Assembly: GCF_014696435.1 (NCBI RefSeq)
Contig: NZ_JACJQG010000082.1
Span: forward strand, 1 to 39,659
Source of the DNA: Calothrix anomala FACHB-343
Lineage (GTDB): Bacteria; Cyanobacteriota; Cyanobacteriia; Cyanobacteriales; Nostocaceae
Length of the DNA: 39,659 nt
Direction of reading: 5' to 3'
Part shown: positions 1 through 39,659 of the stretch, in pieces
How positions within the stretch are numbered: the first letter of the stretch is position 1
Layout: the number at the start of each line of letters is the position of its first letter
Notes under the pieces: model-generated
Seen by the model: the letters and a program-made list of their open reading frames with translations, nothing else
The model's database searches: none
What the model was told of the DNA's origin: nothing
Translations under genes and position numbers: made by a program

Positions 1-108
1 GTAGGCTCTCAGGCAGTACAAGATATTTGTCAACGCATTGAGAAAGCCTATCAGTTGTTTTTTAAACACAACAACAAAGGAGTTAGACCACCAGGATTTA
101 AAAAGGTT
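1..108 (+). pseudogene. TnpB-type transposase fragment (IS200/IS605-like), truncated
   Basis: Reading from base 1 in frame 1 gives VGSQAVQDICQRIEKAYQLF, then a phenylalanine-lysine stretch and RPPGFKKV. This resembles the N-terminal part of TnpB, the RNA-guided nuclease accessory of IS200/IS605 elements, where a VGSQ..QD...RI..AY..F segment is followed by (R/P)PxFKK. After the FKKV (near base 108) similarity stops: the frame stays open to 276 but reads non-TnpB sequence and runs antisense into the end of the permease gene. The 5' part lies outside the window. I read it as a decayed remnant in which only the N-terminal region survives up to the breakpoint. The family call is by motif recognition only. 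Confidence 0.6.
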
Positions 109-178
109 CCAAGAGTTGATCTGGGTAAGCTTCAGGGAAGTAACCTATCATCCTGCTCAGTTTTCATTGTCAGTTCAG

Positions 179-1273
179 TTAATTATTCTCTAGTTCAACT
201 AATTCTTCTCGTTTTACATCCCCCTCAATCGCATTGTTGGAAACATCAGATACAAAGCCATCTGCTGCATCTTTAATCAAACCTGCTATGGGTACTGCAA
301 TTAACAAACCCAACAACCCGCCTATATAAGTACCTATGAGTAAAGAAACGATTACCCAAACCGGTCTCAGTCCTGTGAACTTTCCTAACAACCGAGGTGC
401 GATCGCCTGATCGATTAACTGGTCAATTACAATAGCTACAGCAAACACCTTCACAGCTAGCCAAAAATCATGAGAGGCGATAATTAAAGTCACTACAATC
501 AGACTGACAACATCGCCAAAAGGAATCAAGCTTAAAACCCCAATTCCCAACCCAAAAAGTAGTCCAAACTGCACGTGAAAAGCTAAAAACATTAAAGTTT
601 CTGAAACTCCCATCAGCAGCCCTAAACTAACTTGACCAATTAAGTAGTTTTGAAAATTTTGCTGCACGGAATCTTTAACTTTCTGGGCAAAATCCCAAGG
701 TAATTTTTGAAATATCCCTTCCCAAATCCTTTGACCATCTATTAATAGGTAAAAAGTTAGCACAACTGTGACTATGGCTTCAGAGATACTATCAATTGTA
801 TCAATAATAATGCTTAAAAGATGTTTAAATAAATATTGCAACTCATCAGGTAAGTGATTATTTAATTGTGTTAATATTTGCCCAATATTTACTTGTAAAT
901 TTTCGCTTAAGTTCCAAGCGGTTAAACTTTGAAATTTAGCCTCATTCGCATCAATCCATTGGGGTAGTAATTTAGCAATTTCATTAAACTGCTCTAAAAC
1001 AATCGGTACTAATATCGCAGCTAACGCCAGTATAATTACCAAAGCAGGTATAAATACAGATGCGATCGCATAGTTACGTTGCAAGCCGCGTTTTTCCAAA
1101 CTAGAAACCGGATAGTTTAAAATAAAAGCAAATAAACTTGCTAATACTAAAATAATTACTATTGGTTCAAAGTAATGAAAAAATTTAAATGCTAGCCAAA
1201 TATTAAGAAAAATTAAAGGAAATATTAGCGTAAAAATTAATATTTTGATTAGTTGATTGAGAGAAGCATTCAT
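179..1273 (-). CDS. AI-2E family transporter (PerM/UPF0118-type membrane protein)
   Basis: This is a 364-residue integral membrane protein of the usual AI-2E/PerM length. Hydrophobic segments lie at about residues 10-30, 35-55, 70-95, 155-180, 215-235, 240-270 and 305-345. Between the third and fourth lies a hydrophilic region (about 95-150) typical of the family. The C-terminal half has the family-like GLLFGLGIGVLSLIPFGD stretch and a glycine-rich stretch around residues 320-340. Members export small molecules or ions by poorly defined mechanisms; only some have been linked to autoinducer-2, so the substrate is unknown. The start is an ATG at 1273 with no clear Shine-Dalgarno. It stands alone: the next minus-strand gene upstream is 384 bases away across repeats. 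The last bases abut the TnpB remnant. Confidence 0.85.
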   Translation of the reverse strand: MNASLNQLIKILIFTLIFPLIFLNIWLAFKFFHYFEPIVIILVLASLFAFILNYPVSSLEKRGLQRNYAIASVFIPALVIILALAAILVPIVLEQFNEIAKLLPQWIDANEAKFQSLTAWNLSENLQVNIGQILTQLNNHLPDELQYLFKHLLSIIIDTIDSISEAIVTVVLTFYLLIDGQRIWEGIFQKLPWDFAQKVKDSVQQNFQNYLIGQVSLGLLMGVSETLMFLAFHVQFGLLFGLGIGVLSLIPFGDVVSLIVVTLIIASHDFWLAVKVFAVAIVIDQLIDQAIAPRLLGKFTGLRPVWVIVSLLIGTYIGGLLGLLIAVPIAGLIKDAADGFVSDVSNNAIEGDVKREELVELENN

Positions 1274-1506
1274 AATCAGTCAGCAGTGGTGAGGTAAAAT
1301 TTCAACCCAAAAATCAGGTCAAATGACAAGAGATTGAACAAAGTGCAATTCATCTTGTTATCTGACTAACACACTCCTCAATAATATAATGTAATGGATA
1401 TGAAAAAATATAAAATACAAGTAGGGTGTGTTATGCCGTAGGCTAACGCACCTTAAATTATATAAATTCTTAACAGTAAGTTGCACTAGACAACAACATA
1501 CCCTAA

Positions 1507-1600
1507 TATAGCAATCCTATTTGAGATGCAAACAAAAGGGACAAGGAGGACAAGAAAGACAAGGAAGATAAGTATTTATAATTTATTTAGGATTGCTATA
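1507..1600. repeat. MITE-like element with 12-bp perfect inverted ends
   Basis: TATAGCAATCCT at 1507-1518 is exactly matched in inverse by AGGATTGCTATA at 1589-1600. The interior is a purine-rich (A/G)GGACAAGGA-type run (about 1532-1567) followed by AATACTTA-like sequence on the complementary strand. A related copy starts at 17497 (TATAGCAATCCTAAAT, then AATACTTA and CTCCTTGTC). The pyrimidine run at 3164-3220 looks like the interior alone. There is no coding capacity, so any movement would have to be in trans. Confidence 0.6.
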
Positions 1601-1607
1601 CATCCCT

Positions 1608-1655
1608 TTGACTGTTGACTGTTGACTTTTGACTGTTGACTGTTGACTTTTGACT
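1608..1655. repeat. Heptamer short tandem repeats (TTGACTG/TTGACTT)
   Basis: About seven consecutive 7-base units alternate between TTGACTG and TTGACTT. This is the short tandemly repeated repetitive (STRR) sequence type known from heterocystous cyanobacteria. It ends a few bases before the stop codon of pyrF-pyrE. Confidence 0.8.
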
Positions 1656-1657
1656 TA

Positions 1658-3091
1658 CTACCCTTCTTTAAAAGCTAATAATTGTCCCTCATTAATACGT
1701 CCTGCCTGATACAGAGTTTCTGTAATTTCCGAAAGAGTTAAAACTGCATAACTGTTGTAACCATGTTGGCTTAACCTATTTTTAACGCCCTGTTCATGGT
1801 CGATAAATACAACAATATCTTGAACATTTAGCCCCGCAGATTTTAATTTTTCTGCACCTTCCATCACACTTTTACCACTAATGAGAATATCATCCACAAC
1901 CACAACAGTTTCACCCGGATTATAGTTACCCTCAATTACTTTGCGAGTTCCATGTGCTTTAACTTCCTTGCGGGGAAAAATCATCGGACAATGAAGGCGT
2001 AAAGCTAAACCTGTAGCTGTAGGTAAAGAACCATAAGGAATACCCGCAATCCGATCAAAATTGAGAGTTTCTAAAATAGTTGCATAACCACTCAATACTT
2101 GATTAAAAACTTGCGGATTGGAAATAATTTTACGTAAATCGATGTAATAAGGAAAAGTTGCTCCAGAGGCTTGCACAAAGCTACCAAACATAATGCAGCC
2201 AATATCGTACAGTTGTAAAATTAAATCTTGCTGCGGATGTATGTTGGAAACGCTTACATCTGGTAACCAGACATTACAGGTAGAATTCTCATCATTAATA
2301 TTATTTTTGCATTCATTAATTTCTGTGCATAAAGCTGCGATTTCCTGAGATAATTGGGGACTAGATAGCATATCTTGAGGCACAGGAATTATCAACCCCG
2401 TACCATTATCATTCAACCCAGCAGCGACAATTTGATTGAGATTGCTACCCTCTACCCAAATACTACGAGCCATAATCAATCTTTCCGGTGCAATGGCGCG
2501 AATTAACGCCAAAACTTCCGGATTATTAGTCCCAACTTCTAATCCTAATTGTTCTGGAGTTCCCCAATTTTTTGATTCTTTGACTACTTGCAAATATAAA
2601 GGTGTTTCGGTTACCGGATATTGCTGTAAACTTTCTGCACCAGGATTAGATGTACAACATAAAATAAATACTGCATTATCGGGATAAACTAAAAATGGTG
2701 CCACATGATCTTGTCCAGTATAAGGACTGAGTGTAATAGCATCAACACCCCATTCTGTAAACACAGTCCGCGCCAAAATAGTACTAGTATTTAAATCGCT
2801 ATGTTTAGCATCCAAAATAATAGGAATGTGTGAAGGAATAGCTTTTAAAGTTTTGTGCAATAGTTCTAAACCGGGAATACCTAAAGCTTCATAAAACCCG
2901 AAAGTTGGTTTATAAGCACAGACATAATCAGCAGTTTCGGCAATAATAAATTGCAACCAATTCCACAAACCTTCCATGATATCTAAAGATGCATAACGTT
3001 CGGGCATCATCTCAGGATTGGGATCGAGTCCTACAAATAGTAGACTTTGATTGCGGGCAATATTATCATGTAGTTTATCAAAGAAATTCAT
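1658..3091 (-). CDS. pyrF/pyrE: Bifunctional orotidine-5'-phosphate decarboxylase / orotate phosphoribosyltransferase
   Basis: This one polypeptide carries the last two steps of UMP synthesis: orotate plus PRPP gives OMP, and OMP is decarboxylated to UMP. Residues about 1-280 are a PyrF domain of the longer subfamily 2 type, with GLDPNP at 21-26 and the catalytic D94-x-K96-xx-D99 (DAKHSD). Residues about 290-477 are PyrE, with the PRPP-binding loop VVVVDDILISGKS at 396-408. The domain order is PyrF then PyrE, the reverse of animal UMP synthase. I start at the ATG at 3091. A TTG seven codons upstream is also in frame, but those codons are STRR sequence (3100-3147) and the PyrF fold begins at MNFFDKLHDN. 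There is no clear Shine-Dalgarno. The enzyme is cytoplasmic and not obviously in an operon. Confidence 0.93.
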   Translation of the reverse strand: MNFFDKLHDNIARNQSLLFVGLDPNPEMMPERYASLDIMEGLWNWLQFIIAETADYVCAYKPTFGFYEALGIPGLELLHKTLKAIPSHIPIILDAKHSDLNTSTILARTVFTEWGVDAITLSPYTGQDHVAPFLVYPDNAVFILCCTSNPGAESLQQYPVTETPLYLQVVKESKNWGTPEQLGLEVGTNNPEVLALIRAIAPERLIMARSIWVEGSNLNQIVAAGLNDNGTGLIIPVPQDMLSSPQLSQEIAALCTEINECKNNINDENSTCNVWLPDVSVSNIHPQQDLILQLYDIGCIMFGSFVQASGATFPYYIDLRKIISNPQVFNQVLSGYATILETLNFDRIAGIPYGSLPTATGLALRLHCPMIFPRKEVKAHGTRKVIEGNYNPGETVVVVDDILISGKSVMEGAEKLKSAGLNVQDIVVFIDHEQGVKNRLSQHGYNSYAVLTLSEITETLYQAGRINEGQLLAFKEG

Positions 3092-3099
3092 AGATAATT

Positions 3100-3147
3100 G
3101 GTCAATAGTCAATAGTCAATAGTCAATGGTCAATAGTCAATGGTCAA
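3100..3147. repeat. Heptamer short tandem repeats (GTCAATA/GTCAATG)
   Basis: About six 7-base units of GTCAATA or GTCAATG lie immediately upstream of the pyrF-pyrE ATG, so they occupy its 5' leader. They could move or mask the ribosome-binding region. Confidence 0.8.
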
Positions 3148-3163
3148 GAAGGCGATATTTATT

Positions 3164-3220
3164 TGTCCTCCTTGTCCCCCTTGTCCTCCTTGTCTCCCTT
3201 GTCTCCTTTGTCCCTTTTTC
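3164..3220. repeat. Pyrimidine-rich CTTGTCCTC tandem run
   Basis: Repeats of (T/C)CCTTGTC on the plus strand form a strongly strand-biased tract. It is the complement of the purine-rich interior of the 1507-1600 element and looks like a piece of that family without its inverted ends. Confidence 0.5.
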
Positions 3221-3250
3221 TTGTTATGATTGTTCATTAGCCTGACTTTT

Positions 3251-3973
3251 TTACAGTCCTGCATACCATTCATAACCTTGGTCTTCCCAGTAACCTTTAA
3301 AAATTGATAACTGATTAGTTAGAGTAATTCGAGTTACCCACTTACTTTGCTTATATCCTAATTTAATAGGTGAAGCTAAACGCAAAGGCGCACCGTTATC
3401 AACTGGTAAAGGTTCACCGTTTTTTTGATAAGCTAATAAAGTTTGTGGATGCAATACTGATGCTATATCCCAACTTTCATAGTAGCCATCGGCTGATTTA
3501 AAATAAGCATACTTGGCATTAGCTTTAGGTTGAGCAAGCGCAATAATTTCTTGCAGACGTACACCACCCCACTGTACAATTGCTGCCCAGCCTTCTACAC
3601 AAACATGGCGAATAATCATTGAAGTCAGAGGTAAAGCAAAAATTTCTGGCAAACTCAAACTTAAGGGATTATTTACCTCACCATCAACAATTAAACGATA
3701 CTTTTGCGGATCGATAATTGGCGTACTGCGAAAAGTATTAACTATTAGCGCCTTTGGTTCAATTTGGCTAGGGGAAAATTCTGGTACAGGCTTTTGCGGA
3801 TTAAATATTAAAGTTTCTAAGCGTTGATTTAGCGGTTCGGAAAGTTTGCCTACCAAATCTTCAAAACTTGGCGTACCGCACCCACCAAGTAAAAAACTCG
3901 CACCAGACAATCCAGAAATTTGGAAAAATTGACGTCTTGTCAATTGCAGACGATGACTGCAAATTAAACCCAT
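3251..3973 (-). CDS. Molybdopterin-dependent oxidoreductase (MsrP/sulfite-oxidase-like), Tat-exported
   Basis: This is a 240-residue protein of the sulfite oxidase superfamily, similar in size to the mature catalytic subunit of MsrP (YedY), which repairs oxidised methionines in periplasmic proteins. The N-terminus has a twin-arginine signal (TRRQFF, R13-R14) and then a lipobox-like LLGGC ending at C32, so it may be a Tat-exported lipoprotein. The molybdopterin domain spans about residues 75-225. C125 in RHVCVEGW is the predicted cysteine ligand of molybdenum. Conserved features include DGEVNNPLSLSLPE and the late LGYKQSKW. No MsrQ-type haem membrane partner lies nearby, so the electron donor is unknown. 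The true substrate could be methionine sulfoxide or another oxidised compound. Start ATG is at 3973. Confidence 0.82.
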   Translation of the reverse strand: MGLICSHRLQLTRRQFFQISGLSGASFLLGGCGTPSFEDLVGKLSEPLNQRLETLIFNPQKPVPEFSPSQIEPKALIVNTFRSTPIIDPQKYRLIVDGEVNNPLSLSLPEIFALPLTSMIIRHVCVEGWAAIVQWGGVRLQEIIALAQPKANAKYAYFKSADGYYESWDIASVLHPQTLLAYQKNGEPLPVDNGAPLRLASPIKLGYKQSKWVTRITLTNQLSIFKGYWEDQGYEWYAGL

Positions 3974-4120
3974 ATAGCCACAAAATACATTTTTCTACAG
4001 CCAGCGCAGCTAGTTTACCGAGATTTTGCAACATTCTCAATCACCATAGCCAGAGAATGCACACAATTTAATAATTAGGCGCTAGAACATGAGGAAACGC
4101 GATTAATTGCGTAAATGTAG

Positions 4121-4140
4121 AGACGCGATTAATCGCGTCT
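4121..4140. repeat. 20-bp perfect palindrome of a dispersed repeat family
   Basis: AGACGCGATTAATCGCGTCT is its own reverse complement. A degraded relative (AACGCGATTAATTGCGT) lies just before it at 4096-4112. The same core, with a TTCAT or ATTCAT centre, occurs twice in tandem at 15855-15908. It is a dispersed intergenic repeat and not a transcription terminator, as no T-run follows. Confidence 0.65.
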
Positions 4141-4154
4141 TTAACAATAAAAAA

Positions 4155-4177
4155 AGGTTTGGTTGCGAGCCAAACCT
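4155..4177 (+). other. Hairpin AGGTTTGG / CCAAACCT, first of a related pair
   Basis: An 8-bp perfect stem closes a 7-base loop (TTGCGAG) and follows an A-rich run. The hairpin at 4371-4391 has the same architecture, A-run and GGTTG loop start, with compensating changes in the stem (GGTTTGG/CCAAACC against GGCTTGG/CCAAGCC). Paired changes suggest the fold is maintained. No T-run follows, so it is not a classic terminator. Confidence 0.5.
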
Positions 4178-4317
4178 CGATCATTGCTGTGCTTAACAAC
4201 GTACTAAAATAATTTATACCTAGTCTTATGACAGATCATCATCCTATGGGATGTATGCAAATAAGTCACAACCTGCTATAGCTCTAATTGTGCCAAATAT
4301 TATCTGTTTTCCCAGCT

Positions 4318-4347
4318 TTGCGAACTAAATTATCATTACAGTATAAT
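4318..4347 (+). promoter_or_regulatory. Predicted sigma-70-type promoter
   Basis: TTGCGA (4318-4323) and TATAAT (4342-4347) are separated by 18 bases. Transcription would start near 4354-4355 and run into the hairpin at 4371-4391. There is no conventional gene within several hundred bases downstream on this strand, so the product would be a small RNA or a very short peptide. Confidence 0.5.
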
Positions 4348-4354
4348 TATATAC

Positions 4355-4423
4355 TATTAGAAGATGAAAAAGGCTTGGTTGTGCCAAGCCTCCAGATATA
4401 CCAGGTGTTTACCATATATATAG
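4355..4423 (+). ncRNA. Candidate small RNA or 19-codon peptide gene
   Basis: The region starts at the predicted transcription start of the promoter just upstream. It contains an 8-bp stem hairpin (AGGCTTGG 4371-4378, loop TTGTG, CCAAGCCT 4384-4391). A tiny frame overlaps it: ATG at 4364 to TAG at 4421, 19 residues beginning MKKAWLCQ, preceded by a weak AGAAG. I cannot tell whether the RNA or the peptide matters, or whether either is real. The 3' end is not defined, as I see no T-run terminator. Confidence 0.3.
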
Positions 4424-4612
4424 ATAATTTAGACATACTCTGCTTAGAGATCATCTTTCTCTTTGTAGTGTACAAATATGCTTAAACCTGATATGATATT
4501 TGCCAATTAAAATGGGAAAATTTGCCGTTATAAATCCTGATTTGCTGGCGTTTTGGTTTATCAATAGCCAAATTCTGATGAAAGTTGAGATTTATAATCA
4601 CTATGCTTGACA

Positions 4613-5083
4613 TCAGATTGCAGTAGGCGACATGCAAGCAGGATGAGCTTGGTAGTTGTGATTCAGCACGTTTACCACGGAATTAACAAATTCCATTGGT
4701 TCTATGGGCTTAACAAAGTAAGCCTGAAATCCTGAAGCTAGTGCTTCTTGTTCAACAGTTTCTTGGGCATAAGCAGTCAGAGCGATCGCCGGAATATGCT
4801 TGAATTGATTTGTGTACATGGCTCTAATTTTCCGCATCAGAGTACAACCGTCTATTTCTGGTAAGCCAATATCGCACAGCAAGACATCCGGTTGCATTTG
4901 TTCTAACACTGCTAAGGCTTCATAGGCCGATCCTGTGACTACTACATCTGCACCTGCATCCTCTAGTAAAAAAGTGAGTAAGAGCTGTGTATCCTCATTA
5001 TCTTCCACTAGCAAAACTCTTAAACCTTCTAAAACTAGAGAATCTTCCGGAATGGTAGGATTAAGGCTTTTTTCGGAAAGCAT
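4613..5083 (-). CDS. Single-domain response regulator (receiver only)
   Basis: This is a 156-residue CheY-like protein with no output domain. The receiver spans about residues 21-140, with acidic pocket residues E27/D28 (VEDNED), phosphoacceptor D71 (LLCDIGLP), switch T103 and K125 (FVKP). A 20-residue N-terminal extension precedes it. It is on the same strand as cheB, cheR and the large hybrid kinase downstream of 7267, so it is a likely phosphate acceptor for that kinase, either shuttling to another protein or acting as a phosphate sink. The start ATG at 5083 has GGAG some 13 bases upstream, a long spacing. Confidence 0.9.
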   Translation of the reverse strand: MLSEKSLNPTIPEDSLVLEGLRVLLVEDNEDTQLLLTFLLEDAGADVVVTGSAYEALAVLEQMQPDVLLCDIGLPEIDGCTLMRKIRAMYTNQFKHIPAIALTAYAQETVEQEALASGFQAYFVKPIEPMEFVNSVVNVLNHNYQAHPACMSPTAI

Positions 5084-5374
5084 ATTTTATTCTTATCTCC
5101 AAATTTTTTTCCGAAAGTTAATAGTTTCTTCAGGATTCTAGCAGATAAAAAAAATCTGAGCAAAGTGTGGCAATTGAGCTTTGAATATCTGCAAAACTCT
5201 GGTTTTGAACGCAAATTTTCTACCCTGGGGTAGATGAAATTTATTATTGGGAAATCATATATATTTTGATTGAAGCAGGTTCAATCATAAAATATTTCTA
5301 TGGATAATCAAAATATTTTTGTGTAAATGGTAACTCAATCTTTTAAAGAAAATTGCAAAATATTTTGTGAAAAT

Positions 5375-5968
5375 TTACTGACATTTAGATAGCGAGCCTT
5401 TACCAGTATAATGACAAAGGTAAATTAATTTCTGGGCAATCTCTTCTAGCGGTAAAATCCAGTCTACAGCTACAGCATTAATAGCCGCTTTTGGCATCAC
5501 AGCGCATTCAGCAGTTTTTGGGTCTTGAACAATAGCAAGACCAAATTTTAATTTTACCATTTTCAAACCTTGCACACCATCTTCATTTGCGCCTGTTAAT
5601 ATCACACCAATAACTTGCTCGCCATAAATATCTGCAGCAGACTCAAATAAAACATCTATTGAAGGTCGAGCATAGGAAACAGGCTCATCTGTAGACAGTG
5701 CAAAAAAACCAGATTCTACTAATAAATGATAATCAGCCGGTGCTAGATAAACATATCCTGGTAAAATCTCGTCTTTATCTTCGACTTCTCGGATTGTTAA
5801 AGCTGTATTTTCTTGTAAGATATCTCTCAAGCGATGGCGCGAATCTGGATGGCGATGCTGTACCACGATAATCGGACATGCTAAATCTTTTGGCATGTTT
5901 TTTAGCAAGATTTTTAGCGCCGATAACCCACCAATAGATGCACCAATAACTACAACTTTAGCCACCAC
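5375..5968 (-). CDS. cheB: CheB-type protein-glutamate methylesterase, catalytic domain only
   Basis: At 197 residues this is only the esterase/amidase domain; the N-terminal receiver of classical CheB is absent. The serine-hydrolase triad is visible: S11 in GASIGG, H38 in VVQHRH and D130 in GANEDG. The enzyme removes methyl esters from glutamates, or deamidates glutamines, in receptor-type coiled coils. The start is GTG at 5968, whose G is the last base of the cheR stop codon (TAGTG), so the two are translationally coupled. No chemoreceptor gene is in the window, so the substrate may be the coiled coil of the neighbouring hybrid kinase. Lacking its own receiver, its activity may be set by the nearby single-domain regulator. 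Confidence 0.92.
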   Translation of the reverse strand: MVAKVVVIGASIGGLSALKILLKNMPKDLACPIIVVQHRHPDSRHRLRDILQENTALTIREVEDKDEILPGYVYLAPADYHLLVESGFFALSTDEPVSYARPSIDVLFESAADIYGEQVIGVILTGANEDGVQGLKMVKLKFGLAIVQDPKTAECAVMPKAAINAVAVDWILPLEEIAQKLIYLCHYTGKGSLSKCQ

Positions 5969-6798
5969 TAATTCAACCTCCGATAAAGCCTTTCACCTTT
6001 GACAAGCTCTTGGTATTGTTGGTCATGAGTGGTAAAACGAATTGATTCTTGCCTGCCTAACCCTAAGATACCAAAAGGACAAAGGCTATGATAAAACAGT
6101 TCATGTACGCGCTTTTGTAAATCTTGGTTGAAATAAATTAAAACGTTACGACATATAACGATATGAAACTCATTAAAAGAGCTATCAGTCGCTAAGTTAT
6201 GTTGAGCAAATATAATATTTTCCCTTAAGGATGCGCGGAAAATAGCATTATCATAAGCTGCGGTGTAATATTCAGAAAAAGAGGCTTTACCACCTGCTTT
6301 TAAATACAGTTGGGTATAATCTTGCATGAGTTTTAAAGAATAAATCCCACTTTTTGCTGTTTGCAGTACTTTTTCATTAAAGTCAGTGGCATAAATCCGG
6401 CAACGTCGGTAAAGATTTTCTTCTTGTAGTAAAATCGCCATTGAATATACTTCCTCTCCTGTTGAGCATCCAGCGTGCCAAATGCGAATAAAAGGATAGG
6501 TGCGTAATAGGGGAATGACTTCATTTCTCAAGGTGAGATAAAAGCTAGGATCGCGAAACATGGAAGTTACATTGACTGTTAGATTCAGTAAAAATCTTTC
6601 TAAACATTCTTGATCGTGTAACACCCGCGCTTGTAAATCAGAAACGCTGGTAAAATTCTCTTTTTTTACAAAATGATGAATGCGACGTTTGAGAGAAGAT
6701 AAGGCATAATTGCGAAAATCATAACCCCAATAACGATACACTCCTTCCAGTAGTAACTGAATTTCGATATCCTCTAATTTTATTTTCGGTAAGCTCAT
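5968..6798 (-). CDS. cheR: CheR-type protein-glutamate O-methyltransferase
   Basis: This S-adenosylmethionine-dependent methyltransferase methylates glutamates of receptor-type proteins. Numbering from the ATG at 6798 gives 276 residues, the usual CheR length. An N-terminal helical domain (about 5-75) is followed by NVTSMFRDP (76-84), the SAM-binding AGCSTGEE (109-116) and ATDF (137-140), and a later ICRNVLIYF motif. A TTG five codons upstream is in frame, but the ATG is a better start. The gene overlaps cheB by one base. Placement between cheB and a hybrid kinase, without any MCP, suggests a non-chemotactic methylation system. Confidence 0.92.
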   Translation of the reverse strand: MSLPKIKLEDIEIQLLLEGVYRYWGYDFRNYALSSLKRRIHHFVKKENFTSVSDLQARVLHDQECLERFLLNLTVNVTSMFRDPSFYLTLRNEVIPLLRTYPFIRIWHAGCSTGEEVYSMAILLQEENLYRRCRIYATDFNEKVLQTAKSGIYSLKLMQDYTQLYLKAGGKASFSEYYTAAYDNAIFRASLRENIIFAQHNLATDSSFNEFHIVICRNVLIYFNQDLQKRVHELFYHSLCPFGILGLGRQESIRFTTHDQQYQELVKGERLYRRLN

Positions 6799-6813
6799 AA
6801 CAGGCACAAGCAA

Positions 6814-7266
6814 CTATTAATTAGTGATTTTGCTGTGAATATGGCAAAGTCAAAATCTCACAGTTGTTGGCTATTTCTAAAGTACTAGACATTAATATAG
6901 ACCCAATTTATTTAATAAAACTCATTTTCAATTTATAATTTTTACCGTAGAGTCACGACTGCCTCAAGTCAGATCGCTAAATCCTCTAATAGTTATATGT
7001 TTTCAGTTTTTTAACTTTAATATAAATAAAATCTAAAAATATTGAATATTTCAGACAATTAAATGTAAAATAACGACAAATTTACAATTTTTTTAATCAA
7101 TAGACAAGTTTTAAAAATGGGCATGGGGCATGGGGCATGGGAAGACGTAGAAGACGTAGGTTGGGTTGAGGAACGAAACCCAACACCAAAGCGGCTTTGT
7201 TGGGTTTCGCTGTCGCTCTACCCAACCTCCAATTATCTGGAGTTCCCTTAAAGGTATGGGAGTATC
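6814..7266. other. Gene-free spacer with dispersed repeats
   Basis: About 450 bases between the hybrid kinase and cheR, very AT-rich from 6814 to 7110. From 7119 come three GGGGCAT copies, two GAAGACGTA copies and then a nested inverted repeat (7159-7227). No gene is supported: the short minus-strand frame here is made mostly of the repeat. Confidence 0.6.
7159..7227. repeat. Nested inverted repeat with GGTTGGGT ends
   Basis: The outer ends are GGTTGGGT (7159-7166) and ACCCAACC (7220-7227). Inside, CGAAACCCAACA (7174-7185) pairs perfectly with TGTTGGGTTTCG (7198-7209). This is a cyanobacterial dispersed repeat type. It lies within 40 bases of the hybrid-kinase stop codon, so it could also form a strong RNA structure at the 3' end of that transcript. 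Confidence 0.6.
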
Positions 7267-10200
7267 TTACCGATATAGCCAAACCCGTAATAAAGAAAGT
7301 AATTGCTCTGTATCTACAGGTTTAGTAATATAATCTGAAGCTCCGGCTGCGATGCATTTTTCTCTATCGCCTTGCATAGCTTTTGCAGTTAAAGCAATTA
7401 TGGGTAGAGAACGGAATTGTACCTGTTGACGGATAGCGCGAGTTGCTTCATAACCATCCATTTCTGGCATCATTACATCCATCAATACAGCATTCACATC
7501 AGGATTAGCTTGCAATATTGCTATGCCATCTCTACCATTTTCGGCAAATAATACTTGCATTTGGTAACTTTCTAGCAAGCTGGTGATAGCAAAGATATTG
7601 CGTACATCGTCATCAATAATTAAAATCTTTTTATGTGCCAGGATAGCATCAGAATTGCGAAGTTGCTCTAAAATTTGTCGCTTTGACTGAGGTAAATTAG
7701 CCTGGATACGATGGAGAAATAAGGCAGTTTCATCAAGTAAGCGTTCAGGCGATCGCACATCTTTAATAATTATAGTCTCTGCTAGGCGTCGTAATTGGGT
7801 TTCTTCTGGGCGGGAGAGTTCCTTCCCGGTATAGACAATGATGGGAATCTTGACTAAGTCTGGTTGTTGTTTAATTTGCTCAATTAGTTCTAACCCGTTC
7901 ATATCCGGTAGACCTAAATCTAAGACAATACAATCAATCCGTTGCGATCGCAATGTCGCTAAAGCCTCAGCTGCTGTATTAACTGCGGTACTTTGCACAT
8001 CACCATTGCCAATCAACTCTATAATACTGCGGGCTTGCACTGGGTCGTCTTCGATAATGAGTAAATTTTTAACTTTTCGTGCCAAAAAAGCTTTAATATC
8101 AGTTAAAGCGCCTGTTAATTGTTCTTTAGAAACAGGTTTTTGTAAATAAGCGATCGCACCTAACTCTAAACCGCGTTGTTGGCGATCGTCAATAGATAAT
8201 ATATGTACGGGAATATGGCGAGTTTCTCCATTATGCTTGAGACGATCTAACACCATCAAGCCATCCATATCGGGCATACATACATCTAAAGTAATCGCAT
8301 CTGGTTTAAACTGTTGTGCTAGCGCCAAACCTGCTTGCCCGTGTAAAGCTAGCAAAACTTTAAACCCTTGTTGTTGCGCCATGTCTTGCAAAATCCGCGC
8401 AAATTTCACATCATCTTCAATCACCAGCAATACTTTATCACCTACGCGGATATTTTCTCGATCGTCGGCAATTTCTGGCTGAGAATTAGGGAGATTAACT
8501 ACTGACAAAGAAGGAGAAACTAGGGGAAGAGAAGAAGTTATTTGTGTAGCTAGCAAATTTTTCTGCTTGACAATTTCACTTTCTTTAGGTGTGACATTGG
8601 GTTGCATTTCTTGTAGCGGTAAATAAAGCGTAAAAGTGCTTCCCTCTCCTAGCTGACTTATTAATTCAATTCTCCCACCTAACAAATGAGCTAGTTCTCG
8701 ACTAATAGATAAACCTAAGCCTGTACCTCCATATTTGCGGCTGGTGGTACCATCTGCTTGTTGAAAGGCTTCAAAAATTAACTGCTGTTTTTCTTTTGCA
8801 ATGCCAATACCCGTATCGCTAACAGCAAAAGCCACTGTATCTGGAGATATTAACCTCACTTCTAAGCTGACTCTACCTTGTTCGGTAAACTTAAAAGCAT
8901 TCCCCAATAAATTATTCAAAATTTGTTGTAAGCGTTTGGGATCGGTATAAAATTCCGGTGGTAATTTTTGGTCAAATTCTAGATTAAAATTTAACCCTTT
9001 ATTTTGCGCTAATTGACAAAAGTTAGCTTGCAAGTGTCTTTGTAAATCAACAAAATTAACTGGCTTATTTTCTATAGTAAATTTACCTGATTCAACTTTC
9101 GCCAAATCTAAAACATCGTTAATTAATGCTAATAAATCTGTCCCAGCATTATAGATAGTTTGACTATATTCGATTTGTTTTGCAGTTAAATTCCCCTCGG
9201 AATTCTCCGACATTAACCGCGCTAAAATTAATAGGCTATTTAGCGGCGTTCTTAGCTCATGAGACATATTGGCTAAAAACTCCGACTTATATTTAGAAGA
9301 TAAAGTTAATGCTTGAGCTTGTTCTTCTAAAGATAGTCTTGCTTGTTCAATTTGTTGATTTTTAACTTCAACTTCTCGCTTTTGTACCGCCAATAATTCG
9401 GCTTTTTCTTCCAATTCTTCATTTAAAGCTTGTAATTCCTCGTTAGATTGTTTTAATTCCTCCTGCTGTTGCTGTAAAAGTAGTTGTGATGCTTCTAAAT
9501 CTGCTGCTTGTTGTTGTAATAAATGGTTGCTATTTTGCAGTTCTGCTTGTTGCGCTTTTAATTCTTCCGTTAATTCCTGAGATTGCTGGAGAAGTTGCTG
9601 AGTTAACATATCAGCATTAATTGCATTTAAAGCAATACCAATAACTTCACTAACTTGCTCTAAAAAAGTTAAATGTAGTTCGCTAAAAGCTTGCAATGAT
9701 GCTAATTCAATCACAGCATTTACCTGCTTTTCAAATAATACAGGTAAGACAACAATATTTAATGGTGGTGTTTCTCCTAAGCCAGAACTAATTCGGATAT
9801 AATCAGGTGGTACTTGGGTGAGTAAAATTCTTTGCTTTTCTAAAGCACATTGACCGACTAAACCTTCTCCTAAGCGAAATTGATTTGCTAAATTTTTTCG
9901 TTCTTTGTAAGCATAGCTACTAAATAACTTTAATATTGGCTGAGTTTCGCGATTCTCCATTAAATAAATGACACCATGTTGGGCGCTAACCAAAGGTGCT
10001 AACTTAGATAAAATTGATTCAGTGACATTTACTAAATTTCTCTTTCCTTGCAAGCTATTACTAAATTCAGCCAAGTTAGATTTTAACCAATTTTCCTGTT
10101 CATTTTTTTGTTTAGTTTCTTGTAAATTGGCAATCATTTGATTGAAACTGCGTGTCAATATCCCCACTTCATCTTGGCGTTTTGTATCGGGGAGTTTAGC

Positions 10201-11061
10201 TGATAAATCGCCATCAGCAATTTTTGCAGCTACACGAGAAAATTTTTCTAGCGGTTGGGAAATATCACGAGATAACAGATAGCCAATCAAAGCTATTAAG
10301 ATAAAAGAGATAGGAATTCCATAAGTAATGGTAGAAATAGTAGCTCTAGCCGCAGATTTTGCTTTGTTTGAACGCTGAATTAATAATTCATTCTCTTCTG
10401 ATTTCATCTCCTCAGTCAGGTTGCGGATTCTATCCATCAACCGCTTACCTTCATCGGTAAGAATGAGCTTTTTAGCTGCTTCTAAGCCTTGACGATCTCG
10501 TAATTCCAGTACCTTTTGCATGATAGTTATCCTTTCAGCAATTAGTGGCTGTAATCGTTCGAGCCGATGTTTTTGATTGGGATTATCTGCGGTGAAATCG
10601 CGCAGTCTTATTAGAGGTTGGTCTATAGATTCAATTGCTGCTTGATATGGCTCTAAATAGCGCTTTTCACCAGTAATTATATAACCGCGCTGCCCTGTTT
10701 CTGCTTGTTGTAGCTTGCTATTTAAATCTTGCAGCAGTCCTAAAACTTGGTATGTATGATTTTCCAGGTATGATGTATCGATCAATTCGTTAGTAGTGCG
10801 ATGAGAAATGAGTCCCAGCGCACTTAAAATAGTCAGGCCTAGAGCGAAACTAGTGCCAATTTTGCTGCCAATCTTCAAACGGTTTAACATTGCTAATGTC
10901 AGCTTTAACAAATCAGGCATTCCCATGAGCTTACCATCTTTTTTCACTATAGGATTCTTGCCTGATTTTTGAAATATTCCCCAAAAGACGCGATTAGCAT
11001 TGCCCAGTCTACTATATTGACGTTGAATAGTCACGCCAGCGCTACCAAAATCAAATCTCAT
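7267..11061 (-). CDS. CHASE3-HAMP-GAF hybrid histidine kinase with three receivers
   Basis: This 1264-residue membrane kinase has TM1 at about 69-88, a CHASE3 periplasmic sensor at 90-235 (with QQAETGQRGYIITG), TM2 at about 246-264 and HAMP at 264-317. A cytoplasmic GAF follows at about 334-482, then a long Gln/Glu-rich coiled coil (484-590). HisKA has H601 in ANMSHELRTP. The ATPase has N721, D749 and the GTGLGL loop. The receivers are at 876-992 (D926), 998-1115 (D1048) and 1145-1260 (D1195). It has no HPt of its own. The ATG at 11061 gives about 45 unusual N-terminal residues; methionines at codons 46 and 48 (10926, 10920) are good alternative starts, and neither has a clear Shine-Dalgarno. 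With cheR, cheB and the single receiver downstream on the same strand it resembles an MCP-less chemosensory-like module. The methyl-accepting site could be its Glu/Gln coiled coil (inference). Confidence 0.92.
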   Translation of the reverse strand: MRFDFGSAGVTIQRQYSRLGNANRVFWGIFQKSGKNPIVKKDGKLMGMPDLLKLTLAMLNRLKIGSKIGTSFALGLTILSALGLISHRTTNELIDTSYLENHTYQVLGLLQDLNSKLQQAETGQRGYIITGEKRYLEPYQAAIESIDQPLIRLRDFTADNPNQKHRLERLQPLIAERITIMQKVLELRDRQGLEAAKKLILTDEGKRLMDRIRNLTEEMKSEENELLIQRSNKAKSAARATISTITYGIPISFILIALIGYLLSRDISQPLEKFSRVAAKIADGDLSAKLPDTKRQDEVGILTRSFNQMIANLQETKQKNEQENWLKSNLAEFSNSLQGKRNLVNVTESILSKLAPLVSAQHGVIYLMENRETQPILKLFSSYAYKERKNLANQFRLGEGLVGQCALEKQRILLTQVPPDYIRISSGLGETPPLNIVVLPVLFEKQVNAVIELASLQAFSELHLTFLEQVSEVIGIALNAINADMLTQQLLQQSQELTEELKAQQAELQNSNHLLQQQAADLEASQLLLQQQQEELKQSNEELQALNEELEEKAELLAVQKREVEVKNQQIEQARLSLEEQAQALTLSSKYKSEFLANMSHELRTPLNSLLILARLMSENSEGNLTAKQIEYSQTIYNAGTDLLALINDVLDLAKVESGKFTIENKPVNFVDLQRHLQANFCQLAQNKGLNFNLEFDQKLPPEFYTDPKRLQQILNNLLGNAFKFTEQGRVSLEVRLISPDTVAFAVSDTGIGIAKEKQQLIFEAFQQADGTTSRKYGGTGLGLSISRELAHLLGGRIELISQLGEGSTFTLYLPLQEMQPNVTPKESEIVKQKNLLATQITSSLPLVSPSLSVVNLPNSQPEIADDRENIRVGDKVLLVIEDDVKFARILQDMAQQQGFKVLLALHGQAGLALAQQFKPDAITLDVCMPDMDGLMVLDRLKHNGETRHIPVHILSIDDRQQRGLELGAIAYLQKPVSKEQLTGALTDIKAFLARKVKNLLIIEDDPVQARSIIELIGNGDVQSTAVNTAAEALATLRSQRIDCIVLDLGLPDMNGLELIEQIKQQPDLVKIPIIVYTGKELSRPEETQLRRLAETIIIKDVRSPERLLDETALFLHRIQANLPQSKRQILEQLRNSDAILAHKKILIIDDDVRNIFAITSLLESYQMQVLFAENGRDGIAILQANPDVNAVLMDVMMPEMDGYEATRAIRQQVQFRSLPIIALTAKAMQGDREKCIAAGASDYITKPVDTEQLLSLLRVWLYR

Positions 11062-11356
11062 ATCTAGCAGAACTTAGGTCATGACCATCATGGCTTTAAT
11101 CTTATTTTATTCCTGATAGCCCAGCAAAATAACGTAACATATATTACTGAAAATTATTGGGGCAATTTTTTAACAAAAAGATATATTTTATACCAATACC
11201 TTTAAAAAAATATAAAATAAGGTTTGGATTAATATTTTAATGGCTTACCAAGCTTAGTTTATGTTAAATTACCTCAAAGAGATCTGGTTAAAATAATACA
11301 ATCATTATCTATATTTTCTTGCGTATTAATACTGAAAATCATCAGGAGTTCAGCCA
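11062..11356. other. Divergent intergenic region between hybrid kinase and H-NOX genes
   Basis: About 295 AT-rich bases separate two divergently read signalling genes, so both promoters must lie here or inside the genes. I could not pick a convincing -35/-10 pair on either strand. The H-NOX gene has a good AGGAG Shine-Dalgarno at 11344-11348, 8 bases before its ATG. Confidence 0.5.
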
Positions 11357-11926
11357 ATGTACGGACTAGTCAACAAAGCTATTGAAGACATGATTTGCAA
11401 ATACCACGGTGAAGATACCTGGGAAAAAATTAAGGAAAAGGCTGGATTTGAGGATATTGATTTTTTTGTGGCGATGGATGCATATTCTGATGATGTTACC
11501 TATCGTTTAGTGAAAGCGGTTTGTGATGTCTTAAGAATGCCTGCACATGAAGTACTCAAAGCTTTTGGAGAATATTGGGTAACTTATACTGCAGAAGAAG
11601 GTTATGGAGAACTTCTAGCCACTGCGGGAAATTCTTTACCTCAGTTTATTGAGAATTTGGATAACCTCCATGCGCGGGTGGGTTTGAGTTTTTCCGATCT
11701 GCGCCCCCCATCTTTTGAATGCGAACACACCAGCGATAAATCGCTGCATCTCCATTACCAATCTAGCCGCCACGGATTAGCGCCGATGGTGATTGGTTTA
11801 CTCCACGGATTGGGGAAACGCTTTCACACAGAAGTAGATGTAACCCAAACTAGTTTTCGCGATCGCGGTGATGCTCACGATGTCTTCTCGATAAAGTACA
11901 ACGATTCTCACGCCGATGACAAATAA
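11357..11926 (+). CDS. H-NOX haem NO/O2-binding sensor protein
   Basis: This is a 189-residue stand-alone H-NOX (HNOB) domain that binds haem b and senses NO or O2; it is the bacterial relative of the sensor of soluble guanylate cyclase. The proximal haem ligand is H105 (NLHARVG). The haem-propionate clamp YxSxR is Y134-S136-R138. P118, which distorts the haem, and W74 in the distal region are present. From memory the sequence is very close to the well-studied Nostoc sp. PCC 7120 H-NOX, a protein of the same length. There is no distal tyrosine of the O2-binding type that I can place, which favours NO sensing. The gene has an AGGAG ribosome-binding site and its end overlaps the next kinase gene by 11 bases, so the partner is clearly that kinase. 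Confidence 0.96.
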
Positions 11927-14900
11927 TCAGGTTACTGAGTTCAGACAATTCAGTCTTAGTGCTGACCAATTTGCAGCTTTGTTTCCCTTCCATCTGGTGA
12001 TAGATCGCCAAATGAAGATTGTCCAGATGGGTGAAGTACTGCAGCGGATTTTAGAACCGATTAAAATTCTTGGTAGTTCCTTAGATGAACATTTCCAGAT
12101 TAATCGGCCTAGATGTCCAGTGAACTTTGATGCCATTAGTCAACAAACGCGATCGCTATTTCTGTTGCAATCTCAGCATAAAGAAATGCAGCTCAAAGGA
12201 CAAATGGTAAATCTAGAGGATGACGATCATCTGGTGTTTCTTGGCTCGCCCTGGATTACAGAGATTAGCGATCTCAAAAAACTTGAATTGAGCATCGATG
12301 ATTTTCCTCTCTATGACTCTGTTTCCGATTATTTGTTTCTTTTGCAAGCGAAAAATTCCGCCCTTGCAGATGCCAAAAAATTAACCACCAAACTTACACA
12401 ACAACGTTCGGAATTAAGAGCCACAGCTTCACGACTGCGAACGCTGATTGAAAGTTTACAGGTAGGTATTTTATTGGAAGACGAGAACCGACATGTGATT
12501 CTCGCCAATCAAGAGTTTTGCGATCTATTTAGTATTCCCCTGAAGCCAGAAGCTTTACAAGGAACGGATTGTCGCCAATCAGCCGAGATAAGCAAGCAAC
12601 TTTTTGCTGAACCGGAACGATTTACACAGCGCGTCCAGGAGATGTTGAGCAACGGTGAAATAGTTATGAATCAAGAATGGCCACTCAAAGATGGACGCAT
12701 TTTTGAACAAGACTATGTACCCATTATTGTGGATCATAAATTTTATGGACATTTGTGGAAATATCGCGATATTACCCAGCGCAAACAATCAGAAAATGCT
12801 TTGAGGTTAAGTGAAGAACAGTTAAAATTAGCTCTGGATGCAGTAGATGAAGGACTTTGGGACTGGAATTTAGCGACTGGAGAAGTTTATCGTAGTCCTC
12901 GCTGGTTCACCATGCTGGGGTACAATCCACAGGAGATGGCAGACGATATTAAAGTTAGAAATAAATTAATCCATCCTGAAGATAAAAAGATAGTACAGCA
13001 ACGACTGATCGATCACATCAAAGGTAAAACACCTTATTATGAAGCCGAAGTCCGCTTACTCACCAAATCTGGGGAATGGAAGTGGATTTTGGATCGGGGT
13101 AAGTTGGTAAACCGCAATTTTTCTGAAAAATATTTGCGGATGGTAGGAACCCATCTAGATATTACCGCCCGCAAACAGTCAGAAGCAGAGCTACACCAAC
13201 AGTACCAACGCGCTTTACTACTCAAGCAAATTACTGAAGAAATTCGTCAGTCTTTACAGCTGGAAAAAATTCTCCAGACAACGGTGACGGAAGTACAGCG
13301 AATTTTGCAAGCCGATCGCGTTCTGATTTTCCAAGTTCATGGTGATGGTTCTGGTAAAGTCTTGCAGGAAGCGGTAATTCCTGGCTGGTCGGCTACTTTA
13401 GCGCAGGAGATTTACGATCCTTGTTTTCATAAATACCAAGGCTTGTATCGTCAGGGCAGGATTACAGCAATTTCTGATCTAGAGCAAGCTGGACTAAAAC
13501 CTTGCTATGTAGAATTTTTACAGCAGTTTCAGGTGAAAGCGAATTTAGTCGTGCCGATTTTGGTACGAGAAGATTTGTGGGGGTTATTAATTGTGCATCA
13601 ATGCGATCGCCCCAGACAATGGACGGAATTAGAGTTAGATCTGGTCAAACATCTCGCCGATCAAATGGGTATCGCCCTGACGCAAGCCCAATTACTCACC
13701 CAGGAAACCCGCCAAGCCCATCTGTTAGCCCAGCAAAATAAAGAACTCAGCCAAGCCAAACAAGCAGCTGAAACGGCCAATATGGCTAAGAGTAACTTCC
13801 TAGCCACCATGAGTCATGAAATCCGCACGCCGATGAATGCAATTATTGGCATGACAGGATTGCTCTTAGATACTCCCCTGCAACCGGAGCAACTTGATTA
13901 TGTGGAAACGATCCGTAACAGTGGGGATACATTATTAACAATTATCAATGACATTCTCGACTTTTCTAAAATTGAGTCTGGCAATTTAGAACTAGAAGAA
14001 CAGCCTTTTGATTTGCAAGTTTGTGTGGAGGAAGCCTTAGATTTACTGGCTCCCCAAGCAGCCTTGAAAGGTATCGAACTGATGTACCAATTCCAACCGC
14101 GCACGCCAACCCTAATTATTGGTGACATTACCCGCGTGCGCCAAATTCTTTGGAATTTAGTCAGTAATGCCGTTAAATTCACCCAACAAGGTGAAGTTGT
14201 CATTACTGTCACCGTGCAGCCGCAAATTCTCGCCCAAAAAGCCAATAATAGCGATCATGTATATTATGAATTTCTGTTTGCTGTCAGCGATACAGGTATT
14301 GGCATCCCACGCGATCGCTTAGATCGACTATTTAAGCCCTTTAGTCAGGTCGATGCTTCCATGACTCGACGTTATGGCGGTACCGGCTTAGGATTAGCCA
14401 TCAGCAAGCGCCTCAGCGAGATTATGGGGGGCAAAATGTGGGTAGATAGTCAACCCGGCCAAGGCTCTACCTTTTATTTCACAGCCACCCTCCAAGTCGA
14501 TCCTTCTGCCATCGAGAATGCTTGGGATATCTATCCCGAACTGCTGGGTAAGCGATTGCTCCTCGCCACAGGTAACACCAATTTACGCAAATGCTTAACT
14601 TGTCAAATTCAAAGCTTGGGAGTCTATGTTAAACCTGTAGAATCAAGTACGGCAGTTCTGCGGTTAATGGCAGAAAATAGTTTTGACATCGCTATCTTAG
14701 ATATTGATAGTCTCGACTTGCATATTGCCGATTTGACAGCTAAAATCCGGGCAATACCAACACAACAGGATTTACCTTTGGTCATGTTGAGCTTTAAAGG
14801 TAAGCAAACTGTAGAAATCAAAGAGGTAGCTACTGAATTTGCTGCCTTTTTGCAAAAACCTGTGCGCCATTACCAATTACACAACACCCTATTACAAATA

Positions 14901-15833
14901 GTGCGTGGTAACTGGTCTACTCGACGCATCAGTCAGAAAATTACCCTTCCTTCTTATTCCCGCTTGCCAACACCAAATCTACCTAACATTGATGCCCAAA
15001 TGGGGCAAACTTTACCCCTAAAGATTCTCTTAGTAGAGGATGTGTTAGTAAATCAAAAGATTGCTTTGAAGATGTTGCAGCGCTTGGGTTACCGTGCAGA
15101 TGTGGCTAATAATGGGCTGGAAGCTCTAGAAGCCTTGCAAAGGCAACTTTATGATGTGGTGTTTATGGACATCCAAATGCCAGAAATGGATGGTTGGGAG
15201 ACTACTATCCACATTCGTCAGGAATTGTCTGAAAACACCCAACCTTGGATTATCGCCATGACAGCCCATGCGCGTCCAGAAGATCGGCAAGAATGCTTAA
15301 CTGTGGGTATGGATGATTACGTCAGTAAACCCATTAGTTTAGAAGCTCTAGAAGCAGTGCTGAAAAAGTATGATATTGCCGCACATCTAGCAGCCGCACC
15401 TCCAGAATCGATGGATGTACCGGAATCTGCATTGACTTCTACAGCTATAGAAGCAGATGTAGAATCGGATGTTCCAGAGGTAATTGAAGTTATTGATGGG
15501 CGTTTTCTCCAAGAACTGCGTGCTATGGCGGGTAGTGATGGCGATGCTTTAATTGCTGAGTTGATCCAGGTTTATTTAGAAGATACTCCCGATAAAATCC
15601 AGACAATTAAAGATGCAATTACCAAAGACGATCGCTCAACCATCGCCAAAGCCGCTCATGCTTTGCGATCGCCTAGCGTCAGTATTGGTGCTGTGCGCCT
15701 GGGAAATATCTGTGAAACTCTAGAAAATGGTGCCAAAGAGCGATCGCTAGATCAACTTACAGCACTAGTTAATCAGCTAGAGAAAGAGTATAGTAATGCG
15801 ATCGCGGCTCTCCAAAGCCGGAATTTCCTATAA
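11916..15833 (+). CDS. HNOBA-PAS-PAS-GAF hybrid histidine kinase with receivers and HPt
   Basis: This 1305-residue soluble kinase is the H-NOX partner. Residues about 1-165 form an HNOBA domain, the one that follows H-NOX in soluble guanylate cyclases ([20 protein letters not shown]), with a helix leading out. PAS domains lie at about 172-290 and 298-420. The GAF at about 430-592 carries C503 in DPCF and C530 in KPCYVEF. HisKA has H634 (MSHEIRTP); the ATPase has N751, D792 and GTGLGL. A first receiver (about 878-1000) is degenerate, lacking the N-terminal acidic pair. The second (1036-1152) is intact with D1085, T1116 and K1138. A C-terminal HPt has H1248 (AAHALRSPS). The ATG lies inside the H-NOX gene (11-base overlap, other frame), so the two are co-translated. 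The HPt could pass phosphate to the receiver-PP2C protein next door. Confidence 0.95.
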
Positions 15834-15854
15834 TCAACCCGCCCCTAATGAAAA

Positions 15855-15908
15855 TTGTACAGACGCAATTCATCGCATCTCTTGTACAGACGCGATTCAT
15901 CGCGTCTC
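15855..15908. repeat. Two tandem 27-base palindromic units
   Basis: 15855-15881 and 15882-15908 are head-to-tail copies starting TTGTACAGACGC and ending ATCTC or GTCTC. They differ at only two positions (CAATT/CGATT, CGCAT/CGCGT), and each is nearly palindromic. They share the core of the palindrome at 4121-4140. Confidence 0.75.
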
Positions 15909-15910
15909 TA

Positions 15911-15931
15911 ACAAATGACAAATGACAAATG
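15911..15931. repeat. ACAAATG heptamer repeats that supply the next start codon
   Basis: Three ACAAATG units end with the ATG (15929-15931) of the receiver-PP2C gene. There is no Shine-Dalgarno, and ATGs recur every 7 bases, so only the last is in frame. Confidence 0.7.
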
Positions 15932-17125
15932 ACAACCATATCTAATTCACCAATAAAAATTTTAGTAATTGATGACGATCGCGTTATTCAACTAGTTTTA
16001 AAGCAAACTCTCCAAGCTCAGGGATATGAAGTAATTCTCGCTAACAATGGTCTGCAAGGCGTAGAACAAGCTTATAAACACCAGCCAGCCTTAATTATTT
16101 CTGATTGGCAAATGGAAGAAATGGATGGTTTAGAAGTATGCCGCAAAATTAAATCTGAACCTTCTCTATCAACCACATTTTTTATTCTCCTCACTTCACG
16201 TAAAGCTATAGAAGATAAAGTTGAGGGTTTAGATACAGGTGCAGATGACTTTTTAAATAAACCGATTGAAGTCAATGAATTAAAAGCTAGAGTCCGTGCG
16301 GGACTGAGACTGTATCAAACAAATCAAGAACTGAAAAAAGTAGCCCAAGATTTACAAATCCAAAAACAGCTGCTCGAAGCAGAATTAAATGAAGCTGCGG
16401 ATTATGTCAAATCTATTCTTCCCGCACCCATAACAGGAGCAGTGACCATCAATTCTCAGTTCTTACCCTCCCGTCAATTGGGAGGTGATTGTTTTGATTA
16501 CTATTGGTTAGATGCAGATAATTTAGTCATCTATCTTTTAGATGTTTCTGGTCATGGATTAGCAGCAGCCCTACCTTCCATTTCCATCCATAATCTATTG
16601 CGATCGCATTCTCTCCCCACAGCCAGTCTTTATAATCCATCTGAAGTGCTACAAGATTTAAATCAAGTGTTTCAAATGGATCAGCACAATTCTCAATACT
16701 TTACTATTTGGTATGGGGTTTTTAACCTCAGTTCCTCTCAATTAACTTACTCTAGTGCCGGACATCCTCCAGCTTTGTTATTGTCGCCCTCAACCGACTC
16801 TGGTTTAGAGGTAAAACAATTAGTTATGCGTGGCTTACCTATCGGCGCATTTACTCAAGCTCAATATCACAATGCTGTATGTGATATTCAAGCTGGAAGT
16901 AAACTGTATGTATTTAGCGATGGCGTTTATGAGGTAGAAAAAGCTGATGGTAACATGTGGAATTTTAATGGCTTCATTAATTTATTAACTGTGTGCAATC
17001 AACAATTTCACACTAGTGTTAATCAGATTTCCGAAGCAATCAAAAATGTCACAGGTAGTCAAATATTTAACGATGACTTTTCTTTATTAGAAATTGAATT
17101 TAAGCCGGAGTCAGCTGTTCCATAA
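15929..17125 (+). CDS. Receiver-PP2C (SpoIIE/RsbU-type) serine phosphatase response regulator
   Basis: In this 398-residue protein the receiver spans about 8-128, with D15-D17, phosphoacceptor D59 (ISDWQMEEMDG), T89 and K111. A helical linker (130-165) leads to a PP2C-type phosphatase at 170-392, with metal-site motifs GGDCFD (D187, D190), DVSGHG (D205), VFSDGVYE (D331) and NDDFS (D382-D383). Such proteins dephosphorylate STAS-domain antagonists in partner switches. The likely upstream kinase is the HNOBA hybrid kinase 95 bases before it on the same strand, which ends in HPt. The likely targets are the STAS domains of the two genes just beyond. The start ATG comes from a heptamer repeat, and the REC fold begins eight residues later. 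The 3' end overlaps the convergent STAS gene by 26 bases. Domain order resembles phosphatases such as HmpU of hormogonium partner switches (family knowledge, not a search). Confidence 0.93.
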   Translation: MTTISNSPIKILVIDDDRVIQLVLKQTLQAQGYEVILANNGLQGVEQAYKHQPALIISDWQMEEMDGLEVCRKIKSEPSLSTTFFILLTSRKAIEDKVEGLDTGADDFLNKPIEVNELKARVRAGLRLYQTNQELKKVAQDLQIQKQLLEAELNEAADYVKSILPAPITGAVTINSQFLPSRQLGGDCFDYYWLDADNLVIYLLDVSGHGLAAALPSISIHNLLRSHSLPTASLYNPSEVLQDLNQVFQMDQHNSQYFTIWYGVFNLSSSQLTYSSAGHPPALLLSPSTDSGLEVKQLVMRGLPIGAFTQAQYHNAVCDIQAGSKLYVFSDGVYEVEKADGNMWNFNGFINLLTVCNQQFHTSVNQISEAIKNVTGSQIFNDDFSLLEIEFKPESAVP

Positions 17126-17423
17126 ACGCAGCTTGGTCAGGTAAAACCTCAAAAATAGTTGTTGTATTGCTGAGTTCTAAAATCATTCTAATTTGTTCGT
17201 TAATCGAACAAAGTACTAGCCTACCTTGTTCTTGTTGTACTGTCTTTAGCATTGACAGCAGAGTGCCAAATCCAGAGCTATCCATAAAAGTAACAGCTTG
17301 AAAATCTAGCAAGAATGTTTTGGCACCCGCAGCCATCAATTTACTCATCTGTTCATAGGTTTCTCGACCTTGTTTACCATTAAAAATTCCGGCTGGCTGA
17401 ATAACTTTCACTTGCTTTTCCAT
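17100..17423 (-). CDS. STAS-domain anti-sigma-factor antagonist (SpoIIAA/RsbV-type)
   Basis: This is a 107-residue single STAS domain. S49 in FMDSSGFG sits where SpoIIAA is phosphorylated. In partner switches the unphosphorylated form binds the RsbW-type kinase, and the PP2C phosphatase resets it. A frame start 17 codons upstream is possible, but MEKQVKV at 17423 is where the domain begins and the extra N-terminal residues are unlike the family. The gene is on the same strand as the RsbW-type gene, 149 bases beyond that gene's stop, with a dispersed repeat between them. It is tail-to-tail with the phosphatase gene (26-base overlap), so mRNA 3' ends of the two are complementary. Confidence 0.9.
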   Translation of the reverse strand: MEKQVKVIQPAGIFNGKQGRETYEQMSKLMAAGAKTFLLDFQAVTFMDSSGFGTLLSMLKTVQQEQGRLVLCSINEQIRMILELSNTTTIFEVLPDQAAFMEQLTPA

Positions 17424-17496
17424 GAGTTTGATTGCAAAGGTAAGATCCAATAATAGAATAAGATGCAAAAACAAAGTTAAAACGCAAACAGTAAGC

Positions 17497-17545
17497 TATA
17501 GCAATCCTAAATGAGCCATCAATACTTACTCCTCCTTGTCCATGT
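17497..17545. repeat. Half copy of the TATAGCAATCCT repeat family
   Basis: TATAGCAATCCT at 17497-17508 is identical to the end of the 1507-1600 element. AATACTTA and CTCCTTGTC follow in the same order as in the inverse reading of that element. The second inverted end is missing. It sits between the STAS and RsbW-type genes. Confidence 0.55.
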
Positions 17546-17572
17546 TGATAAAAACTAATACCAACTCAAAAT

Positions 17573-18043
17573 TTACCGAGTAATATCTTTCTTTAATAAC
17601 AGGCAGTTTTTATCCCCCGCTTCCCGCGTATAACTAACAGTCCAACCGTAATCTCTTTTAAGCCGTAAAAGAAAAATACAGCCCCAGTGAGCTTCCCGAT
17701 CTAAAGGGTTAAAACTGCCATTACTCGTTTGTTGATTAAGCTCGTCTAAAACTGCTTCTAGGTCGAAAATATCACCGCAATCCCAAATATAAATCTGGAA
17801 AGATTTGGAGTCAATTGTCGCTGCTAAGTCAACAGGAGTTTGTGAACTCAGGTGGCTGTGAGCGTGACGTACCACATTGGTAAAGCCTTCAAGCAAGGCA
17901 GTTTGACCTTCTATCCACATTTGGTATGGTAGATGCTTACAGTTGAATTGATCAAACCATTCTACAACTATTGCCATTTCATCTAAATCACTGGCAACTT
18001 GTAAAGCAGAATGATGCAGAAATGAATTTGTTTGCAGTGACAT
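17573..18043 (-). CDS. RsbW/SpoIIAB-type serine kinase (HATPase_c_2), anti-sigma-factor-like
   Basis: This 156-residue GHKL ATPase has N-box E52/N56 (LLEGFTNVVRHAH), a G1-type region around D88 (IWDCGDIFDLE) and a short late glycine region (WGCIFLLRL, about 120-128). Proteins of this type phosphorylate STAS antagonists on serine and sequester a partner. The ATG directly follows the stop codon of the STAS-sugar transferase gene (TAAATG), so the two are translated together. No sigma factor gene is in the window. This suggests that its partner here is the STAS domain on the transferase rather than a sigma factor, which is inference. The G1 motif (DCGDIFD in place of DxGxG) is looser than in SpoIIAB, but forms like it are common in cyanobacterial members. 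Confidence 0.85.
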   Translation of the reverse strand: MSLQTNSFLHHSALQVASDLDEMAIVVEWFDQFNCKHLPYQMWIEGQTALLEGFTNVVRHAHSHLSSQTPVDLAATIDSKSFQIYIWDCGDIFDLEAVLDELNQQTSNGSFNPLDREAHWGCIFLLRLKRDYGWTVSYTREAGDKNCLLLKKDITR

Positions 18044-19054
18044 TTAGACTGCCCCAGAATCTTTTTGGAAAAATACAGTAATTGTCTTGAAAATTAACTT
18101 TAAATCATAAAGTAAACTCCAATTATTTTGATAACGTAAATCGAGTTCAATTACATCCTCAAAGTTACGGATTTTTGAGCGCCCATTAACTTGCCACTCA
18201 CCGCTAAGTCCAGGTTTGACATCTAATCTTTGCCAATTAGCAATTTCATATTTTTCCATTTCATCGGGAGTTGGCGGACGAGTGCCAATTAAGCTCATAT
18301 CTCCGATGAGAATATTCCAAAATTGGGGAAATTCATCTAAGCTAGTTTTGCGCAGAAAGCTTCCCACACGGGTGATGCGTGGATCGGCATCATTTTTGAA
18401 AAAAGCACCAGATGCTTGGTTAGGAATAGTTGCTTTCAGTGCTTCTGCATTTGTCACCATTGAGCGAAACTTCCAAATGCGAAACCGTCTTCCCATCCAG
18501 CCACAGCGAGTTTGGCTAAATAGTATAGGCCCCGGACTATCGAGTTTAATCGCGATCGCAATTGGCACAAATAAGACAGCAGTGAGCATTAAGCCCAAAA
18601 TTGCACCGACAATATCAATGGCGCGTTTAATTGGCGATCGCACCGACGGATGGGTTAAGGGGGGACGCTGCTCAACTTTGCGGTTTAACGTCGGGATAAT
18701 CGCCTCTGTATTAGCTTCAATCTGAAATATCTCTTCTAAACCTACCAAAGAAAAAGCCAGTTGTACCTGGGGTTGCACGCTCCAAAAGACTAATTCAATA
18801 TTTTTGGCCTGTGCAGATTTATGATTCGTAATCAATGCACCAACGCCACTACTATCAATCAGTGCAGTCTGGCCAAAGTCTAAGATAATTTTTTTGATCG
18901 TATCTTCTTCCAACCATGTCTGAAACTGCTTACGGAAGGAAACAGCCTCAATCACAGTTAATCTGGCAGGTAGCTGAACTAAGAGCAGACCACCTTTACG
19001 AGTCGTCTTGAGAGATGCTGTAGTTGTAGTTTTCGTATTAGTCTGAGAACTCAT
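18044..19054 (-). CDS. STAS domain fused to an undecaprenyl-phosphate sugar-1-P transferase
   Basis: In this 336-residue fusion, residues about 20-125 are a STAS domain with S68 in LIDSSGVG, the site that RsbW-type kinases phosphorylate. A linker (126-140) leads to a bacterial sugar transferase (PF02397, WcaJ/ExoY group) at 142-330. It has a membrane segment at about 147-170, the conserved WKFRSM, DADPRITRVG, catalytic D240-E241 in TSLDEFPQFWNIL, and GTRPP. The enzyme loads the first sugar-1-phosphate onto the lipid carrier, starting exopolysaccharide synthesis at the inner face of the plasma membrane. The gene overlaps pssE-like upstream by 4 bases (ATGA) and abuts the RsbW-type gene downstream. 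The fusion puts the phosphorylatable switch on the priming enzyme itself. Standard members have instead either no N-terminal domain or membrane helices and a CoA-binding-like domain. Confidence 0.92.
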   Translation of the reverse strand: MSSQTNTKTTTTASLKTTRKGGLLLVQLPARLTVIEAVSFRKQFQTWLEEDTIKKIILDFGQTALIDSSGVGALITNHKSAQAKNIELVFWSVQPQVQLAFSLVGLEEIFQIEANTEAIIPTLNRKVEQRPPLTHPSVRSPIKRAIDIVGAILGLMLTAVLFVPIAIAIKLDSPGPILFSQTRCGWMGRRFRIWKFRSMVTNAEALKATIPNQASGAFFKNDADPRITRVGSFLRKTSLDEFPQFWNILIGDMSLIGTRPPTPDEMEKYEIANWQRLDVKPGLSGEWQVNGRSKIRNFEDVIELDLRYQNNWSLLYDLKLIFKTITVFFQKDSGAV

Positions 19055-19566
19055 AATTTAGACACACCTACTGACAATTCTGGAAAACTTTCACCAAAGC
19101 GAGCTTGCAGACTATTGCAAAGTGCGATCGCACTCGCCGTAGACACATCTGCAATCGATATCTGTTCAGGAGCCTCAATAAATCGCACCAAATCTGCCGG
19201 CGACCAAGCTATAGGTACATTCAACTGCGATAGTGCTAGCGCTAGTTCTACTTGATGATCGTCAACATGTTCGCCAAATCTCTGGCTGCGAGGTACCAAA
19301 ATATAGGGTTTATCCAAAGAATCTAACAGCAGTAAAGTTCCTTCGCCACAATGAGCAATCACGATTCGCGCCTGCTGAATCAATTCCTGAAATTGCTCTT
19401 CTTTGACAAAACGATAAACCCGCGCACCAGCAGGTAAAACGGCGTTAGAACTGCCATACTGCACCACAACTTCCTCATCAATGAGTTGTGTTTGCAGTAA
19501 TACCTCAATCCAAGACATCAAACGGTTGAAAGGATACTGTTCCGAACCAACTGTGACAAAAATCAT
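19051..19566 (-). CDS. PssE/Alg13-like glycosyltransferase subunit (GT28 C-terminal type)
   Basis: This 171-residue protein resembles the donor-binding half of bipartite glycosyltransferases (Alg13, PssE, CpsG). Recognisable parts are the N-terminal MIFVTVGSEQYPFNRLM, the IAHCGEGTLLLL nucleotide-sugar motif (about 90-101) and the VDDHQ motif (about 122-126). It acts with the adjacent PssD/Alg14-like membrane subunit, with which it overlaps by 4 bases. In homologous systems the pair adds the second sugar onto the lipid-linked monosaccharide, which fits the priming transferase directly downstream. Confidence 0.88.
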   Translation of the reverse strand: MIFVTVGSEQYPFNRLMSWIEVLLQTQLIDEEVVVQYGSSNAVLPAGARVYRFVKEEQFQELIQQARIVIAHCGEGTLLLLDSLDKPYILVPRSQRFGEHVDDHQVELALALSQLNVPIAWSPADLVRFIEAPEQISIADVSTASAIALCNSLQARFGESFPELSVGVSKL

Positions 19567-20018
19567 AGACTTTCCTGGGGAACGATCAGTTCAGCTTGGG
19601 GATAACGAGCTTGTAGTTGGGGCCATTGCACATATAAGACGCTTAAAAAAGGCAAAGTTAACCTCGCAGATAAACTTAAAGTCTCAATTCGCGTCACAGA
19701 TTCAATAAACGCTGTTTTACAACCTAACAACTTACCCAAAATCAAAAAAGGTACAGCAACTCCTGCACCTGTAGAGATAATCAAGTCAGGTTGATTTTGG
19801 TTAATAACTTGAAAAGCTAACAGCAAATTCCGGAAAAAATTCGGTAAATTGCGATTAGTTGGACTAAAAGCCCAATATACAGTTTCTTCGGACAAAGCTG
19901 CTTGTGTAGTTGCGCTTTTAAAAGTTACCCAAACCCGCTCATGCGGTTCCCAAAACGGACGCAATTGCTGCAGACCTTTAAAATGTCCTCCAGAGGAACA
20001 AACTAATAATACCTTCAT
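19563..20018 (-). CDS. PssD/Alg14-like glycosyltransferase membrane subunit
   Basis: This 151-residue protein has the Alg14-type start MKVLLVCSSGGHFKGLQQL, the ISTGAGVAVPFL motif (about 80-91) and a FIESVTRIETLS segment typical of PssD/CpsF. It anchors the PssE/Alg13-like subunit at the membrane. It is the first gene of a tightly packed leftward operon: pssD-like, pssE-like, STAS-sugar transferase, RsbW-type kinase. Each junction overlaps by 4 bases or abuts. The start ATG at 20018 is clear from the conserved N-terminus. Confidence 0.88.
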   Translation of the reverse strand: MKVLLVCSSGGHFKGLQQLRPFWEPHERVWVTFKSATTQAALSEETVYWAFSPTNRNLPNFFRNLLLAFQVINQNQPDLIISTGAGVAVPFLILGKLLGCKTAFIESVTRIETLSLSARLTLPFLSVLYVQWPQLQARYPQAELIVPQESL

Positions 20019-20447
20019 AGATAAAGATAAATTTCCCTGAAAATGCTATTTTGTGATGATAAAAGTCAGATTCTACAGATTTTCCCGAAAAACTTGGTGC
20101 AAAATGATTGAACACCTTTTTGAGAAGTTATAAATTGCTTCCTAACTTCTCACTTATTGACCTTTATACACTATTTCACAACTTTCAAGTATTTTCCAGA
20201 AAATTTTTGACATATTTGCTACCAGTTTTTCTGGGAAGTATAGCAAGTCTTTTACTCTTGAGGCGGGATAAAGCTTCTGGATTTAGACAATCCACAACTA
20301 AACACATTTGATGGAAAACAATATATTTATTTAGGTAAAAAGTACTAAATAAAACGTTATTAATTACGCAAAGATAAGTGTATGCACCGATGTAGATAAA
20401 CATGATTTTATTTAATCTGTAGAGACATTAGTGTTATTAATTTGACA
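20019..20447. other. Divergent intergenic region of the polysaccharide locus
   Basis: About 430 AT-rich bases lie between the leftward pssD-like operon and the rightward GT2 gene. The frames inside are short, overlap each other on opposite strands and show no family features. It must hold promoters in both directions, but no -35/-10 pair with correct spacing stands out. Confidence 0.5.
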
Positions 20448-21479
20448 ATGAGTGGTCATGCTAAAGTTTCTGTGATTGTGCCTGTCTATCAAGTAGAGAA
20501 GTACATACATGAAACAATTAGTTCAATTTTGCAGCAGACATGGCAGGACTTTGAGCTATTAATTATAGATGACGAATCGCGCGATCGCAGTATCGAGATT
20601 TGTCGAGAATTTACCGATAGTAGAATCAAAATCATTAGCCAAAAAAATCGCGGATTAGCAGGAGCAAGAAATACAGGGATTCGCCATGCTCAAGGGGAAT
20701 ATTTAGCTTTCCTAGATTCTGACGATTTATGGCTACCACAGAAATTAGAAAAGCATCTACATCATTTAGAAAATAACCCAACTATCGGTATTAGTTTTAG
20801 CCGCTCTGCCTTTATTGATGAACAAGGAAAGCCATTAGGCATCTATCAAATGCCTAAACTCAAAAATATCAGTGCTAGCGATTTATTCTGCCGCAATCCT
20901 ATCGGTAACGGTTCCGCCGTAGTCATTCGCCGGGAAGTTTTGCAAGAAATTAAATTTGCAGAGACTGTTGATGGCGTCCTAGAAGACTGGTATTTTGATG
21001 AAAGCTTCCGTCAATCTGAAGATATAGAATGCTGGTTGCGCATCATTCTGCAAACCAAATGGCAAATTGAAGGTATTCCTGAAGCTTTGACTTTATATCG
21101 CGTCAACTCTGGTGGTTTGTCTGCAAATCTGCTCAAGCAACTAGAATCTTGGGAACGGATTATTGATAAAGCCAAAGTATACGCCCCAGAATTCATTGCA
21201 AAATGGGAAAATCCGGCTAGAGCCTATCAATTAAGATATCTAGCTCGAAGAGCTGTGAGACAACGCGATAGTAAGGTTGCAGTAGAACTAGTCAATCGTG
21301 CATTGATGACTCATTGGCAAATACTGTTAGCAGAACCTCATCGCACAATCTTGACTATATTGGCAGCTTATTTGCAGCACCTTCTCCCTAAATCATTTTA
21401 TTCTCAGATAGAAGCTCTCAGTCTGCAAATCACAGGCGCTAATCAAAAACGCCAAATTAACCAAGACCAATTTGTTTAA
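20448..21479 (+). CDS. Family 2 glycosyltransferase (first of two paralogues)
   Basis: This is a 343-residue GT2 (GT-A fold) enzyme. It has the VSVIVPVYQVEKYI start, D41-D42 in the nucleotide-binding strand, NRGLAGARNTGIRHAQG, and the metal-binding D90-S-D92-D93. The remainder is a helical acceptor region. It transfers a sugar from a nucleotide donor onto the lipid-linked repeat unit at the cytoplasmic face. The start is the ATG at 20448; a TTG two codons earlier is possible. The length and most motifs match the GT2 gene at 23998 closely, so the two are duplicates flanking the GT4 and flippase genes. The donor and acceptor sugars cannot be told from sequence. Confidence 0.92.
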   Translation: MSGHAKVSVIVPVYQVEKYIHETISSILQQTWQDFELLIIDDESRDRSIEICREFTDSRIKIISQKNRGLAGARNTGIRHAQGEYLAFLDSDDLWLPQKLEKHLHHLENNPTIGISFSRSAFIDEQGKPLGIYQMPKLKNISASDLFCRNPIGNGSAVVIRREVLQEIKFAETVDGVLEDWYFDESFRQSEDIECWLRIILQTKWQIEGIPEALTLYRVNSGGLSANLLKQLESWERIIDKAKVYAPEFIAKWENPARAYQLRYLARRAVRQRDSKVAVELVNRALMTHWQILLAEPHRTILTILAAYLQHLLPKSFYSQIEALSLQITGANQKRQINQDQFV

Positions 21480-21533
21480 TTGCGTTCATCTTTGTTCCCT
21501 AATCTAGCAATTTTCACTCATCTTCTCTTCAGT

Positions 21534-21614
21534 TTCGGCTGTTCTCGATAAGTCTGAGAGAAGCCGAAGCCTAACTCCATTTTTTGTCTTGGCTGTTAAC
21601 TACTGGGTTAACAG
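21534..21614 (+). other. Two consecutive hairpins between GT2 and GT4 genes
   Basis: TTCGGCT (21534-21540) pairs with AGCCGAA (21562-21568), with extra pairing inside (TTCTC/GAGAA). CTGTTAAC (21593-21600) pairs perfectly with GTTAACAG (21607-21614) around a 6-base loop. A TTTTTT run follows the first hairpin at about 21580-21585, so that one might act as a weak terminator or attenuator within the polysaccharide locus. Confidence 0.45.
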
Positions 21615-21656
21615 TCAAATTTCGAATTGTTAATTAATAATATCTGAGTTAAAAAA

Positions 21657-22637
21657 ATGAAGCCAAGAATATTACATTTAATCAGCGACACAAAAATGGG
21701 TGGAATTATGTCTGCCCTCAAAAGTTTGACAACTTCCTATTTAAAAGATAAATGGGATTTTGTGATCGGCTCTAGTAAAAAACTATCAAATAATAAATCA
21801 TCATTTAAAGTCATTATTTTTCATGATTCCCGTAATTGGAAACGCTTACTCAAATTATTAATCATCAAACTTAAAAACCCCCAAAGCCAAATAGTTATTC
21901 ACGAACATCATTATTCTGAGGGATTTGTGCAATGTAATGTGCCTAACAAATCTCGATTTTATTTGATGCTCAAGTTGTCTTATGGTCTTGCTGACTGGGT
22001 AGTAGCTATCTCTTACGGTCAAGAAAAATGGTTAAAAGAAAACCGCTTAGTTTCTGCGAAAAAATTAGTTTTAATTCAGCAGTGTCGAGCGCTGAATGAT
22101 TTTTTCACAGTTCCACCAAAACCTATCGAAAAACCATTAATTGTCGGAGCTTATGGGCGGTTTCATCCGCAAAAAGGATTTGATACTTTACTAGAGGCTA
22201 TGAAATTAATTCCCAATTCACCGATTAAATTACGCATTGCTGGTGAGGGGGATGAAGAAACCAAATTAAAACAATTAGCCCAAGGATTGAATAACGTTGA
22301 ATTTATTGGGAGAGTTGATAATGTACCTGAGTTTCTCCAAACCTGTGATGCAGTAGCAATACCCTCGCGCTGGGAACCAATGGGAATAGTTGGCGTAGAA
22401 GCTAAAGCAGCAGGTAGGTTTGTGATTGCTACCGAGATAGATGGTTTAACTGAACAAGTTGCTCACTGTGGTGTTCTAGTTCCCCCCCAAGATCCAGAAA
22501 AACTCGCTCAGGCGATCGCCTCTATTCCTGAGCAAGATATAGAAGCACTAGCTAAAATTGGACGCCAATCAGTAGAAGGCGCTTGGGAGAAATACTTAGA
22601 CGAATGGGATACTTTTCTCAGCCAAATAACTCAATAA
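21657..22637 (+). CDS. Family 4 glycosyltransferase
   Basis: This 326-residue GT-B retaining glycosyltransferase has a short N-terminal acceptor domain (about 1-155, MKPRILHLISDTKMGG). Its GT4 C-terminal domain carries GAYGRFHPQKGFDTLLEA (164-181), GEGDEETKLKQ and the E-x7-E motif, E240 to E248 (WEPMGIVGVE). It acts in the cytoplasm on the growing lipid-linked oligosaccharide. The gene follows the GT2 after 177 bases containing two hairpins and is 31 bases upstream of the flippase. The sugar is not predictable. Confidence 0.92.
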   Translation: MKPRILHLISDTKMGGIMSALKSLTTSYLKDKWDFVIGSSKKLSNNKSSFKVIIFHDSRNWKRLLKLLIIKLKNPQSQIVIHEHHYSEGFVQCNVPNKSRFYLMLKLSYGLADWVVAISYGQEKWLKENRLVSAKKLVLIQQCRALNDFFTVPPKPIEKPLIVGAYGRFHPQKGFDTLLEAMKLIPNSPIKLRIAGEGDEETKLKQLAQGLNNVEFIGRVDNVPEFLQTCDAVAIPSRWEPMGIVGVEAKAAGRFVIATEIDGLTEQVAHCGVLVPPQDPEKLAQAIASIPEQDIEALAKIGRQSVEGAWEKYLDEWDTFLSQITQ

Positions 22638-22668
22638 CTTCCCTCATATTTTTCAGGAATAAATCAAG

Positions 22669-23964
22669 ATGAATTTGGCTAAAGATTTCACGAGCAAAAT
22701 TAGATATAAACTCTCAGATAAATTTATTCAAAATTTTAGCTGGCTAGGGGGAGCACAAATTGTCTATCGCTTTTTTCGGTTAGCAACTACAATCACATTA
22801 GCTCGGTTATTAAACCCTGTTGATTATGGTTTAGCTGCACTCGTATTAACTACCAATGAATTTGTCAATGTATTTGCCCAATCTGGCATTGACGTTAAGC
22901 TAATTCAAGCACCAGAAAAAGAACTTAATGAATTATGTAACACGGCCTATTGGTTAAATTGGTTGATGTATAGTGGGATTTTTCTCATCCAATGTATTGT
23001 TGCTTTTATTATTGGCTGGGCTTATGGCAACATGCAATTGATTTTGCCAATATGTCTCATGGCAACAGTTTATTTAACTATCCCCATTGCCTTAGTACAA
23101 TGTGTGTTAATTCAGCGCGAAAATCGTATGAGCGTTATAGCTGTAACTCACATGTTGCAGCTCTGCATTGATTGCGTATTAACCATTATCCTGGCTTTCC
23201 TCGGCTTGGGAATGTGGGCGATTATTTTACCAAAAATCTTAGTAGCTCCTATTTGGGTATGGCGATGTTATGCTCATCATCCTTGGCGAGTCAATAGTAA
23301 ATTTACATTAAAAAACTGGCAAGAAATAGTCAAATTTGGTCGAAATATATTAGGTTCTCAACTGCTAACAACTCTCAGGAATAATATTGATTATTTCTTA
23401 GTCGGTACATTTTTAGGAGTTGAGCAATTAGGAGTATATTATTTTGCTTTTAATGCAGGATTAGGTATTAGCCTGGGTATTATTACAGCCTTTAGCTCGG
23501 CTTTATTTCCTTATTTATGCTCCGTCAGCAATAATCTTGAACGGTTAAAAGAACGGTTCTTTAAAGGTTTAAAAACCGTTGCTTTAATTACAATTCCGCT
23601 CATCTTACTGCAATCCACTACATCACCTTTTTATGTACCCTTAATCTTTGGTCAAAAGTGGGTAATAGCAGGTGCAGTACCAATTTTGATTCTTATTTGT
23701 TTATCTGCGATTCCTCGCCCTTTTGGAGATGCAGCTTCCCAAATTCTACGTGCAGTCAATAAACCAGATATCGATTTTAAATGGAATGTAATTTTTACAG
23801 CCATTTTAGTATTTGGTTTACTCGTAGGTTTACAGTGGGGTTTAGTTGGTGTCGCCGCCGCAGTCCTAATTGTCCATGTTGTCACCATACCTATCTTCAC
23901 CCTTTGGTCGAGTAGATACGTCATCACCACCCATCCCGATACAATCTTTAAAACCTCTCTTTAA
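22669..23964 (+). CDS. Wzx-type polysaccharide flippase (MOP/oligosaccharidyl-lipid flippase)
   Basis: This 431-residue, very hydrophobic protein has about 12 predicted membrane helices. It contains the family's early segment (FSWLGGAQIVYRFFRLATT..LARLLNPVDYGLAAL) and a later LGVEQLGVYYFAFNAGLG. It flips the undecaprenyl-linked repeat unit from the cytoplasmic to the periplasmic face of the plasma membrane for polymerisation. An AGGA element precedes the ATG. It sits between the GT4 and the second GT2, all on the plus strand with 30-34-base gaps, which is a clear operon. Confidence 0.92.
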   Translation: MNLAKDFTSKIRYKLSDKFIQNFSWLGGAQIVYRFFRLATTITLARLLNPVDYGLAALVLTTNEFVNVFAQSGIDVKLIQAPEKELNELCNTAYWLNWLMYSGIFLIQCIVAFIIGWAYGNMQLILPICLMATVYLTIPIALVQCVLIQRENRMSVIAVTHMLQLCIDCVLTIILAFLGLGMWAIILPKILVAPIWVWRCYAHHPWRVNSKFTLKNWQEIVKFGRNILGSQLLTTLRNNIDYFLVGTFLGVEQLGVYYFAFNAGLGISLGIITAFSSALFPYLCSVSNNLERLKERFFKGLKTVALITIPLILLQSTTSPFYVPLIFGQKWVIAGAVPILILICLSAIPRPFGDAASQILRAVNKPDIDFKWNVIFTAILVFGLLVGLQWGLVGVAAAVLIVHVVTIPIFTLWSSRYVITTHPDTIFKTSL

Positions 23965-23997
23965 CGCTCAATTTAAATCTCAAATTGGATAAATTAT

Positions 23998-25029
23998 ATG
24001 CCGAAAATTTCGGTCATCGTACCAGTTTATCAAGTCGAAGCTTACATTGCAGATACAATCTCTTCAGTTTTGGCGCAAACATACTCAGACTTTGAATTAT
24101 TACTTATCGATGATGGTTCCCCAGATAAAAGTATAGATATTTGTCGGCAATTTACAGATTCTCGAATTAAAATTATCTCTCAACAAAATAGAGGATTAGC
24201 GGGAGCTAGAAACACAGGTATTCGCCACGCACAAGGCGAATATTTAGCATTTTTAGATTCTGACGATCTTTGGACACCAGAAAAACTAGAAAAACATCTC
24301 ATTCATTTAGAAAACTCACCTTCTGTCGGCGTTAGTTTTAGTCGCTCTGCTTTTATCAATGAGACTGGAGAGTTCATGAATGAATATCAAATGCCGCGAC
24401 TCAAAGACATTACCCCATTCCATTTACTTCAAGGTAATCATGTTGGTAATGGCTCCGCACCAGTTGTGCGACGAAAAGTGTTTGAGGAAATTAAATTTAC
24501 TGCAAATTTGCATGGTACTGTCGAGGATTTTTATTTTGATGAAGCCTTTAAACGTGCAGAAGATATTGAATGTTGGCTGCGTGTAGCTATTCAAACCAAT
24601 TGGCAGATTGAAGGCATACCAGAAGCTTTAACATTATACAGAGTAAATTCTCAAGGTCTTTCAGCTAGTTTATTACAGCAATTTGACTCTTGGAAACAAG
24701 TATTAGAAAAAACTCGTGCTTATGCACCTGATTTAATTGCTCAATGGGAAAATTTATCTCAAGCATACCAGTTACGATATCTAGCAAGAACATCTGTACG
24801 TTTACGCATGGACGCTCTCGCCGTTAAATTGATTCACCAAGCGCTAAAAACACACTGGTTTATAATATTTGAAGAACCTCGATTTACAATTTCTACTTTA
24901 GTTGCAGCTTATTTGCTCTGGCTCTTACCAAAGAATCTTTATAACCAAATCGAGATTTATGCTATCGAAAAAATGCGAAGATTACGCAGACAGCCCATTT
25001 TTTCAGATAAGCCAGGACTCATACAATAA
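23998..25029 (+). CDS. Family 2 glycosyltransferase (second paralogue)
   Basis: This 343-residue GT2 is collinear with the enzyme at 20448 along its whole length. Shared parts include the VPVYQVE start, D38-D39, the NRGLAGARNTGIRHAQG block, D87-S-D89-D90, and the later NGSA, EDIECWLR and LTLYRVNS blocks. The duplicates differ most between about residues 110 and 160 and at the C-terminus, where acceptor specificity usually lies. This fits duplication followed by change of acceptor or donor. The stop codon coincides with the first base of a 133-bp inverted-repeat element. Confidence 0.92.
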   Translation: MPKISVIVPVYQVEAYIADTISSVLAQTYSDFELLLIDDGSPDKSIDICRQFTDSRIKIISQQNRGLAGARNTGIRHAQGEYLAFLDSDDLWTPEKLEKHLIHLENSPSVGVSFSRSAFINETGEFMNEYQMPRLKDITPFHLLQGNHVGNGSAPVVRRKVFEEIKFTANLHGTVEDFYFDEAFKRAEDIECWLRVAIQTNWQIEGIPEALTLYRVNSQGLSASLLQQFDSWKQVLEKTRAYAPDLIAQWENLSQAYQLRYLARTSVRLRMDALAVKLIHQALKTHWFIIFEEPRFTISTLVAAYLLWLLPKNLYNQIEIYAIEKMRRLRRQPIFSDKPGLIQ

Positions 25030-25161
25030 GGGACTTCCAACTAAAAAAATATAAAGTGCGATGTGAGCAGAGGGAGCAGAGGATGCAGAGGGAGCAGAGG
25101 AGGAAGAATATAATTGCGATCTTCGCGCTTAAACTGGATAATTTAATTTCTGGAAGTCCCT
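25029..25161. repeat. 133-bp element with 11-bp perfect inverted ends (MITE-like)
   Basis: AGGGACTTCCA (25029-25039) is exactly inverted as TGGAAGTCCCT (25151-25161). Inside are GAGCAGAGG-type purine repeats and no coding capacity. The left end starts at the last base of the GT2 stop codon, so an insertion may have occurred at the very end of the gene. It does not resemble the 1507-1600 family. Confidence 0.6.
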
Positions 25162-25182
25162 AAACAGATTTATTCCCTTAAT

Positions 25183-25221
25183 ATAAGAAAACCGACTTTT
25201 TCAACAAGTCGGTTTTCTTAT
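25183..25221. terminator. Bidirectional hairpin terminator
   Basis: ATAAGAAAACCGACTT (25183-25198) forms a perfect 16-bp stem with AAGTCGGTTTTCTTAT (25206-25221) around a 7-base loop. A/T runs sit on both flanks. It lies between the rightward GT2 operon and the leftward GT61 gene, exactly where a terminator for both is expected. Confidence 0.85.
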
Positions 25222-25245
25222 AGAGTGAATTAATACAATAGACTA

Positions 25246-26451
25246 CTAAACACTCATTTCTTTGACAATAGCTAATAATTTTTGAATATCAACAATCATA
25301 TCTGCATCGTGAGTTCTTAAGTCACCTTTGGGAGAATCACCCAGCAACGCCGCATAATCAAACCCTAAACCGCCGCATAATTCATAATAAGATGCAACAG
25401 GTACAGTTTTGGCAAATAGTTCAATCAGTTTTAAGTTTTTAGAAAAGATAATATTAGTCAACCCTGCTCCATGAGGAGAGATTATCATTTTGGCATTAGC
25501 AAATAAATGAACTTGTTCCGCAAAACTTAGATCCTCTGTTACGTAATCTACAAAACCCAATTTTTCTAGTTCTTGAATGACTTCTTGCTCGTTCACTACC
25601 TTTCTAACTAAAGTATTGCGTCGTGAAACATAAATATGGGTAGGAGTCGGTTTAGCTTTAATATCTGCTGGGAGATTACTAATTATCTTTTCTGCTAACC
25701 AACGACAAGAAGCCGGAGAAACGTGACAGTAAAATCCATCTTCATCTTTGATAGAACGACGAAAAGAAGGAACTAGTAAATTATTTACTAACATCCTTTT
25801 GCCATTCCATACTTGATAATCTGCTTCGCTATAGCCCAGTAATTTTAAGCTATCTACCTGATACTGTTGTAAATTTGGGCGGATGAGTAATTTGATTTTG
25901 ACACCAAATTTTCTTTCATACTCCATTACCCCTTCCAATCTGGTGAGACAATCAATTAGCCAATGAAAATAATTATTATCCCAAGGGCATACTAGAGAAA
26001 AGACTGTATCTTGATGAGTATAAGGCGAGAATTTTTTGGATAACAGAGTTCTCAGAGATAAAATTCTGGATAAATGGTCTGCTGTATATTGAGGCCAGCT
26101 TGTTTCTAAAATAACCCTACCTTGACTATCAAAGCCAGTAGCATCTTTTCCCGCTAATTCTCCATTTTTGATACTGGCTACAAATGGTTTAGGAAATACC
26201 AGATTTTCAAATTCGGTAAATTTCTCGTGTTCTATAACATTCTTTCTCTTAAGAGAACTTACCTCATCTGCGTCTTGAAAGAAAAATGGATTATTCTTGA
26301 GTAAATCATTGCGATCTACTACCTGCATTCCTGATAATCGCAATAAATTAATAATAGGCTGACGTAATTTATATTTAAGTCCACTACGATACAAGGCTCT
26401 GTAAAAGACTCTGAGAGGAACTATTTTCTTGAGTGTGGATTTTAATGACAT
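25246..26451 (-). CDS. Family 61 glycosyltransferase (DUF563)
   Basis: This 401-residue GT61-type glycosyltransferase belongs to the family related to plant xylosyl/arabinosyl and animal EOGT enzymes and common in bacterial polysaccharide loci. Diagnostic motifs are NNYFHWLID (159-167), YVSRR (274-278) and SPHGAGLTNIIF (325-336). The N-terminal 80 residues are basic and helical. It is on the strand opposite to the flanking polysaccharide genes, with its own terminator side at 25183-25221, so it is separately transcribed. It probably adds a further sugar or side branch to the same polymer; this is inferred from location. Confidence 0.9.
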   Translation of the reverse strand: MSLKSTLKKIVPLRVFYRALYRSGLKYKLRQPIINLLRLSGMQVVDRNDLLKNNPFFFQDADEVSSLKRKNVIEHEKFTEFENLVFPKPFVASIKNGELAGKDATGFDSQGRVILETSWPQYTADHLSRILSLRTLLSKKFSPYTHQDTVFSLVCPWDNNYFHWLIDCLTRLEGVMEYERKFGVKIKLLIRPNLQQYQVDSLKLLGYSEADYQVWNGKRMLVNNLLVPSFRRSIKDEDGFYCHVSPASCRWLAEKIISNLPADIKAKPTPTHIYVSRRNTLVRKVVNEQEVIQELEKLGFVDYVTEDLSFAEQVHLFANAKMIISPHGAGLTNIIFSKNLKLIELFAKTVPVASYYELCGGLGFDYAALLGDSPKGDLRTHDADMIVDIQKLLAIVKEMSV

Positions 26452-27188
26452 TTGTTTTCAGGTTAATTATACGATTGGCAAAGAAACTATATTTAAATTG
26501 CATAGCGGAAAACAATCAAGCTCTTATGCTAGGAGTCATTTTGACCGCCAAAATTATGCAAAATAAATGTTTCAAAAACTTTCACCTGCTTCTGCAGGAT
26601 AATGTAAACAAAAAAGGATATTTTCATTACACGATAAACTTTGAGGCGGCAAATGCTACTTTGATTAATGATTAGCTTACAGCAATATATTTATTAGCCT
26701 AAGCTGACAGAAAGACCATTCAAGTTAAGATGCCTTATCAGCACAAGTTAACTATTTTTGCTAACTTATCGCTAACTTATATAGATCAATTACTATATAT
26801 AAAATAAAGAAAATACTCGCAAAATACATCAGCATTTTTACATAACTCACGGTATGATAAAGAAAAATTTTGAAAATCTATCAATATAATTAGCTGATTA
26901 AATCCGCACATGTGATTTATGTCTAATTAGTAGCTACTGCAAATTGCGCATTTATTCATCAAATTAAAATTACCGTAAATTTACGGTTATAGATATTAAG
27001 CATCCGCTTTTATAGTTATTATTACCGATGGCTGTTGGCTATGCTTTGTTTATTCTGAGAATTTTCTGGATATATAGAAGGATTTATAGAATAATCAGTG
27101 CATATAAATTTTAATAATATTCCGATTAATAATGTGATTCAATTCAATCTCATTAATTGAGTGAAATATTATTTATAGCCAGTTTATT
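26452..27188. other. Long AT-rich divergent intergenic region
   Basis: This 737-base region separates the GT61 gene from the exporter operon. The only longer frame (26433-26675, plus) begins inside the GT61 gene on the other strand and has no recognisable features, so I do not call a gene. A GCTAACTTA direct repeat lies near 26758-26778, and a 16-bp perfect palindrome at 26972-26987. The region should carry promoters in both directions. Confidence 0.6.
26972..26987. promoter_or_regulatory. 16-bp perfect palindrome, possible operator
   Basis: ACCGTAAATTTACGGT is its own reverse complement and lies about 200 bases upstream of the exporter gene. Its size and symmetry fit a dimeric regulator's site. 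No regulator of that type is encoded in the window. Confidence 0.35.
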
Positions 27189-28250
27189 ATGCTTGATGAT
27201 TTTTGTAACAAAGCCCTAAGGATTATCAATGTGGCTTTAACAACTCTGGCTTTAGGAACACCTTGTTGTGCCTTACCTCTTTCTAGAGGCGATCGCCTGA
27301 ATATATTGATGATTGAGGGAGAAGGATTTAGCGGTAGTTACGTAGTTAATCTAGACGGCACGCTAAATATACCCTATCTCCAGCCTTTACTTGTAGAAAG
27401 TTTAGAACCGCCACAAGTAGAACAAGTGATTTCTCAGGCTTTACTGGCGGCGCGGATATTTAAACCTAATGTTCTTCAGGTGAGCGTTCAAGTTGTTTAT
27501 TGGGCACCTGTGCAAGTTAGTGTTGCAGGCGAGCTGTTTCAGCCTGGTACTGTGTTAATTAATGCTGCTTCTGACGCTCAAGCTTCTCTGGCTCAACAAT
27601 CAACTCAAATATCAGGCAATTACCCAAGCGATCGCTATCTAACTTCTGCCCTACGTTCAGCTGGGGGAGTGATGCCAGATGCAAATATCAAAGAAGTTCG
27701 CCTAATTCGTGGTAATCAAGAAAAAATTATTGATGTATCCGGTGTATTTACTGGTGAATTTTTCGATGATGTCCCGTTGATTTCTGGAGATAAAATTATA
27801 GTCCCCAAAGCCGAAAACTTTCAAAATGAGCTAATGCGTCCATCTCGCATTACTCCACCAGGAATTAAGGTATATATGTCTAATTTAACAGTTCCTGCTA
27901 GTAGTAATTCAACTTCTTCCATTAATCAAGATTCTAGCAGCTTTCCTTATGGTTCTCGCCTCTCTCAAGCTGTAATTGCCGCAAATTGTGCCGGAGGAAC
28001 TCGTTCCACTAATGCTCATAGACGAGCTACTTTAGTGCGTACCAATCGCATGATTGGGGAGACAAAATATTTAGACCGTCCTGTAGAAGAACTGTTGCGG
28101 AAGTCTCACAATGATGTGGATAATCCATTCTTAATGCCTTATGACGGTGTTATTTGCTATGATTCAAGGTTTACCAATATCAAAGATTTTCTAAATACTA
28201 TTGGTGGGTGGATAGCGCCATTTTTATTACCATTTTCTATTTTTAAATAA
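27189..28250 (+). CDS. Wza-like polysaccharide export protein
   Basis: This is a 353-residue exported protein. A basic N-terminus is followed by a hydrophobic signal (about 11-28, with ALG-TPCCALP; no clear lipobox). A polysaccharide export (PES) domain spans about 31-115, with LSRGDRLNILMIEGEG and a conserved NLDGTLNIPYL. An SLBB-like region starts around V110 (VSVAGELFQPGTV) and includes LRSAGGVMPDANIKEVRLIRG. The C-terminus has a hydrophobic stretch. It would form or feed the outer-membrane channel for the polymer. It is the first gene of a rightward set with the chain-length and polymerase genes. Confidence 0.9.
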   Translation: MLDDFCNKALRIINVALTTLALGTPCCALPLSRGDRLNILMIEGEGFSGSYVVNLDGTLNIPYLQPLLVESLEPPQVEQVISQALLAARIFKPNVLQVSVQVVYWAPVQVSVAGELFQPGTVLINAASDAQASLAQQSTQISGNYPSDRYLTSALRSAGGVMPDANIKEVRLIRGNQEKIIDVSGVFTGEFFDDVPLISGDKIIVPKAENFQNELMRPSRITPPGIKVYMSNLTVPASSNSTSSINQDSSSFPYGSRLSQAVIAANCAGGTRSTNAHRRATLVRTNRMIGETKYLDRPVEELLRKSHNDVDNPFLMPYDGVICYDSRFTNIKDFLNTIGGWIAPFLLPFSIFK

Positions 28251-28333
28251 ACCTAATATATAGTTAAAAACCATGAAAAATATGTAAAAAATGCCAACTT
28301 TATCCTAATTGTGAACACAGACAACAAAACCCT

Positions 28334-28455
28334 TGCATTTATTATTCGGTTTCAGGAAAAGAGCGAAAAATCAAAATGCTTCTACCAGATAATACAAATA
28401 ACAAAAATTTTATGCTTATTATTCGATTCCAGCAAGAGAGCGAAAGTTAAAAATG
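28334..28455 (+). repeat. Imperfect direct repeat spanning the start region of the Wzz-like gene
   Basis: About 45 bases at 28334-28378 (TTATTATTCGGTTTCAGGAA then AAGAGCGAAAAATCAAAATG) recur at 28413-28455 (TTATTATTCGATTCCAGCAA then GAGAGCGAAAGTTAAAAATG). The second copy ends at the ATG of the Wzz-like gene. The first ends at an ATG that opens no long frame. Confidence 0.6.
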
Positions 28456-29868
28456 AGTACGCAGAAGACAGTTTATTCTTCTCATTGGATCTTGAGAATA
28501 AATCTATGGCGACAATTTCGTTACATAGGTTTAGGTTTAATTTTTAATTCTTTAATTTGGGGTTTTGCGATCACTTCTTTAAAAAAAGCGAAGCCAGTTT
28601 ATAGCAGCGATTGGGCTTTGATTGTACCAGGTTCGGGAGCAGGAGTGAATTTTAACATACCTGATATTGGTCAAGCTTCATCTTCTAGTGTCTCTGCATT
28701 TGGTAGTTCTTCATCAGATCCTAGAGCTAACTACAATTACATCATCACTAGTGAACCTCTTTTAAATGCAGCAGCTGCTTCTCTAAAACTACCTCCTGAG
28801 AAATTTGGTAAGCCACATATCAAATTAATCGATAACACAACAGTTATTCAACTTGAAGTTACTGGTTCTAGTGCAAAAGAAGCTCAACAAAAATCCTGGG
28901 CTATTTATAATGCTTTAAACAATAGACTTAATAAGCTAAGAACAGAAGTAGCTGCTAGTCGTGATGAAGGAACTAAAACAGCTTTATTAGCTTCTCAGAC
29001 TAAGCTAAGAGAAGCACAAAACCGTCTCTCTCAATATAAGGCGCGTGCTGCTTTAACTTCAGTTGAACAAATTAAAGACCTTTTAACTAATATAGAACAA
29101 CTGCGTAAACAACGCTCTGAAACATTAGCACAACAAAAATCAATTGCTAATCGTCTTCAACAGTTATCTAATAACTTGCGTTTATCGCCCCAGCAAGCGG
29201 CTGATGCTTTAGCTCTACAATCAGATCAAGTTTTTCAACAATATTTAAAAGACTATAGTGAATCCAGTGGAGCTTTAGAAATTTTGCTTTCTAAATGGGG
29301 AATGAATCATCCCCAAGTTATTAGCGAGCAGGCTAAGTGGATGGGAGTTCAAGATGCTATAATTACCCGCGCTCGTTATATCTTAAGAAGAAATATAGAT
29401 AAAGAAAGCATAGAACAGCTATATTTAACAACTGGTTCTGGTAGAGTCTCTTTATTTGAGAGTTTAGTAGGATTAAACGCAGAAATGGAGGGAATAGCTG
29501 CTGAAGCTAAAGCTTTGGATGAGCAAATTAAGTTGTTAGAAAAAAGGCAAAATATATTGTCGCAAAAAGAAGTGACTTTAGATAGTCTTGAGAGAAATGT
29601 AAAAATTGCTGAAGCTGTCTTTAGTTCTACTTTAGCTAAGGTAGATTTGAGCAAAACTGATATTTTTGTTGACTATCCATTAGTGCAAATGTTAGTAGAA
29701 CCGACCTTACCTGAAAAGCCTAGTTCACCGCGACCTCCTTTTGTCTATGCAGGAGCATTATTCGGTTCTATATGTACTACCTCTGCACTGGTTATATTAT
29801 GGTGGCGGAAAAAATTAAAAGAAAGAGTTTCCCAAATGATATCTAAAACCAAACCAGAACCCGAGTAA
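28453..29868 (+). CDS. Wzz/GumC-like chain-length determinant without kinase domain
   Basis: This 471-residue inner-membrane protein of the polysaccharide co-polymerase family has TM1 at about 22-43 (LGLIFNSLIWGFAITSL). A large periplasmic domain follows, with a long coiled coil (about 150-400, rich in Q, L, K, E). A proline-rich motif near residue 420 (EPTLPEKPSSPRPP) precedes TM2 (about 430-450), and the tail is short and basic. It sets polymer length and couples the polymerase to the exporter. Wzc-type proteins add a C-terminal BY-kinase; none is present here. The polymerase gene follows 7 bases after its stop codon. Confidence 0.9.
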   Translation: MSTQKTVYSSHWILRINLWRQFRYIGLGLIFNSLIWGFAITSLKKAKPVYSSDWALIVPGSGAGVNFNIPDIGQASSSSVSAFGSSSSDPRANYNYIITSEPLLNAAAASLKLPPEKFGKPHIKLIDNTTVIQLEVTGSSAKEAQQKSWAIYNALNNRLNKLRTEVAASRDEGTKTALLASQTKLREAQNRLSQYKARAALTSVEQIKDLLTNIEQLRKQRSETLAQQKSIANRLQQLSNNLRLSPQQAADALALQSDQVFQQYLKDYSESSGALEILLSKWGMNHPQVISEQAKWMGVQDAIITRARYILRRNIDKESIEQLYLTTGSGRVSLFESLVGLNAEMEGIAAEAKALDEQIKLLEKRQNILSQKEVTLDSLERNVKIAEAVFSSTLAKVDLSKTDIFVDYPLVQMLVEPTLPEKPSSPRPPFVYAGALFGSICTTSALVILWWRKKLKERVSQMISKTKPEPE

Positions 29869-29875
29869 TTTAATT

Positions 29876-31159
29876 ATGGCTAAAAACGAAGAAATAACTC
29901 CTCGTAATTTTGAGGAACGTGTGGTTTGGTACACGATAACTTGGACGTATGGCTTGTATGTAGTTGGTGGACTTTATATTGCTGCACCAGTTGTTGCTTG
30001 GATATTAGTATTTTATTTGTGTAAAAAACTTATCCTCCAAAATTCTCAAACTCCTGTGGAAGAGCGAATCACAATTCCCTTTGGAGTTTGGATTTGGATC
30101 ATCAGCATGATAGTAATGTTAGTGGCTTTATTTATGGGTCACTTTGATTATAATTTGAGTAATGGAGAGATAATTAAATCTGCCATAGGTTGGGCTAAAG
30201 GTTGGGCATTGTTAGCAATATTTCCCCTTATTGGCTGCTTAAATATTCGTCCTGAGTTGGTGTATCGTGCAGGTTGTATTGTTTGTTATCAGACTTTGCT
30301 ATTTTTTCCGTTTTTTTATATAGCCTATCTTGCACATTTACCTGCAACTTTGTATGTTTCTCCCTTGAAAGCTGTGGGAGGCCCCGGGCCAGACTTTTTT
30401 GCGATGAATCTTTATGAAGTTGACCCGGAAGCAGGTTCAGCTCGATGGCGACTATTTACGCCTTGGGCCCCAGCTGTAGGATTTGTAGCGAATATCTACT
30501 TTATTTTTGCTTTTCAAGAAAAGTCTAAAAAATGGCGTCGGTTGGGAATCATTGGTAGCCTACTCATGTGTCAGGTTTCTGCTTCCCGATTGGCTCTAGT
30601 TAATTTGATAGTGGTGTCATCTTTAACCTGGGTGTTATCTAGGATGACTCGACCTAGAGTTTTAATGATATTAGGTTTTGCTTCGCCTGTAATCGGTCTA
30701 GTTGCGCCGTCAATTATCAAGGCATATAAAAACTTTAACGATGCTTTTAAAGCGGCTCGTGCTGGTTCATCTAGGGTACGTGCGGCTTTAGGGCGAATTG
30801 CTTATGACAGATGGGAGAGTGAAGCGCCAATTTGGGGACATGGAGTTGTGGAAAAAGGGCCCCATGTTGCAGAACACATGCCAATTGGTTCTCATCACTC
30901 TTGGTTTGGGCTACTATTTGTCAAAGGAATTGTCGGCTTTTTCGCTTTGGCTGTGCCAATGTTTTGGACTTTGATTGAATGTTTAATTAAATGCCAAACT
31001 AGCCCTGTAGCTAAGTCAGGATTAAGTATAATTTTTACATTATTTTTGTATACATTTGGTGAGAATTTAGAAATATTAGCTTACCTTTTTTGGCCTGCTT
31101 TAGTCATTTTAGGAATTGCATTTAAAGAAAAGGTTGGTAATCCTTTTAATCAGATATGA
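29876..31159 (+). CDS. Wzy-like O-antigen polymerase/ligase-family membrane protein
   Basis: This 427-residue polytopic membrane protein has around ten hydrophobic segments. A larger periplasmic-type loop in the second half contains GSSRVRAALGRIAYDRWE and then HSWFGLLFVKGIVGF, the latter resembling the Wzy_C family HN.yl..l.e.G motif. It would polymerise flipped repeat units in the periplasm. It follows the Wzz-like gene by 7 bases and ends the Wza-Wzz-Wzy-like operon. Sequence conservation in this family is low, so the call rests on topology, motif and neighbours. Confidence 0.8.
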   Translation: MAKNEEITPRNFEERVVWYTITWTYGLYVVGGLYIAAPVVAWILVFYLCKKLILQNSQTPVEERITIPFGVWIWIISMIVMLVALFMGHFDYNLSNGEIIKSAIGWAKGWALLAIFPLIGCLNIRPELVYRAGCIVCYQTLLFFPFFYIAYLAHLPATLYVSPLKAVGGPGPDFFAMNLYEVDPEAGSARWRLFTPWAPAVGFVANIYFIFAFQEKSKKWRRLGIIGSLLMCQVSASRLALVNLIVVSSLTWVLSRMTRPRVLMILGFASPVIGLVAPSIIKAYKNFNDAFKAARAGSSRVRAALGRIAYDRWESEAPIWGHGVVEKGPHVAEHMPIGSHHSWFGLLFVKGIVGFFALAVPMFWTLIECLIKCQTSPVAKSGLSIIFTLFLYTFGENLEILAYLFWPALVILGIAFKEKVGNPFNQI

Positions 31160-31190
31160 TAGGCCGTTGCAATTAAAGATAACTAACGAT

Positions 31191-31257
31191 TGGTCATTAG
31201 TCATTAGTCATTGGTCATTGGTCATTGGTCATTGGGCATTGGTCATTGGTCATTAGT
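31191..31257. repeat. Heptamer short tandem repeats (GTCATTG/GTCATTA)
   Basis: Nine or so 7-base units of GTCATTA or GTCATTG, with one GGCATTG variant, fill the gap between the polymerase and cupin genes. Confidence 0.85.
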
Positions 31258-31319
31258 ATAAGGGTTGCAAGGGTGTAACCTTGCAGATATAGTTTGATTG
31301 ATTTCTACCTATTTACTAA

Positions 31320-31721
31320 TTAAATTTCGTTGACAGGTTTAACTAAATTTAAATCGTAAGGGCGTTCAATATCGTCTTCGCCTAAATACTCACCATTTTG
31401 AATTTCTAAAATTACTAAAGGAATCGAACCGGGATTTTCTACTTTATGGAGTGTTGCGGCGGGAACATAGGTAGATTCGTTGCGATTCAAGAATATTTCT
31501 TGTTCGCCACAAGTTATTTTAGCTACACCAGAGACTACTACCCAATGTTCGTTACGGTGATAATGAATTTGTGGTTTAATACTATGTCTTGGCTTGATTT
31601 CTACCCGACTAATTCTATAGTTATCGCCTTCTTCGACAACTTCTACATTTCCCCAATATCTAGCACCAGAATGGGAAGATTGACTGTTATCGGATTGATT
31701 GTTGTTCTCTTGCTGTGTCAT
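31320..31721 (-). CDS. Cupin, mannose-6-phosphate isomerase type II C-terminal-like
   Basis: This 133-residue cupin has a 17-residue Asn/Gln/Ser-rich N-terminal tail and the mannose-6-phosphate isomerase/GDP-mannose pyrophosphorylase C-terminal pattern. Metal ligands are likely H53, H55 and H59 (IHYHRNEHW) and H92 (ATLHKVENPG). Such small cupins interconvert fructose-6-P and mannose-6-P or are regulatory relatives. Its place next to a polysaccharide locus fits a role in mannose/GDP-mannose supply, but the pyrophosphorylase domain is absent, so the function is inferred from the fold. Start ATG is at 31721. Confidence 0.85.
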   Translation of the reverse strand: MTQQENNNQSDNSQSSHSGARYWGNVEVVEEGDNYRISRVEIKPRHSIKPQIHYHRNEHWVVVSGVAKITCGEQEIFLNRNESTYVPAATLHKVENPGSIPLVILEIQNGEYLGEDDIERPYDLNLVKPVNEI

Positions 31722-31812
31722 ATCTAAATTTTTCTAGCTGATAGCTTTAACTAGATGTTTTTTCCTAATTTAGCTTACAAGGATGAGAAACATCAAAACC
31801 ATTTCTCAATCT

Positions 31813-33162
31813 TTAATCTTTAACTCCTGTATATTGAATCCTGTATATACGATTATTGGCTTCTTCTGTGACTAATAAACTACCATCGGGTAATACCAGT
31901 AAACCGACAGGTCGCCCCCAAGTAGTTGGAATGGATGGATTGAGTAAGAAGCCTGTGAGAAAGTCTTCATAGTAATTTTGCGATCGCCCATTTTGATCGT
32001 AAGGCACAAATACCACTTTATAACCCGTACCGCGATCGCGGTTCCAAGAACCACGAAAAGCTACAAAAGCACCGTTACGATACTTCTCAGGAAAGGTTTT
32101 ACCATCATAAAACTGCAAACCCAAGGCGGCTGAGTGGGCTTGAAACAATACATCTGGTGTTTTTGTTTGGGCTACTAAATCGGGGCGTTTACTTTTGTTA
32201 TTTGTTGTCTGGCGGGGGTCGAGATTATTTGGCGCAAGATAAGCATAAGGCCAACCGTAAAATTCTCCTTGTCGCAGGCTTGTCAAATAATCTGGTACTA
32301 AGTCATCGCCAATACCATCGCGTTCGTTAACCGTAGCGTAAAGTTCTTTGGTTACCGGATGGAAATCTAATCCCACTGGGTTACGCAAGCCATAAGCAAA
32401 AGTCTGCTGTTGCGAACCATCCAAATTCATCTGCTGTACTGAAGCCCTGGGTAAGGATTCTTCATCTACATTCGATTGCGAACCTACAGAAACATAGAGT
32501 TTGTTACCATCCGGTGAAACTACTACGTTACGTGTCCAATGTTGGTTATAGCCACCGCCAGGTAAATCAGCAATTTTTTTACCAGTACCGCTAAGTTGGT
32601 GTTGACTTGGATTATAGGGAAATCGTAGCACAGCATCGGTATTCCCCAAAAAAAAGGAATTACCTGCAAAAGCCATGCCAAAGGGAATATTTACGCCATT
32701 TTTCTCATCTGCAAAAGTCTGGCGTACATCAGCTACCCCATCACCGTTGCTGTCACGTAACAGCCGAATGCGATTTTGTCGAGTTTCGGTTACCAGCACA
32801 TCACCATTAGGAGTTAAAGCCAGCCAACGAGGTGCATTTAAATCTTCAGCAAAGATATTAACTGTAAACCCCGGTGGTACGCGCAGTACTGGATTTTGGG
32901 GAATTGGTACAACCTTTGGGCTTTTGGAGGCGCTATCTGTCGCAAAAGGCGCTGGTAAGTTCTTGAGGTTAATCCGGATTGGTGTGGGTGAAAGTGGTTC
33001 AGTTGGGATAATGTTTTTGGCTGCTGTGGAATTTTGTGCTAGCGTAACCGGAGATGTAGATGGTTGCGGTGTGAACTCATCCAAGGAAGCGCGAGTCTGG
33101 TTACAAGCTGTCAGTGCAGTCAATAACAACAATATTGGTACAAAACGCTGAGGGAATTTCAT
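31813..33162 (-). CDS. Sorbosone dehydrogenase-like PQQ-type sugar dehydrogenase lipoprotein
   Basis: This is a 449-residue exported protein. Residues 1-20 are a lipoprotein signal with the lipobox ending LTAC (C20). A Ser/Pro/Thr-rich linker (about 21-95) leads to a six-bladed beta-propeller with VPPGFTVNIFAEDLNAPRWL, NGDVLVTETRQNRIRLL, RNPVGLDFHP and FYGWPYAY, typical of the glucose/sorbosone dehydrogenase family. These bind PQQ and oxidise sugars in the periplasm; the cyanobacterial substrate is unknown. I start at the ATG at 33162, which has GGAAG about seven bases upstream. An in-frame TTG nine codons earlier is less likely and would spoil the signal peptide. Confidence 0.88.
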   Translation of the reverse strand: MKFPQRFVPILLLLTALTACNQTRASLDEFTPQPSTSPVTLAQNSTAAKNIIPTEPLSPTPIRINLKNLPAPFATDSASKSPKVVPIPQNPVLRVPPGFTVNIFAEDLNAPRWLALTPNGDVLVTETRQNRIRLLRDSNGDGVADVRQTFADEKNGVNIPFGMAFAGNSFFLGNTDAVLRFPYNPSQHQLSGTGKKIADLPGGGYNQHWTRNVVVSPDGNKLYVSVGSQSNVDEESLPRASVQQMNLDGSQQQTFAYGLRNPVGLDFHPVTKELYATVNERDGIGDDLVPDYLTSLRQGEFYGWPYAYLAPNNLDPRQTTNNKSKRPDLVAQTKTPDVLFQAHSAALGLQFYDGKTFPEKYRNGAFVAFRGSWNRDRGTGYKVVFVPYDQNGRSQNYYEDFLTGFLLNPSIPTTWGRPVGLLVLPDGSLLVTEEANNRIYRIQYTGVKD

Positions 33163-33260
33163 GAAACGCTTCCAAAAGTAGCAACACAATCACAACAAGC
33201 GATCGCTATTTTTGAGTTTAGCGAAAACACCCTAATTATCTATCCCTCTGAGGAAAGGCA

Positions 33261-33297
33261 ATTCAGAATTCAAAATTCAAAATTCAAAATTCAAAAT
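33261..33297. repeat. AATTCAAA tandem repeat
   Basis: ATTCAGAATTCAAAATTCAA and further units form four to five copies of an (A)ATTCAAA-type motif in the gap between the lipoprotein and NACHT genes. Confidence 0.7.
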
Positions 33298-33338
33298 CAA
33301 TATAATATTGTTATCCAATGCCCAATGCCCCAAAACTA

Positions 33339-35645
33339 TTAATTACCTGGCAACAGCAAACTATTCTTAATCGCTTCCCGCACATCGGGGGTAATTTCCG
33401 CAGAACTATTGAGACAATCTAATAGTAGTTGATTAGCGTACCAATACTGTTGTAATTGTTGCCAATCTTGTTGATTAAACTGCCAATCATGCCCAATTTG
33501 GCGCTCATCAATCATCAATTTTCGTAGGTTATCAATCCAAGCTTCTCCATGATTCTGCCACCAAATTTTTAGTGTTTCTCTACTTTGTTTTTGTGAGGGT
33601 AGCTGTTTTTTTAAATCTTGCAGCGATGTTTGTAAAGCTGGCTTTTCCTTCAATAAATGTTTTAAATCTAGGGCTAAACTTAAAGCAAACAACCGTTGAA
33701 AGAATATATCTGCCGTCATGGTTAAGCTGACAGCTAAAGCGTGAGTTAAGGCTAAATCTAAGGCTAAATCAGTGCAGAGATTTCCGGCTAAACGCCCATC
33801 TAAAGATATCGCAAAAATTTGGTTGCGAGCTAGAGGATGCTCTGGTGGCAAGGCTATGGTAAAGTAAAATGCCCGGATACTCGCTGGATGATAAGATGCT
33901 TGAATATCAGCAGATTTTTCTGTTACCCAAGTCATAAAATCATTTAATTTACTCTTGACGGTGGCTAAAGCCGCAATTTTTTGCTGCATGAGCTGCAATA
34001 AATCATCAGCAGGCTTTAACATCCCGACAGTGAGTAAAAATATTTCTCGCCAACGTTCTTCATGAATATGACTAACTAGTTCTTGCAGTGTTAAGCTATT
34101 GGCATTCGCAAAAATTTCTCTGGCTGTAAAATACTCTTGAAATGTTAAATGGGAAAAAGAATAAATTCCTCTAGCTCTTTCAATTAGTAACCCATGTTGA
34201 GCTTCAATTGCTTTTAATACCGCTTCGCTTTCTAATTCCAAAGCATCTGTATCTTGTATGGCTTGGGGAAGCTGAGATAAATAGTCAGCAATCAGTTGGC
34301 GCATTTTATTTTCTGGGAGAAAATACTGCCCTTGGGTAAAGGTAACTGCTGCTACGTGACTCAGGAGTTTAATTTTTTGCAGGAGTGATAAATTGCGATA
34401 AAGGCGATCGCGTTTAATTCCTCTAGCTTCATCCCAACGGACTAAGAGTAAGTCTAACCCTTGTTTATATAGTTCAGCACGTTGCGAGGGAAAATCTTCG
34501 GCAAATTGAAATAACAAACAGGTAAGATTTAATAAAATTGGTGTAGCTGCCAATTCGAGAATGGGGGCATTTTCTGGCAGTTCCAATTTTTGCATAAACT
34601 TCTGTGCCAATTCCTGAGCTTTAGCTGGGGTTTTTTTGGCAATGACTAAAAACCATTTGTAGGCAAATGTGATAATTTGTAATTTCGTAAAATCAGCAAT
34701 TTCAACTTCTGTAAATCCTTGGAATCTATAATGCTGGGCAGCAATGCGGCAACTAATAATAATTTTATTTTGATGAAATATTTCTAAAAATTGCCGGATA
34801 ATTTTAGTGATTCTTTCGCTATCTTTTTCGGCAACTTCATCTAAAGCATCTAACAAAATTAAAGCTCTACCGTGAGATAATATGGTAATTATTTGCTGTT
34901 CGGTAATATTAAAATGGACAAAACTGTTAAAAATATAATTTACTAAATTAGTTTGCGGTATATCTTTAGTATCTTCTGCTAAATTTTTTAAATTAATAAA
35001 AATTGGCAAGCAGTCCGCTTGAAATAATCCTTGATTACAGCTAATAGCCACTGACTGTAAAAAGGTAGTTTTGCCTGAGCCTGGTTTACCTAATATCATC
35101 AGCTTAGAATATTGGACAACTGCTTCTAGTCCGCTTACCCGTTGTTGTCGGACTTGACCTAAGCCGAAGCGCTCAAATTTATCAGATTGACAGTTTTGTA
35201 ATTCATTAATATCTATCCAAGTTTTACTACTCATTTCCTCCAAAATATTCACATCTACATATAGTTCATTTAAGGCGATGGGACGGGCGATATCTAAAAG
35301 ATGTAAGGTTCCACACTGGGCTTGGATTTTCCCATAGTGCAGAGACCTTAGCCTGTCTACTAAATTATTAATATCTAAAGTCGCCTGGGTTGGTTTATCT
35401 GCTGGGACTGCTTCTTCTTCTGTAGACTGTTGCAATATTTCTGCTGGGTCTAATTCTAGCGCCAAGCAAATTTCATTAAAAGCTTGGCGATCAATGGGTT
35501 TACCAGTGAAGAATTTCCAAATTGGTTGGCGGGTTTCCAAGCCAACAGTTGCGGCTAAATATTCTTGCGTCCAGCCTTTACGTTTAAAGGCTTGTTTAGC
35601 TTTTCTAATACCTTCTACAGATGCTTGTAGCGATCGCTTTGCCAT
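33339..35645 (-). CDS. HTH-NACHT NTPase (STAND family)
   Basis: This is a 768-residue protein. Residues about 10-72 form a helix-turn-helix-like region (KGWTQEYLAATVGLETRQPIW). The NACHT ATPase follows at about 178-340, with Walker A GKPGSGKTT (186-194) and Walker B ALILLDALDEV (261-271). The winged-helix region has LATPILLNLTCLLFQF and the FSHLTFQEYF motif (about 498-507). The C-terminal 250 residues are helical and not recognised: no TPR, WD40 or pentapeptide repeats are seen. STAND NTPases are signal-triggered switches, and several bacterial NACHT proteins defend against phage. The cyanobacterial class with an N-terminal HTH has no proven role, so this could be defence or regulation. No adjacent defence genes support the former. 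Confidence 0.88.
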   Translation of the reverse strand: MAKRSLQASVEGIRKAKQAFKRKGWTQEYLAATVGLETRQPIWKFFTGKPIDRQAFNEICLALELDPAEILQQSTEEEAVPADKPTQATLDINNLVDRLRSLHYGKIQAQCGTLHLLDIARPIALNELYVDVNILEEMSSKTWIDINELQNCQSDKFERFGLGQVRQQRVSGLEAVVQYSKLMILGKPGSGKTTFLQSVAISCNQGLFQADCLPIFINLKNLAEDTKDIPQTNLVNYIFNSFVHFNITEQQIITILSHGRALILLDALDEVAEKDSERITKIIRQFLEIFHQNKIIISCRIAAQHYRFQGFTEVEIADFTKLQIITFAYKWFLVIAKKTPAKAQELAQKFMQKLELPENAPILELAATPILLNLTCLLFQFAEDFPSQRAELYKQGLDLLLVRWDEARGIKRDRLYRNLSLLQKIKLLSHVAAVTFTQGQYFLPENKMRQLIADYLSQLPQAIQDTDALELESEAVLKAIEAQHGLLIERARGIYSFSHLTFQEYFTAREIFANANSLTLQELVSHIHEERWREIFLLTVGMLKPADDLLQLMQQKIAALATVKSKLNDFMTWVTEKSADIQASYHPASIRAFYFTIALPPEHPLARNQIFAISLDGRLAGNLCTDLALDLALTHALAVSLTMTADIFFQRLFALSLALDLKHLLKEKPALQTSLQDLKKQLPSQKQSRETLKIWWQNHGEAWIDNLRKLMIDERQIGHDWQFNQQDWQQLQQYWYANQLLLDCLNSSAEITPDVREAIKNSLLLPGN

Positions 35646-35889
35646 TAGTTTTATTAAAAAATAGATATTGTTTTAGTTTTTCGTATACAAAATATACAAC
35701 TTATACAAATTGGACGTAATCTTATACTGGAAACATAACACAACTAGGAAGACGACTTATTTATAATAGTCTCAAGTCAGCCAATTCTACATACCCAACT
35801 AGCTTATGGCATTGCTAAACAATATTTTGCCTTGTCGAGCAATGCCGAAGCTTTTATTTTAAACAAACTGGTGTTATCTAGAAGAAATT

Positions 35890-37083
35890 TTAGAAGAAAT
35901 TTTCTAACTCTGCTGCCGGTAATGGACGACTTAAAAGAAATCCTTGCATAGCATCACAGTTATTTTGGCGTAAGAAATCTAGTTCTGCTTCTGTGTCCAC
36001 ACCTTCAGCTATGACTCGCAAATTAAGATTATGAGCCATTTCCATGACAGCTATTGTCAGTGCGGCTTTCTCTTGATTGGAGTTGACATTATGAATGTAG
36101 TATCTTCCTATTTTTAAGGTATTAATCGGTAATTCTTTGAGATTGGTTAAGGAAGAATAGCCGATACCAAAGTCATCTAGGGCAATTTTCACACCTAAAG
36201 CACTGAGTTTTTGCAGAATTGCGATCGCTCTATTTAAATTCTGCATAACTATACTTTCACTGATTTCTATTTCTATCCGTTCTGGTGCGACTTTCTTTTG
36301 CAGGAGAATGGCAGAGATATCTTCAATAAACTGGGGACAGTAAAATAAACTGCTGGAAACATTGATATTAATAGTCAATGACAAGAAATCTAGATTATAC
36401 TGCCACATCTTAATTTGATCGCAGATGCTAGTGAATACCCAGTTTTCTAGGGGGAGAATTAAACCTTTAGCTTCGGCGACTTCCATAAATTCTAAAGGCG
36501 GGACTGAACCTAGTTCTGGACTTTGCCAGATCAGAACATTTTCGGCAGCAATAATTTTACCTGAGGCAATATCTATTATTGGTTGATAATATAATTCAAA
36601 TTCTTGAAATTCATCTTGTTTAACTACTCGCTGTAAATAAACTTCTAACAATTGCATTTTGGGTGAGCTAGCCATTGTTGCTGACTGAGTTGATAACAAG
36701 TGCTTTTTCAAAGCAGCCTGTTTTTCTAGCCGATTCACAATTGCACTTAATAATTCAGCCCTGGTAAATGGCTTAGTTAGGTAATCATCTGCTCCCATAT
36801 CCATTCCTTGACGAAAATCGGCTTTAGCAGATTTAGCGGTGAGAAAGATAAAGGGAATTGTCGCCGTTGCAGGGTCTTGACGTAATGTGGTTAACACGCC
36901 ATAACCATCCAATTCGGGCATCATCATATCACATAAAATTAAATCGGGAATTTCTGATAATGCTAAATTTAGCCCAATTTTGCCATTAGCAGCCGCAATC
37001 GTATCAAAATCTTCAGCTTCTAGTAAATCTAAAATATTTTCTCTGACTAATTCTTCATCTTCAATAACTAAAATTTTTGTCAT
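35890..37083 (-). CDS. Receiver-EAL protein with altered EAL signature
   Basis: This 397-residue response regulator has a receiver at 1-120 (D52, T82, K104) and an EAL domain at about 155-397. EAL domains hydrolyse c-di-GMP. Retained here are E181, N241 (NVS), the EISE region (273-276), D303-D304 (DDFG), K324, E360 (AEGV) and Q380 (QGF). However, the signature EAL reads ENV (181-183), and the LKID motif reads LKIG (G326). These changes may lower or abolish hydrolysis and leave binding. The kinase gene ends 4 bases upstream, so the two form a two-component pair. Confidence 0.92.
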   Translation of the reverse strand: MTKILVIEDEELVRENILDLLEAEDFDTIAAANGKIGLNLALSEIPDLILCDMMMPELDGYGVLTTLRQDPATATIPFIFLTAKSAKADFRQGMDMGADDYLTKPFTRAELLSAIVNRLEKQAALKKHLLSTQSATMASSPKMQLLEVYLQRVVKQDEFQEFELYYQPIIDIASGKIIAAENVLIWQSPELGSVPPLEFMEVAEAKGLILPLENWVFTSICDQIKMWQYNLDFLSLTININVSSSLFYCPQFIEDISAILLQKKVAPERIEIEISESIVMQNLNRAIAILQKLSALGVKIALDDFGIGYSSLTNLKELPINTLKIGRYYIHNVNSNQEKAALTIAVMEMAHNLNLRVIAEGVDTEAELDFLRQNNCDAMQGFLLSRPLPAAELENFF

Positions 37084-37087
37084 ATTT

Positions 37088-39586
37088 TTAACCTATGGTA
37101 ATTTGATTATTTAAGGGGATAGTAACTTTAAATTTTGTGCCTACGCCTAATGTGCTGTCAACCGAAATTTTCCCATTGTGGATATCAACACACTTTTTCA
37201 CAATAGCCAATCCTAATCCTGTACCCAAGATATTATCTACATTGCTGGCTCGATGAAATGATTCAAATAAATATGGTATATCTTCGGGAGGAATACCAAT
37301 GCCTTGGTCTTGGACTTCAAATATTACTTGACCTCCTTGACAATTTAGCGTAAACTCTACGAGGCAATTAGATGGAGAATATTTGATAGCATTGTTCAGT
37401 AAATTACTGAGGATATATTTCAGTAATTTTTTATCCATCAAACATGGTATAGCTTCTAACTGACTAGTAAAAGAGATGAGATGGGGATTGTTGTGTTCTA
37501 TTCCCACTTCTTCTACAAGTTGATGGCAGTATTGCACTAAATCAAAGGCTGTGGGTTTTAATTCTAAAATTCCCGCTTCAGCGTTACCAATAAACAAAAC
37601 ATCGTGTAACATATCGGTCATTCGCTTCACAGCAGTTTGAATTCGTTGCAAGTGTGTAATTTGTTTTTCTTCAGTCCATTTATGGCGATAATGTTCTAAT
37701 AATTCGGCAGAAGATAGGATAGTGCTTAAAGGCGTGCGGAATTCATGGGAAGTCATGGAAATAAACCGCGATTTGAGGTCGTTGAGTTCTTTTTCTTTTT
37801 CTAAGGCGAGGATCAATTCTTGCTCTAATTGCTTTTGTTCGGTAATATCTGCGCAATAACCGACAAATTCTACAAGCTCACCGAGCCGATCTCGGACTAA
37901 TCTACCTGTATCATATATCCAACGATAGCTGCCGTCTTTATGTAAAAAACGGTATTTCAATTTATAGTAACCGCGCTCTACGGCAGATGAAAGTTGAGCC
38001 AACACCTGGGATATATCATCTGGGTGAATGTGATTCAACCAAAAACTGCTATCTTCAAGAAATTCCCTGGCTTCATAACCCATCATTGCTTTGACATTTT
38101 CGCTGAGAAAGATAGCGCCAAAATCTCCTGATGTTTTGCAAGTATAGATGACGGCGGGGGTAGAAGAGAGTAGGTATTGCAGCCTTTGTTGACTAACAAG
38201 TAGTTCTATTTCTGCTTGCTGGCGTTTGGTAATATCTGTTTGAATGCCGATGTAGTGAGTTAGATTACCTGTGACATCATAAACAGGAGAAATATTTAAC
38301 TCATGCCAAGCTAGTTCTTTATCTCTGCGATAATTACGGAGAATCAGGGTAAAATCTTGACCGGCTTGCATTGCGGCATTCAATTCTTGTAAATCTTGCG
38401 GATGAATTTCATGATTTTGGAACAAACAAAAGCTTTGTCCTATGACATCGGCGGCGCTGTAGCCTGTCATTTGTTCGTAAGCAGAATTAACATAAATGAT
38501 GGGGCCGTTAGGGATGCTGGCATCAGCAATGATAATACCATTACTGCTGGCGGCGATCGCGCGATCGCGTAGTCTTAAACTTTCTTCTGCTAGCTTATGT
38601 TGGGTAATATCTGTATATATACAAACTGTACCCACTGTTTTGTTTGTAGCATCTTTAATAGCATCAGCACATAAATATACCTGCACCAGATGACCGCTAC
38701 GGACTTGCATTGTGACTTCTCCACGCCAAGATTCACCCTGTAGGAGACTATGCATTACCTGTTGATAGTCTGCTAGTTCGGTAAAAATTACAGATAGGCC
38801 GCCAATGGTTTGTAGTTCCTCTAAACTGTATTCATAGAGTTTGATGAATGCGGGGTTAATATAAGAAGTTTCCCCAGCAATATTACCCATAGAAATAGCA
38901 TCGCTGGCGCTTTCAATAGCTTTGCGAAAACCTAATAATGATTCTTCTTGTGATTGTCGCTCGGTAATATCTGTACAGATCCCACAAACAGCATAAGCTA
39001 CACCACGCTCATCTTTTAAAGGGAAATTAATTGTTAAATAATTATGTAATTTATCTAACTGAGGAACTATTTCTTCTACAGTAATGGCGATGTCATTAGT
39101 AATTACCCGATGGTGATTAGCTGCAAATTGATCGGCAATTTCTGGACTCCAAATTTCGTATATGCTTTTGCCCAATATTTCTGCTTGCTGAATATTGAAT
39201 AGTTGTTCGTATTGGCGATTAATTAGTAAGTATTTGTTGTCAGTATCGACAATATAAATCACTGTTGAGGAATTATCTAAAATTGCCTTTAGCAGCTGTT
39301 GACTGTTTTGCAATGATATTGCTGCTTGTTGTCGCTGGGTAACATCACGACTGATACCCCGATAGCCTTGGAATTCACCTGCTGAGTCAAAGAAGGGTAC
39401 ACCAGTAGTTTCTAGCTCCACTAGACTACCATTTTGATGAATTTGGGTATTTTCTAAACCTTGGAATGCTTGGGGTGTCACAAAAATTTTGGCAAAATCT
39501 GCACTCAGATGCGATCGCCTTGGCAATAGCATAAACTCTAGAGGGCTTTTCCCTAAGAGGGTGTTTGAAAAGTTTTTAGGGGTCAA
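37088..39586 (-). CDS. Multi-PAS histidine kinase, 5' end cut off by an insertion element
   Basis: This is the open remainder of a large soluble kinase. It begins in the middle of a PAS domain (residues about 12-88, with PAC-type GYRGISRDVTQRQQ). Whole PAS domains follow at about 93-213, 214-333, 335-458 and 465-585. HisKA has H614 (MTSHEFRTP); the ATPase has N731/N732, D760 and GTGLGL. It has no receiver or HPt, so it would phosphorylate the receiver-EAL protein 4 bases downstream. The frame can open at a TTG at 39586, but the first codons read the end of an IS5-like element (from about 39559), so the natural N-terminus, and possibly more domains, lies beyond the element. The gene is probably broken, unless transcription and initiation from within the element restore a shortened kinase. 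Confidence 0.85.
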   Translation of the reverse strand: MTPKNFSNTLLGKSPLEFMLLPRRSHLSADFAKIFVTPQAFQGLENTQIHQNGSLVELETTGVPFFDSAGEFQGYRGISRDVTQRQQAAISLQNSQQLLKAILDNSSTVIYIVDTDNKYLLINRQYEQLFNIQQAEILGKSIYEIWSPEIADQFAANHHRVITNDIAITVEEIVPQLDKLHNYLTINFPLKDERGVAYAVCGICTDITERQSQEESLLGFRKAIESASDAISMGNIAGETSYINPAFIKLYEYSLEELQTIGGLSVIFTELADYQQVMHSLLQGESWRGEVTMQVRSGHLVQVYLCADAIKDATNKTVGTVCIYTDITQHKLAEESLRLRDRAIAASSNGIIIADASIPNGPIIYVNSAYEQMTGYSAADVIGQSFCLFQNHEIHPQDLQELNAAMQAGQDFTLILRNYRRDKELAWHELNISPVYDVTGNLTHYIGIQTDITKRQQAEIELLVSQQRLQYLLSSTPAVIYTCKTSGDFGAIFLSENVKAMMGYEAREFLEDSSFWLNHIHPDDISQVLAQLSSAVERGYYKLKYRFLHKDGSYRWIYDTGRLVRDRLGELVEFVGYCADITEQKQLEQELILALEKEKELNDLKSRFISMTSHEFRTPLSTILSSAELLEHYRHKWTEEKQITHLQRIQTAVKRMTDMLHDVLFIGNAEAGILELKPTAFDLVQYCHQLVEEVGIEHNNPHLISFTSQLEAIPCLMDKKLLKYILSNLLNNAIKYSPSNCLVEFTLNCQGGQVIFEVQDQGIGIPPEDIPYLFESFHRASNVDNILGTGLGLAIVKKCVDIHNGKISVDSTLGVGTKFKVTIPLNNQITIG

Positions 39587-39659
39587 ATTTTATGCTAGCC
39601 GCCTCACCATAATACGGATCATAGCAAGGTAGATAAAGGTTTCTGAAGTTTCGGGTAAT
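39559..39659 (-). mobile_element. IS5-like insertion element, right-hand end (partial)
   Basis: The outer end appears to be GGGTGTTTGAAAAGTTTTT (from about 39559), typical of cyanobacterial IS ends, followed 20-30 bases later by the stop codon of a transposase read leftward. The rest lies outside the window. The insertion interrupts the PAS kinase gene. The target duplication cannot be seen because the other side is missing. Confidence 0.65.
39590..39659 (-). CDS. IS5-family transposase, C-terminal fragment
   Basis: The minus strand encodes the last 22 residues, reading LPETSETFIYLAMIRIMVRR, followed by LA and the TAA stop at 39590-39592. The (S/T)xFIYLAMIRIMVRRL ending is the usual C-terminus of IS5-type transposases in cyanobacteria. 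The start is off the window. Only the family can be named. Confidence 0.7.
   Translation of the reverse strand, partial: LPETSETFIYLAMIRIMVRRLA

Follow-up and report, generated by a model that had tools for sequence, protein, structure and literature searches.

A STAS-fused priming transferase beside a partner switch and an H-NOX kinase: a candidate post-translational control of cyanobacterial polysaccharide synthesis

Introduction

Partner switches composed of a kinase and a phosphatase are best known for releasing transcription factors. In the Bacillus systems SpoIIAB/SpoIIAA/SpoIIE and RsbW/RsbV with PP2C, the target is a sigma factor. The window analysed here, a stretch of 39,659 nucleotides from Calothrix anomala FACHB-343 (contig NZ_JACJQG010000082.1), encodes proteins that resemble these systems in kinase fold, STAS serine and PP2C residues, whereas no sigma factor is linked at the locus. 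The HnoX-HahK-SypF-SypE-SypA system of Vibrio fischeri is a close functional precedent. According to the accessible parts of the published accounts, production of the syp polysaccharide is controlled there below the level of transcription through a kinase under H-NOX control, a phosphorelay and the STAS protein SypA, whose target is stated as unknown. As far as these parts go, the likeness would extend to an H-NOX kinase, a phosphorelay, a response regulator with serine kinase/phosphatase function, a STAS domain and a polysaccharide output. However, SypE carries both kinase and phosphatase, and SypA is a separate STAS protein; in the window, the RsbW-type kinase and the receiver-PP2C are encoded by separate genes rather than joined in one protein, and a STAS domain lies within the priming transferase.

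In cyanobacteria, HmpUVW of Nostoc punctiforme represents, in the portions of the literature available, a phosphatase/STAS/kinase switch that is tied to motility and polysaccharide and for which no sigma target is known. Its output runs through HmpV, a solo STAS protein whose effector is undefined, and these portions describe neither a fused enzyme nor an H-NOX protein. Whereas the effectors of SypA and HmpV are undefined in these sources, the candidate target is written into the gene in the present case and would be the first enzyme of polymer synthesis. A glycosyltransferase with an N-terminal STAS domain, All4160 of Anabaena sp. PCC 7120, is already in print (PMC8256260) and is listed with the genes required for heterocyst envelope polysaccharide (PMC4390870). 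The accessible sections of both papers mention no kinase or phosphatase partner, whereas the fusion in the window adjoins a kinase. Therefore, the view of the preliminary description that a switch on the first exopolysaccharide enzyme would be new needs to be narrowed: All4160 precedes the fusion, and the partial V. fischeri accounts precede the route from an H-NOX kinase to a STAS protein, but no description of a kinase-transferase switch was found in the open-access literature.

Results and discussion

A gas sensor and partner-switch genes within a polysaccharide cluster

Six sensor and switch genes are embedded in a Wzx/Wzy-type polysaccharide cluster. The features of the window are as follows:

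11357 to 11926, plus strand: H-NOX gas sensor, a close relative of the crystallised Alr2278, or Ns H-NOX (Pfam HNOB, 1.4e-54)
11916 to 15833, plus strand: hybrid histidine kinase of 1305 aa with the layout HNOBA-PAS-PAS-GAF-HisKA-HATPase-two receivers-HPt (Pfam)
15929 to 17125, plus strand: receiver-PP2C serine phosphatase of the SpoIIE type (Pfam SpoIIE, 2.1e-41; Response_reg, 1.9e-27)
17100 to 17474, minus strand: solo STAS protein (Pfam STAS, 6.1e-14)
17573 to 18043, minus strand: serine kinase of the RsbW/SpoIIAB type (Pfam HATPase_c_2, 1.1e-12)
18044 to 19054, minus strand: STAS-Bac_transf fusion, a priming sugar-phosphate transferase (Pfam Bac_transf, 8.8e-66; STAS, 3.7e-17)
19051 to 19566, minus strand: PssE/Cps14G-like glycosyltransferase subunit (NCBIfam PssE, 2.6e-24, below cut-off; Pfam Glyco_tran_28_C)
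19563 to 20018, minus strand: PssD/Cps14F-like glycosyltransferase subunit (NCBIfam PssD, 3.3e-35, above cut-off)
20442 to 31159, strand not given: remaining polysaccharide cluster including glycosyltransferases
22669 to 23964: Wzx-type flippase of this cluster
27189 to 28250: export protein of this cluster
28453 to 29868: weak match to a chain-length determinant, in this cluster
29876 to 31159: Wzy-like protein of this cluster
35890 to 37083: receiver-EAL protein adjoining its own PAS kinase, ~17 kb from the switch

Pfam confirmed every domain that the preliminary description had named in the six genes, and family matches for all six reading frames rule out frame artefacts. The genes fall into two convergent groups, three on the plus and three on the minus strand, which excludes a single operon. 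The minus-strand unit runs from pssD through pssE, fusion and kinase to the solo STAS gene (20018 down to 17100), and neighbouring genes from pssD to the kinase either abut or share 4 bases. On the plus strand, the HNOBA kinase gene begins before the H-NOX gene has ended. The 3' end of the solo STAS gene overlaps the receiver-PP2C gene, and its start is likely located nearer 17423, since homologues start there.

Conserved residues of the switch proteins and the fusion

The kinase matches an RsbW structure by profile (6e-12), and its residues E52, N56, D88, G90 and G121 are intact in 94 of 94 distinct rows. Its predicted fold (pLDDT 90.3) matches best SpoIIAB and RsbW, mostly as they occur in complexes with STAS partners (SpoIIAB-SpoIIAA, RsbV-RsbW). 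Likewise conserved are D48-S49 of the solo STAS protein (50/50 distinct rows), D187, D205, D331, D382 and D383 of the PP2C domain (45/45) and D59 of its receiver (44/45, with one gap); catalytic roles among these residues were assigned by us from known families. Judged by these residues, the locus would encode a GHKL serine kinase, STAS domains with a phosphorylatable serine and a SpoIIE/PP2C phosphatase. All three partner-switch roles listed in the preliminary description are accordingly found, and so is the absence of a sigma gene: none is present on this contig, and all 12 sigma70_r2 genes of the genome are located on other contigs.

In the fusion, a STAS domain (residues ~13-120) precedes the priming sugar-phosphate transferase domain (~138-336), and profile matches include WbaP, PglC-type and SpoIIAA structures. 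D67-S68 of the STAS domain is present in 85 of 85 rows and D240-E241 of the transferase in 39 of 39. The latter pair, which we take to be the catalytic Asp-Glu dyad, suggests, in the context of a Bac_transf domain, a monotopic phosphoglycosyl (priming) transferase. The AlphaFold model of the fusion is moderate (pLDDT 77.3, pTM 0.54) and too uncertain for positioning the STAS domain relative to the active site.

A ubiquitous second STAS-transferase, to which All4160 probably belongs as a ~60% paralogue, gives a match in 192 of 193 family genomes at E<=1e-60. It was ruled out as the same system, as it forms a separate clade without kinase neighbours: the Nostocaceae paralogues have kept the STAS domain with no kinase neighbour in 9/9 tree rows. 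Paralogues lacking a kinase neighbour conserve the STAS serine just as well, so that its conservation is not diagnostic. They also fit a reading in which the STAS domain serves the transferase as a structural element or a ligand sensor and has nothing to do with the kinase next to it; some STAS domains, such as those of MlaB and SulP, are not known to work through phosphorylation. The phylum-wide adjacency and the co-divergence of the STAS domain with the kinase, as detailed below, render this reading very improbable.

Conservation of the neighbourhood

The preliminary description depended on the neighbourhood being conserved in relatives, which is what we observed. In all 17 Nostocaceae genomes examined (window included), which are those with a STAS-transferase orthologue and not a census, the fusion has the kinase beside it and is accompanied by a receiver-PP2C. 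A solo STAS gene occurs in 16 of these loci, the HNOBA kinase in 15 and H-NOX in 12, in at least three gene orders, inversions included. Identity of the fusions to that of the window is 76-84% where measured (G557 is not among these). G166, one of the 17, has split reading frames for both H-NOX and the kinase. Four genomes from the same genus as the window (L277, L286-L288) retain H-NOX, HNOBA kinase, receiver-PP2C, STAS and kinase, lack the adjacent transferase and carry only a ~61-62% paralogue of it; this transferase is therefore not the sole possible target.

Adjacency in a phylum sample was counted from 80 kinase rows, excluding short fragmentary matches and the majority of weak rows, and 51 fusion rows, six of which, the window's clade, represent its own family; paralogue rows and a G344 row with a broken frame were omitted. 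Among the matches listed, the kinase lies within 1.5 kb of the fusion in 31 of 45 cases outside the family, downstream and on the same strand in 30 of these and within 60 bases in 18. Reading the 14 exceptions added two, that is an adjacent kinase at 33 of the 45 fusions among the matches listed. L238, a further exception, has kinase, PP2C and STAS within ~3 kb, and 8 of the 45 listed fusions have neither kinase nor solo STAS nearby. Selection by the kinase pattern, which yields a biased sample, returned at least 53 fusion loci among 80. Two genomes of the Cyanobium/Synechococcus group carry H-NOX, HNOBA kinase with HPt, receiver-PP2C, STAS and pssD-pssE-fusion-kinase together. Five genomes assigned by name to Oscillatoriales (L078, L079, L080, L082, L124) have the same core genes with a larger PP2C that lacks the receiver and, in the one tested, contains GAF and PAS domains. 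Thus, a constant core is combined with varying inputs. Persistence of the arrangement through inversions and across lineages rules out chance neighbours, and the spread of the kinase-transferase pair over the phylum makes it testable in laboratory strains.

Co-divergence of kinase and fused STAS domain

Mirror-tree comparisons, with distances taken as percent identity, revealed that the fused STAS domain diverges with the kinase (r 0.75) rather than with its own catalytic domain (r 0.16), which stands between the two on the DNA. The partial Mantel r for STAS and kinase is 0.71 (p 0.0002, the lowest value attainable with 5000 permutations; n=16, restricted to Nostocaceae rows with all six parts, window and G049 left out). 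For 63 pairs, partial r is 0.76 for STAS-kinase as compared to 0.04 for catalytic domain-kinase; the contrast is weaker in the PssE-containing subset (n=27; 0.61 versus 0.34). Co-divergence could be inflated, because the catalytic domain evolves more slowly than either STAS or kinase; the PP2C protein, whose rate is like that of the STAS domain, reaches an r of only 0.40 with it.

Kinase adjacency, this specific co-divergence and the location of the sigma genes on other contigs make the priming transferase itself the likely target. In a classical anti-sigma arrangement, the kinase would instead hold an unlinked sigma factor, which the lack of a linked one still allows, with the solo STAS protein as antagonist, the PP2C protein as activator and the STAS-transferase merely co-regulated or a second substrate. 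The RsbW/SpoIIAB-like fold and residues of the kinase are compatible with this, as are the number of sigma-70 genes in the genome, the persistence of the switch without adjacent transferase in the four congeneric genomes and the existence of related kinases at loci that have receiver-PP2C and STAS yet are devoid of a transferase (e.g. L085, L098, L102). Nevertheless, we consider it unlikely, given how often kinase and fusion adjoin outside the family and how specifically STAS and kinase co-diverge. In addition, HmpUVW is described, in the sections available, as an apparently alternative mechanism with HmpV as output, a sigma target being still possible there (PMC6495340).

Proposed mechanism

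Judging from sequence comparison, cyanobacteria appear to place the initiating enzyme of slime polysaccharide synthesis under the control of a partner switch, which may be driven in this genome by an adjoining NO/O2 sensor. In our model, the RsbW-type kinase (17573-18043) would phosphorylate the conserved serine in the STAS domain of the transferase (18044-19054) and in the solo STAS protein, and the receiver-PP2C (15929-17125) would strip the phosphates from both. By competing for the kinase, the solo STAS protein would set the share of transferase that is kinase-bound or phosphorylated, and the state of the transferase would in turn determine the amount of lipid-linked first sugar for the cluster's polymer. 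The H-NOX/HNOBA hybrid kinase most likely sets, via HPt, the phosphorylation of the PP2C receiver, whereby NO (or O2) would gate polysaccharide initiation post-translationally. We infer each phosphotransfer, the sign of control (activation or inhibition) and the ligand; the model as a whole, from gas sensor to transferase, is in our judgement reasonably probable. Its central part, a partner switch on the priming transferase without a sigma factor, as put forward in the preliminary description, is well supported on comparative grounds by phylum-wide adjacency, STAS-kinase co-divergence and conserved residues. If the model is true, gas sensing could control slime without transcription. A wider generalization is a serious possibility that we would stop short of calling probable: a phylum-wide class of partner switches with an enzyme as output via a built-in STAS domain and with exchangeable sensors, the Alr2278 H-NOX being the gas input to one of them; a priming transferase acted on by a stand-alone STAS protein would also be the missing target of HmpV and SypA.

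The gas-sensing end

The H-NOX protein of the window is 76% identical to Alr2278, matches the Alr2278 structures at 1.7e-97 and shares with it the YxSxR motif and the LHAR heme histidine; together with the adjoining HNOBA kinase, these features suggest an H-NOX/HNOBA two-component system. Alr2278 is named in 22 PDB entries, which contain H-NOX alone, whereas the H-NOX gene of the window sits in a neighbourhood with a switch. The accessible literature on Alr2278 (including PMC2176072) names no pathway of this type, and the present model would provide one. In the hybrid kinase, receiver 1 lacks the usual acidic pair ('LLATGN'), so that only receiver 2 looks competent; the HPt histidine is present in 28 of 32 rows, the remaining four being gaps.

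The linkage proposed earlier between sensor and switch is supported in Nostocaceae and in two genomes of the Cyanobium/Synechococcus group, without being universal. Among 24 loci with Alr2278-like H-NOX, 12 have the full set, four lack the transferase, one has PP2C only and seven have no part of the switch nearby. Only 4 of 27 H-NOX genomes in the phylum sample (G000, G055, G472, G344) have a receiver-PP2C nearby. This raises a further reading, in which the switch does act on the transferase but takes its main input elsewhere: the H-NOX kinase would feed other receivers, and another kinase would serve the PP2C receiver. The seven loci without PP2C nearby fit this reading, as do G049, where H-NOX kinase and switch are far apart, and L290-L292, which keep the HNOBA kinase without adjacent H-NOX. 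Moreover, many characterised H-NOX kinases feed c-di-GMP enzymes, and the window itself contains the receiver-EAL gene (35890-37083). As the nearest reading, a c-di-GMP output was rejected owing to the distance of this gene and its own kinase, and the reading as a whole strikes us as quite unlikely: the HNOBA hybrid kinase has a receiver-PP2C with it in 15/17 Nostocaceae loci; in the window, the phosphatase gene comes immediately after the kinase gene on the same strand, and in the two Cyanobium/Synechococcus-group genomes the two adjoin again.

Gene organization of the probable switch locus

The switch genes are arranged in the window as follows:

11357-11926, plus strand, H-NOX
11916-15833, plus strand, HNOBA hybrid kinase with HPt
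15929-17125, plus strand, receiver-PP2C
17100-17474, minus strand, solo STAS
17573-18043, minus strand, RsbW-type kinase (hereafter, kinase)
18044-19054, minus strand, STAS-priming transferase fusion

The genes pssD and pssE are located on the minus strand as well, in one group with the fusion, kinase and solo STAS genes, and this group converges with that on the plus strand. A Wzx/Wzy-type polysaccharide cluster surrounds the switch genes and reaches position 31159. The conserved residues checked in the switch genes are intact, except for the first receiver of the HNOBA kinase, from whose sequence the acidic pair is absent. Between export and Wzy-like genes, a 471-aa protein (28453-29868) is encoded, for which Pfam returned no family in the window and which matches a chain-length determinant only weakly; it is kept at 46-52% in related clusters. 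The cluster is adjoined by a NACHT NTPase with a C-terminal NCH2 helical domain (33339-35645), and close to it a multi-PAS histidine kinase adjoins a receiver-EAL protein (35890-39586), a pair that possibly provides a separate c-di-GMP input.

Kinase and fusion form a recurrent pair

A search of 386 genomes of the phylum returned kinase relatives in 115 genomes (E<=1e-15); transferases that match the profile of the fusion occur in 111 (E<=1e-85), and part of these transferases lack a STAS domain. Among the matches listed, we took 45 full-length fusions from outside Nostocaceae, and 31 of them have a kinase within 1.5 kb, in 30 cases downstream on the same strand and in 18 at most 60 bases away. 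Reading of the 14 exceptional loci revealed a kinase in two more (L228, L233), kinase, PP2C and STAS within ~3 kb of the fusion in L238, a nearby solo STAS in L226, L234 and L235, and neither kinase nor solo STAS nearby in eight. Mapped onto a tree built from 85 fusions, kinase adjacency takes 7 changes as compared to 19.7 with shuffled labels. The window's fusion falls in a supported clade made up of Nostocaceae and a Cyanobium/Synechococcus group, in which 28 of 29 rows have a kinase next to the fusion. The paralogue ubiquitous in Nostocaceae forms its own clade, with a kinase neighbour in 0/9. Conservation of the STAS serine is equal in kinase-linked and unlinked fusions and does not separate the two.

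For 63 kinase-fusion pairs, divergence of the kinase correlates with that of the fused STAS domain at r 0.87 and with that of the catalytic domain at 0.65 (partial values, 0.76 and 0.04). Rate differences between the parts may, however, raise the STAS-kinase values. Within Nostocaceae (n=16), the STAS-kinase value is 0.75 as compared to 0.16 for the STAS domain and its own catalytic domain, next to 0.27 for catalytic domain and kinase, 0.40 for STAS and PP2C and 0.20 for STAS and PssE. Linkage alone predicts the opposite, because on the DNA the catalytic domain separates the kinase gene from the STAS domain. With the catalytic domain, PssE and PP2C controlled for, STAS-kinase stands at 0.71 (p 0.0002, the smallest p attainable with 5000 permutations), solo STAS-kinase at 0.37 (p 0.002); kinase-PP2C reaches 0.56 (p 0.0004) when the catalytic domain and PssE are controlled for, and STAS-PP2C is -0.11 once the kinase is among the controls. 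The contrast is smaller in the PssE subset (n=27), that is 0.61 versus 0.34. Judged from these sequence comparisons, a kinase-STAS-transferase switch is likely real, and we are fairly confident that the kinase would act on the fused STAS domain.

The fusion is already in print as All4160 (PMC8256260), and heterocyst envelope polysaccharide depends on genes including All4160 (PMC4390870). Our searches of an open-access library found no paper describing the kinase-transferase pair. The effector of HmpV is called undefined or unknown (PMC6495340), and so is that of SypA.

A constant core with variable inputs

Across loci, the core stays and the inputs vary. Five loci assigned to Oscillatoriales by name (L078, L079, L080, L082, L124) combine kinase, fusion and solo STAS with a PP2C of 722-876 aa lacking a receiver; the one tested contains GAF and PAS domains. 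The Nostocaceae PP2C possesses a receiver, and the H-NOX kinase usually adjoins it. In L214 and L218, which we assign to the Cyanobium/Synechococcus group from the matching contigs L084 and L075, a distance of 9 kb and 3 kb, respectively, separates pssD-pssE-fusion-kinase from H-NOX (54% and 51% identical), HPt-bearing HNOBA kinase, receiver-PP2C and solo STAS. The gap in L214, where best matches over the whole locus are 37-74% identical, holds Wza, Wzy and Wzx homologues; in L218 the frames of fusion and phosphatase are broken. A module of solo STAS, receiver-PP2C and kinase without transferase (L085, L098, L102, L115 and similar) recurs in Oscillatoriales and Leptolyngbyaceae and may be of the HmpUVW type.

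Seventeen Nostocaceae genomes with a fusion orthologue were examined, the window among them (76-84% identity to the window's fusion, where measured). The kinase adjoins the fusion in 17/17, the receiver-PP2C is likewise nearby in 17/17, and H-NOX in 12/17, including G166 with split H-NOX and kinase frames. Solo STAS is near in 16/17 and the HNOBA kinase in 15/17; of the other two, one contig ends too early and one lacks it. Tolypothrix FACHB-123 (L058) provides one more complete gene set. Gene order is convergent in the window and co-directional throughout in L047 and L049; in L276 the genes also share one direction, the H-NOX group being placed downstream of the switch and its internal order reversed, and in L042 this group lies at the transferase's other side. 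Since the association outlasts rearrangement, the conserved neighbourhood is hard to explain by inertia. Four genomes of the window's genus (L277, L286-L288) keep the full H-NOX switch without an adjacent fusion and hold only the ~61-62% paralogue, on which, or on something else, their switch may act. In L061 and L042 (Calothrix PCC 7103), pssE consists of two ORFs with an insertion-like opposite-strand ORF in between.

PF07700 occurs in 27/386 genomes of the phylum, in most of which H-NOX adjoins a short HNOBA kinase (~460-560 aa) with no PP2C nearby; a receiver-PP2C is near in only four (G000, G055, G472, G344). The window's H-NOX groups with Alr2278, the crystallised Ns H-NOX. Alr2278-like proteins (at least 71% identity) are present in 24 of 218 Nostocaceae genomes, one of them split. 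Twelve of these loci contain receiver-PP2C, kinase and fusion within ~16 kb, four PP2C, STAS and kinase without fusion, one PP2C only, and seven no switch genes nearby. The alr2278-all228x region of PCC 7120 very probably corresponds to this locus, because in Nostoc parmelioides FACHB-3921 (L063, same contig as G172) H-NOX is 96% identical to Alr2278 and the locus includes a 1783-aa serine/threonine kinase-AAA-GAF-HisKA protein (L063:11209-16560), with All2282 listed as a serine/threonine kinase-GAF-HisKA protein (PMC2176072). L290-L292 carry 1777-aa ORFs near the locus and keep the HNOBA kinase with no adjacent H-NOX.

In the window's genome, the link of H-NOX to the switch is probable, but for the phylum as a whole H-NOX would be just one of several inputs. 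In V. fischeri, HnoX inhibits HahK, which contributes to activation of SypF; both SypG and SypE are acted on by SypF, and SypE in turn controls SypA at a level below transcription.

The other type of H-NOX in cyanobacteria, with the short HNOBA kinase, is found near phycobilisome core genes in a Nostocaceae locus (L207:214-12330). This locus also encodes a linker protein of 1134 aa, a methyltransferase, an iron enzyme resembling haem oxygenase and two ORFs of 161 aa, of which the one tested is a phycobilisome protein. Judged by ORF sizes, L212, also from Nostocaceae, is similar, and such H-NOX proteins possibly belong to a separate gas-sensing pathway.
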